In this document: positions 1-37,120 of the stretch, piece after piece
How positions within the stretch are numbered: the stretch's first letter is position 1
Layout of the letters: every line of letters starts with the position of its first letter
NCBI GenBank assembly: GCA_026014565.1
Contig: JAOZIB010000013.1
Location: forward strand, 1 to 37,120
Direction: 5' to 3'
Origin: Candidatus Bathyarchaeum sp.
GTDB lineage: Archaea; Thermoproteota; Bathyarchaeia; Bathyarchaeales; Bathyarchaeaceae
Length of the DNA stretch: 37,120 nucleotides
Notes under the pieces: generated by a model
What the model was told of the DNA's origin: nothing
The model's input: the letters and a program-made list of their open reading frames with translations, nothing else
Database searches by the model: none
Position numbers and translations under genes: made by a program

Positions 1-18
1 AAGCTGGAAAAATGTGCT

Positions 19-275
19 GTCAAAGATTGAAATCCAATAAAACAAGGATTGAAACTTAAGATGGCTGGTCGCCTAAAGCGAATAACTGACCGTCAAAGAT
101 TGAAATCCAATAAAACAAGGATTGAAACATTCGGGGTAAAGCCCTTCACCTAGTAAAGACTTTGGTCAAAGAATGAAATCCACTAAAACAAGGATTGAAA
201 CACCGGTGTAGGTATTGCCGTTATTGTAGCTGCTGCAGGTCAAAGAATGAAATCCATTAAAACAAGGATTGAAAC
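19..275 (+). CRISPR. CRISPR array, trailer end, 4 repeats and 3 spacers
   Basis: Four 37-nt repeats lie at 19-55, 92-128, 165-201 and 239-275, separated by spacers of 36, 36 and 37 nt. Each repeat starts GTCAAAGA and ends ACAAGGATTGAAAC. The last eight bases, ATTGAAAC, match the usual crRNA 5' handle, so transcription is taken to run left to right. Repeats 1 and 2 are identical. Repeats 3 and 4 carry substitutions (GATTG to GAATG near the start, and CAAT to CACT or CATT in the middle), as expected at the leader-distal end. The leader and the rest of the array should therefore lie to the left of base 1. No cas gene is present to the right. Confidence 0.95.
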
Positions 276-622
276 CTCATTTCTTTAGTGGTAAATTTTC
301 ACTGCGAATTCTGTCTTGAGGTATAGGTTTTAATCTTACTATGTTGTTTGACTTAACTTCGGCTTTAGCAATTGTTTCTTCTGTAGGCTGCTGTTTTTGT
401 ATTTAATCACTGGTTTTTGTGCCTTGTTTGCTGTTTATTCTATTATGTTTTGTAACCTCTCGGTCTTTGGATTTTGTGTTTGTTTGGTGCTAAATGATAT
501 GCTGTGTTGCAGATTTGCCGTTAGTTAACAGCATTTCAAAACACGTTGCTGCGCTTAAGAGTTACCTGAACCATCCGAAGCATGTGGAATCAGAATCGAA
601 GGATGAAACAAGTGGAAAACAT
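276..622. other. Spacer after the CRISPR array with one half of a duplicated segment
   Basis: No convincing long gene is visible here. The stretch 419 to about 490 resembles 4051 to about 4120: both begin GTGCCTTGTTTG, continue with a T-rich tract containing TCTATTA, and reach a shared TGTTTGTTTG near the end. A 47-codon ORF starts at 494. The rest is T-rich with no hairpin or promoter I would defend. Confidence 0.5.
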
Positions 623-637
623 TTATTCAGAATGTAA
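494..637 (+). CDS. Possible 47-aa protein or gene remnant
   Basis: An ATG at 494 opens 47 codons ending in TAA at 635-637. A GGTG stands four bases before the ATG. The predicted product begins MICCVADLPLVNSISKHVAAL and continues with a polar, Lys/Glu/Ser-rich tail; its composition is more protein-like than the surrounding T-rich DNA. I recognise no family. It lies directly after the duplicated 419-490 segment, so it could be the remains of a longer gene rather than an intact one. Low confidence. Confidence 0.25.
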   Translation: MICCVADLPLVNSISKHVAALKSYLNHPKHVESESKDETSGKHLFRM

Positions 638-859
638 GTCGATGCAAAAATGAATGAACAGAGTTTTGTTTGGATGATTTTGTTCAAAATACTTCTTGGT
701 TTTTTGTTCATTTAAATGTTTGAAGTGGGACCGTGAATTAGAAAACCTGAGTGAGTTTGGAACAGCCACTATTATGCTCAAGATCATTCCAAATAAAATA
801 AGGCACAGCCCAACAATAATTATTGTTTCACTGTTTGTCATGTTTTTTTGTTTAATCAT
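623..859 (-). CDS. Possible small membrane protein, 78 aa
   Basis: The start is placed at the ATG at 857-859 because a GAAGGTGAC ribosome binding site (861-869, minus strand) precedes it; the open frame extends further upstream without such a site. Residues 8-32 form one hydrophobic segment (TIIIVGLCLILFGMILSIIV), followed by a basic, His/Asn-rich tail with two Cys or His clusters. No known family is recognised. It overlaps the end of the 494-637 ORF tail to tail, and a competing ORF on the plus strand (696-887) lacks a ribosome binding site. Real but unknown is the best reading; a chance ORF is possible. Confidence 0.4.
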   Translation of the reverse strand: MIKQKNMTNSETIIIVGLCLILFGMILSIIVAVPNSLRFSNSRSHFKHLNEQKTKKYFEQNHPNKTLFIHFCIDLHSE

Positions 860-1158
860 AGTCACCTTCAAAATTTTGTTAAGGTGATGATTTTTCACAA
901 CTAAAAAAATGCAGAAGTGACGAAGACTCCACAGAACAATAATGTTTGTTTAAAAATTAGGTCATATATAAAAAATTATGACATAGACTGACTTGGGATT
1001 TTTGACATGTTTTAACATTATTTTGATAATTTTTAGTTAAATCTGATTTCCGTCCTTTTTTATTAGGATTTTTAAATCTTTTTTTAATTTTTTTGTGTTT
1101 TTCCAAAAATGTTATATATTGTATGGACTGAAGAATGTGTCTAATCGGTGAAAAATTT
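860..1158. other. Intergenic region before the first PQQ-propeller gene
   Basis: T-rich, with long T runs around 1058-1100. The only supported elements are the ribosome binding site of the minus-strand ORF at its left end and the TATA-type promoter near 1111-1119 at its right end. An antisense ORF at 957-1178 is low-complexity and has no ribosome binding site. Confidence 0.5.
1109..1151 (+). promoter_or_regulatory. TATA promoter and RBS of the 1159-3663 gene
   Basis: An A-rich tract and TTATATAT (1112-1119) form a BRE/TATA-like element, predicting initiation near 1140. A GGTGA (1148-1152) follows, 7 bases before the ATG at 1159. The very short leader is typical of archaea and supports the ATG at 1159 over the GTG at 1135. 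Confidence 0.6.
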
Positions 1159-3663
1159 ATGAAAAAACAGTTATGCAAGACAAAAATTTTTGCATTTTTT
1201 TGTGTATTAGTTTTTGTAATTTCAACAAATTTGGCGCTATTGCCTACAGTTGGGGCTCAAGACCTCAAAGAGAAAACAACATACGCGTTCATTGGTGCTA
1301 CACCTAATCCTGTTGGTGTAAATCAAGACGTATTGTTGCACGTCGGAATTACAGATTATCTAGAAATAGCGGAAGATGGCTGGGAAGGTCTAACAGTAAC
1401 AGTTACTGATCCCCAAGGAACAGAAACCGTTCTTGGACCCTACAGAAGCGATTCTACCGGTGGAACGGGTGCAGTATTTGTACCCACGATGGTAGGTACA
1501 TATACTTTGCAGACTCACTTCCCTGAACAAGAATACACTTGGAGTGAAATTAGTCGTGCACCATTAGGTGGGGGCGATTTGCTCTATCTAGCAAGTACAA
1601 GTGACGTGCTAGAACTTGTTGTTCAAGATAATGCAGTAGACTATTATCCGTCAAATTCTCTTCCAAATGAATACTGGAGTCGTCCAATAGATGCCCAGCT
1701 TAGGGAATGGTGGTCAATCGCTGGAAGTTGGTTAGAAGGCGCAGCCAGAGGCGGCGTAGTTATGCCATACAATGACGGGCCTGAAACCGCTCACATACTA
1801 TGGACAACTGAGTTAACCATGGGTGGACTGGTTGGAGGAGACATGGGTGAGCATGGAATGGTATGTGGAGACGCATACGAGGGCAAATACATTGATGCCT
1901 TAATCATTGACGGAATTCTTTACTACAACAAATTTGAAGCTCAAGGTGGTAGCGATGTTGAACAAGTTGTCGTTGCAATGGATCTGCACACTGGCGAAAC
2001 CGTCTGGGAACGAACACTACTAGATAACGAACAAATCGAATTTGGTCAAACCATGTACTGGGACACAATGAACAGCCACGGAGTTTACACATATCTGTGG
2101 GCAACTTCTGGAAGCACCTGGATGGCTTTTGATGCTCAAACTGGGCGATGGGTATACAACATTACTGATGTGCCTTCAGGAACACGAACCTTTGGTCCAA
2201 ATGGCGAGATTTTGGTGTACAGTGTCTCGAATGGTGTGTTAACACAATGGAACTCAACAGCAGTATACTACAACACCTTGATGGAAGAAACAGACAACTA
2301 CGCTTATCACGCAGGACGTTGGAGACCCCAAGGAAGAACTTTTGATGCATCATATGGACTAGACAAAACTATAGATCTGCCTGATGGCTTCGCAAGTGCC
2401 TCAGCTTATTACGTCAATGATAGAGTACTTTCAGTAAGCATATCTAGCACTGCAGTCAGATCTATCGCGGTGAGCTTAGAACCCGGAAAAGAGGGAACAG
2501 TGTTGCTTGAAAACACATGGAACGCACCTGCTGAATGGGAAAGCGGTAACTTGAGTGTATCATTTGCAGCCGGTTCTCCTGAAGATGGTGTTTTCGTTTT
2601 ATGGGCTTCACAGACCAGACAATTTTACGGATTTGATATGGACACTGGTGATAATATGTGGGTCTCTGATTCACAAAACTACATGGATTACTATGCTGGT
2701 ACTAACTACGTTATAGCTTATGGAAACCTTTACGCTATAGGCTATGATGGAGTTCTATATTGTTATGATGTTACAACGGGTAACGTAGAATGGACTTATG
2801 TCGCAGACGATAACTGGCACGAAATCTTGTGGAGCAACAACTGGCCTAGTAGAATTCAGTTTGTTACTGATGGAAAAATCTACGTTGGTATGGAAGAGCA
2901 TTCTTCTGTTGATCCTAAACCTCGTGGAGCACCCTACTACTGTATAGATGCATACACTGGAGATGAAATCTGGAGAATCAATGGCGGCTTCCGACAAACT
3001 CACTGGGGTGGAAACTCAATCATAGGCGATGGAATAATCGCAACCATGAACACTTACGACCAACGCATTTACGCAGTCGGTAAAGGTGCAAGCGCATTAA
3101 CCATGTCGGTTTCACCAACCGTTGGAACAAAAGGAAGCTCTGTTCAAATCGAAGGTACAATTATGGACGTATCACCAGGCACAAATAGCGTTGAATTGAC
3201 CACTCGATTCCCCAATGGTGTTCCCGCAATCTCTGATGCCGATATGAGTGAATGGATGAAATACGTTTACATGCAATTTGAGCGACCCGTAACAGCAACA
3301 GGTGTAACAGTAATCTTTTGTGCAGTAGACCCTGATGGTCAATACATGGACATTGGCAGAACCACTAGCGACTCTTATGGCAACTATGCATTTGCATTTA
3401 AGCCTGAAAAGGAAGGCACCTACCAAATTATTGCAACATTTGAAGGTTCTGGCGCGTACTATGGCTCAACCCAGACAACATACCTTACTGTCGATTCCGC
3501 ATCTGCAGCCACACAGATTGAACTTGAAGAACCAGTAGATGCACAAGTAGACTCAGAAGAACCTGTAACAGGTTTCATAACCACAGAAGTAGCTATCATA
3601 TCAGCAGTTGCAGTTGCAGCAGTCATTGGCGTAGCTGCATACTGGTTCCTAAAACGAAAATAA
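1159..3663 (+). CDS. Membrane-anchored PQQ-type beta-propeller surface protein
   Basis: An 834-aa exported protein. An N-terminal signal peptide (KTKIFAFFCVLVFVISTN, ending near VGAQ) is followed by a region with an Ig-like character. At least five PQQ/WD-like blades follow, with the D-x-x-TG-x-x-x-W pattern (for example MDLHTGETVW, FDAQTGRWVY, FDMDTGDNMW, YDVTTGNVEW, IDAYTGDEIW). After that come an Ig-like domain (about 660-780), an acidic linker, and a single membrane helix ending in the basic stop KRK. The protein should sit outside the cell, anchored by its C-terminus. PQQ-like repeats in archaea rarely bind PQQ; a structural or binding role on the surface is the safe inference. It shares its architecture with the gene at 15141-16931. 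The start at 1159 is chosen from the GGTGA seven bases upstream. Confidence 0.85.
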   Translation: MKKQLCKTKIFAFFCVLVFVISTNLALLPTVGAQDLKEKTTYAFIGATPNPVGVNQDVLLHVGITDYLEIAEDGWEGLTVTVTDPQGTETVLGPYRSDSTGGTGAVFVPTMVGTYTLQTHFPEQEYTWSEISRAPLGGGDLLYLASTSDVLELVVQDNAVDYYPSNSLPNEYWSRPIDAQLREWWSIAGSWLEGAARGGVVMPYNDGPETAHILWTTELTMGGLVGGDMGEHGMVCGDAYEGKYIDALIIDGILYYNKFEAQGGSDVEQVVVAMDLHTGETVWERTLLDNEQIEFGQTMYWDTMNSHGVYTYLWATSGSTWMAFDAQTGRWVYNITDVPSGTRTFGPNGEILVYSVSNGVLTQWNSTAVYYNTLMEETDNYAYHAGRWRPQGRTFDASYGLDKTIDLPDGFASASAYYVNDRVLSVSISSTAVRSIAVSLEPGKEGTVLLENTWNAPAEWESGNLSVSFAAGSPEDGVFVLWASQTRQFYGFDMDTGDNMWVSDSQNYMDYYAGTNYVIAYGNLYAIGYDGVLYCYDVTTGNVEWTYVADDNWHEILWSNNWPSRIQFVTDGKIYVGMEEHSSVDPKPRGAPYYCIDAYTGDEIWRINGGFRQTHWGGNSIIGDGIIATMNTYDQRIYAVGKGASALTMSVSPTVGTKGSSVQIEGTIMDVSPGTNSVELTTRFPNGVPAISDADMSEWMKYVYMQFERPVTATGVTVIFCAVDPDGQYMDIGRTTSDSYGNYAFAFKPEKEGTYQIIATFEGSGAYYGSTQTTYLTVDSASAATQIELEEPVDAQVDSEEPVTGFITTEVAIISAVAVAAVIGVAAYWFLKRK

Positions 3664-3674
3664 ACCCAACACAT

Positions 3675-3700
3675 TTTCTCCCTCCTTTTTCTGGGAGAAA
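3675..3700 (+). terminator. Hairpin after the PQQ-propeller gene
   Basis: TTTCTCCC (3675-3682) pairs perfectly with GGGAGAAA (3693-3700) across a 10-nt T-rich loop, starting 12 bases after the stop codon. No T-run follows directly, so it may protect the 3' end rather than terminate; T-rich DNA around 3764-3780 could serve as the actual terminator. Confidence 0.5.
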
Positions 3701-3704
3701 CCCT

Positions 3705-3828
3705 AAAGGAAATGGGGCTGAAACGGCTCTGAAAAATGAAAATGACCAAAATAGTAGTAAGGTTTTTTCATTTTTTCATTCCTTCAATCACCTTCTAGGG
3801 CCCCAGCAAACCCATTTCTTTCAAACCT
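3705..3828 (+). repeat. Dispersed intergenic repeat, copy A
   Basis: This segment matches the reverse complement of 11180-11315 along its length. Shared blocks, in order: GAAATGGGGCTGAAA, AATGAAAA, AAGGTT followed by TTTTCATT, ATTCCTTCA, and AGCAAACCCA followed by TTCAAACCT. The ends form an 8-bp inverted repeat, GAAATGGG (3709-3716) and CCCATTTC (3811-3818). Both copies lie just downstream of, and in the same orientation as, a protein gene. Confidence 0.6.
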
Positions 3829-4291
3829 TTCATTAGATTACAGGCAGAGGGATTTAAGCCCAAATTTATCAGCAAAAATTCACATATCGTTAAATATAGA
3901 CATAAGATTTAATCTGTTACTTCAATCCATTTTTATATTGTTCAAATACATAGAACAAAGGGAGTCATAGTTTAAGCCTTGGCAGAACTCTTTTGATGAA
4001 ATTTATCACATTTTTTTAGGAGCATTATTCGACCAGAATATTTGTCGTTTGTGCCTTGTTTGGTGTTTACTCTATTAGATTTTGCTGTCGCTCTGTCTCA
4101 GGTTTTTGCGTGTTTGTTTGAATATAACCGTTTTAGCTGTTTTCAGTTTAGATTGGTTGCTTTGTTCGTTCAAAGGAGTTGACTTTGCGGGTTACCAAAA
4201 TGGCTTTGAATATGTTTGTGAAAAAGATGGAGTGTCTTTTTTAGAAAACGTAAATAAGCGCCAAGCACTTTACCAAAACGGTGAAAATCGA

Positions 4292-5074
4292 GTGAAAATT
4301 GCTGTTTCTGGTAAGGGTGGAGTCGGTAAGACTTTGGTTTCTGGAACACTTGCGAGTTATTTCGCAAAAAAAGGATACAAAGTAATGGCCATTGATGCGG
4401 ACCCATCTCCTAATCTTGCTTTGACTTTGGGAATACCTGTAGAAGAAGCAAATAAGATTCTTCCCATCTCTGAAAACAAAGAGTTGTTAGATTCAAAAAC
4501 TAAAACTGACTATCCCGGTGTTTACAAACTTCACTTTACAGTAGACGACATCATCGAAGAAAACGGAATGAAATCCCCATACGGAGTAAATCTTCTGGTA
4601 ATGGGAACCGTCAAAGCAGCTGGCAGTGGATGTGCATGTGGAGCAAACGCAGTAGTAAGAGAACTATTACGCCACCTGATAGTAGACCGAGACGAAATCG
4701 TAATTGTAGACATGGAAGCAGGAGTAGAACACATGGGACGCGGAACCGCCAGCCAAGTAGACGCCATGATAGTAGTTGCTGATTCTAGCAGAAAATCCTT
4801 AGAAATCGCCAAAAAACTGAACCTATTTGCAAAACAAGCTGGAATCCAAAAGGTATACATCGTCGGCAACAGGATCCAAGAACCCATAGAAAAAGAACTG
4901 ATCACAAATTTCACAAACGAAAATGACCTAGAGTTACTGGCTTTGATTCCATACGACAAAACTGTAGTAAAAGCAGACAGGTTAGGTGAAGCTCCATTAA
5001 AGTACGCAGAAACTTCCGAAAGCGTCAAGGCAATTCAAACAATTGGTGATAAGCTTCTCGAAGCTCAAACCTAA
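4292..5074 (+). CDS. cooC: CooC-type CO dehydrogenase maturation ATPase
   Basis: A 260-aa MinD/ParA-superfamily ATPase. The protein opens with VKIAVSGKGGVGKT, a deviant Walker A loop with the signature lysine at residue 8, then DADPSPN at 35-41. Cys114 and Cys116 form the C-x-C motif (GSGCACGAN) that in CooC dimers binds metal during nickel insertion into carbon monoxide dehydrogenase. Length and motif positions fit CooC closely. The start is the GTG at 4292, which has GGTGA about eight bases upstream and puts the P-loop at the N-terminus; the frame is open 70 codons further left without similarity. The cytoplasmic role is ATP-driven nickel loading of CODH/acetyl-CoA synthase. No CODH subunit gene is in the window, but a likely nickel/cobalt transport cluster is (25062-31723). 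Confidence 0.85.
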   Translation: MKIAVSGKGGVGKTLVSGTLASYFAKKGYKVMAIDADPSPNLALTLGIPVEEANKILPISENKELLDSKTKTDYPGVYKLHFTVDDIIEENGMKSPYGVNLLVMGTVKAAGSGCACGANAVVRELLRHLIVDRDEIVIVDMEAGVEHMGRGTASQVDAMIVVADSSRKSLEIAKKLNLFAKQAGIQKVYIVGNRIQEPIEKELITNFTNENDLELLALIPYDKTVVKADRLGEAPLKYAETSESVKAIQTIGDKLLEAQT

Positions 5075-5098
5075 TTTTCTTTATTTTTTTATTTGTTG
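5075..5098 (+). terminator. T-rich terminator of cooC
   Basis: Directly after the cooC stop codon the plus strand reads as T runs broken by single A, G or C bases (5077-5098). Oligo-T without a hairpin is the usual archaeal termination signal. It overlaps the end of the convergent radical SAM gene. Confidence 0.45.
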
Positions 5099-6102
5099 CT
5101 ACGACCTGCCCAAAGACCCACAAGTTGAGAAGCTTCTTTAAACGGATTCTTTAGCATCATTGAAACTCCAGCCGTGCATTCTAGCCAGCATCCGTTGCAT
5201 GCAGATACTTGTTGCCATTCTTGGGTGTTTCTTTGTTTTAGAATATTGTTCACAGAGCCTTTAGTTGCATCTCCAATAATCAAGTCTGACCGTGCAGGAC
5301 ACGCTAACAGTTTTCCTTCAGGGTTGATGGCTACGTACAGGTCTCCGGCATCACATATTTTTGGGGAGGTTCCGTTGAAGAATTGCTCAAAACCTTTGAT
5401 GAACTCGGTGGGTAACGCCAAAAAACTTGGGTCTGAGTGTTTTAGTTCAAGTAAAAAGTTCACAAGGCGAGAAATCTGCTGTTCAGTTGGCGTGTTTTCG
5501 GGTGTTGGTGGATACGGATGCATAGGCTGAACTTGAGCCATGTCAACTTTGCTGTGTAGGTCTTCAATAAACTGGGGTAAAATATCGATGTTCCATGGGG
5601 TGGCGACGCTGTTTACTCCTGTTTTTACTCCATGAGCCTTTAACAGCTCTATGGCTTTGATTGCTTTATCATAGGTTCCCGCAACTCCCCTGATTTTATC
5701 ATGCATCAGTTTAGGTCCATCAAGGGAAACCACTACCGTATCAAAAACTGCTGCCACATCATCAATTATTTTCTCAGTTAGTAAAGTTCCGTTAGTGTTC
5801 ATGCTAACTAAACAACCATGAGAAGCAACTCGTTTGGCAAGAACAAGTAAATCTTTACGCAAGAGAGGTTCGCCCCCGCTGAGGTCAAAGAAGGAAACAC
5901 CTAAACTGCAAACAGCATCTATAGCTTGCAGAGCTTTTTTTGTGGGCAATTCTGGAATTTGATGTTTCCACCATTCACAAAAGGTACATTTCATATTACA
6001 TCTGCCAGTTACGTTGTAAGACGCAAAAAGTGGTGTGGGGCGCCCTGCCTTGAATTTCAGAAATCCACTGATTACTTTGGGGGCTAACTGGCTGGTTTTC
6101 AT
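5089..6102 (-). CDS. Radical SAM protein with SPASM-like C-terminal cysteines
   Basis: A 337-aa enzyme. Cys35, Cys39 and Cys42 (GRCNMKCTFC) form the C-x3-C-x2-C site for the SAM-cleaving 4Fe-4S cluster. LSGGEPLL and SLDG are the usual SAM-contact strands. The C-terminal part has CDAG, LLACPA and CNGCWLEC, a cysteine set like a SPASM or twitch domain for auxiliary clusters, found in peptide- and cofactor-modifying enzymes and in heme d1/AdnA-type proteins. The substrate cannot be named. The start at 6102 is chosen because a TATA box (6147-6155) lies about 45 bases upstream; the longer frame to 6213 would place the start above the promoter and inside the upstream gene. It is convergent with cooC. 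Confidence 0.75.
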   Translation of the reverse strand: MKTSQLAPKVISGFLKFKAGRPTPLFASYNVTGRCNMKCTFCEWWKHQIPELPTKKALQAIDAVCSLGVSFFDLSGGEPLLRKDLLVLAKRVASHGCLVSMNTNGTLLTEKIIDDVAAVFDTVVVSLDGPKLMHDKIRGVAGTYDKAIKAIELLKAHGVKTGVNSVATPWNIDILPQFIEDLHSKVDMAQVQPMHPYPPTPENTPTEQQISRLVNFLLELKHSDPSFLALPTEFIKGFEQFFNGTSPKICDAGDLYVAINPEGKLLACPARSDLIIGDATKGSVNNILKQRNTQEWQQVSACNGCWLECTAGVSMMLKNPFKEASQLVGLWAGRSNK

Positions 6103-6146
6103 CGTTTTTCCCAACTTTTGTTTCAAGACAAAGAAATGCGGAACAA

Positions 6147-6155
6147 GATATAAAA
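6147..6155 (-). promoter_or_regulatory. TATA box of the radical SAM gene at 5089-6102
   Basis: TTTTATATC on the minus strand, predicting initiation near 6122 and a leader of about 20 nt to the ATG at 6102. It overlaps no coding sequence of the upstream gene, which ends at 6168. Confidence 0.55.
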
Positions 6156-6167
6156 GGTAAGAGAGGA

Positions 6168-6770
6168 CTATTTTTGTTGGTTCATTCGTTCGTACATTTT
6201 TTCTAGGGTCCAACGAATCGAAGACTTTATTTCTCGTGACCGTTCAGGGCGAAGATTCTTGATCATTATCTCTTTCATGATGTTTCCGTCCTGCTTTATG
6301 TCAAAACTTAGCACTTTATCAGGGTCCAGTTTGCCTGAACTGATGTCTTCTTTGTCTTTTTCATGCATTTTGGCTAAGACGCGTTCCACAAAAAATGACG
6401 TGAAGGGAGGAGTATTAATGTCAAATTTTTTATCTTCAGGAAAAACTATGTGCAGGGCATCTTTTTCAGAAACAAATTCGGCTAAAACATCTCCTGTTAT
6501 TGTTTTCAGGGGAATCCCTTTTCGTTGAGGTGCAACTGGTTGAGGTTTAGCTATTGGTTTAGCAGATGCGGGTTGGGCTTTCTGGGAGGATATGGGTTTT
6601 TGAATTTCTGCTCTTTTGAAGCTTTGTTTAACAAGGGTAGAATCAATCAAATTGAGTAATGTTCTTTGTTCATCCAGTTCTGTTTCAAGTTCGGTTATTT
6701 TTTTCTCAATGTTGGCACGAAGTTTCGCTACTTTTTTGATTTGCTCTTTTTCGTCGTTTAGTTCACTCAT
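6168..6770 (-). CDS. Uncharacterised protein with N-terminal coiled coil
   Basis: A 200-aa soluble protein without a signal peptide or membrane helix. Residues 1-50 are heptad-like and charged (KEQIKKVAKLRANIEKK, then TELETELDEQRTLLN), predicting a coiled coil. A Lys/Pro/Ala/Gln-rich linker follows (about 55-85), then a globular domain (about 88-200) ending in a basic, Met-rich helix. I recognise no family. It follows the DNA ligase gene on the same strand with a 100-bp gap, so the two may be cotranscribed; a DNA-related role would be guesswork. The ATG at 6770 is the natural start, although the ribosome binding site is weak (GGAAAC). Confidence 0.6.
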   Translation of the reverse strand: MSELNDEKEQIKKVAKLRANIEKKITELETELDEQRTLLNLIDSTLVKQSFKRAEIQKPISSQKAQPASAKPIAKPQPVAPQRKGIPLKTITGDVLAEFVSEKDALHIVFPEDKKFDINTPPFTSFFVERVLAKMHEKDKEDISSGKLDPDKVLSFDIKQDGNIMKEIMIKNLRPERSREIKSSIRWTLEKMYERMNQQK

Positions 6771-6870
6771 GTTTGTTTCCTTCTGGACGATACTAAAACC
6801 TGTGTTAACAGACTACATTCCAATAAGATATGAAACACCCCTTTTAAATTTGGTTTATCTCCAAATTTTG

Positions 6871-8631
6871 TTAACCATCTATCTTTTTGTGCTGACTTCG
6901 ATACATTTCCACAATTTCTTCAGGAGTAGTTGCATCTTCAGCAGCTTTATCCACCCGATACTTACCGGTAAACCGGGGAAACCGTATGGCAACTCCACTG
7001 CCTTCCCGAATAACATTCATCGCACATGTGTGAACTGGACTTAACGTCAGGTCCGCGCCTCTAATTTCGATGACTACTGCTGGTTCAAACCAAACATCCA
7101 CATCAATTGTAGAATTCACGCGGGGATGTTTATGCTTAATTTTATGAGGATTAAGCAGTTTGGGGAGCTTTTCTAGGTCTGCGTCTGTGAATCCGGTTCC
7201 AACTTTTGTTACTGTTTCAAAAACGTCAAAATCTGGATTATACGCTGCAAGAAGAAATGTTCCATAGGTTCCTGCCCGTTTTCCGCGACCATGAACAGCC
7301 CCAACAACCACCAAATCAACAGTGTCCGTCATTTCTGTTCTGTAATCTCGCTTGTATTTTATCCAAAGCCAACCCCGTGCACCAGCTTTATACACAGAAT
7401 CTTCGTTTACGGATTTGCACATTATTCCCTCGCTTCCTTCATCAACAGTTTTTTCAAAGAATTGTTCTAGTTCCTTTGGGTTCTCTGCGAGGATGCTTTC
7501 TGCAACTTGAATGTTTTTGCTTGCTTCAATTAACTTCTTTAAAAATTGGTGACGAACCGGATAAGGCTGCTGAGTGAAATCAGTTCCATCAGCATATAAA
7601 ACGTCAAACACAAATAAAACGATGGGGTGCTCGTTCATTGCTTCTTCTATGCCGTATTTTCGTCGACGGTGCATGAGTTCCTGGAAAGGTTTCATTTCTC
7701 CGGTTGTGGGATCTATTGCTACTGCTTCTGCTTCTATGATTGCCTCTTTTGCCTTAACATTTTCAAGAATGTATTTCACGCCGTCAGGATATTGTTCAGT
7801 AATGTTTTCTAAACGACGAGAAAACAAAATCACCTTGTCATTGACTTTGTGGGCTTGCACTCGTTCTCCATCATACTTGTATTCTGCAATGCATTTTCCC
7901 CCAAGCTTTTCAATAATCTGTTCTGACGAACTAAGACGCTCTGCAAGCATGGGCCGAATGGGCTCACCAGTCATTACTTTGAATTTTTTGATTCCTTCCA
8001 TTCCTTCTTCGGATACGACTTTTGCTACTCTCCCCAAATCCGAAGAAATGTTGTAGGCACGCTCCAGATGTTCACGGGCTTCCTTTCCGCCACCAAAAGC
8101 AATGGCCAATGCATCCAAAACTGTCATGTCGGCAATTCCCAACCGCAAACTTCCTGTAACTGTACGGACGATATATTTTGCTTCACTAGGCGATGCATCA
8201 GACAAAATGCCCGCCAAAAGAGCCAACTTTAACTCCACAGACCCCGAGCCTGTGGATTTTGCAATTTTATCTAAGACATCGTAGACCCTTTGCACAGTTA
8301 ACGGGCTGGAAAAAAATGTGGACTGAGCTTTTTTTTCCATGAATTTTTCTGTAGTTTCCCCCAAATCACCAACAGCTTGGAGTTCTGTTACTATTTGGGT
8401 TTCCCTATGACCCGAAGACTTGGCAACTGCGCGAATGGCAAGTTTTTCTGCAATACCAATTTCAACGCCAACAAAATCAGGATACAATTTCCCCTGAGTC
8501 AAATAAACAACCTTGTCGATGAGGTCTGTGGGAGTTTCTTTTAGGATTTCAACCAGATAATCAGTCATTTCAAGGCGTTTTGTTGTTGCCTCAATTTTTT
8601 CGTAAGCTTTAGCGATACTAGAATACTTCAA
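6871..8631 (-). CDS. lig: ATP-dependent DNA ligase
   Basis: A 586-aa replicative ligase of the archaeal/eukaryotic ligase I type, sealing nicks with ATP. Residues 1 to about 215 form the DNA-binding domain. Lys252 in EYKYDGER (motif I) is the nucleotidyl-transfer lysine. Downstream are the adenylation motifs FSRRLENIT, EAEAVAID, FDVLYADG and EGIMCKS, and the OB-fold motif WLWIKYKRDY. The C-terminus has the conserved FPRFTGKYRVDK. Length is normal for the family (about 560-600). The start is TTG at 8631, eight bases after GAGGAA and about 40 bases after a TATA box (8668-8680). The first gene of a possible operon with the 200-aa protein downstream. Confidence 0.95.
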   Translation of the reverse strand: MKYSSIAKAYEKIEATTKRLEMTDYLVEILKETPTDLIDKVVYLTQGKLYPDFVGVEIGIAEKLAIRAVAKSSGHRETQIVTELQAVGDLGETTEKFMEKKAQSTFFSSPLTVQRVYDVLDKIAKSTGSGSVELKLALLAGILSDASPSEAKYIVRTVTGSLRLGIADMTVLDALAIAFGGGKEAREHLERAYNISSDLGRVAKVVSEEGMEGIKKFKVMTGEPIRPMLAERLSSSEQIIEKLGGKCIAEYKYDGERVQAHKVNDKVILFSRRLENITEQYPDGVKYILENVKAKEAIIEAEAVAIDPTTGEMKPFQELMHRRRKYGIEEAMNEHPIVLFVFDVLYADGTDFTQQPYPVRHQFLKKLIEASKNIQVAESILAENPKELEQFFEKTVDEGSEGIMCKSVNEDSVYKAGARGWLWIKYKRDYRTEMTDTVDLVVVGAVHGRGKRAGTYGTFLLAAYNPDFDVFETVTKVGTGFTDADLEKLPKLLNPHKIKHKHPRVNSTIDVDVWFEPAVVIEIRGADLTLSPVHTCAMNVIREGSGVAIRFPRFTGKYRVDKAAEDATTPEEIVEMYRSQHKKIDG

Positions 8632-8667
8632 CAGGAAAGTTCCTCACAACTAGAACTGTTTACTAAC

Positions 8668-8680
8668 ATATATTAAAAAT
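8668..8680 (-). promoter_or_regulatory. TATA promoter of DNA ligase
   Basis: The minus strand reads TTTTTAATATATG, giving a predicted start of transcription near 8645 and a leader of about 15 nt with a GAGGAA ribosome binding site before the TTG start. Confidence 0.6.
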
Positions 8681-8698
8681 GTTAAACAACTTGTGGGC

Positions 8699-9013
8699 TT
8701 ATTTCTTTGCTAGAAGTAACAGTCCACAAAATATGTTTAGTGCACCTGTTATTCCTAGGACAATCATGAACATTGGGTTAAGGAACAGGCTGATGGACAT
8801 TATGAGGCTGTAGGCGGTTAGGCAGACGGTGACGATTCCTGCTGCGAGCATAGCAATGGATAAGATTCTGCCCAGTATTTGCACTACCTTGAATACGTCG
8901 AGGGCTTCTGTTCCGGTGGTGTCTTTGAAGATTGGCTTTTTTTTGGGTATGTAATCTGGTGCGCGAACAGAAACCTCGTTGTCGTTTTTGCGTTTTCTTG
9001 CCAACTTTTTCAC
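8699..9013 (-). CDS. Small membrane protein with two helices, 104 aa
   Basis: A basic cytoplasmic N-terminus of about 42 residues (KKLARKRKND, IPKKKP) is followed by two membrane helices (about 46-75 and 80-101). It ends MIVLGITGALNIFCGLLLLAKK. This last segment has the same pattern (hydrophobic-VLG-x5-N-I-x-x-G-L-L) as the end of the permease upstream and of the two 74-aa proteins at 10560 and 10790. The start is a GTG at 9013 with a poor ribosome binding site. It follows the permease with a 25-bp gap and is probably cotranscribed. Function unknown; an accessory of the permease is a reasonable guess. Confidence 0.6.
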   Translation of the reverse strand: MKKLARKRKNDNEVSVRAPDYIPKKKPIFKDTTGTEALDVFKVVQILGRILSIAMLAAGIVTVCLTAYSLIMSISLFLNPMFMIVLGITGALNIFCGLLLLAKK

Positions 9014-9038
9014 ATCTAAGTATTATTTTCTTATTTGT

Positions 9039-10538
9039 TTAATCATGTTTATGTGCAGAAGCTGCAATGTTTAGCAGCCCCGCAATTATGGTAATTATTC
9101 CCACAAAAATCATTATGGGAAACACATAAAGGGGTACAATGCTGGGGGCCATAACCAGCAGGGTCGCTCCGATTCCAAGGCAGATTCCGCCAACTGCTAC
9201 GCGTAGACGGTCAAAGTCGATTTCTCGTTTAACCATCCGCAGATAATATGTGAGTAAAACAACTGCCACCATGCCTAAACTGGACAGTAAAGCTCCTGAG
9301 GCGTTAACATCTCCTAAAACTATTGGGAAGGCAAGCAACAAAACTGACATAACAATACCGGCAATAGGCGTCAACGGATACAAGGGAGCTTTGAAAGGTC
9401 TGTCTAATCGAGGCAGTTTTCTTCTCAGTTTAATCAATGACAAGTTAACCAAAGCAAAAACCAGCAACGAACCAAAGCTAGAGGCGTAACCAAGAAATAC
9501 TGCGGCTCCGCTGGTTCCAAAAACTATTACGAAAAATGAACTGACAATAATTGCTATGTATCGGCTTCCAAAGCGTTTATGCACTTTCTGTAAGGCGCTA
9601 GGGAGGTATCCGTCTCTGCTCATGCCACCAAGTAAACTAGACTGAACAGACATGGCAGTTCCCACCGAGGAAAGACTAGCAAATATACCTGCAATAGCGA
9701 AAAGAACTGAACCAAGTGGACCCAAAACTTTCGAGGCCGCCATGTTGAGTAACGGAGGGTCGCTTGCTGTTCTTGGAATATCTAGTGGAATAACTCCCAC
9801 GGCGACATATGTGACTGCAAAATAAACTACAGTCAAAAGAACTGTGGTGATTAGTAAGGCGCGAGGAATATTCTTTCCCGGATTTTTAATCTGGGGAGCT
9901 TTTGCTATTAGGGCGCGCATTCCAACAAACATGGGGAACAGATACGCTGTTGTTGCAAAAAATTTTGTTACTCCGTCTCCTGAAAGTTGTGGTACAATAT
10001 TTTGAGGTGTTAAAGTATAACCTATGCTTGTGAACAGAAAAATGATGAATATTGCCAAAAATCCGCCAACTATTAGAATGTCTGCTTCGCTTGTTCCACG
10101 AATTGCCAGAATTACAAGTATTGCAACTACTATTATAATCAATAATGATGTGTTAACTAAAATTAGCTCTTGAACCGACGGAGCAAAAATTGAAAACAGA
10201 ACTCCTAGTTGGTCTACAAATACTACTGTTGCGAGGGCTCCGCCAAAAATGCTAGCCAACCATCGAAGACAACCTGCCATAAATGATGTGATTCCGCCGA
10301 AGGCAACTTTGGTGTATGTGTATTCTCCTCCAACTTCAGGGAGGGCGGCGCTTAGTTCACTATAGCTAAGCAGGGTTAGCAGGTTAATTATGCTACAAAA
10401 AAACAAAGCGAACAACATACTAGGTCCAGCAAGGTCAAAGTAGGCGTAGTTGAGTAATGCAAATATTTCAAATCCTATTGCACCGCCTAGCCCACTGATT
10501 ACCGCACTGAATAATCCTTGTTTTTTTTCGTCACCCAA
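9039..10538 (-). CDS. APC-family amino acid permease
   Basis: A 499-aa polytopic transporter of the amino acid-polyamine-organocation superfamily. The first helix carries the family pattern GLGGAIGFEIF, close to the substrate-binding GxG of helix 1, and helix 2 follows with SELSAALPEVGGEYTY, the consensus E-P-x-x-G-G-x-Y. KNPGKNIPRALL matches the conserved loop before helix 7. About 14 helices are predicted, two more than the usual 12; the last two (about 440-495) resemble the small two-helix proteins around the gene. The substrate is probably an amino acid; a specific one cannot be assigned. The start is TTG at 10538 with GGAG ten bases upstream. Confidence 0.85.
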   Translation of the reverse strand: MGDEKKQGLFSAVISGLGGAIGFEIFALLNYAYFDLAGPSMLFALFFCSIINLLTLLSYSELSAALPEVGGEYTYTKVAFGGITSFMAGCLRWLASIFGGALATVVFVDQLGVLFSIFAPSVQELILVNTSLLIIIVVAILVILAIRGTSEADILIVGGFLAIFIIFLFTSIGYTLTPQNIVPQLSGDGVTKFFATTAYLFPMFVGMRALIAKAPQIKNPGKNIPRALLITTVLLTVVYFAVTYVAVGVIPLDIPRTASDPPLLNMAASKVLGPLGSVLFAIAGIFASLSSVGTAMSVQSSLLGGMSRDGYLPSALQKVHKRFGSRYIAIIVSSFFVIVFGTSGAAVFLGYASSFGSLLVFALVNLSLIKLRRKLPRLDRPFKAPLYPLTPIAGIVMSVLLLAFPIVLGDVNASGALLSSLGMVAVVLLTYYLRMVKREIDFDRLRVAVGGICLGIGATLLVMAPSIVPLYVFPIMIFVGIITIIAGLLNIAASAHKHD

Positions 10539-10559
10539 CTTGGTTTTTCTCCTTGTTTT

Positions 10560-10784
10560 TTATCTCCACCATTCCCGAATCAAAAAGAACCCGTTTATCA
10601 CTGAAAACAGGCTGAACAATCCCAGAACCAGAATGTATATTGGCGTAAATTCGGTAGGTAAATTAAATAGTGTATGGATTTCAATAAAATTGAAAAACAG
10701 CATAACTGTTGCTACACCAGCAAGTATTCCTATGCCGCTTTGGGCGACACCGAATATTATTGAGAGGATTCTTCTGTTTTCCAT
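10560..10784 (-). CDS. Small two-helix membrane protein, 74 aa
   Basis: Two predicted helices (about 7-32 and 48-70), separated by a loop with a conserved-looking Pro, and a short basic C-terminus (REWWR). Size and pattern match the neighbour at 10790-11014, including LVLGL at the start of helix 2. The ATG at 10784 has GGAGAAG about eight bases upstream, lying over the end of the preceding gene, so translation may be coupled. It is 21 bases from the permease. No known domain is recognised. Confidence 0.65.
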   Translation of the reverse strand: MENRRILSIIFGVAQSGIGILAGVATVMLFFNFIEIHTLFNLPTEFTPIYILVLGLFSLFSVINGFFLIREWWR

Positions 10785-10789
10785 GTTTT

Positions 10790-11014
10790 TTATCTTCTCC
10801 GAAGTATTACTGCGGCAACTATGTCAACTGCCCCAATCATTAACAACAAGCCAAGAACCAATCCCTGAAGGTTCTCCGTTTCAATGATGGTTATGTCAAC
10901 TAATCCCATGGTGCTTGCGAGGAAAACTCCCGTTACAACAATTCCGAGAAATATCAAAAATCCGCCTAAGGCAACCGCAAACCTGTTGTACCATTTTTTA
11001 TTGTTCAACACCAT
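10790..11014 (-). CDS. Small two-helix membrane protein, 74 aa
   Basis: Residues 10-34 and 48-70 are predicted membrane helices; the end LVLGLLLMIGAVDIVAAVIL resembles the neighbouring 74-aa protein and the 104-aa protein, so these look like paralogues. The frame runs on to 11083, but a TATA-like ATATACTA lies at 11033-11040 on the minus strand, which would put initiation near 11012. The ATG at 11014 is therefore preferred, possibly as a leaderless mRNA. It is the first gene of a four-gene minus-strand run ending with the 104-aa protein. Confidence 0.55.
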   Translation of the reverse strand: MVLNNKKWYNRFAVALGGFLIFLGIVVTGVFLASTMGLVDITIIETENLQGLVLGLLLMIGAVDIVAAVILRRR

Positions 11015-11032
11015 TTTTGGAAACCTTTCAAT

Positions 11033-11040
11033 AGTATATG
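11033..11040 (-). promoter_or_regulatory. Possible TATA box of the permease operon
   Basis: CATATACT on the minus strand, about 22-26 bases before the ATG at 11014, the distance expected for a leaderless transcript. The evidence is positional only. Confidence 0.4.
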
Positions 11041-11179
11041 TTCTATCTGCTTTTATTTCTTTAACAATCTTGAAGCTAAACAAAAATCAACGTTTAACCT
11101 CATTAATTTTTGCTAAACATAGAGTTATCAATGGTTGTTTAAACAAAAGAGTTCACAAGAGTTAGAATTTCAAAAAAAC

Positions 11180-11315
11180 AGGTTTGAAGAATTGGGTTTG
11201 CTAATGTTCAAGCATAAAAAATATGAAGGAATAAAATAATGAAAAAGAACCTTTCATAACAGTTTCAGGTTAGTTTTCATTTCATGCTTGAACCTTTTCA
11301 GCCCCATTTCTTTCC
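11180..11315 (-). repeat. Dispersed intergenic repeat, copy B
   Basis: Read on the minus strand this aligns with 3705-3828. Its own 10-bp perfect inverted repeat, GTTCAAGCAT (11206-11215) and ATGCTTGAAC (11284-11293), encloses 68 bases and is absent from copy A. Like copy A it lies downstream of a protein gene in that gene's orientation (the stop codon of the radical SAM gene is at 11441). Confidence 0.6.
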
Positions 11316-11440
11316 ATGTTTTTGCTTTCATTACAATTGTCATAATTTTTTGATCATTTTTTGAACGTTAATTCTTTGACAACCTTTATTTTATCCCCAG
11401 GTAAATCATTCAAAGTTCTACTTGATCAACAACCCTTAGT

Positions 11441-12967
11441 TTAGCAAACTTTTTCGGAAAGTTCAAAAGCAGAAAGTTGTTGTTCCACGTTTTTTGAAGA
11501 ATTAGAATTCATTTTCAGCATACTTTTAACAAAACCAAAAGTTTTTCTGGGATGCATCAAAGCTTTCAAAACTTTCTTCGAGGTTATCACTCGATTTACT
11601 GCGTTAGCCTTTTGGCAATACTCACTAACTTCTTTGAGGGTGAAATCTGAAGTTTGAATCAAAGGTTCAACGTGTGCCAAGGATTGGTCATTAAAATCTT
11701 CAGTTAGATAACCGCCTTGTTTAGCTTGCTCATACAATTCAGTTCCATAAAGAGGCATAGCAACACAAAAATGAAACATATCGGCACCTAGACCTCGCAG
11801 CTTATAAGCAAACTTTATGGTTTGGTCCATATCTTGTTTCGTTTCACCAACAAGCCCAAGAACAAAAAACACACCCACTTTAATACCAACTTTTCGAGCC
11901 AAAACAAGAGCATTTTCAACATCCTCGAGTTTCATATTCTTATGGATAACTTCATCAACAACCCGCTGAACCCCAGATTCAGGTGTTAAACGAATTTTTT
12001 TACAACCCGCAACCTTCATTTTTTTTAAAACTTTTTCATCAAGAGTGTCAGCACGAAGACCGTCAGGAGTATACCACTCAAGGTCCAAGTTTCTGTCACG
12101 AATTGAATCACAAATTTGTTCCATTCTTTTTTTGTCATGAGACATATTGCTATCAATAAAATCGATTTGTTTGATTGAATATTTGTCAACAACGTGTTCA
12201 AGCTCTTCAACAACATTTTCTGGACTTCGACTCCTCCAATTTCGTCCACTTACAATGTGAACCGAACAAAAAACACACCTATGAGGACACCCTCTGCTCG
12301 TCATAATTGGCGTCCAAGACTTATTAATGACCCCTCGCAGGGGGTGCTCCTTTACATCCCTAAAGTATTTGTCCATTGGGAGCAGATGCCTAGCAGGAAA
12401 GGGCAACAAATTAAGATTTTTAATGGGGGCTCTTAAATTATTTAAAAGAAATGTATCATTTTTTCTAAATCCTATTCCTTTAATTTTTTTTAGTCTGTCA
12501 ATTGAAAAGCCTTTTTGGAAATGATAAGCTATCTCCTGAAAAGAGTATTCACTTTCACCGCGGATAATAAAGTCAACATTGGGTTCGGATAAACATTGAT
12601 TTGGACGAGCAGAAGGGTGTAGACCATCAAAAACGGTAACGATGCTTTCGTCGAGATTTTTGACAATGGATGCAACTTCAAATGCGCTTTTTGACCAACC
12701 AGAAAAAGGAACATTGATTCCAACAATATCGGGTGAAATTTGTTTTATTCGATGGTACAATTCTTTATTTGTCAGACCAACTTTGTAGTTAGAGTCATCA
12801 ATTTCTTCAAGATTATTCCACCCGTCAGTGGGTGAGTCAATAATTGTGACTTTGTTTTCAGTTTCGAGAACTGCTGCCGTGTATGCTAAGGCTAATGGTT
12901 GATAAACTGCAGGTTTTCCCCATCCTTTGGGATGAATTCTAGGAGGGTTAATTAAACAAACATTCAT
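11441..12967 (-). CDS. B12-binding-domain radical SAM enzyme
   Basis: A 508-aa protein of the BchE/class B type. Residues 1 to about 175 form a Rossmann-like B12-binding domain (VCLINPPRIHP, IVGINVPFSGW, VTVFDGLHPSARP, VDFIIRGESEYSF). The radical SAM domain follows with Cys227, Cys231 and Cys234 (SRGCPHRCVFC), then IDFIDSNMS and LTPESGVQRV. A helical tail without cysteines ends the protein. Such enzymes carry out methyl transfers or rearrangements on lipids, chlorins, peptides or antibiotics; the substrate cannot be predicted. It stands alone, but its upstream region closely matches that of the PQQ/ABC operon at 13156-16931, suggesting joint regulation. The start is the ATG at 12967. Confidence 0.85.
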   Translation of the reverse strand: MNVCLINPPRIHPKGWGKPAVYQPLALAYTAAVLETENKVTIIDSPTDGWNNLEEIDDSNYKVGLTNKELYHRIKQISPDIVGINVPFSGWSKSAFEVASIVKNLDESIVTVFDGLHPSARPNQCLSEPNVDFIIRGESEYSFQEIAYHFQKGFSIDRLKKIKGIGFRKNDTFLLNNLRAPIKNLNLLPFPARHLLPMDKYFRDVKEHPLRGVINKSWTPIMTSRGCPHRCVFCSVHIVSGRNWRSRSPENVVEELEHVVDKYSIKQIDFIDSNMSHDKKRMEQICDSIRDRNLDLEWYTPDGLRADTLDEKVLKKMKVAGCKKIRLTPESGVQRVVDEVIHKNMKLEDVENALVLARKVGIKVGVFFVLGLVGETKQDMDQTIKFAYKLRGLGADMFHFCVAMPLYGTELYEQAKQGGYLTEDFNDQSLAHVEPLIQTSDFTLKEVSEYCQKANAVNRVITSKKVLKALMHPRKTFGFVKSMLKMNSNSSKNVEQQLSAFELSEKVC

Positions 12968-13117
12968 GTTAATTCCAACAATGACTACGATTTTTTTAAA
13001 TTTGATTCAATGTATTTAATAATTTGTATCGTAAATATTATGTATTTAATCCTAAAAGTTATTTTTCGGTCATTTTTTTATAAAAAAGGTGCAGATTTCG
13101 GTCAATTATTGCACCAA
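12968..13117 (-). promoter_or_regulatory. Shared regulatory region, copy 1
   Basis: This region aligns with 16932-17078 over its length. Conserved blocks include AAATTTGATTCAA, ATTTAATA, TTGTATC and TATAAAAAA. The inverted repeat GGTGCA (13088-13093) and TGCACC (13110-13115), with 16 bases between, starts 121 bases upstream of the ATG at 12967. A second inverted repeat, TTGATTCAA, lies close to the probable core promoter. Confidence 0.65.
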
Positions 13118-13155
13118 AATCGCATATTGAAATTTTCATTTATTGAAATTGACGT

Positions 13156-13830
13156 TCAATCTTGAGAAACAATTTTTCCATCTTTAAGGAACAGCATGCG
13201 GTCAATCTCAGCGCGTGGAAAATTACCGTGGCTTGCAACAACAATTGTTATCTTTGATTTATGGTTAAGCTCAACGAGTTTTGTTACAATCTCTTTTCCA
13301 GCTATGGGGTCCATATTACCTGTGGGTTCATCAGCGATAATAATTAGCGGATCCTTAACCAAAGCCCGTGCAATAGCCACCTTCTGTTGTTGTCCAACAC
13401 TTAACTCATGCGGCAGCATACTAGATTTGTCAGCTAAATCAAAAAATTTCAGTAAAGCAAATATTTTTTCATCAATTTCATTCCTGGACATGGTTGTATG
13501 AATTAAGGCTGATTCAACATTCTCAAATACAGTCAATGTTGGAAGAAGATTAAAGGTTTGGAAAATGAAACCTATCTTTTCTCTTCTTAGCAGTGCCAAG
13601 TCTTGATTTGAGAAATTACTGAGGTTCTTACCTTCAAACATTATTTCTCCAGATGTAGGTCGATTTAATGCACCAATAAGGTTCAGCAATGTAGTTTTTC
13701 CACTGCCAGAACGACCCATCACTGTCAAAAATTCACCTTTGAAAACCTCAAGGTTAACCCCATCTAATGCGTTAACCAGTGAACCATTCTTCAGGGGATA
13801 GCTTTGCATCAAGTTCTTCGTTTCTATCAA
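13156..13830 (-). CDS. MacB/LolD-type ABC transporter ATPase
   Basis: A 224-aa nucleotide-binding subunit. It has the Walker A GRSGSGKT (39-46), a Q-loop (FIFQTFNLLPTL), the signature LSVGQQQKVAIARAL (with V in place of the usual G) and the Walker B LIIADEPTGNMD. The FIFQxFNLLP segment is typical of the MacB/LolD group, which works by mechanotransmission with FtsX-like permeases rather than by moving solute through the membrane. The start is TTG at 13830, giving the usual MIETKNL N-terminus; the GAGGTGA at the end of the permease gene is about 20 bases upstream. It directly follows the permease gene (26-bp gap). Confidence 0.85.
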   Translation of the reverse strand: MIETKNLMQSYPLKNGSLVNALDGVNLEVFKGEFLTVMGRSGSGKTTLLNLIGALNRPTSGEIMFEGKNLSNFSNQDLALLRREKIGFIFQTFNLLPTLTVFENVESALIHTTMSRNEIDEKIFALLKFFDLADKSSMLPHELSVGQQQKVAIARALVKDPLIIIADEPTGNMDPIAGKEIVTKLVELNHKSKITIVVASHGNFPRAEIDRMLFLKDGKIVSQD

Positions 13831-13856
13831 TATATCGTTTTTAATTTTTTTTCACC

Positions 13857-15080
13857 TCACAGATGTCTAAGTGCTTCAGCGGGTTGCAGTTTTGCTGCAC
13901 GCCAAGCAGGGAATATGCCAGCCAATATTCCGCCACTGATCGAAAAAACTAACCCGACCAGAGGCAGAATTGGTGAAATCGTCAAAACAAGATTCTGGGT
14001 AGACACCAAATTGAGGCTTGGAATAAGGAAAATGATGAAATAACTTAAGCCAACGCCAATAATTCCACCAGCAACTCCCTGTAACAGAGATTCAAGAAAT
14101 ACTTGTTTAGTAATATCGGAATCTGCCCAACCTATCGCTTTGAGAATCCCAATTTCTCGTGTTCGTTCAACAACAGACCCAAATTGAGATTTAAGTGCAA
14201 ACAGAGTCATACAAATAAGGAGAACAATTGATATTGCCCAAGCGCTTTCAGTAGTAACTGAAATAACTTTTCTAGCAGCTGTACTACATTGGTAGCCAAC
14301 AACGGTACCTATTTCTCCTGTGTAATCATTTAAAGTTTCTAAGACGTCTTTCTCTAGGGAATTAATAGCTGTTGAATTCCCTTCAGAAGACATCTCTACA
14401 AGTACAACATTAATATCATCCATTTCAAAAAGATAGAGACGAGCATAATGTTTTCCGATTTCTTGAACCACATCAAGAGGGGCGTACATGCTAGCTATAC
14501 CTGCAGGTTTACTATAAACACTTGGATTTACGATTCCAACAACGGTGAAAGTTTGATCGAATGCATTTAGACTATCTCCCACTGTTAGTCCTGTCACTCC
14601 AGCATAAACCGAGTCGATAAGAACTGCACCAGAATCATTTACCTTTGAATAATTGCCAACGACTAACGTTTTAGCGTTTACAACATTAGTTTGCGTTGCT
14701 AGAGAATCATAATCAACTCCACATATGGTTAGATTATCAAGTCTAAACATCAAACAAGGTGCAGCGTCAAGAACACCGGCCAAAGTAGATACTTTTTCAA
14801 CCAGATCTGAGTCGAATGTGTACGTATACGCTGATTTGAAAAATGGACCAATATCTATAGCCAAATGACACGGGCAGATTATTGATTCAGGAGTGTATAC
14901 TACGAAATGAGTCCCAATCTGATTCAATTGAGAAGTGGCTTCTACATTGTAGCTTTGTGCAAACGTAACAGTGACAATTAAGAATGTAACTGCAATGACA
15001 TAACCAATTATAGAAGCAGTACTGCGGAGCTTTCGCTTTTTAATTTCTTTGATTGCATAATTACGGATCGTTTTAAACAC
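13857..15080 (-). CDS. FtsX-like/MacB-type ABC permease
   Basis: A 407-aa protein with one helix near residues 22-42, a large extracytoplasmic domain (about 43-270) and three C-terminal helices, the FtsX/MacB layout. ERTREIGILKAIGW before the last helices is the standard FtsX motif. The external domain is unusually rich in Cys: CPCH at 69-72, and further single Cys near PCLMF, TICGV and YQCS. Together with the ATPase (26 bp downstream) and the PQQ-propeller protein (60 bp upstream) it forms an operon, presumably acting on something at the cell surface, for example release or assembly of a lipoprotein-like or extracellular component. The start is GTG at 15080 with GTGAG just upstream. Confidence 0.8.
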   Translation of the reverse strand: MFKTIRNYAIKEIKKRKLRSTASIIGYVIAVTFLIVTVTFAQSYNVEATSQLNQIGTHFVVYTPESIICPCHLAIDIGPFFKSAYTYTFDSDLVEKVSTLAGVLDAAPCLMFRLDNLTICGVDYDSLATQTNVVNAKTLVVGNYSKVNDSGAVLIDSVYAGVTGLTVGDSLNAFDQTFTVVGIVNPSVYSKPAGIASMYAPLDVVQEIGKHYARLYLFEMDDINVVLVEMSSEGNSTAINSLEKDVLETLNDYTGEIGTVVGYQCSTAARKVISVTTESAWAISIVLLICMTLFALKSQFGSVVERTREIGILKAIGWADSDITKQVFLESLLQGVAGGIIGVGLSYFIIFLIPSLNLVSTQNLVLTISPILPLVGLVFSISGGILAGIFPAWRAAKLQPAEALRHL

Positions 15081-15140
15081 CTCACGTCCATATATAGATA
15101 GATTGAATTTTGTAAAAAAACAAAAAAGAAGGAAATTGGG

Positions 15141-16931
15141 TTATTTCCTTTTTCTTAGCACCAAATATGCTACTACGCTTAATACGCAAGCGGCTACGAT
15201 TGCAATAATTATGGCTAATTCAGTGCCGATAAGTGGAGCTGTTGCAGTAGCTTCTGTTTGTTCAGGTTCAATTGATTGTGCAGGTGTTGTTGCAGGACCA
15301 ACTTGAACTAAAGTAGTAATGGTAGTTGATGGCTCATAAGAAGTACTTCCTGCGTAGCAAGCTTGAATAGCATAAATTCCTTCAGCGGATGGATTCCACA
15401 GGGTATAGAATAATCCATTAGCATCTGTGGTAACTGTAGCGATTTTAGTGGTGTCTGCAAACAAGTCTACTTGAGCATTAGAAATAGGAACATCTGGAGT
15501 AGCAGGAGATAGATCACTAAGAGTACCGTAGACAACAGTGTCTTTTCCAAGTTCCAAAGAAGAATCCGTGACAGATAACGAAACTGCAGTTGGACCCATT
15601 CCAAAACAATATACATATCCTGTAGCTCCATTATGGATGTACCATTTACCATCTGAGATTACAGTTGCACCAACGCAAGCCCCATAACCCTTTTTATAAG
15701 GACCAGCATCCATTTCGACCTCCCATTTTAGCGTTCCTGTTTCCTCATCCAAACATTGACCCCATCCATGTAATTCAGGGTTGCCATTGTCGTCGGGTAA
15801 GACAAATGAAGCAGTGATATAGACATTACCATCAGCAATTACAGGGTAATAGTAAGCAGCTGAATTCTCTTTTGGTGCAAATGTCCACAAAGCATCTCCT
15901 GTCTGTAAGTCAAAGCAATAAAACAGTTTAGGAGAGCCATCTAAGGTAGTATCATAAGCGAAGACCTTTCCATCATGTATCGCTACTGAAGATGGAAGTG
16001 ATCCTGGTAATGCATCCCACACAAATTCTCCTGTCGCAGCATCAAGGCATACTAAACGGTCACCTGCAGGAACAACAGCGTATCCATCAGATAGACTAAT
16101 TTGTTCCACCATCATAAAAGCACATTCAGGTACATTGTAATTCCATATTATTTCTCCAGTGGTTGCATTAAAACAGTATACCACGCCATTAAAGGCTCCA
16201 CAATAGAGCATGTCACCAGATAGCGTAGGGCTGTGAAAACCTCCCCATCCATAGGATGATGCATCGGGCAAAGTGAATGTCCATAGTGTCTTAACATTAT
16301 CGAAGGGTTCTACCATATCAGCCCAACAACAATGATCATACTGGTCTTGCAGGCAAAACAGAGTGTCTCCAACGCCTACGTAAATCATGTCATTACCACA
16401 AACAAGTGGATAATTTACACGATACACAGGATTTTCTGCAGTGGCTAAAACAAGGTCTCGAGGAAAGTAGTACTTCCAATTTAGTGCTCCAGTTACAGCG
16501 TCCAAGCGAACAATGCTGTAATTTTCCGCATCAGTGTAGACATGACCGTCATTATAGATCACCGCTTCGGGACTTTTAGCTCGACCTACTTCAGTTTGCC
16601 ATACAGTTTCTCCCGTCTCTGCATCAAAAGCAAAAACCATTCCATCGAACACACTTTTTGTGAAAACCATGCCTTCAGCAACTGAAAAGACAAAAGGCGC
16701 ATTAGAAGTACCAGTTGTCGATTTCCATAACAAATGAGATGATTGTGGACCTGGGCTTGGTGTGTATCCAGTAGCTTCCAGATCATATGCAACATTCGCC
16801 CATGGATACTGCGTTTCACCAAATCCAACAGTCGTTTGACCTTGAATTGGCGAAATCATAGTAACCGTGAGCATTGACATCATCATTAGAGTTAAAAAAA
16901 CTCCATGGGAGTATAATTTTTTTTTATTCAT
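15141..16931 (-). CDS. Membrane-anchored PQQ-type beta-propeller protein
   Basis: A 596-aa exported protein with a signal peptide (FLTLMMMSMLTVTMISP), then six or more PQQ-like blades with the D-x-x-TG-x-x-x-W pattern (FDAETGETVW, LDAVTGALNW, FNATTGEIIW, LDAATGEFVW, FDLQTGDALW, LDEETGTLKW). An Ig-like domain (about 455-545) and a C-terminal helix with the basic end RKRK follow. Residues 193-202 hold three Cys and one His (CLQDQYDHCC), an unusual cluster for a propeller. It shares its layout with 1159-3663. The ATG at 16931 has GGTGA six bases upstream. As first gene of the operon with the ABC permease and ATPase, it probably acts as their extracellular partner. Confidence 0.85.
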   Translation of the reverse strand: MNKKKLYSHGVFLTLMMMSMLTVTMISPIQGQTTVGFGETQYPWANVAYDLEATGYTPSPGPQSSHLLWKSTTGTSNAPFVFSVAEGMVFTKSVFDGMVFAFDAETGETVWQTEVGRAKSPEAVIYNDGHVYTDAENYSIVRLDAVTGALNWKYYFPRDLVLATAENPVYRVNYPLVCGNDMIYVGVGDTLFCLQDQYDHCCWADMVEPFDNVKTLWTFTLPDASSYGWGGFHSPTLSGDMLYCGAFNGVVYCFNATTGEIIWNYNVPECAFMMVEQISLSDGYAVVPAGDRLVCLDAATGEFVWDALPGSLPSSVAIHDGKVFAYDTTLDGSPKLFYCFDLQTGDALWTFAPKENSAAYYYPVIADGNVYITASFVLPDDNGNPELHGWGQCLDEETGTLKWEVEMDAGPYKKGYGACVGATVISDGKWYIHNGATGYVYCFGMGPTAVSLSVTDSSLELGKDTVVYGTLSDLSPATPDVPISNAQVDLFADTTKIATVTTDANGLFYTLWNPSAEGIYAIQACYAGSTSYEPSTTITTLVQVGPATTPAQSIEPEQTEATATAPLIGTELAIIIAIVAACVLSVVAYLVLRKRK

Positions 16932-17078
16932 TAAGTATCACCATTCATTTTTGATTTTTAAATTTGATTCAAAGCATTTAATACCTTGTATCAAAAATAA
17001 CTTCATTCTGAACCTAAAGGATGGTTTGAACATATTGTTTTATAAAAAAAGTGCAGATTTAACCACTCTTTTGCACGA
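16932..17078 (-). promoter_or_regulatory. Shared regulatory region, copy 2
   Basis: Counterpart of 12968-13117. The inverted repeat GTGCA (17051-17055) and TGCAC (17072-17076), again 16 bases apart, begins 120 bases upstream of the ATG at 16931, almost exactly the distance in copy 1. TTTGATTCAAA is a perfect inverted repeat around a single central base. The AT-rich TATTAAATG and AAATTTAAAA on the minus strand are the likely core promoter. Confidence 0.65.
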
Positions 17079-17237
17079 AAAGACTGCATTTAAAGGCATA
17101 CGGATCTTAACAAAGATTTTCAGATAGAATTATTTTAAGCGATAAAAATAAAAATTCTAAAAAAAAATAATTAATCTCGTATGTTTACTCAAACTTAAAA
17201 AAGAGAAAACTTTTTGGTGTTATCATAAAGTTTTAGC
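16932..17237. other. Intergenic region between PQQ operon and regulator gene
   Basis: The left part is the regulatory region described at 16932-17078. The right part (17079-17237) is A-rich and holds the 3' flank of the regulator gene; nothing else is recognisable in it. Confidence 0.5.
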
Positions 17238-17750
17238 CTAATTAGTTTGGTTTGAATCATCTGTAAAATCAGGATCTAGCCGCGTCAAAGAAAAAGGCAA
17301 ATACGTGTTTTCTTTTTTAACTAAATCTACCACAAAAAATTGAATGTCATCATAGAACTCTTGTGAATCCACTCTCAAACCGCTAATAAAATTGGAAAAA
17401 TCTGAGTAGTTTTTATGCGCAGACATAATTATGTTTGTAGCTAAACCTTCGCCGTCAGCAGCGAATAATATAGAATTGTGATTTTTAAACCACTCCATTT
17501 GTTTTTCACGCCAGTCTTTTTCTAAGGTACTCAACGTTAAAAATGTAAAAGCCAAGAGGGTGTAACCAATTTTTGTAAATTCAGGCAAAATAGTGTATTC
17601 ATTAATGTAGCCTTCGATTTCAAGTGCCCTCCTTGTTCGAGTCACAGTGGACCTTGTGGTACCAGTGATTTTGGACAATTCTTTATCACTTCTTCGAGCA
17701 CCTTTAATCAAAGCAAACAGAAGTTGCAATTTCTGCTGATTTTTTCGCAC
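17238..17750 (-). CDS. Winged helix-turn-helix transcriptional regulator
   Basis: A 170-aa protein. Residues 5-60 form a winged helix-turn-helix of the Lrp/AsnC or MarR type (QQKLQLLFALIKGARRSD, then ELSKITGTTRSTVTRTRRALE with the recognition helix). A C-terminal domain of about 100 residues follows, with a hydrophobic strand pattern like a RAM/ACT sensor, but no clear effector motif. The GTG at 17750 is preferred over the in-frame ATG at 17768 because GGGAG lies seven bases before it and after the ATG. It is adjacent to the PQQ/ABC operon and near the two GTGCA-N16-TGCAC sites, so it is a candidate regulator of both. The target is inferred only. Confidence 0.7.
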   Translation of the reverse strand: MRKNQQKLQLLFALIKGARRSDKELSKITGTTRSTVTRTRRALEIEGYINEYTILPEFTKIGYTLLAFTFLTLSTLEKDWREKQMEWFKNHNSILFAADGEGLATNIIMSAHKNYSDFSNFISGLRVDSQEFYDDIQFFVVDLVKKENTYLPFSLTRLDPDFTDDSNQTN

Positions 17751-17768
17751 AAGAAATCTCCCTTCCAT

Positions 17769-18083
17769 TAACTATAGGATGGGTATTTTAATTTTTTTAC
17801 AATCCTTATCTATTAAAGTCTGTATTTTAAATTATGTACACTTCTTTGGGTTTGAGTTGGAAGTTAAACATATCCAGAAATTCAAAAGGGGAAGTTTGCA
17901 AGAGTTATTGGAGATATCGCAATTTTGGACCGTTTTAACTGGATTATAGCGTTAACATCAAAAAAAAGGGGAAGGGCACAAAAAACCAGGTGTAGTTGAG
18001 ATGACTCCAGTGTTTAAATAACCATTGTTATTTAAACAAGATTTAAGAACCACACCCAACGATGAACATTCTGGAGCGATACT
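17769..18083. other. Intergenic region upstream of purA
   Basis: It serves as the divergent promoter region for the regulator and purA. The main visible structure is the perfect 11-bp inverted repeat at 18012-18037. A 34-codon ORF beginning at 17834 has no ribosome binding site and is not proposed as a gene. No tRNA or known riboswitch is seen. Confidence 0.5.
18012..18037 (+). promoter_or_regulatory. Palindrome over the probable purA TATA box
   Basis: GTTTAAATAAC (18012-18022), the four bases CATT and GTTATTTAAAC (18027-18037) form a perfect 11-bp inverted repeat. The TTTAAATA inside each arm is TATA-like, so a bound repressor would cover the promoter. It lies about 47-72 bases before the purA ATG. 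GGTGT (from about 17989) and ACACC (18052-18056) could close a longer stem around it. Confidence 0.5.
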
Positions 18084-19097
18084 ATGCCCTGTACAGTATT
18101 AGTTTGTGGATTTTTCGGTGACACCGGAAAAGGAAAAATGATTTCATATTTAGCCGTAAAAGACAAAACCGCAGTAACAGCCCGAGCCGGAGTAGGCCCC
18201 AACGCTGGACATACCGTAGTCCATCAAGGAAAAACTTACAAGCTCAGAATGTTACCCAGCGCATTTACAGCTCCTGATTGCCGTCTTCTTATTGGTCCGG
18301 GAGTTTTAGTTAACCCCGATATTTTCAGAAAAGAAATCATAGACCTAAATGCAACCGGCAGAGTCGGAATCGACCCCCAATGTGCAATCATTGAACCTAA
18401 ACACATGGAAGCTGACAAAAAGGGCTTTTTGGCACAAAAAGTCAAATCAACAGGTTCTGGTTCAGGTCCATGCAACTCTGACCGCGTAATGCGTATTGCT
18501 AAATTGGCTAAAGACTTCCCTGACCTGGAAGAATACTTGGTTGATGTTCCTTTAGAAGTAAACACAGCTATTGACGAAGGCAAAAACGTGTTGATTGAAG
18601 GCACACAAGGAACATATTTGTCATTGTTCCATGGAACGTATCCATACTGCACTTCAAAAGATGTTTGTGCCGCAGCAGCATGTTCTGATGTTGGTGTTGG
18701 TCCAACTGCTGTAGACGATGTTGTTGTAGTTTTCAAAGCATACAACACCCGTGTAGGTGCAGGACCACTTAATGGAGAGCTATCCTGGGAAGAAGCCGAA
18801 CGCAGAGGCTGGGCAGAAATTGCGACAAACACGGGGAGAAAACGACGTGCAGCTCCCTTTGATTTTGATTTAGCAAAACGTGCAGTTATGCTCAATGGAG
18901 CCACACAAGTTACAATTACAAAAATTGATATTTTGTTCCCAGAATGTGCAGGTGTTACACAATATGACGAAGTATCAAAAGAAGCAAAGGCTTTCATTGA
19001 AAAGATTGAGAAACACCTTAAAGTTCCAGTTACTATGCTTGGAACTGGTCCTGGAACAATGGAAGTTGTCGATCGAAGAGAAGAACTAAAATGCTAG
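18084..19097 (+). CDS. purA: Adenylosuccinate synthetase
   Basis: A 337-aa enzyme joining IMP and aspartate with GTP hydrolysis, the first step from IMP to AMP. GFFGDTGKGK (9-18) is the phosphate loop, with the archaeal DT instead of DE; NAGHTVVHQGK carries the catalytic His region; IEGTQGTYLSLFHGTYPYCTSKD is the IMP-binding stretch; TNTGRKRRAAPFD matches the aspartate/GTP region. The length is that of the short archaeal form (about 340), lacking segments of bacterial PurA (about 430). The ATG at 18084 gives the normal N-terminus. It is followed after 34 bases by the small eL22-like gene. Confidence 0.95.
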   Translation: MPCTVLVCGFFGDTGKGKMISYLAVKDKTAVTARAGVGPNAGHTVVHQGKTYKLRMLPSAFTAPDCRLLIGPGVLVNPDIFRKEIIDLNATGRVGIDPQCAIIEPKHMEADKKGFLAQKVKSTGSGSGPCNSDRVMRIAKLAKDFPDLEEYLVDVPLEVNTAIDEGKNVLIEGTQGTYLSLFHGTYPYCTSKDVCAAAACSDVGVGPTAVDDVVVVFKAYNTRVGAGPLNGELSWEEAERRGWAEIATNTGRKRRAAPFDFDLAKRAVMLNGATQVTITKIDILFPECAGVTQYDEVSKEAKAFIEKIEKHLKVPVTMLGTGPGTMEVVDRREELKC

Positions 19098-19131
19098 TTC
19101 TGTTTCTTTGCTGTTGTGAGGTAATTTAACA

Positions 19132-19413
19132 ATGTCAAACATAATAATTGATGTCTCGGAAGTTGCAAATTATGACGATGATTGCCTAAAAGAGCTAACA
19201 GCTTTTCTGGAAAAGAAACTGGATGCAACTGTTTCTTCTACTAAAAAAGAAGTAACCATCTCTTTTGCCGAAGGAAACGAAGCTTCAAGGTCATGTATGC
19301 GGTTGCTTCTTAAGAAGTTCTTGCACAGAGCCGCCTTAGGGGAAGACTTTAGGGTCATCGCAGGTGATGAAAACGGCTGGGTGCTCAAAGAAAAGAAGGA
19401 ATACGTTGAGTAA
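19132..19413 (+). CDS. Small protein resembling ribosomal protein eL22
   Basis: A 93-aa protein. The strand-rich start (NIIIDVSEVANYDDD), the middle TVSSTKKEVTISF and the end LLKKFLHRAALGEDFRVIAG recall the eukaryotic L22e fold, where a Lys-rich helix precedes a D-x-x-R-V-hydrophobic strand. The assignment rests on this pattern alone. An acidic, Glu/Lys-rich tail ends the protein. The ATG at 19132 has GAGGT about ten bases upstream. It is probably cotranscribed with purA. If not eL22-like, it is a small conserved protein of unknown function. Confidence 0.55.
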   Translation: MSNIIIDVSEVANYDDDCLKELTAFLEKKLDATVSSTKKEVTISFAEGNEASRSCMRLLLKKFLHRAALGEDFRVIAGDENGWVLKEKKEYVE

Positions 19414-19500
19414 TCCTCCTTATTTTCTATCTTGATTTTTTCTTCATAACTCTTATCCGCAATTCTAGTTTTATTTTCTTTTCAACGAGTTTACAATAGG

Positions 19501-19680
19501 ATGTGCCTAGCTTTGAGAAGGAACCAACGAAAAGCATCTAATCAACGGTGCAAAGCCTGCAAAGAAGCAGTAATTTCATTCAACAGAATCTACTGTGATC
19601 GCCTCGGAGAATACGTAGAAGACCTAGTATACTGCCCATACTTCAAACAACGGTCCCCCGTCGAAATTCACGCTATGTAG
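19501..19680 (+). CDS. 59-aa Cys-rich (putative zinc-binding) protein
   Basis: The ATG at 19501 opens 59 codons to a TAG at 19678-19680. Cysteines at residues 17 and 20 (C-x2-C, RCKACKEA) and near 32 and 45 (YCDRLG, VYCPYF) make a four-Cys set like a small zinc ribbon. The N-terminus is basic (RRNQRKASNQR). Codon use is as in the neighbouring genes, with no low-complexity sequence, so this looks like a true gene although it is short. An AGG just before the ATG is a weak ribosome binding site. No named family is recognised. It lies between eL22-like and the H4MPT operon, on the same strand. Confidence 0.6.
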   Translation: MCLALRRNQRKASNQRCKACKEAVISFNRIYCDRLGEYVEDLVYCPYFKQRSPVEIHAM

Positions 19681-19801
19681 TTTACTAACAAGGCATTACT
19701 AAATTATTTTCCAAAAAATTCGAACTGTTTTTTACTGTTTATTTATTGATGGTTTTTTGTTTCCTCAACACTTAATTGAGTGAAAAAAATTACACTCGAT
19801 G

Positions 19802-19840
19802 GTATATGCTCTGTTGTGAAGTACGCGATTGCTTGAGGTG
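19802..19840 (+). promoter_or_regulatory. Promoter and RBS of the H4MPT operon
   Basis: GTATATG (19802-19808) is TATA-like and predicts initiation near 19830. GAGGTG (19835-19840) stands seven bases before the ATG at 19848. Together these fix the start of the first gene and argue against the GTG at 19776. Confidence 0.55.
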
Positions 19841-19847
19841 CGGCAAA

Positions 19848-20501
19848 ATGACAAAACTCCAAGATTTAGGTTTTCATGAAGGAACAATTTCAGAAACAAT
19901 AGTTTCTACTTGTGACTTAAACGGGAACCCAAACGCCGCCCCAATGGGAATCGAAATCAAAAACAGCAATCAACTGGTTATTCGACCTTTTGTTACGTCC
20001 TTAACCTACAAAAACCTTCAAGAAACACATTCAGCAGTAGTAAACATAACCTTTGAACCTAACCTGTTTTATGTTACAGCCTTCAAAGAAGCAAACCATG
20101 ACGGAAAACTGTCTACGAACCTTTTTGAAAACGCAAAAACCGTTTCTGCTCCTCGACTCAAATCTGCAAAAGCCTTTGTTGAAGTTTTTGTCAAAGAAAC
20201 ACGTTCTATCGGAGTGGACCGTGCAGAGTTTCTTTGTGATTTTAAACATATTGAAACAGCAAAGATTTTGCCAAAAGTGTATTGTCGCGCCCAGTTCGCA
20301 ACAATTGAAGCCATAATCCACGCAACCCGTATTGAATTGTTCTTGAAGGGAAATGAGCAACAGCAAAAACGCGGACTTAAGCTGGTGGAGTTAGTTAACG
20401 GTTGTCAGGATGTAGTAAACAAGACAGCACCAAACTCAGTTTACTCAAAAATCATGAACGACCTAAACAAACGAATCGAATCATGGAGAAACACACAATG
20501 A
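19848..20501 (+). CDS. DUF447-family flavin-reductase-like protein
   Basis: A 217-aa protein with the FMN-binding split-barrel look of the DUF447 family. HEGTISETIVSTCDLNGNPN and APMGIE open the barrel, RPFVTSLTYKNLQETHSAVVN forms the core, and a second domain (about 140-215) is helical. DUF447 proteins are found with methanopterin biosynthesis genes in archaea; the exact reaction is not known. The ATG at 19848 is set by GAGGTG. It overlaps the next gene by the ATGA at 20498-20501, so the two are translationally coupled. Confidence 0.75.
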   Translation: MTKLQDLGFHEGTISETIVSTCDLNGNPNAAPMGIEIKNSNQLVIRPFVTSLTYKNLQETHSAVVNITFEPNLFYVTAFKEANHDGKLSTNLFENAKTVSAPRLKSAKAFVEVFVKETRSIGVDRAEFLCDFKHIETAKILPKVYCRAQFATIEAIIHATRIELFLKGNEQQQKRGLKLVELVNGCQDVVNKTAPNSVYSKIMNDLNKRIESWRNTQ

Positions 20502-21463
20502 AAGTTTATGTTAAAACTCCTGCAAGGCTTCATTTTGGATTAATCGACTTGAACGGAGAAATGGGACGAATATTTGGAGGCTTAGGAGTAGCAGTTGACA
20601 CTCCTAACGTTATTCTGGAAGCAGAAGAATCTGAAACTTTTTGTGTTACGGGCAAAAACTCTGAACGTACAGAATTTTTTGCTAAACAATTTCTTGAAAC
20701 ATACAACTTAGATTCTAAAGTAAGAATACATGTAAAACAAACAATTACTGAACACATAGGATTAGGCTCAGGAACCCAACTAGCCTTAGCAGTTGCTAGT
20801 GCCCTTGCAAAATTATTTAATGTGAACGCTTCATTACAAGAACTTTCCCTGTCCATGGGCAGAATGAAACGAACAGGAGTAGGCACCGCAGTTTTTGGAC
20901 AAGGGGGCTTTGTTGTAGACGGCGGAAAACAAACAAAAAACGGAACAATTGTTCCTGAAAGTTTACCACCGTTAATTTTCAGTCAATCTTTTCCTGAAAA
21001 CTGGAAATTTGTAGTTGCAGTACCTGACGTGAAAAAAGGGTTGGCAAAAACAGAAGAAAAAACTGCCTTTGCACAAGCTCCGCCCATGCCTGTCGAGGCA
21101 GTTGGAGAAGTTTGTAGACTAGTTATGATGAAGCTTCTTCCTTCACTGGTGGACCGTGATATCAAAAGTTTTGGCGAAGCTTTAACTCGTATTCAGGTTG
21201 TTGTTGGCGACTGTTTTGCTGATGTTCAGGGTGGAACTTTTTCCAGTGTAGAAGCAACCCAAACAATAAATTTCATGAAAACTTGTGGTGCATACGGGGT
21301 TGGGCAAAGTTCCTGGGGGCCTGCAGTTTATGGTCTGGTTAACGGAGAGTCCCAAACAAAAAAGTTACAACGCAAACTTGTTGATTTTTTTAACAATAAT
21401 GGCGATGGACAAGTTTTCATCACAAGCGCGAACAACACGGGAGCTACTATAAAACTGATTTAA
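20498..21463 (+). CDS. mptG: Beta-ribofuranosylaminobenzene 5'-phosphate synthase
   Basis: A 321-aa GHMP-kinase-fold enzyme that joins 4-hydroxy- or 4-aminobenzoate and PRPP, with loss of CO2, in the first committed step of methanopterin synthesis. TPARLHFGLIDLNGE is the family N-terminus, and EHIGLGSGTQLALAVASAL is the GHMP phosphate-binding loop. Length is normal. The start is the ATG in the ATGA overlap with the DUF447 gene, with GGAGAA upstream; an in-frame ATG a little earlier (20483) has no such site. Cytoplasmic. Confidence 0.9.
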   Translation: MKVYVKTPARLHFGLIDLNGEMGRIFGGLGVAVDTPNVILEAEESETFCVTGKNSERTEFFAKQFLETYNLDSKVRIHVKQTITEHIGLGSGTQLALAVASALAKLFNVNASLQELSLSMGRMKRTGVGTAVFGQGGFVVDGGKQTKNGTIVPESLPPLIFSQSFPENWKFVVAVPDVKKGLAKTEEKTAFAQAPPMPVEAVGEVCRLVMMKLLPSLVDRDIKSFGEALTRIQVVVGDCFADVQGGTFSSVEATQTINFMKTCGAYGVGQSSWGPAVYGLVNGESQTKKLQRKLVDFFNNNGDGQVFITSANNTGATIKLI

Positions 21464-21486
21464 TCGTGTAAATGAGGTTTGTTTGT

Positions 21487-22230
21487 ATGGTTTATCATGT
21501 TGCGTGGGCGATAACTGGGGCAGGTCATTTTTTGGAAGAAACATTTAATGTAATCAATGAATTGGTGAAAAACCAAAAAATTACTGTTACAACCTTTTTG
21601 TCTTCGGCAGGAAAACAAGTAGTACAAACATATGGTCTTTGGAACAAACTCAATGAAGTTTCTTCTGGAGGTCACCTTCAAGAAATAGTAACTGAATCCA
21701 CAAAAGATCCTGCATTTTCTTCCGCTGGTCGATTTATTTTGGATATGTATGATGTGTTGATTGTTTCACCTGCAACGGGAAACACCGTTGCAAAATTTGT
21801 TTATGGAATCGCAGACAGCCTAGTTACAAACCTTATTGCCCAGGCACAAAAAGCCAACGTTCCAGTATACGTGGTTCCAACAGACCAAAAAGAAGGCTAC
21901 GTTGAAACAACATTGCCTTACCGCATAAACAAACAAAGCTGCAAAATCTGCGAACCATGTTCTGTAATTGACGTTTGTTCGTATTCTGCAGTGAAAATTT
22001 CCAATGGGGCACCTAAAATTAGCGCAGTTTTGTGTCAAGGCTGTGGCTTATGCATAGAAGCATGCCCGTATGGCGCGGTGAAATTTGGCGAAAAAAAGAA
22101 ACTGTGGATTAGAACAGTAGACGCCCAAAATGTGCAGAAACTTAAGGGGATGAACAACGTGACCATTCTTGAAAATCCAAAACAGATACTGTCTTTAATT
22201 GAAAAATTACAATCTAGGTGCAACAAATGA
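21487..22230 (+). CDS. Flavoprotein with two 4Fe-4S motifs (DmrX-like)
   Basis: A 247-aa protein. Residues 1 to about 150 form a flavoprotein domain (VAWAITGAGHFLEETFNVI, IVSPATGNTVAKFVYGIADS), related to the HFCD/archaeoflavoprotein family. The C-terminal part has CKICEPCSVIDVC and CQGCGLCIEACPYGA, two ferredoxin-type 4Fe-4S binding motifs. Fused flavin and FeS domains of this type are known from DmrX-like dihydromethanopterin reductases; here the neighbours make the last reduction to H4MPT likely. The ATG at 21487 is preferred over 21472 because GAGGTTT lies 6-8 bases before it. It overlaps the next gene by ATGA. Confidence 0.75.
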   Translation: MVYHVAWAITGAGHFLEETFNVINELVKNQKITVTTFLSSAGKQVVQTYGLWNKLNEVSSGGHLQEIVTESTKDPAFSSAGRFILDMYDVLIVSPATGNTVAKFVYGIADSLVTNLIAQAQKANVPVYVVPTDQKEGYVETTLPYRINKQSCKICEPCSVIDVCSYSAVKISNGAPKISAVLCQGCGLCIEACPYGAVKFGEKKKLWIRTVDAQNVQKLKGMNNVTILENPKQILSLIEKLQSRCNK

Positions 22231-23801
22231 AAGTACTATTGGTAACTGGTGCCCTTGCAGAAAATTCTGTAAAACATTATGCCCAAAAAAGCAATGTAGA
22301 AACTCAGGTTCTAAAGTTGCCCATTCAAGTTGCGGCGTTACTTAAACTGCCTAATATTGCAAAACAGCTCCAAAAAACTAGCCTAAAAGACGTTGATGCA
22401 ATCTTAGTTCCAGGTCTTATTCGCGGTGACACAAGTGTTGTTACGGATTGTGTTGGCGTTAAAACATTTAAGGGTCCACGTTATGCTGCTGATTTGCCTA
22501 CTGTTTTGGATTCGTTGGAAAAAATTGAGCTGTCTACAGTAACTCCTGCATGTGATTTGCTCAGAGAAGAGCTTCAACGCAAAGCCTTACAGGAGCTGGA
22601 GTTGGTAGAAAACAACAAAGAACAGCTACTAAAAAAGCCTGGAAACATGGCTATCAAAAACTTGGCCTTTGGCAAAGACTTTCCCATGCGGGTTATGGCA
22701 GAAATTGTTGATGCGCCTTTGATGTCTTGTGAGGAGCTTCAAAGAACTGCAAAACGTTACGTAAAATCTGGTGCCCACATAATCGACATCGGCATGATTG
22801 CCGGCGACCCAAGGCCCACACAAGCCCAACAAGCAGTTGAAACAGTAAAAGAAGTTGTTAACGTTCCAATAAGCATCGACACCCTCGACCCCATTGAATC
22901 ACGGGCTGCTGTTTCTGCAGGGGCTAATTTGATTCTTAGTTTAGATGCTGGAAACCTCAAAGAAGTTGCCTCCTTTGCCTCTGAGGTTGCAGTTGTTGCA
23001 ATTCCTACAAATCAACGGGAAGGATATTTCCCAAAAACTGTCGATGATCGGGTAGCTTTTATGGAACAAATCATCTCAAAAGCTCGAAAACTTGGAGTAA
23101 ACAACATTTTAGCTGATTTAATTGTTGAACCCATGAACGTTTTGCGCTCTTTTGTTGCTTTTGGTGAGTTTTCTAAGCGCAATCCTGAGGTTCCCTTGTT
23201 TGTGGGGGCTACTAACTTTACAGAATTAATTGATGCAGACTCTGTGGGTGTAAACGCTTTGCTTGCTACTTTATCTTCTGAAGTAAACGGAAGCATACTA
23301 TTAGCAACAGAAAAAAGCACCAAAAACAAAGGGACAATACGTGAGCTGGCTACTGCATCTAAAATGATGTTTTTGGCAAAAAAACGAGGCTCAGTCCCCA
23401 AAGATTTAGGTTTAGACCTTCTAATCCTCAAAGACAAACGATTACGGCAAGAACCCTACAACACCGAAATGGAAGCGGACGCCCAAGTTGTTTTTGCAAC
23501 TGAAAGACGTGATCCAGAAGTAATGGATGAAAAAGGAATTTTCAAAATCGCCGTTGACCATATTGCTGGAAACATTGTTGCGTTATATCTCACAGATGAC
23601 CAAGCTGAAAAACCAACCATTGTAATCAAAGGCAAAAGTGCAGAAAATGTGTTTTCCAAAATTGAAGAAATGAAGCTAATAACGCGGATGGATCATGCTG
23701 CGTATCTGGGGCGAGAACTTGCAAAAGCTGAGATTGCCCTGAAAACGAAAAAAGAGTATATTCAGGATCAACCTTTGTTCAAGGAATCATTTGATTTTTG
23801 A
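22227..23801 (+). CDS. Dihydropteroate synthase-related protein
   Basis: A 524-aa protein of the archaeal DHPS-like family (like MJ0107), which is proposed to couple the pterin to the beta-RFAP-derived moiety in methanopterin synthesis. The first 150 residues are a specific N-terminal domain. A TIM barrel follows (FPMRVMAEIVDAPL, IIDIGMIAGDPRPT and ISIDTLDPIESRAA are the pterin-binding strands). A C-terminal segment of about 120 residues follows (RQEPYNTEMEADAQVVF). The ATG at 22227 overlaps the previous stop (ATGA), with AGGTG eight bases upstream. It is the last gene of the H4MPT operon; the next gene is convergent and begins two bases later. Confidence 0.85.
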   Translation: MKVLLVTGALAENSVKHYAQKSNVETQVLKLPIQVAALLKLPNIAKQLQKTSLKDVDAILVPGLIRGDTSVVTDCVGVKTFKGPRYAADLPTVLDSLEKIELSTVTPACDLLREELQRKALQELELVENNKEQLLKKPGNMAIKNLAFGKDFPMRVMAEIVDAPLMSCEELQRTAKRYVKSGAHIIDIGMIAGDPRPTQAQQAVETVKEVVNVPISIDTLDPIESRAAVSAGANLILSLDAGNLKEVASFASEVAVVAIPTNQREGYFPKTVDDRVAFMEQIISKARKLGVNNILADLIVEPMNVLRSFVAFGEFSKRNPEVPLFVGATNFTELIDADSVGVNALLATLSSEVNGSILLATEKSTKNKGTIRELATASKMMFLAKKRGSVPKDLGLDLLILKDKRLRQEPYNTEMEADAQVVFATERRDPEVMDEKGIFKIAVDHIAGNIVALYLTDDQAEKPTIVIKGKSAENVFSKIEEMKLITRMDHAAYLGRELAKAEIALKTKKEYIQDQPLFKESFDF

Positions 23802-23802
23802 A

Positions 23803-24561
23803 CTACAATACATGTTCAGAAAGTAAAGAAGTGTTTTTCAGAACTCTTAGTAGGGGTGTTCCTACTAGTGTCCCAATTATGATGAGTATCAGTCTTTCTA
23901 TTGGATAAATTGGGAATATTAATGCCCAGTTTGCAGGATATGAGGCTACGGGTATGAATCCTAGTGGTTCTGCCATTATGGTTTCGTAAAGCAAGTTTCC
24001 CATAAGGTGTTGCATCATGGTTCCAATAAAGAACATTATGGCGATTCCGACAGCTATTTTTGTTGCGTCATTTGTGTTGACCCAATTGTTTAGTTTACGT
24101 CCAATAGGGGAAATTAGAACACAAAGAGCAACAATATGTAACCATGCAAAGGGAAGTAAAAATCCTGAATAATCAACAAACACGCTAGTATTTGGATGTA
24201 TCAGAAAAGCTGCTAAGAGAATAACATTTAGTACAACAGCGTAAATCCATTTCTTTTTCATTAGGAGCCCTAACGAAACTGCGCCTACAGTTGCTGGAAG
24301 AAAGTCTAAGAACATGAAAACTACAGGTCTTCCCATTACCATGCCTAAAAATGTCCCTAAAACTATGCTTATGCCACCAGTTATGGGTCCTAGTACTATT
24401 CCGTATATGGGTGCAATTACGTCAGACAATGAAAACCAGTTTCCTGATGAGCCAATCATTGGTAATGTGGGTACTACTCGGAGTACTGCGTATAATGCTG
24501 TGAAAATTGCGATTAATGCTATCGTTTTTGGGTTTGTGAATTTCTTTAGTATGTCTGCCAA
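23803..24561 (-). CDS. ECF-transporter S component-like membrane protein
   Basis: A 252-aa protein with about seven predicted helices. IFTALYAVLRVVPT in helix 1 is the characteristic A-x-x-x-A-like pattern of S components. SDVIAPIYGIVLGPITGGISIVLGTFLGM is the typical loop between helices, and FMFLDFLPA follows. S components bind a vitamin or metal and share an energy-coupling module encoded elsewhere; no EcfA or EcfT is in the window. Substrate unknown. The start is TTG at 24561, with GAGGT seven bases upstream. Its operator-like sequence (24587-24604) and its divergence from the chelate-transport operon suggest linked regulation. Confidence 0.65.
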   Translation of the reverse strand: MADILKKFTNPKTIALIAIFTALYAVLRVVPTLPMIGSSGNWFSLSDVIAPIYGIVLGPITGGISIVLGTFLGMVMGRPVVFMFLDFLPATVGAVSLGLLMKKKWIYAVVLNVILLAAFLIHPNTSVFVDYSGFLLPFAWLHIVALCVLISPIGRKLNNWVNTNDATKIAVGIAIMFFIGTMMQHLMGNLLYETIMAEPLGFIPVASYPANWALIFPIYPIERLILIIIGTLVGTPLLRVLKNTSLLSEHVL

Positions 24562-24586
24562 TTGGGCTACCTCAATTTAAAGTCGT

Positions 24587-24615
24587 TGTGTAATTTTTTA
24601 CACAGTATATATTTA
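24587..24615 (-). promoter_or_regulatory. Promoter and operator of the ECF S gene
   Basis: The minus strand has TAAATATATACT (24604-24615), a strong TATA box about 45 bases before the TTG. Directly after it TGTGTAA (24587-24593) and TTACACA (24598-24604) form a perfect 7-bp inverted repeat over 18 bases, placed between TATA and the predicted start near 24583, the classical place for a repressor. Confidence 0.55.
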
Positions 24616-24873
24616 GAGTAATTAAGCTTTTCTCAAGTTTTGGAAATATGGTACCATTATTCTCATGCAGAATCTCATTTTTAGGAAAGTAAATATCATA
24701 GAAAATTGTTAGCAACAAAAACAAGAATCATCATTTTCTATCGAAGTGCTCCTTTTTTGGTTCTTGCCTTTTGTTGTTATTTTACCGGATTAGCCTATTT
24801 TTGCTATAACTAAAATGGTTGAAACAGTAGTTGAACTAAACTCCATAAGCATATTTGATTTATTTTTTTAACA

Positions 24874-24935
24874 GTTAAACTGTTGTTAAACTTTAGTTAA
24901 ACCAAGCTTTATATTATGGATGGACAAACCATCCA
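24874..24935 (+). promoter_or_regulatory. Operator array and promoter of the metal-uptake operon
   Basis: Three copies of GTTAAAC start at 24874, 24885 and 24896, exactly 11 bp apart. TTTATATTA (24908-24916) is the TATA box. TGGATGG (24917-24923) and CCATCCA (24929-24935) form a perfect 7-bp inverted repeat with a 5-bp spacer immediately after it. Transcription should start close to 24936-24940. Confidence 0.6.
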
Positions 24936-24951
24936 GAAATGGTGAATATTC

Positions 24952-25044
24952 ATGGAAAAATGTATTATTTATCCGAGAGAGTCGAAATCTGTTAATACTA
25001 AAATACGTTTTAGTAATACCATATATCGAATTAAATATGTTTGA
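24952..25044 (+). CDS. Possible 30-aa leader peptide
   Basis: The ATG at 24952 has GGTGA (24941-24945) six bases upstream and opens 30 codons to a TGA at 25042-25044. The product begins MEKCIIYPRESKSVNTK and is basic, with one Cys and several Tyr. It would be the first ORF on the transcript, 18 bases ahead of the binding protein. A perfect hairpin (24996-25003 with 25008-25015, loop TACG) lies within it. It may be a leader peptide that controls translation or a true small gene; the ORF may also be accidental. Confidence 0.3.
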   Translation: MEKCIIYPRESKSVNTKIRFSNTIYRIKYV

Positions 25045-25061
25045 TTTGGGGGTGAATTGTT

Positions 25062-26228
25062 TTGGACAAAAAAATTTTGTTAGCCGTACTACTTGTTGCA
25101 GTAATCGCTGTTTCTTCAGTTGCTGCTTATACTGTACTGTCTGAAGAACCTGAAAGCACCGACCCTGAGCCAAATGAGCCCGAACCAAACGAACAGGAAC
25201 CAACAGAACCTGAAACTCAGGAAATCACAGATCAGTATGGTCGCACGTTGACTGTTCCTTGGAACATTGAACGAATTATCCCAGTTAACGCAGGAACAAT
25301 ACGTACCCTTACATACATGGATGCGAGCGAGTTAATCTGTGCTGTTGAAGACCTTTACACTGACCCTGCATCTGCTGATAAGCGTCCTTATGATGCAGCT
25401 CATCCCGAATATCGAAGCTTACCTATCGTTGGTCCAAGCCATGGAGGAGAACCTGAATTAATTGCAGCCCAAAATCCAGATGTAGTCTTCAAGTGTGACA
25501 GCGAAATCGGAAATTTGGACGCCTTACAAGAACAGATAGGCATTCCAGTTATAGGTCTTAATATTGGAACTTTGGATAGTTCTGAAGATCGTCAACTATA
25601 CTATGAAGCATTGACGCTCATAGGTCAAGTTTTACATAAAGAAGACCGTGCAACAGAACTAATTGATTACGTTGAACAATGCGTTAGTGACCTTGACTCC
25701 AGAACTAACAGCATACCTGATTCAGAAAAGCCCACTGTTTATGCAGGAGGAATTTCTCACCGTGGAAGCCATGGAATAACATCTACTCGAGCTGGATTTA
25801 CTCCATTTGAACTAACAAACTCAAAGAACGTAATCACTCTTGATATGACTGACGGAATACCAGACACTGTAACCATAGATGCAGAAATCATACCTGGTCT
25901 TAATCCTGACATGATATTTTGTGATTATAATGGTCTAGACCTAATCATAGAAGATATACAAAATCACATGGATATCTACGGCGATTTAGCAGCAATACAA
26001 AACAACCAGACTTACGCATTTTGGCCCCAGTCATCTTATGCTCAAAACAATGAACTGTTACTAATAGATTGTTACTACATTGGAGCCACAATATACCCCG
26101 ATTACTTTGCTGACATAGCCCTTTCTGAAAAGGCTAATGAAATCTTCAATGTTTTCCTTGGGCAGGACCTTTTCGACCAAATGGAACAAAATTTGGGCGA
26201 TTTAGGCTATGTGAACATAATGCCTTAA
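25062..26228 (+). CDS. Chelate-type ABC transporter substrate-binding protein
   Basis: A 388-aa BtuF/FhuD/FecB-like binding protein. Residues 1-24 (KKILLAVLLVAVIAVSSVAAYTV) make a signal peptide or anchor, followed by an acidic Glu/Pro/Asn-rich linker (about 28-55). The periplasmic-binding fold follows, with the helix-backbone layout of class III proteins: ITDQYGRTLTVPWNIERIIP is the usual opening. SHRGSHG (about 230-236) and PSHGGEP suggest His at the ligand site. Ligand unknown: cobalamin, a siderophore or another metal chelate. The start is TTG at 25062, with GGGGGTGA about 7 bases upstream. It is the first large gene of an operon whose later genes are tightly packed. Confidence 0.75.
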   Translation: MDKKILLAVLLVAVIAVSSVAAYTVLSEEPESTDPEPNEPEPNEQEPTEPETQEITDQYGRTLTVPWNIERIIPVNAGTIRTLTYMDASELICAVEDLYTDPASADKRPYDAAHPEYRSLPIVGPSHGGEPELIAAQNPDVVFKCDSEIGNLDALQEQIGIPVIGLNIGTLDSSEDRQLYYEALTLIGQVLHKEDRATELIDYVEQCVSDLDSRTNSIPDSEKPTVYAGGISHRGSHGITSTRAGFTPFELTNSKNVITLDMTDGIPDTVTIDAEIIPGLNPDMIFCDYNGLDLIIEDIQNHMDIYGDLAAIQNNQTYAFWPQSSYAQNNELLLIDCYYIGATIYPDYFADIALSEKANEIFNVFLGQDLFDQMEQNLGDLGYVNIMP

Positions 26229-26239
26229 GGTGAAACACA

Positions 26240-26299
26240 ATGAACTCTGCTAAGGGGCAACTTTTTTGTCCCATCCACAATTTTTTTGTGAAAATTTAA
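26240..26299 (+). CDS. Possible 19-aa peptide between binding protein and methyltransferase
   Basis: The ATG at 26240 is preceded by AAGGTGA (26227-26233), which overlaps the stop of the binding protein. The 19 codons MNSAKGQLFCPIHNFFVKI end in TAA at 26297-26299. Both hairpins of the spacer lie inside it. It contains one Cys and one His in CPIH. Whether this is a translated leader, a peptide product or chance cannot be decided from the sequence. Confidence 0.3.
   Translation: MNSAKGQLFCPIHNFFVKI
26254..26290 (+). terminator. Two adjacent hairpins after the binding-protein gene
   Basis: GGGGCAA (26254-26260) pairs with TTGTCCC (26266-26272; one G-U pair) across CTTTT. CACAA (26276-26280) pairs with TTGTG (26286-26290) across TTTTT. 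Such structures after the first gene of an uptake operon commonly stabilise that part of the mRNA or reduce readthrough, giving more binding protein than permease. Confidence 0.45.
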
Positions 26300-26330
26300 A
26301 ACATCAAATTAATTAATTGAGGAAAAACTA

Positions 26331-27365
26331 ATGAAAAATGTTGAAAATCTAATAAATCCACCATCTTCTGACTCTAAAGAATTTTCTAGTTTAGTTGCCA
26401 GTTCGATGCAAGGATTAAAACAGTATTACCTTCTAGTTAGCGCATGGGAGCTTGGGATCTTTGAGCACACGGTTTCCCCCCTAACGTATCAAGAACTAGC
26501 CCAACAGATGGGTTCCCACGAAATTATGACAAAACTATTTTGTGAGGCATTAGCAGAAATAGAGATGCTCACAAAAAAAGATGACAAGTATAGCAACTCC
26601 CCTTTAGCAAGTAACTATCTAGTTCCCTCATCTTATCTGTATAAAACCAAAACCCTTGAAATGCTGGAAAAAAATGCCAAACGTTGGGCAAAGTTGTCCA
26701 AAATAATCAAAGAAGGCCCAATTGAAAGAAAAAGAACTGCTATGTTTGGTGGCGGTAGGGTTATTCGTATTGCTGAATCAGGTGAAGCTGGTTCTGTCTT
26801 TAATGTTATAGACGTTGCAAAAAAGCATTTAGACATTCAACGTTGGAGAAAAATAATTGATGTCGGTGGAGGACATGGACTTTATGCGATTGCGTTTTCC
26901 GCTCTTAATCCTGAACTTGAGGCTTTTGTTTTTGACCAGCCACATGTAACTCCGATAACTACTCAGTATATTGATAATTATAACGCAAAAAAAGTTCATG
27001 TTATCTCAGGTGACTATAACAAAGACAGCATCGGAAAAGGTTATGATGCAATCTTTTCATCCTTTAATCAAACTTGCAGTGATCCAAAATTTATTCCAAT
27101 ATTTTTTGAGGCACTAAATCTTAGCGGAGATTTAATTTTACGCAGACACAAAGAAAAAACTCACGTAGACCCCTTACAAACTCTGGACTGGAACTTGGTG
27201 CACTTTGAAGGCCGAAAACTTGGTGTAAATCCTCATTATTCTGGAAAGTTCATACGAAAAGCTGATTACATTAAACGTTTAGAAGAAGCAGGTTTTTCGG
27301 TTCACGCAAACGTTCCAGTTGATGAAGGCTCTGAACTCATTTTTGCACGTAAACCTCTACCATAG
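26331..27365 (+). CDS. SAM-dependent methyltransferase (O-methyltransferase type)
   Basis: A 344-aa protein. Residues 1-100 resemble the dimerisation/winged-helix domain of plant-type O-methyltransferases (YYLLVSAWELGIFEHTVSPLTYQELAQ). The Rossmann domain follows with motif I IIDVGGGHG (175-183), an acidic residue at AFVFDQPHV, and SGDYNKDSIGKGYDAIF. The last part includes RRHKEKTHVDP. It normally methylates small molecules; the substrate is unknown. It sits inside a chelate-transporter operon, between the binding protein and the permease (11-bp gap), which suggests it acts on a chelator or on its cobalt/iron/nickel complex. The ATG has GAGGA eight bases upstream. Confidence 0.75.
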   Translation: MKNVENLINPPSSDSKEFSSLVASSMQGLKQYYLLVSAWELGIFEHTVSPLTYQELAQQMGSHEIMTKLFCEALAEIEMLTKKDDKYSNSPLASNYLVPSSYLYKTKTLEMLEKNAKRWAKLSKIIKEGPIERKRTAMFGGGRVIRIAESGEAGSVFNVIDVAKKHLDIQRWRKIIDVGGGHGLYAIAFSALNPELEAFVFDQPHVTPITTQYIDNYNAKKVHVISGDYNKDSIGKGYDAIFSSFNQTCSDPKFIPIFFEALNLSGDLILRRHKEKTHVDPLQTLDWNLVHFEGRKLGVNPHYSGKFIRKADYIKRLEEAGFSVHANVPVDEGSELIFARKPLP

Positions 27366-27376
27366 GAGAAGTGCAA

Positions 27377-28450
27377 ATGTCCAGTAATCAAACAGCAAAG
27401 GACAATAACAAAGAAAAGGAGTTGCCTAATTACAGCAAATATATTGGAAGAAAAGTCCTTTTTTTGGTAGTTTTTGCTGTTATTTTAGTTGCCTTTATTC
27501 TAATTGCTACATCTATTGGATCTGTTAGTTTGCCTATTTCTGAGGTTATCAATCAGATACTTAACCAGAAAGGAATAGTTTGGAGCATTAGATTACCCCG
27601 TGTTTTAGTTGGCGTAGTTGCTGGAGCAATGCTAGCAGTTGCTGGCACAGTCATGCAATGCATACTCAAAAATCCCTTATGTGAACCCTACACCCTTGGG
27701 ATTAGTCAAGCAGCATCCTTTGGAGCGTCGTTTGCAATTGTAATTTTGGGTGCGGGGGCAACTTTTGCACATACAGGAGATGCAGTTGTGGTTTACAATC
27801 AATATACCGTGACGTTGACTGCGTTTTGTTTTGCGTTACTTTCAACAGGTGTTGTAATTATCTTAACGCGTCTAACTAAGGTCGCTCCTGAATCAATAGT
27901 TCTTGCGGGAGTAGTAATGGGTTCAATTTTTGGTGCAGGACGAACTGCAATGCAGTATTTTGCTGATGAAGTCCAACTCAGCAGTATCGTATACTGGATG
28001 TTCGGAGATTTAAGCCGAGTAATTTGGGACAATCTCTTTTTGATTTGTGCTATTTCGTTGCCCGTGTTGATTTATTTCATTTATAATCGGTGGACGTACA
28101 ATGCTATTGATGCCGGAATAGATACCGCCAACAGTCTTGGCGTTAATGTTGATAGGCACATTACAGTAGGATTAATTCTTTGTTCAGTTATTGCATCCGT
28201 TATTGTTTCGATGATGGGTGTTATCGGTTTTGTAGGCTTATTAGCCCCTCACATGGTTCGACGCGTTATTGGTTCAGACCATCGATTTTTGATTCCCGCA
28301 TCTACTTTGGTGGGCGCATTAACTCTATTAATATCAGACACTTTGGCTCGAACAATTGTTTCTCCATTGGTTCTTCCGGTTGGAATTATCACGTCATTCT
28401 TTGGTGGACCACTGTTCCTTTTCATACTAATCAGAGGTTATAGAAAATGA
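27377..28450 (+). CDS. FecCD/BtuC-type ABC permease
   Basis: A 357-aa polytopic permease with about ten helices. SIRLPRVLVGVVAGAMLAVAG is the conserved start of the FecCD family, and GTVMQCILKNPLCEPYTLGISQAASFGA follows, the family's helix-loop pattern. IGFVGLLAPHMVRRVIGSDHR is the loop that contacts the ATPase. Start: the ATG at 27377 has GGAGAA about eight bases upstream; the GTG at 27371 is within it. The gene overlaps the next by ATGA, so the permease and its ATPase are translationally coupled. It imports the ligand of the 25062 protein. Confidence 0.85.
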   Translation: MSSNQTAKDNNKEKELPNYSKYIGRKVLFLVVFAVILVAFILIATSIGSVSLPISEVINQILNQKGIVWSIRLPRVLVGVVAGAMLAVAGTVMQCILKNPLCEPYTLGISQAASFGASFAIVILGAGATFAHTGDAVVVYNQYTVTLTAFCFALLSTGVVIILTRLTKVAPESIVLAGVVMGSIFGAGRTAMQYFADEVQLSSIVYWMFGDLSRVIWDNLFLICAISLPVLIYFIYNRWTYNAIDAGIDTANSLGVNVDRHITVGLILCSVIASVIVSMMGVIGFVGLLAPHMVRRVIGSDHRFLIPASTLVGALTLLISDTLARTIVSPLVLPVGIITSFFGGPLFLFILIRGYRK

Positions 28451-29202
28451 AATTACGAATTAGAGACCTTGAATTTTCCTACAAGCACGGAAGAGAAGTT
28501 CTAAAAAACATTGAAATGTCTATTGAGACAAACGAAATCCTAACAATTTTAGGACCTAACGGTGTAGGCAAAACTACCTTACTTCGTTGCATTAACCGTT
28601 TGCTAGACCCCCAAAAAGGCATCATCGACGTTGACGGCGAAGACATCCAAAAAATGACTAAGGTTAACATAGCAAAAAGAATCGGTTATGTCCCTCAACG
28701 AGCTGAAGTTCCCCATATTACAGTTTTTGACTCTATGCTTCTTGGAAGAAAACCCCACATTACATGGGATGTTTCAAAAAAAGACATTGAAATTACAAAA
28801 GACACCATAGTCCGCTTGGGTTTAGCGGAGCATTGTTTAAAATACATCACTGAAATAAGCGGTGGTGAACTACAAAAAGTCCAGATCGGTCGCGCATTAA
28901 TCCAAGAACCAAAAATTATGCTACTAGATGAACCAACTAGTAGCCTTGATTTGTGCAATCAACACAAGATAATGTCCGTCCTTGTAAACATCGTGAAAAA
29001 CAATGACCTTTCCGCAATCATGACCATGCATGATATTAATCTCTCGTTACGTTACTCTGACAAATTTTTGTTAATTAAAGACGGAGAAATTTTTGCTGCT
29101 GGCGGTCACGAAATAATCACTTCAGAAAACATAGAGGCAGTCTACGGGCTACCCGTCGAAGTAACAAACCACAACGGCAAACCGGTCATAATCGCTTGTT
29201 AG
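28447..29202 (+). CDS. FepC/BtuD-type ABC transporter ATPase
   Basis: A 251-aa subunit of the chelate importer. It has the Walker A GPNGVGKT, a Q-loop (VPQRAEVPHITVFD), the signature ISGGELQKVQIGRAL (I in place of L) and Walker B IMLLDEPTSSLD followed by an H-loop (MTMHDINL). Length and pattern fit FepC/BtuD. The ATG overlaps the permease stop. The next gene starts 16 bases later. Confidence 0.9.
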   Translation: MKLRIRDLEFSYKHGREVLKNIEMSIETNEILTILGPNGVGKTTLLRCINRLLDPQKGIIDVDGEDIQKMTKVNIAKRIGYVPQRAEVPHITVFDSMLLGRKPHITWDVSKKDIEITKDTIVRLGLAEHCLKYITEISGGELQKVQIGRALIQEPKIMLLDEPTSSLDLCNQHKIMSVLVNIVKNNDLSAIMTMHDINLSLRYSDKFLLIKDGEIFAAGGHEIITSENIEAVYGLPVEVTNHNGKPVIIAC

Positions 29203-29218
29203 GTGAGAGCTGAAACAA

Positions 29219-30211
29219 ATGGACAGTGCAATAAAAACTTTCAACCTCACAAAACAATATGAAACTGTTTTAGCTGTAGACCATATCAATTTTGAAGTTA
29301 AAAAAGGCGAAATTTTTGGATTTTTAGGCCCCAATGGTGCAGGAAAGACAACAACCACCCGTATGTTAATTGGTATATCCAGTCCTACCGACGGAACAGC
29401 ACAAATTTGTGGATACGACATCAAAAAACAGTCAGTCAAAGCCAAGGAATGCATGGGTATAGTTCCGGACGTGTCTAATGTTTATACAGACTTGACCGCT
29501 TGGAAAAACTTGATTTTTACTGGAAAATTGTATGACGTTAAAAAACAAGAACGTGAACAAAGAGCAGAAGAATTACTTCGACTGTTCGGTCTTTTCAATC
29601 GAAGAAACGACCTTGTTGATGGATTTTCTAAGGGTATGCAAAGGCGTCTTTGTATTGCAATGGCGTTGATGAACAAGTCTTCTGTTTTGTTTCTTGATGA
29701 ACCTACCACGGGTCTAGATGTTCAAAGTTGTTTAGTGATACGTGACTTGATTAAAAAACTGAACAAAGATGGACTAACAGTTTTTGTTACAACCCACAAC
29801 ATGGAAGAAGCAAACCAAATGTGCGACCGCATTGCAATTATCAATAAAGGAAAAATTGCAGCTATAGACAAACCCGAAAGCCTGAAGGCGACAATCAACA
29901 AACTGCAAGCAATAGAAGTCTCATTTGATGGTTCAAAAAGAATTGAACTTGATGACCTTAAGTTTGAAAACGTGATCGAAGTAGAAAAGTGTGGCGATAA
30001 ATACCGTTTGCATACCAAGAACGTTCCAAATACTTTGTCGCAAATTTGGAAGTTTTCTTCAGCAAATATGTTGACCATTACCTCTGTGAATACCTTAAGC
30101 CCCAGTCTTGAAGATGTTTTTGTTGAACTTACTGGACTAACTACTGAAACAGAACAAGAATTTGACCCAAATTTTGAACCTTGTGTTGAACAGTCGAGGT
30201 TAGAAAAATGA
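29219..30211 (+). CDS. ABC-2 type transporter ATPase (DrrA/NatA-like)
   Basis: A 330-aa ATPase with Walker A GPNGAGKT, signature FSKGMQRRLCIAMAL (the exporter form S-K-G in place of S-G-G), Walker B VLFLDEPTTGLD and VTTHNMEEA as H-loop. The C-terminal extension of about 95 residues (from about 235) is typical of DrrA-type ATPases. It powers the ABC-2 permease that follows and overlaps it by ATGA. The pair is predicted to be an exporter. It lies in the same operon as the importer, 16 bases after it. Confidence 0.85.
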   Translation: MDSAIKTFNLTKQYETVLAVDHINFEVKKGEIFGFLGPNGAGKTTTTRMLIGISSPTDGTAQICGYDIKKQSVKAKECMGIVPDVSNVYTDLTAWKNLIFTGKLYDVKKQEREQRAEELLRLFGLFNRRNDLVDGFSKGMQRRLCIAMALMNKSSVLFLDEPTTGLDVQSCLVIRDLIKKLNKDGLTVFVTTHNMEEANQMCDRIAIINKGKIAAIDKPESLKATINKLQAIEVSFDGSKRIELDDLKFENVIEVEKCGDKYRLHTKNVPNTLSQIWKFSSANMLTITSVNTLSPSLEDVFVELTGLTTETEQEFDPNFEPCVEQSRLEK

Positions 30212-30963
30212 TTGAATTGTCTCATGTTACAAAATCCCTTCGTATTGCGTGGGCCATTGGACAAAAGGACATAAGAGAATACTATTGCAGACCGGGGTCA
30301 TTGATCTTTGGTGTACTGTTTCCGTTTTCTATGTTTTTGTCGTTCTTGGTTGGACGAAATATACCTGTTTATCAGGCTATTCCGATACTTGTTGCTCAAA
30401 CTTTGTTTTTTTCTTCATCGTCTATTGGACCAATAACAATACCCATAGAAAGAAGGCTTCGCACCTTTGATCGCTTTTTATGTGCTCCTGTTTCATTAAA
30501 AACGATCTTGTTTGGAAAAACACTTGCAGGATTCATCTACGGCATATGCATATCGGTGATTCCAATAATTGTGGGCGTTCTATTCTTCCAATCAACAATT
30601 ACAAATCTTCTGGCACTGATTGTTGCACTTTGCCTTTCTGCCTTTGCTTTTGCTGGAATGGGTCTTATGTTTGCATCCATTCCAAGTACCCATCCTGGAC
30701 AAGTCATGATGCCCATGAACTTTGTTCGCATTCCTTTATTGTTCATTAGTGGTGTTTTCATTCCAATCAGTGATCTGCCTGTATGGGGACAAATCATATC
30801 GGTTTTTTCTCCATTAACTCACACTATTGAGCTTGTTAAATTAGGTCTGGGAGAAGAAGTAATTTTTGGACCCATCATCAATGTCCCGATTTTGGTAATT
30901 TATCTGTTTTTCTTCCTTTTCGTAGGAATTCGTTTTCACATGATGAATCAGAAGAAAGAATGA
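30208..30963 (+). CDS. ABC-2 type permease
   Basis: A 251-aa protein with six predicted helices in the ABC-2 arrangement (QKDIREYYCRPGSLIFGVLFPFSMF is the cytoplasmic N-terminus and first helix). Near the end is PLTHTIELVKLGLG, the conserved ABC-2 loop. The ATG overlaps the ATPase stop. What it exports is unknown; the neighbouring methyltransferase and chelate importer suggest a chelating small molecule or its metal complex. Confidence 0.8.
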   Translation: MIELSHVTKSLRIAWAIGQKDIREYYCRPGSLIFGVLFPFSMFLSFLVGRNIPVYQAIPILVAQTLFFSSSSIGPITIPIERRLRTFDRFLCAPVSLKTILFGKTLAGFIYGICISVIPIIVGVLFFQSTITNLLALIVALCLSAFAFAGMGLMFASIPSTHPGQVMMPMNFVRIPLLFISGVFIPISDLPVWGQIISVFSPLTHTIELVKLGLGEEVIFGPIINVPILVIYLFFFLFVGIRFHMMNQKKE

Positions 30964-31024
30964 TGCCAACATCTTAACGTTACAACTTTGCAAACAACAA
31001 AAATTTGATAATTGGTGAAAGTAT

Positions 31025-31723
31025 ATGGACGTTACAATAGTTTTGATGATTTCTGCTGCTGTTTCAGCAATTTTGCATACTTTAGTTCCAGATCATGAAA
31101 TTCCTTTAGCCATGATTGGACGAACCCAAAACTGGTCAATGAAAAAGATGGCTGGAGTCGCCGTAATCGCAGGGGTAATTCATATTTCTGTTTCTATGGG
31201 GGTTGGCGTGATTGCGTTAGTTGCAAGCACAGCCTTGTCTAAGTTTATCGCCAACTCTGCCCAGCAAATATCTGGAGTGTTGCTCATCGGATTTGGGTTA
31301 ATTTATGCTGGAATATCTTGGAAAAGAAAACAAGGAGGCCACTGGCACACCCATGGACATAACCATTCCTTGCACACTCACGACCATGATGATCCTCAGC
31401 ACCAACATGGTTCTTCAGAAAATTGTTCAAAAATCGGTTGGGGAACTTGGATGGTTGCCATTGTTGGGATTGCTCCTTGTTTTACTTTGATTCCTGTTTT
31501 GATTGCTGCTGTTCCATACGGAACGACTACAACACTACTTGTTATGCTTTCTTATGCTGTTTCAACAATAGGAATGATGGTAGTGCTCACCTTGATTGCC
31601 CTTAAGACAATACAGTATATCTCAAAACTTCACAGAATCGAAAAACACATGGAAATCTTGTCGGGACTGGTGATATTAGCTGTTGGAGTGTGGCTAATTT
31701 TGGAAATTTATCTGGGCCTATAA
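31025..31723 (+). CDS. NicO/NiCoT-like metal permease with His-rich loop
   Basis: A 232-aa protein with about six helices. HTLVPDH (18-24) in helix 1 is the H-x4-DH signature of nickel/cobalt permeases. Residues 106-128 form a cytoplasmic or external loop with ten His (HWHTHGHNH, then HTHDHDD), typical of NicO/RcnA and UreH-like proteins and likely to bind Ni or Co. The ATG has GGTGA about seven bases upstream, and a 61-bp gap separates it from the exporter. It is the last gene of the operon and gives the best hint that the ligand of the importer is a nickel or cobalt compound. Confidence 0.75.
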   Translation: MDVTIVLMISAAVSAILHTLVPDHEIPLAMIGRTQNWSMKKMAGVAVIAGVIHISVSMGVGVIALVASTALSKFIANSAQQISGVLLIGFGLIYAGISWKRKQGGHWHTHGHNHSLHTHDHDDPQHQHGSSENCSKIGWGTWMVAIVGIAPCFTLIPVLIAAVPYGTTTTLLVMLSYAVSTIGMMVVLTLIALKTIQYISKLHRIEKHMEILSGLVILAVGVWLILEIYLGL

Positions 31724-31738
31724 TTTTTTCCCATTGTT

Positions 31739-31780
31739 AACTGAAAATGCGAGTCTGCTGAAAGATTAACTTTTTCAGTT
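31739..31780 (+). terminator. Possible hairpin after the metal-uptake operon
   Basis: AACTGAAAA (31739-31747) and TTTTCAGTT (31772-31780) are a perfect 9-bp inverted repeat across a 24-base loop, beginning 15 bases after the stop codon. A T-run lies before it rather than after it. It could mark the 3' end of the transcript. Confidence 0.35.
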
Positions 31781-31883
31781 ACCGTGTATCTCAAAAGCTG
31801 TAGATTGTACATGGTTATCTGCGCTTATTCTCGAAAGTTTTAAGTGATTAAACGTGCAGGCATATGGTCGAGGAATCTAAACA

Positions 31884-32132
31884 GTGCGAAACAAATCCTT
31901 GGGTGCGATACTTCTTTCGTTAGCGTTGCTTAGTATGGTTGCGTATTTTTGGTTGCTGTTTTTGGCACCTCAAAATATCCCATATTGGGGGCGAACCGCC
32001 AGTGAATGGGCTGTGCTTATACCGGTTGTCATAATTGTTTATGCATTTCTGATTGTAGTTGCGTGGATTGGATGGGCTCTTGCTTCAACGGCTCCTCCGC
32101 TTCCAGTTCCTGTTGACTTTCACGAAGACTAG
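31884..32132 (+). CDS. Small membrane protein with two helices
   Basis: An 82-aa protein with helices at about 6-28 and 43-66. The loop between (APQNIPYWGRTASEWAV) is Trp- and Pro-rich, and the end PPLPVPVDFHED is acidic. No family is recognised. The start is GTG at 31884, with GAGGAA about ten bases upstream. It is convergent with the next gene and ends 2 bases from it. Confidence 0.65.
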   Translation: MRNKSLGAILLSLALLSMVAYFWLLFLAPQNIPYWGRTASEWAVLIPVVIIVYAFLIVVAWIGWALASTAPPLPVPVDFHED

Positions 32133-32134
32133 AA

Positions 32135-32776
32135 CTATTTTTTCAAAACCCGAAAAACAACAATAACTAACAAAACTGCAATAATTGCCACAACCAACAC
32201 TATTGCAACAACTGGGTCCATCTCATAGTTTTGGGGTTCCCAGATGTTAGTTTCTTTTGCTTCCATGACAATAGTAAAGTTAGCATAAGTTGATTTTGCT
32301 TCCACCAAAAAGCCTGTTTCTTGGTCCCAATACCACAGATTTTGGGGGTTGCTAGCAGTTACTGTTATCCGTTTTTGCCCGGCGTAAGCGCGTTCTTCTA
32401 TTTTGCTGATGGTTATGTTTCCATAATTTTTTTCAAAAAAGGTGTCCCCTTCAGTCAGATTTGCTGGAATAATGAACCCTTCTCCAAGATTGCCTGTTTG
32501 CAGATTAAGGGTCGAATACTCAATTTTTTCTGTTCCATCCAAATACACGGAAGTAAACTTGATGTCAATAAGTTTGTCCCGAACATTAACAACTTCAATT
32601 TTTGCACTGCTCACATCATGCTGTTTAGGAACATCACCTGTACATTCTACGTCATATTGTATCATGTTGCCCTGCTTTACACCTACTGTTACCTGCGCAA
32701 AAACACTTCCAAAAAGATAGGATGACATTAGAGCCAACAAAAGTAAAACAATACAAAAGCTGTTTTTGTTTTTCAT
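32135..32776 (-). CDS. Exported protein with C-terminal membrane anchor
   Basis: A 213-aa protein with a signal peptide (FCIVLLLLALMSSYLFGSVFA, cleavage near VFAQ) and a beta-rich external domain of about 155 residues. A C-terminal helix (about 188-209) follows, then RVLKK. NLWYWDQETGFLVEAKS resembles a common strand motif of archaeal surface proteins of unknown function. The ATG at 32776 has GGGGT eight bases upstream. It is probably a monocistronic gene. Confidence 0.65.
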   Translation of the reverse strand: MKNKNSFCIVLLLLALMSSYLFGSVFAQVTVGVKQGNMIQYDVECTGDVPKQHDVSSAKIEVVNVRDKLIDIKFTSVYLDGTEKIEYSTLNLQTGNLGEGFIIPANLTEGDTFFEKNYGNITISKIEERAYAGQKRITVTASNPQNLWYWDQETGFLVEAKSTYANFTIVMEAKETNIWEPQNYEMDPVVAIVLVVAIIAVLLVIVVFRVLKK

Positions 32777-32841
32777 ATAGACCCCATTAAATAATTATTA
32801 ATTCAGTTTTTATTGTTTGTGGACAAAACTGCAGTTTTGGG

Positions 32842-34929
32842 TTACTTGTCGATGTAAACTTGGCTTTCTCCGTTTTGTTTTTCGATGCGGATTACATGTT
32901 CGGCTTTTTCTGCAAAAGATTCATTGTGAGTCACTGCAATTATTTGCTCAATAGATTTTAAGCGACTTATTGCTTCTGCGAGCCTGTCTACAGAGCCGTC
33001 TTCTCGCCCTAAGCTTTCGGTGGGTTCATCCAGCAAAAGCATGTACAGTCCATGACCCGTTTTTGCTTGCATGATTAACTGCCCCAACCCTATACGATAC
33101 GCAAAAGCAAGAAGGGTACGTTCCCCTCCTGAGAGGTTTGAAACTTCTCGTTCGTGCCCTTCTTGACTGTTAACCAACGGCGAATATGTTTCATCAATTT
33201 CTACAGTTAACAGGGGTCCTAAATCGCCAACTAGGTTGTCTAGCATCTGTTGAACAGCAAGTTGCAGATATGTAACAAACTCTTTTCGCAGTTTAGGCTG
33301 AATGCTCCTGTAAGCAACCCGTATGCGGTCAATTATCTCCGAAAGCTTGGTGATTCTTTCTTTTCGTTCAATCTTTTTCTGAACAACATCCAACCGCTCT
33401 GTTAAATCATCTACCCGTGACGCCAAATCACATTTTTTTCTTTCCAAATTAGCTAGTTCATTTTTTGCATCCCGATGCCTAGTGAGGAAAGTTTCTTTGT
33501 TTTTTCGGGCAGAATCTAATTCCGTTACATCAAAACAGGCGATTTCTGCATTAGTTTTTTCAAGTTGTTTTTTGATGCTGTTTTCTTCTTCGCGGGCTTT
33601 TTGGATTTCTGCACAATTTTGGCGTAGCAATTCCTGTTTTTCTGTAATCTGCCGCGTTGTGTCCTCAATTCTGCCAAGAACCTGTTGTAGATTTGAAACT
33701 GCTGTGCTGGCTTTGCTTTGAATATTTCTTAGTTCATCCAGCTTTTGTTGCAGTTCAGTTAACAGTTTTTGTTTTTGCGTCTTTTCCTTTTGTAGATTCT
33801 TTTTTAGGCTATCCTTATAATCACCAGTTAATTCCTGCAAACACCGTGGACACTTGTTCTCCGCAACTATGCTTGAAATGTTTGCTTCCGAGGTTTGCAT
33901 TTCCTTTTGAGTGGTTCCTTGCTCAACACGGATGGTTCGTAGTTGGTCTTCAATAAGGGATAACTGTTTTTGGTGTTCCGTTAACGGTTTATCTGGGTTC
34001 CAACCAATTTCTTGAAGCATGGTTTGACTGTCTTTTTGTTTGGTCTCCATCTGGTTTAGCTGTTGTTTCAGGCTTTCTAAGCGTCTTTTTTCTGTTTGGT
34101 TTTGAACCGAAATCTTTCTTATCTGGTATCCAAGATTGCCAAGATTAGTTGTTAGTTGAACTCTTTTTCTTTGTAACTCTTCAGTGGTTTTTCGCATATC
34201 TTCCAAACTTTCCAGACGCTCAGAAGCGTCCGTAAGTGCAGACTCTACATCTGTTAGGTTTTGTTTTGCATCATGGATTTGGCTTGTTATTGTTGAGAAC
34301 TCTTCAACTGCACTATTATAGTTCTCTTCAAGTTTGCCTACGCGAATTACGTCTACGTCTTGTTCTAGAACTCTTTTTTCCACTGCGTAATCTCGTTCAT
34401 ACTGGTGCAGATTGCTCCACGCAACATCATAATTAGAAAGACCAAACAGTTTATCCAGTTTTGTTTGACGCTGCCGAGGAGTAATGTCTATCAATTCTTT
34501 AAGGTGTTCTTGGCGCACCCAAATGATTTCACGAAAAATGTCTTTATCTAATCCGGTCAAGGCAGTTAATTCTTCCAAAACAGCATCATTTCTGTTACTG
34601 GCAACCAACTTTCCATCTTTGTAAAGCTTAAGATGATCAGTGTCTTGGCTGATACCTTTTCCTTTTCGTTCCAAGGCTCGCTGAATCTTGTAACTTTTGC
34701 CGTTATGAACAAACTCGGCAGTAACTTTACCTTGTTGAGCATCTTCCCTGAGCAAATACTCGTAACTTCTGCCAATAGGTTCCCCAAACAAAACAAAATC
34801 AATAGCATACAATACGGTAGATTTTCCCTGCCCCAGTCCCCCAACCAAACAATTGAAGCCCTCAACAAACGGAACCACCGTTTTAACGTGGGATCTTATG
34901 TTTTCTAGTTTTAGGGACTCTAGTTTCAA
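32842..34929 (-). CDS. rad50: DNA double-strand break repair ATPase Rad50
   Basis: A 695-aa SMC-like ATPase that with Mre11 processes double-strand ends. It has the N-terminal ATPase half with Walker A GGLGQGKST (30-38) and Q-loop WVRQEHL, then the first coiled coil (about 175-355). The zinc hook CPRC is at 360-363. The second coiled coil (about 370-545) and the C-terminal half follow, with NLSGGERTLLAFA (signature) and LLLDEPTESLG (Walker B). It is clearly shorter than the approximately 880-aa Pyrococcus protein, mainly because the coiled coil is shorter. The start is TTG, overlapping the mre11 stop (TTGA), with GGAGGAG upstream. Confidence 0.95.
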   Translation of the reverse strand: MKLESLKLENIRSHVKTVVPFVEGFNCLVGGLGQGKSTVLYAIDFVLFGEPIGRSYEYLLREDAQQGKVTAEFVHNGKSYKIQRALERKGKGISQDTDHLKLYKDGKLVASNRNDAVLEELTALTGLDKDIFREIIWVRQEHLKELIDITPRQRQTKLDKLFGLSNYDVAWSNLHQYERDYAVEKRVLEQDVDVIRVGKLEENYNSAVEEFSTITSQIHDAKQNLTDVESALTDASERLESLEDMRKTTEELQRKRVQLTTNLGNLGYQIRKISVQNQTEKRRLESLKQQLNQMETKQKDSQTMLQEIGWNPDKPLTEHQKQLSLIEDQLRTIRVEQGTTQKEMQTSEANISSIVAENKCPRCLQELTGDYKDSLKKNLQKEKTQKQKLLTELQQKLDELRNIQSKASTAVSNLQQVLGRIEDTTRQITEKQELLRQNCAEIQKAREEENSIKKQLEKTNAEIACFDVTELDSARKNKETFLTRHRDAKNELANLERKKCDLASRVDDLTERLDVVQKKIERKERITKLSEIIDRIRVAYRSIQPKLRKEFVTYLQLAVQQMLDNLVGDLGPLLTVEIDETYSPLVNSQEGHEREVSNLSGGERTLLAFAYRIGLGQLIMQAKTGHGLYMLLLDEPTESLGREDGSVDRLAEAISRLKSIEQIIAVTHNESFAEKAEHVIRIEKQNGESQVYIDK

Positions 34930-36125
34930 AGAAACTCCTCCAGTTTCTCTTTAACTTTGGTTTCCCGTTTCGCAAGCAAAGGGTCAATCAAATCAACTGC
35001 AAGGCGAGCAATTTTTTCGCTTTCTTCCCGTTTGTAGTTTTCAGAGAAAATTTCAAAAAAATACTCGTAAGCTTTGGTTGTGAGGTCTTTCATGTCGTTG
35101 CCAAAAATGGAGCGGATAATGTGCTCAGAAAGTTCAGTTTCCCGCAACCGCAAAATCGGATGAACCAAAAGGGCCTTTTGTCCAGTTTTTTTGACTTTTG
35201 CTATGTCGATTTCTCCACGGGTTGTTTCTGAGGGCAAAACACCCTTGATGACTGGAACTACAATGGCGTCTTTTTCGTCGTTGTCTTTAACTAACTGGAC
35301 AACCGCTTCAGTAATTTTTGCAGGCGTCAAACCCGTGTAAGTTTTCTCCAAAATAACAAACTTACGAGGAGTCTCCAATGTTACGCGTTCAATTTTGGGT
35401 TTACCTGACTTGCTCACTTGAACATGATAAAAGCCTTTTTTGATTTTTGCTTCATCATAACTGGCGGTTTCTGTTCCGCCACTGTAAGCAATGATGCCCT
35501 TTTTGAATCTAGACATGTACGGCTTGTGAATATGACCCCCGGCATAATAATCAAATCCGTCAGGAAGATTTTCTGGGCTGGCTTCTGCTTCCATTTTTGG
35601 GGGTTTAACTGCAGGAATATCCAGTCCCATATGAAAAACAAGAACATTAAACAACGAAGGGTCAGGAGCAGGCTTGTTTTCCTCCAGAAACTTTGGTAGT
35701 TCTTCTTGGGTTCTTCTGGGCGTTCGAAAGTTTGGGATGCCATAAACGTAACAGTTTTCGTTTCGCCAGCACGCGCCCTCATGGCGGGGCAAATACCAAA
35801 CCAAACCTGCACGGTCCAAGGGATTAAGAATCGTTCCCGTAACTAGGTTAGGAGCAGAATCATGAGAACCATCAACCGCCAAAACAGGAATTCCTGCATC
35901 TTTTAAGCGCCGAAAATTAGCAATAGCAACCTCAAGGGTAGAATTGGTTGGCCGGGCTTGCTCAAAAATGTCTCCAGCAATTATCATAAAATCTGGCTTA
36001 AGCTCGATAGTTTTGTTCACCAACTCCCCAAAAGCGTTATTGAAGTCCCTGCGGCGCACATCTAAGTTATACTGAGCATAACCCAAATGCAAATCCGCAG
36101 CATGAACAAAACTAAAAGGCTTCAT
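34926..36125 (-). CDS. mre11: DNA double-strand break repair nuclease Mre11
   Basis: A 399-aa metallophosphoesterase nuclease. Motif I is ADLHLG (9-14) and motif II AGDIFE (50-55). Motif III reads GSHD (86-89) where the family normally has GNHD/E. Later come VFHMGL and GGHIHKP, the C-terminal metal-binding His motifs. A capping domain and a C-terminal part (about 300-399) that would bind Rad50 follow. It is transcribed with rad50 and overlaps it by four bases. AGGAG lies about 12 bases before the ATG. Cells would use it for resecting breaks. The Ser in motif III is discussed in the findings. Confidence 0.95.
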   Translation of the reverse strand: MKPFSFVHAADLHLGYAQYNLDVRRRDFNNAFGELVNKTIELKPDFMIIAGDIFEQARPTNSTLEVAIANFRRLKDAGIPVLAVDGSHDSAPNLVTGTILNPLDRAGLVWYLPRHEGACWRNENCYVYGIPNFRTPRRTQEELPKFLEENKPAPDPSLFNVLVFHMGLDIPAVKPPKMEAEASPENLPDGFDYYAGGHIHKPYMSRFKKGIIAYSGGTETASYDEAKIKKGFYHVQVSKSGKPKIERVTLETPRKFVILEKTYTGLTPAKITEAVVQLVKDNDEKDAIVVPVIKGVLPSETTRGEIDIAKVKKTGQKALLVHPILRLRETELSEHIIRSIFGNDMKDLTTKAYEYFFEIFSENYKREESEKIARLAVDLIDPLLAKRETKVKEKLEEFL

Positions 36126-36347
36126 TGTTTTCTTCTTTCTCCTGTTTTTAGCCCTTAACTGTAAACACTAAATCGTGTTAGTGACATTTATAATTATCAA
36201 TAATCAAATAACTGCTAAATCAAGGCAAAGTTTTTAAATGGTTTTCAATATACATTATTTAAGTGAAAAATATTAATTTGAAATATTTATTATATAATAA
36301 AGTTATTATATAATAATTATCTTCAAAAAAGATAAATGGAGGTGAAG
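36126..36347. other. Regulatory region between mre11 and a small membrane protein
   Basis: Very A+T-rich. The left side is the promoter region of mre11, without a TATA box I would defend. The right side holds tandem palindromes (36287-36316) and the GGAGGTGA ribosome binding site (36336-36343) of the next gene. Confidence 0.5.
36287..36316 (+). promoter_or_regulatory. Two tandem 14-bp palindromes
   Basis: TTATTATATAATAA occurs twice, at 36287-36300 and 36303-36316. Each copy is a perfect palindrome, and the two are two bases apart. The second copy lies about 32 bases before the ATG at 36348, where a TATA box would be expected, so the palindromes probably combine promoter and binding site. 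Confidence 0.5.
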
Positions 36348-36599
36348 ATGATAAGCAGGGCTAAGAATAGCAGTTGGCTGACTGGCAAAAACATTCTAAA
36401 TTTGTACAATTATTTGGGTTCATTATTAATTTTAAGAATAATCAAAGAGATATTGAGTATTATGATATCCAATTCAAATGCACCACTGTGGCTGTTTATT
36501 CCGTCAACTTTGTTAATTGTTTTATTTCTTTGTTTGACGTTAATACTGGCAACAATATTGAATCGAGAATTGATGTCTGTTTTTTTCAAACGATTTTAA
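36348..36599 (+). CDS. Small membrane protein, 83 aa
   Basis: The frame is open from 36336, but the ATG at 36348 is preferred because GGAGGTGA (36336-36343) stands four to eleven bases before it. Residues 20-44 form an amphipathic-to-hydrophobic segment and residues 48-74 a clear membrane helix (LWLFIPSTLLIVLFLCLTLI). The C-terminus is basic (FFKRF). No family is recognised. It stands alone between mre11 and flpA. Confidence 0.6.
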   Translation: MISRAKNSSWLTGKNILNLYNYLGSLLILRIIKEILSIMISNSNAPLWLFIPSTLLIVLFLCLTLILATILNRELMSVFFKRF

Positions 36600-36634
36600 G
36601 TAATTCAAGAATTAGCAGATTTCTTCTTCAAATG

Positions 36635-36782
36635 CCCTAAACATATTAGTATCCTAATAGTAGTTCTATGTTGAAAACGGCCTTTTTTCTGAAAATTCAA
36701 GAGCATAAAAGAAGTTTTCCGTAGAACCCTGAACATATTAGGATCCCAATAGCAGTGCAATGTTGAAAACAACCTTTTCAGA
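36635..36782 (+). repeat. Direct repeat of about 55 bp downstream of flpA
   Basis: 36635-36690 and 36727-36782 match at about three quarters of positions with a period of 92 bp. Shared blocks: CCCT, AACATATTAG, CCTAATAG or CCAATAG, and ATGTTGAAAAC. The first contains the small inverted repeat ATTAG-TATC-CTAAT and the second a changed form, ATTAGGATCCCAAT. They lie in the 3' flank of flpA. Confidence 0.6.
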
Positions 36783-37120
36783 TTATTTTTGTGCAACAAC
36801 CATTACATGAGCCTTGTCGAAGGGCTCTAGGCCGACTACTTGTTTGACGTTGAATCCTCGTGACTCTAGAATTTTTGTTTCTTGTTGGAAAACTTGTTGG
36901 GGGTCTTTGGTTACGTCGATGCTTTGAGATTTAATGGCCAACATAACCCAGCCACCATCTGCCAAAAACATGTCCGCATTATCCGCCAAAAGTTTAGCTT
37001 GTTCAGGCTGCGCCACGTCACAGTAGATGGTGGTTACTTGCTCAACCATACGAGAATAAGACTCGGGTAACCGTGCATCAGCCAAAATCGGAGACATGTT
37101 ATACCGAAAAGCAACAACAT
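36783..37120 (-). CDS. flpA: Fibrillarin-like RNA 2'-O-methyltransferase, 3' part
   Basis: The gene is cut by the right edge of the window, so only about 112 C-terminal codons are seen. MSPILADARLPESY is the archaeal fibrillarin stretch before strand 4 of the Rossmann domain, and CDVAQPEQAKLLADNADMFL and GGWVMLAIKSQSID are the SAM-domain strands with the conserved DVAQP and K of the catalytic region. The end LEPFDKAHVMVVAQK is the standard C-terminus. With Nop5 and L7Ae it methylates rRNA and tRNA using C/D guide RNAs. Frame and motifs are unambiguous. Confidence 0.9.
   Translation of the reverse strand, partial: VVAFRYNMSPILADARLPESYSRMVEQVTTIYCDVAQPEQAKLLADNADMFLADGGWVMLAIKSQSIDVTKDPQQVFQQETKILESRGFNVKQVVGLEPFDKAHVMVVAQK

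Follow-up and report, generated by a model that had tools for sequence, protein, structure and literature searches.

Several described systems of non-coding repeats come close to the element reported here. In integrons, genes are followed by attC sites, which are oriented imperfect palindromes with bulged bases and a variable end loop; these sites keep their structure with little sequence, are recombined at the DNA level, and carry R'' and R' boxes with the consensus RYYYAAC/GTTRRRY. In Neisseria, a conserved Sma/Cla repeat stands behind pilE and pilS, at the 3' end of a family of surface genes that undergoes conversion. The ERIC, Correia and REP sequences are intergenic imperfect palindromes present in tens of copies. 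In archaea, the MITEs of Sulfolobus islandicus are dispersed, short inverted-repeat DNA (PMC3718332).

In this study, we have described a long quasi-palindrome of Bathyarchaeia that shares part of its features with each of these systems. As in the case of attC, an oriented imperfect palindrome with bulged bases and a variable end loop follows a gene, structure is kept with little sequence, and recombination would act on the DNA; however, the copies are dispersed and belong with one gene family, and the attC end boxes are absent (none of the 63 full copies carries them at both ends). Six of the 54 Phage_integrase matches in element-bearing genomes were scored with the integron-integrase model TIGR02249, and the best of the six reached 75.4, against a cut-off of 265. 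With the pilin repeat, the element has in common that it is a conserved non-coding sequence at the 3' end of a surface-gene family, but here it is a long covarying palindrome, in an archaeon, with no known single expression locus. Unlike the ERIC, Correia and REP sequences, which it resembles as an intergenic imperfect palindrome in tens of copies, it is strictly linked and oriented to one gene family and comes with no Y1 transposase; unlike the archaeal MITEs, to which it is similar as dispersed inverted-repeat DNA, it has yielded neither a target duplication nor a parent transposon. By the features tested, the element is not an Rfam family and not a REP with a RAYT, and it is without attC boxes. 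Its way of working would, by analogy, be most like that of attC or of the conversion repeat behind the pilin genes. We propose, with a probability of roughly 0.4 and with a mechanism that we infer, that it is a DNA-hairpin exchange site tied to the surface-gene family.

Bathyarchaeia are widespread in anoxic ecosystems, and reports of their cultivation are few (PMC10477458). The window, that is, the whole stretch of 37,120 nucleotides analysed here, comes from the genome of a sediment archaeon of the genus Bathyarchaeum (G000; 1.81 Mb, 43 contigs). The initial annotation had pointed to ordered blocks shared by the segment 3705-3828 on the forward strand (copy A) and the reverse complement of 11180-11315 (copy B). 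The two can be aligned over their whole length, with a local alignment score of 110, while 1000 dinucleotide shuffles gave 27.5 on average (sd 5.2) and 47 at most, so that the shared blocks are confirmed and the shuffled alignments that the annotation had named as a control never equal them. The inverted ends that it had described are also seen, as GAAATGGG/CCCATTTC in copy A and as the 10-bp repeat GTTCAAGCAT/ATGCTTGAAC in copy B. The features are given below, where R1 stands for a covariance model built from 18 copies, A and B included.

1135 to 3663, + strand: host gene of copy A; open reading frame with Pfam matches to PF13360 (1e-10) and Big_3_5 (0.0018, below cut-off)
3676 to 3699, + strand: CTCCC-T-rich-GGGAG hairpin after the stop and ahead of copy A; from the sequence, with similar hairpins at other gene-linked copies
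3700 to 3829, + strand: copy A of the element; R1 match of 112.5 bits, E 1.7e-23 (A is part of the model set)
3705 to 3716, + strand: outer arm P1 of copy A, 5' side; from the sequence, the A/B alignment and the pair count
3717 to 3720, + strand: inner stem P2 of copy A, 5' side, GCTG; same basis
3804 to 3813, + strand: most conserved box of copy A, CAGCAAACCC (3' arm of P2, AAA bulge, start of the 3' arm of P1); from the conservation of CAGCAAAC
3811 to 3821, + strand: outer arm P1 of copy A, 3' side; from the sequence, the A/B alignment and the pair count
4238 to 11146, no strand: block collinear with the congeners G002 and G006, with internal length differences; from genome comparison
11178 to 11319, - strand: copy B, an orphan convergent with A; R1 match of 104.1 bits, E 1.8e-21 (B is part of the model set)

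Both copies lie 3' of protein genes, as had been noted at the outset. Copy A starts 36 nt past the stop of ORF 1135-3663, which encodes a secreted protein of 842 aa with a PQQ-type beta-propeller, a weak Ig-like stretch and a C-terminal membrane anchor with the last residues AAYWFLKRK. Copy B is found 121 nt past the stop of ORF 11441-12967, a radical-SAM/B12-binding protein and not a surface protein, and is therefore counted among the orphans. The two copies are neighbours, yet their distance (0.38) is no smaller than usual and they have no long element tract in common. Of the two ends of the collinear block between them, one is 0.4 kb away from copy A and the other some 32 nt away from copy B. 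Beyond it, a 6.9-kb segment (11147-18018) with radical SAM, ABC transporter parts, a surface protein and an HTH is missing from G002 and G006; an imperfect direct repeat of ~21 bp around TTTAAACAA is found at both of its ends and once in those genomes, and copy B is located within the segment, ~32 nt from its left end. The reverse strand at 15141-16931 encodes another protein with a PQQ propeller; its Ig-like matches are weak, its C-terminal anchor has LRKRK as the last residues, and no R1 match lies behind its gene.

With copy A as a DNA query, 48 places were found in the window's genome at E 10, and 19 of them had an E of 7e-5 or better, at least one of these 19 (L018) not being an element; some weak matches are, by eye, start regions with an SD sequence. 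R1 finds 22 sense copies there with an E of at most 4.7e-4, of which 20 are full and 2 truncated at contig ends. This number is past the ten or more that the annotation had looked for. At E < 1e-6, the model finds 19, 23 and 19 sense copies in the congeners G002, G006 and G007. Among 61 genomes searched, G000 included, 15 gave a match at E 0.1. Strong matches come from six of the eight genomes of the genus (G000, G002, G004, G005, G006 and G007) and, outside it, from three genomes of the family f7 of the same order (G039, G051 and G060), where the copies are diverged. The R1 search of 19 genomes of other genera in the same family as Bathyarchaeum gave no match, and no stretch of the viral contigs held the exact core pattern. 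Once antisense and sub-threshold rows had been excluded, 65 of 81 R1 rows were kept as the sample for genomic context; without two copies cut at contig ends, 63 full copies remain. Mean pairwise distance between copies is 0.33, with about one third of the positions differing. Our literature search found no description of the element, and the word "repeat" is absent from the main text of the Bathyarchaeum tardum paper (PMC10477458).

Each copy is one long quasi-palindrome of 125-150 bp, composed, from the outside inwards, of the arm P1, a three-base A bulge on the 3' side, the stem P2, a bulge on the 5' side, the arm P3, an inner hairpin and a linker. P2, a 5-bp stem (GCTGA/TCAGC), and the AAA bulge next to it are nearly invariant, whereas P1, P3 (GGCTC.../...GAGCC) and the linker vary between copies and the inner hairpin contains T-runs. 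Of the 63 full copies, 47 carry the box CAGCAAAC unaltered and 57 carry it with at most one mismatch; the f7 copies have the same core, with a 5'-side bulge that varies. The arms P1 to P3 form terminal inverted repeats, a feature of MITEs. In 18 copies, 82.4% of the cells pair (shuffled mean 77.4, unmatched in 500 shuffles), in a structure placed by hand from the arms and so biased towards itself. The check for compensatory changes, proposed at the outset, was also positive: both sides have changed at 18 of the 27 pairs, a number reached in 0 of 500 shuffles (mean 9.5), with numerous matched changes in P1 and P3, and the number of further pair types was reached once in 500. The shuffles do not keep the relatedness of the copies; a second control does, in which the arms are slid by 1 to 3 columns, and pairing then falls to 29-51%. 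RNAalifold returns just 5 pairs on a plain MAFFT alignment, because the middle of that alignment is misaligned.

Read on the element's strand, 50 of the 65 copies lie 25-73 nt past the stop of an ORF for a surface protein with a C-terminal membrane anchor and a basic end, while 12 are orphans and 3 are indeterminate (contig end or N runs). The suspicion that structured elements form a dispersed family, with most members in 3' flanks, has thus been borne out, and our confidence that the family, its structure and its link to these genes are real is high. The proteins concerned are secreted, membrane-anchored and about 850 aa long; most share 26-76% identity with the protein of copy A along the greater part of the latter's length, a few match it only in part, and a PQQ-type beta-propeller was seen in all three of the linked proteins that were scanned. 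In G000, 16 of 17 family genes have the element (two elements being cut by contig ends), the exception retaining a truncated remnant; in G002 it is found at 14 of 15, the last having none. All these elements are on the strand of the gene. In G004, where the protein search gave no family gene, the DNA search found the 3' end of one adjoining the element. The picture differs in f7: among 22 family ORFs from G051, G039 and G060, selected for the absence of a strong R1 match, 14 are element-free within 260 nt past the stop, 5 have the element, its start or a decayed version of it, 2 are cut off too soon for a reading and 1 is broken; one of the element-free genes of G060 has a weak match (E 0.026) about 0.5 kb behind. 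Family genes therefore do not need the element. The family gene is present in four f7 genomes, all from a single genus, with no convincing element at the 20 gene loci searched in them, and in eight genomes from other genera of the Bathyarchaeum family the gene search found no family gene. Behind the stops of those element-less f7 genes whose flanks were inspected, a C-run and T-run is still present, which indicates that the hairpin at 3676-3699 is probably the gene's own terminator and that the element, added behind it, does not itself form the terminator. In G039, two genes whose proteins are 57% identical end in the same 55 nt, and a third contig begins with these 55 nt.

The clearest rearrangement is found on contig C25 of G000, where the counterparts of two convergent units, X and Y, are X' and Y' in G002, with the flanks inverted relative to the middle. 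At the base level, the gene and most of the element pair X with X' and Y with Y', and the downstream DNA pairs X with Y' and Y with X', which places the crossover either within the element, towards its 3' end, or immediately downstream of it. This is the only inversion mapped into the element. Long identical element tracts in diverged surroundings occur in three of eight neighbouring pairs (83 nt in G006, 97 nt in G007, 87 nt in G002); the other five, A/B included, have no element tract of that length, and one identical tract of 104 nt falls within a gene, so ordinary gene conversion acts on the units. Between G000 and G002, the nearest neighbours of gene and element agree in 6 of 29 cases, although the distances between genes are correlated with those between elements (Mantel r 0.40, 29 copies, p 0.001). 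Within a genome, elements less than 15 kb apart are closer to one another than those farther apart (median 0.27 versus 0.37, P 0.008; 8 and 394 pairs). Other rearrangements end near elements: a length difference between G007 and G002 begins 160 nt behind one copy, and a 10.6-kb insertion in G006 with two units has elements at neither end. This insertion (L231 4309-14908, C1) comprises two surface genes with their elements and AsnC-type and TrmB-type regulators; its flanks are nearly identical in G002, and the site is empty in G002, G007 and G000. In G007, a direct duplication of ~243 bp, 95% alike (L232 2822-3065 and 6638-6880), surrounds an extra unit of gene plus element that is absent at that place in G006 and G002.

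Several explanations compete for these observations. A structured RNA, either a 3'-UTR element or a processed small RNA controlling the surface-protein mRNA, would account for the fixed place past the stop on the gene's strand, for the covarying stems and for the folding of the sense strand (-15.8 to -60.7 kcal/mol, median -41.1, in the 63 full copies, values obtained without a shuffle control). The antisense strand, however, folds equally well (median -40.8 kcal/mol; sense more stable in 33 of 63). RNA helices keep G-U pairs more than A-C pairs, but the helix cells of the 65 copies hold 94 G-U and 91 A-C, and isolated mismatches flanked by Watson-Crick pairs in the 63 full copies are 19 GU, 22 AC and 17 other, by a pairing method that treats G-U and A-C alike. 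In the stems of 19 distinct tRNAs, by contrast, there are 42 GU and 0 AC (14 and 0 isolated), in an ARAGORN set that may favour G-U and under-report A-C pairs. T-runs, which serve archaea as terminators, lie ahead of and within the element. No Rfam family was found for the element: at gathering scores, the whole window matched only CRISPR repeats, and eight element loci, searched up to E 1, gave a single match (E 0.35) far below its gathering score; nor did the 12 orphans, inspected by eye, have a promoter in common. The small RNA that the initial annotation had suggested is thus not supported, and we consider an RNA distinctly unlikely. Because G-U pairs are not preferred, unlike in tRNAs, and both strands fold equally, the arms look matched as DNA, and the palindrome seems to be kept as DNA. 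The comparison of G-U with A-C mismatches is a simple test that separates DNA palindromes from RNA elements. A reverse-strand peptide was considered as well, the T-rich arm being start-like on the minus strand (SD, ATGAAAAAA), and was rejected by eye, on lengths that vary out of frame and substitutions that look mostly non-synonymous.

The MITE-like element that had also been suggested corresponds to a non-autonomous mobile palindrome (MITE- or ERIC-like) inserting behind the terminators of this gene family. This would fit the paralogs that have or lack the element at the same slot, the orphans and the patchy occurrence over two families of the order, as well as the frequent disagreement of element and gene relationships, owing to which elements may move or convert on their own. 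We nonetheless hold it to be unlikely: the place is tied to one gene family, with the elements of G000 and G002 on the gene's strand; no clean empty orthologous site for the element alone was seen among the few compared, nor a target duplication; one orphan flank searched had no close match in G000; and the Y1 transposase PF01797 is found in 2 of 25 genomes (G032 and G045, both without an element match) but in none of the 11 that belong to the genus or are f7 carriers. Ordinary gene conversion is a serious rival to the exchange site. In its full form, which we judge rather unlikely, the element is a passive, functionless passenger, old 3'-flank sequence copied with the surface genes, in which homologous conversion among paralogs gives the tracts and the inversion and template-switch correction keeps the arms complementary. 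The tract within the gene, the correlated distances, the closer likeness of neighbouring copies and the many f7 genes without the element all speak for it. On the other hand, blind correction should erase the bulges, which are kept with the inner stem in two archaeal families (apart from the varying 5'-side bulge in f7), just as CAGCAAAC is kept nearly intact in most copies; and sequences that differ at about one third of their positions, as these copies do on average, are a poor substrate for homologous recombination.

The exchange site that we propose is supported by the covariation, the absence of a G-U preference, the like folding of both strands, the gene link and the inversion on C25, together with the shared tracts in three of eight pairs, the low agreement of nearest neighbours and the closeness of elements within 15 kb. 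It is weakened by the single mapped inversion, other rearrangements ending near and not in elements, and by the direct repeat that the segment starting at copy B has of its own. Fast sequence change could also yield the 6 of 29, tyrosine recombinases occur in genomes with and without the element and do not separate them, many of the f7 genes lack it, and ARAGORN may be biased. The data favour a palindrome, kept as DNA, that has a part in the exchange between surface-gene loci; for a mechanism in which it would cause that exchange, our confidence is moderate to low. In the proposed model, single-stranded DNA would arise during replication or when transcription of the gene runs into the terminator, and the palindrome would then extrude into a hairpin whose inner stem is fixed and whose two A-bulges lie opposite each other. 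This hairpin might be recognised, or might simply provoke strand exchange with other copies, whereby 3' flanks would be swapped between surface-gene loci, short tracts would be converted, and the DNA lying between convergent copies would be inverted. The element would thus act as a recombination hub that keeps the repertoire of surface proteins reshuffled.

A more specific form, an archaeal cassette-like recombination unrelated to integrons, in which a hypothetical dedicated enzyme would act on the folded single strand to flip or shuffle surface-gene loci, appears improbable; if true, it would describe an archaeon with a switchable coat. With the palindrome linked to some 17 surface genes in each genome, surface variation in an archaeon would become directly testable. 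Two enrichment genomes with 99.31% ANI have been reported (PMC10477458), and the strain differences between them would be part of such a testable system.

Some minor observations may be added. Contigs end or start at elements in G000 (C1, C8 and C32) and in G039 (two ends, one start), which suggests alternative junctions; repeats and hairpins also break assemblies, and these ends were not used as evidence. Four orphan copies (L114, L119, L102 and L103) have in common an upstream motif like GTCAAATTTTCTTGAGAAAAACCTTTTTT. The core pattern is also present on contig L174, which is filed as Tenericutes bacterium M17C-02 and was probably misbinned, belonging to a Bathyarchaeum of the same enrichment. 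Four CRISPR repeat units of the Rfam family CRISPR-DR7 stand at 19-275 of the window, where the contig begins.

Follow-up and report, generated by a model that had tools for sequence, protein, structure and literature searches.

A putative promoter-operator module in two copies, upstream of a surface operon and of a B12-radical SAM gene in a bathyarchaeal genome

Two separate gene units in the window (the whole stretch of DNA analyzed here, 37,120 nucleotides) are preceded by similar sequences, which raises the question of whether a single regulatory module has been copied between them and whether the two units are controlled together. One unit is the gene for a B12-binding radical SAM enzyme of 508 aa (11441–12967). 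The other encodes a secreted PQQ-repeat beta-propeller protein (15141–16931), a MacB/FtsX-like permease (13857–15080) and a LolD/MacB/FtsE-like ABC ATPase (13156–13830), and next to it lies the gene for a candidate Lrp/AsnC-type regulator (17238–17768); the minus strand carries all five.

A preliminary description of the window had aligned the two upstream regions over about 150 bp. The homology is real but shorter, extending without gaps over 127 bp of the minus strand, of which 90 are identical (71%). Copy 1 (12993–13119) sits between the stop codon of the ABC gene and the start of the radical SAM gene, and copy 2 (16955–17081) is upstream of the PQQ/FtsX/ABC operon. Local alignment of the two gave a score of 110 versus a maximum of 67 for 1,000 shuffled pairs, and blastn matched them with E = 5e-13 at genome scale. 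Identity is clustered: 82 of 90 positions match within six blocks, versus 8 of 37 in the spacers, which is near chance (0.32 expected from composition). Permutation of the matches gave p = 5e-5 for this clustering, the block limits having been chosen after the alignment was seen. The blocks named earlier (TTTGATTCAA, TTTAATA, TTGTATC and TATAAAAAA) were correct to within one base, and the inverted repeats GTGCA-N16-TGCAC stand exactly where they had been placed, at dyad-to-ATG distances of 122 and 120 that also agree to within one base.

A search for more copies of this inverted repeat, suggested at the time, returned exact matches at these two places only in the 1.81-Mb genome. We also built a sequence-only model, R1, from both copies; it recovered copy 1, one of its two sources, at E 1e-30 and detected no module copies in this genome beyond the two. 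Loosening the repeat to three mismatches yielded no further module copy in the genome, and a reversed-pattern control gave counts of a similar order in most genomes. One such fuzzy match, on contig C40 (8887–8912), was rejected as it falls inside a coding frame.

Layout of the control region

Read 5' to 3' on the minus strand, each copy consists of a first dyad, a single base, a predicted TATA box, the hexamer TTTAGG, a second dyad and 15–25 bp of leader before the ATG. The upstream part, TTTT-GTGCAA...AAATCTGCAC, forms dyad 1 (13089–13114 in copy 1 and 17051–17076 in copy 2), which is exact in both copies, has half-sites 21 bp apart and is expected 0.01 times in shuffles of the window. The predicted archaeal TATA box, TTTTTTATAAAA, begins one base downstream of dyad 1 and is an invariant block (13076–13087 and 17038–17049, minus strand). 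Roughly 27 nt from the TATA centre, the distance expected of an archaeal start site, lies TTTAGG (13051–13056 and 17013–17018, minus strand), an initiator predicted from spacing only; transcription is thus predicted to start near it in both copies.

The downstream part, TATTT..GATACAA..TATTAAAT.C.TTGAATCAAATTTAAAAA, contains dyad 2, GATACAA-N13-TTGAATC (13004–13030 in copy 1, aligned with 16966–16992 in copy 2), at about +22 to +49 of the predicted transcript. Of the dyads in the region it is the strongest (p = 0.015 in column shuffles) and occurs, within three mismatches, at these two places only in this genome, a third match being copy 1 on the opposite strand. Both dyads of copy 1 are built from variants of one half-site, GRTDCAR (GGTGCAA, GGTGCAG, GATACAA and GATTCAA), which dyad 1 of copy 2 fits less well. 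We considered TATTAAAT or TTTAAAAA as a second TATA box giving a nearly leaderless transcript and rejected it, because the GGTGAT just before the ATG of the PQQ gene argues for a leadered one.

The module's best conserved parts include about 45 bp of the predicted leader, so that the portion downstream of the TATA box might instead act as RNA, as a leader element or riboswitch, with control partly post-transcriptional. The PQQ leader does fold better than its shuffles (z −2.4), whereas the radical SAM leader folds worse (z +1.5), which leaves an RNA structure common to both unsupported, and no Rfam match was found in the leader. We regard an RNA element as quite improbable.

Eight helical turns (84.5 bp) separate the centres of the two dyads. 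It is conceivable, accordingly, that one Lrp assembly clamps the entire core promoter or wraps it, and so coordinates a surface PQQ-propeller/MacB-like machine with a B12-radical SAM enzyme of the same pathway, an arrangement that we think unlikely; no such operator layout is described in the part of an archaeal Lrp review consulted here (PMC2995911).

A third copy and the origin of the duplication

Across 257 genomes of the class, R1 gave one further match at E ≤ 0.001 (E = 4.5e-6), in G156, which belongs to a different family within the order; in a set of 60 relatives it gave no convincing third copy. The match falls exactly between an orthologous Lrp gene (66% identity) and an orthologous PQQ gene (61%), and the gene order is the same as here, with FtsX and ABC proteins 78% and 81% identical. 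The G156 region keeps GTACA-N16-TGCGC, an incomplete match to the arms of dyad 1, together with the TATA box (as TTTTTGTAGAA), TT.GG and the dyad 2 core ATGCA-N15-TGAAT (ATnCA-N15-TGnAT across the copies), all of them in register, with no more than one base shifted. When the block limits from copies 1 and 2 are applied, G156 matches the PQQ copy at 60 of 90 block and 9 of 37 spacer positions (Fisher p = 3e-5), and the radical SAM copy at 59 of 90 and 17 of 37 (p = 0.05). Conservation in relatives, raised in the preliminary description as a check, thus extends to one other genome, at the orthologous operon. This independent footprinting in another family supports a regulatory reading, and, taken with the promoter anatomy and the block-wise conservation, the view of both regions as duplicates of a single archaeal promoter-operator module is well supported.

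G156 has no radical SAM gene after its ABC gene, no second R1 match and no flanking repeat. Because its copy precedes the orthologous PQQ gene where there is no radical SAM gene, the module appears to be the old promoter of the PQQ operon; the position of copy 2 would then be ancestral and the copy upstream of the radical SAM gene is most likely a later duplicate. Copies 1 and 2 are also closer to one another (71%) than to G156 (60% and 54%). A more distant form of the gene order occurs in G003 (Lrp gene, a 1160-aa PQQ/Ig gene, FtsX and ABC), where the spacer between the Lrp and PQQ genes has no significant similarity to the module (scores of 47 and 30 versus shuffle maxima of 54 and 48).

The point at which the duplicate was joined can be narrowed by comparison with the nearest paralogue of the radical SAM gene (G000:C1:60663-62180; 81% protein identity), which lies directly behind another PQQ gene and is without the module in the R1 search. 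DNA homology of this pair runs from window position 12982, 15 bp above the ATG, to 11450, and module homology ends at 12993, which confines the junction to about 10 bp. At four-fold sites, the two genes share 59% identity, the same order as divergence from G002 (51–63%).

In the closest relatives, G002 and G006 (purA 95–96% identical), the amino acid permease gene and purA that flank the locus here are adjacent, with a gap of about 650 bp. Since these flanking genes are neighbours there, the 11.4–17.8 kb segment would either have been inserted in this lineage or lost from the others. Both this absence and the arrangement of the two copies as direct repeats on either side of the PQQ-FtsX-ABC genes are compatible with a remnant of duplication or recombination (for example, direct repeats around a 4-kb segment) that has no regulatory meaning. 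Against such a remnant, identity sits in promoter-like blocks of unchanged spacing between spacers near chance, G156, which has no flanking repeat, retains these blocks, and no transposase was seen among the genes examined; we therefore consider it very improbable. The mobile-element origin that the preliminary description had held open is likewise unsupported for the module itself, but, compared with close relatives, the island as a whole is an insertion. At the start of the contig (window 19–275), there are four 37-nt CRISPR repeats (Rfam CRISPR-DR7) at a spacing of 73–74.

Candidate regulator and shared control

The winged-helix gene had been given as 17238–17750. It does adjoin copy 2, as described, but its frame runs from an ATG at 17768, the GTG at 17750 being an alternative start. 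The product matches PF13412 above and PF13404 below cut-off, and profile searches relate it to PH0061 (E 1e-13), PH1519 and LrpA (E 1e-10). The C-terminal domain is predicted to fold as beta-alpha-beta-beta-alpha-beta, the RAM type (pLDDT 83), and a Foldseek search with the model gave 41 PDB matches at E ≤ 0.001, all of Lrp/AsnC fold, with TM-scores of only ~0.5 and an rmsd of ~10 because relative domain placement differs. The Lrp protein is the best candidate regulator because it stays with the PQQ operon, in the same place in G156 and, as a 34%-identical relative, in G003; that it binds the module is plausible.

A regulator encoded elsewhere, with the adjacent Lrp protein coincidental or in control of other genes, would also account for a shared promoter-operator. 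Many Lrp proteins autoregulate, and upstream of the winged-helix gene itself there is no dyad site of the module type. About eight Lrp relatives of its subfamily are encoded in the genome, and the dyads, spanning 26–27 bp, are longer than the 13–17-bp imperfect inverted repeats given as known archaeal Lrp sites, including those of Ptr2, LysM and Ss-LrpB, in the part of the review used here (PMC2995911). Set against the retention of the gene beside the operon in G156 and G003, these points leave a distant regulator rather unlikely.

By its position, dyad 1 fits the activator sites of characterized promoters. According to the same part of the review, the sites of archaeal Lrp activators lie a few bp upstream of the BRE and are tightly constrained in position, with two or three helical turns between neighbouring sites; P. 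furiosus LrpA, by contrast, acts as a repressor at a site immediately downstream of the TATA box (PMC2995911). As at the Ptr2, LysM and Ss-LrpB promoters covered there, the dyad here is directly upstream of the TATA/BRE at a fixed position with half-sites about two helical turns apart, and, as with archaeal Lrp/AsnC activator promoters, a gene for an Lrp-type regulator is next door (PMC2995911). Unlike at those three promoters, the second dyad here is inside the predicted leader, and Lrp binding to the present sites is a prediction (PMC2995911).

The same operator precedes each of the two units, which are likely to be under shared control. We think it probable that the promoter-operator of the operon was copied to the B12-radical SAM gene and that both units then came under the adjacent Lrp/AsnC protein, most likely at dyad 1. 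Besides the length of the dyads and the missing site at the regulator gene, two points count against this reading: a single further genome carries the module, and its dyad 1 arms match incompletely. The module would originally have belonged to a surface operon comprising the Lrp-type gene, the PQQ beta-propeller, the MacB/FtsX-like permease and the ABC ATPase; in this lineage, a copy would have been joined to the B12-radical SAM gene now behind the operon, placing it under the operon's control. The Lrp/AsnC protein would most likely bind dyad 1, right beside the TATA box. It may also bind dyad 2, at the beginning of the transcript, and would modulate recruitment of TBP, TFB and RNA polymerase at both promoters, so that the two units may be co-expressed. 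As to the sign of control, activation from dyad 1 appears likelier, and dyad 2 could serve repression or a larger assembly.

Promoter duplication is a known route to a larger regulon, of which this locus would be a well-defined new example: a clear sequence case, in an archaeon, of regulon growth through copying of a whole promoter-operator. It also supplies a defined operator and a candidate regulator for PQQ-propeller, ABC and B12-radical SAM genes that are otherwise without function, and offers an approach to what these expanded families do jointly.

The surface complex and the B12-radical SAM enzyme

The preliminary description had further suggested that the enzyme makes or modifies something handled by the surface complex. 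The PQQ protein (PF13360 above and PF16640 below cut-off) has an Ig-like domain and a C-terminal anchor. The permease passes both Pfam cut-offs, for the FtsX C-terminal domain (PF02687) and the MacB_PCD extracytoplasmic domain (PF12704), and matches MacB and LolF structures by profile; its own structure model is poor (pLDDT 57). As in MacB/LolCDE/FtsEX-type ABC systems, a MacB-like permease and a LolD/FtsE-like ATPase are encoded together; unlike in those systems, their partner is a surface PQQ beta-propeller/Ig protein, and no MacA-type adaptor or TolC-type partner was found among the island genes scanned.

In a collection of genome contigs, the PQQ protein had no match and FtsX two weak bacterial FtsX matches only; viral contigs contained no FtsX match, and plasmids only FtsX relatives below 60%. 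Within the 1.8-Mb genome, the PQQ/Ig protein has ~39 matches (including window 1135–3663), a large family expansion. At one locus (L215, G109:C146, 6759–10218), an FG-GAP beta-propeller gene takes the place of the PQQ gene ahead of the FtsX-ABC pair (64% and 76%), with a short TrmB-like frame upstream; the surface propeller thus seems exchangeable. In G005 and G001, other members of the genus, FtsX-ABC pairs of 35% identity lie beside DsbD-like and polyferredoxin genes (L171 and L174).

In the enzyme, the B12-binding domain (PF02310) precedes the radical SAM domain (PF04055), both above cut-offs, and the CxxxCxxC cysteines C227, C231 and C234 are invariant in the subfamily. Named equivalogs scored below their NCBIfam cut-offs: P-methyltransferase (203 of 575 bits), HpnJ (169 of 578) and BchE (133 of 481). 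At 7 of 16 loci, a subfamily member has a PQQ gene no more than about 5 kb away; as a raw count this is suggestive, three of the other loci coming from near-identical genomes and some contigs being short. In Bathy-6 type Bathyarchaeia, the PQQ-domain family and the B12-radical SAM family have both expanded, and a joint part in modifying lignin has been proposed for them (PMC11697101). Gene content suggests that the present host is an archaeon of this kind. As in Bathy-6, secreted PQQ/Ig proteins and enzymes of the B12-radical SAM type are numerous here in one small genome; the text on Bathy-6, unlike the present case, makes no mention of FtsX, promoters or regulation (PMC11697101). The suggested link draws some weak support from relatives that are often a few kb from PQQ genes, and the G156 operon, which has no radical SAM gene, speaks against it, so that an enzymatic connection to the surface complex is speculative.

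Other B12-radical SAM gene clusters, conserved across genera, occur at G000:C40:2800-16600 (L089), G002:C1 (L091), G005:C1 (L090) and G060:C6 (L097). They contain a SPASM-type radical SAM gene together with genes that resemble those of B12 synthesis (cobD/cbiB and cbiA type, judged on sequence only), and upstream of the radical SAM relative the genomes have CCAAACGTTTTTAGG in common.
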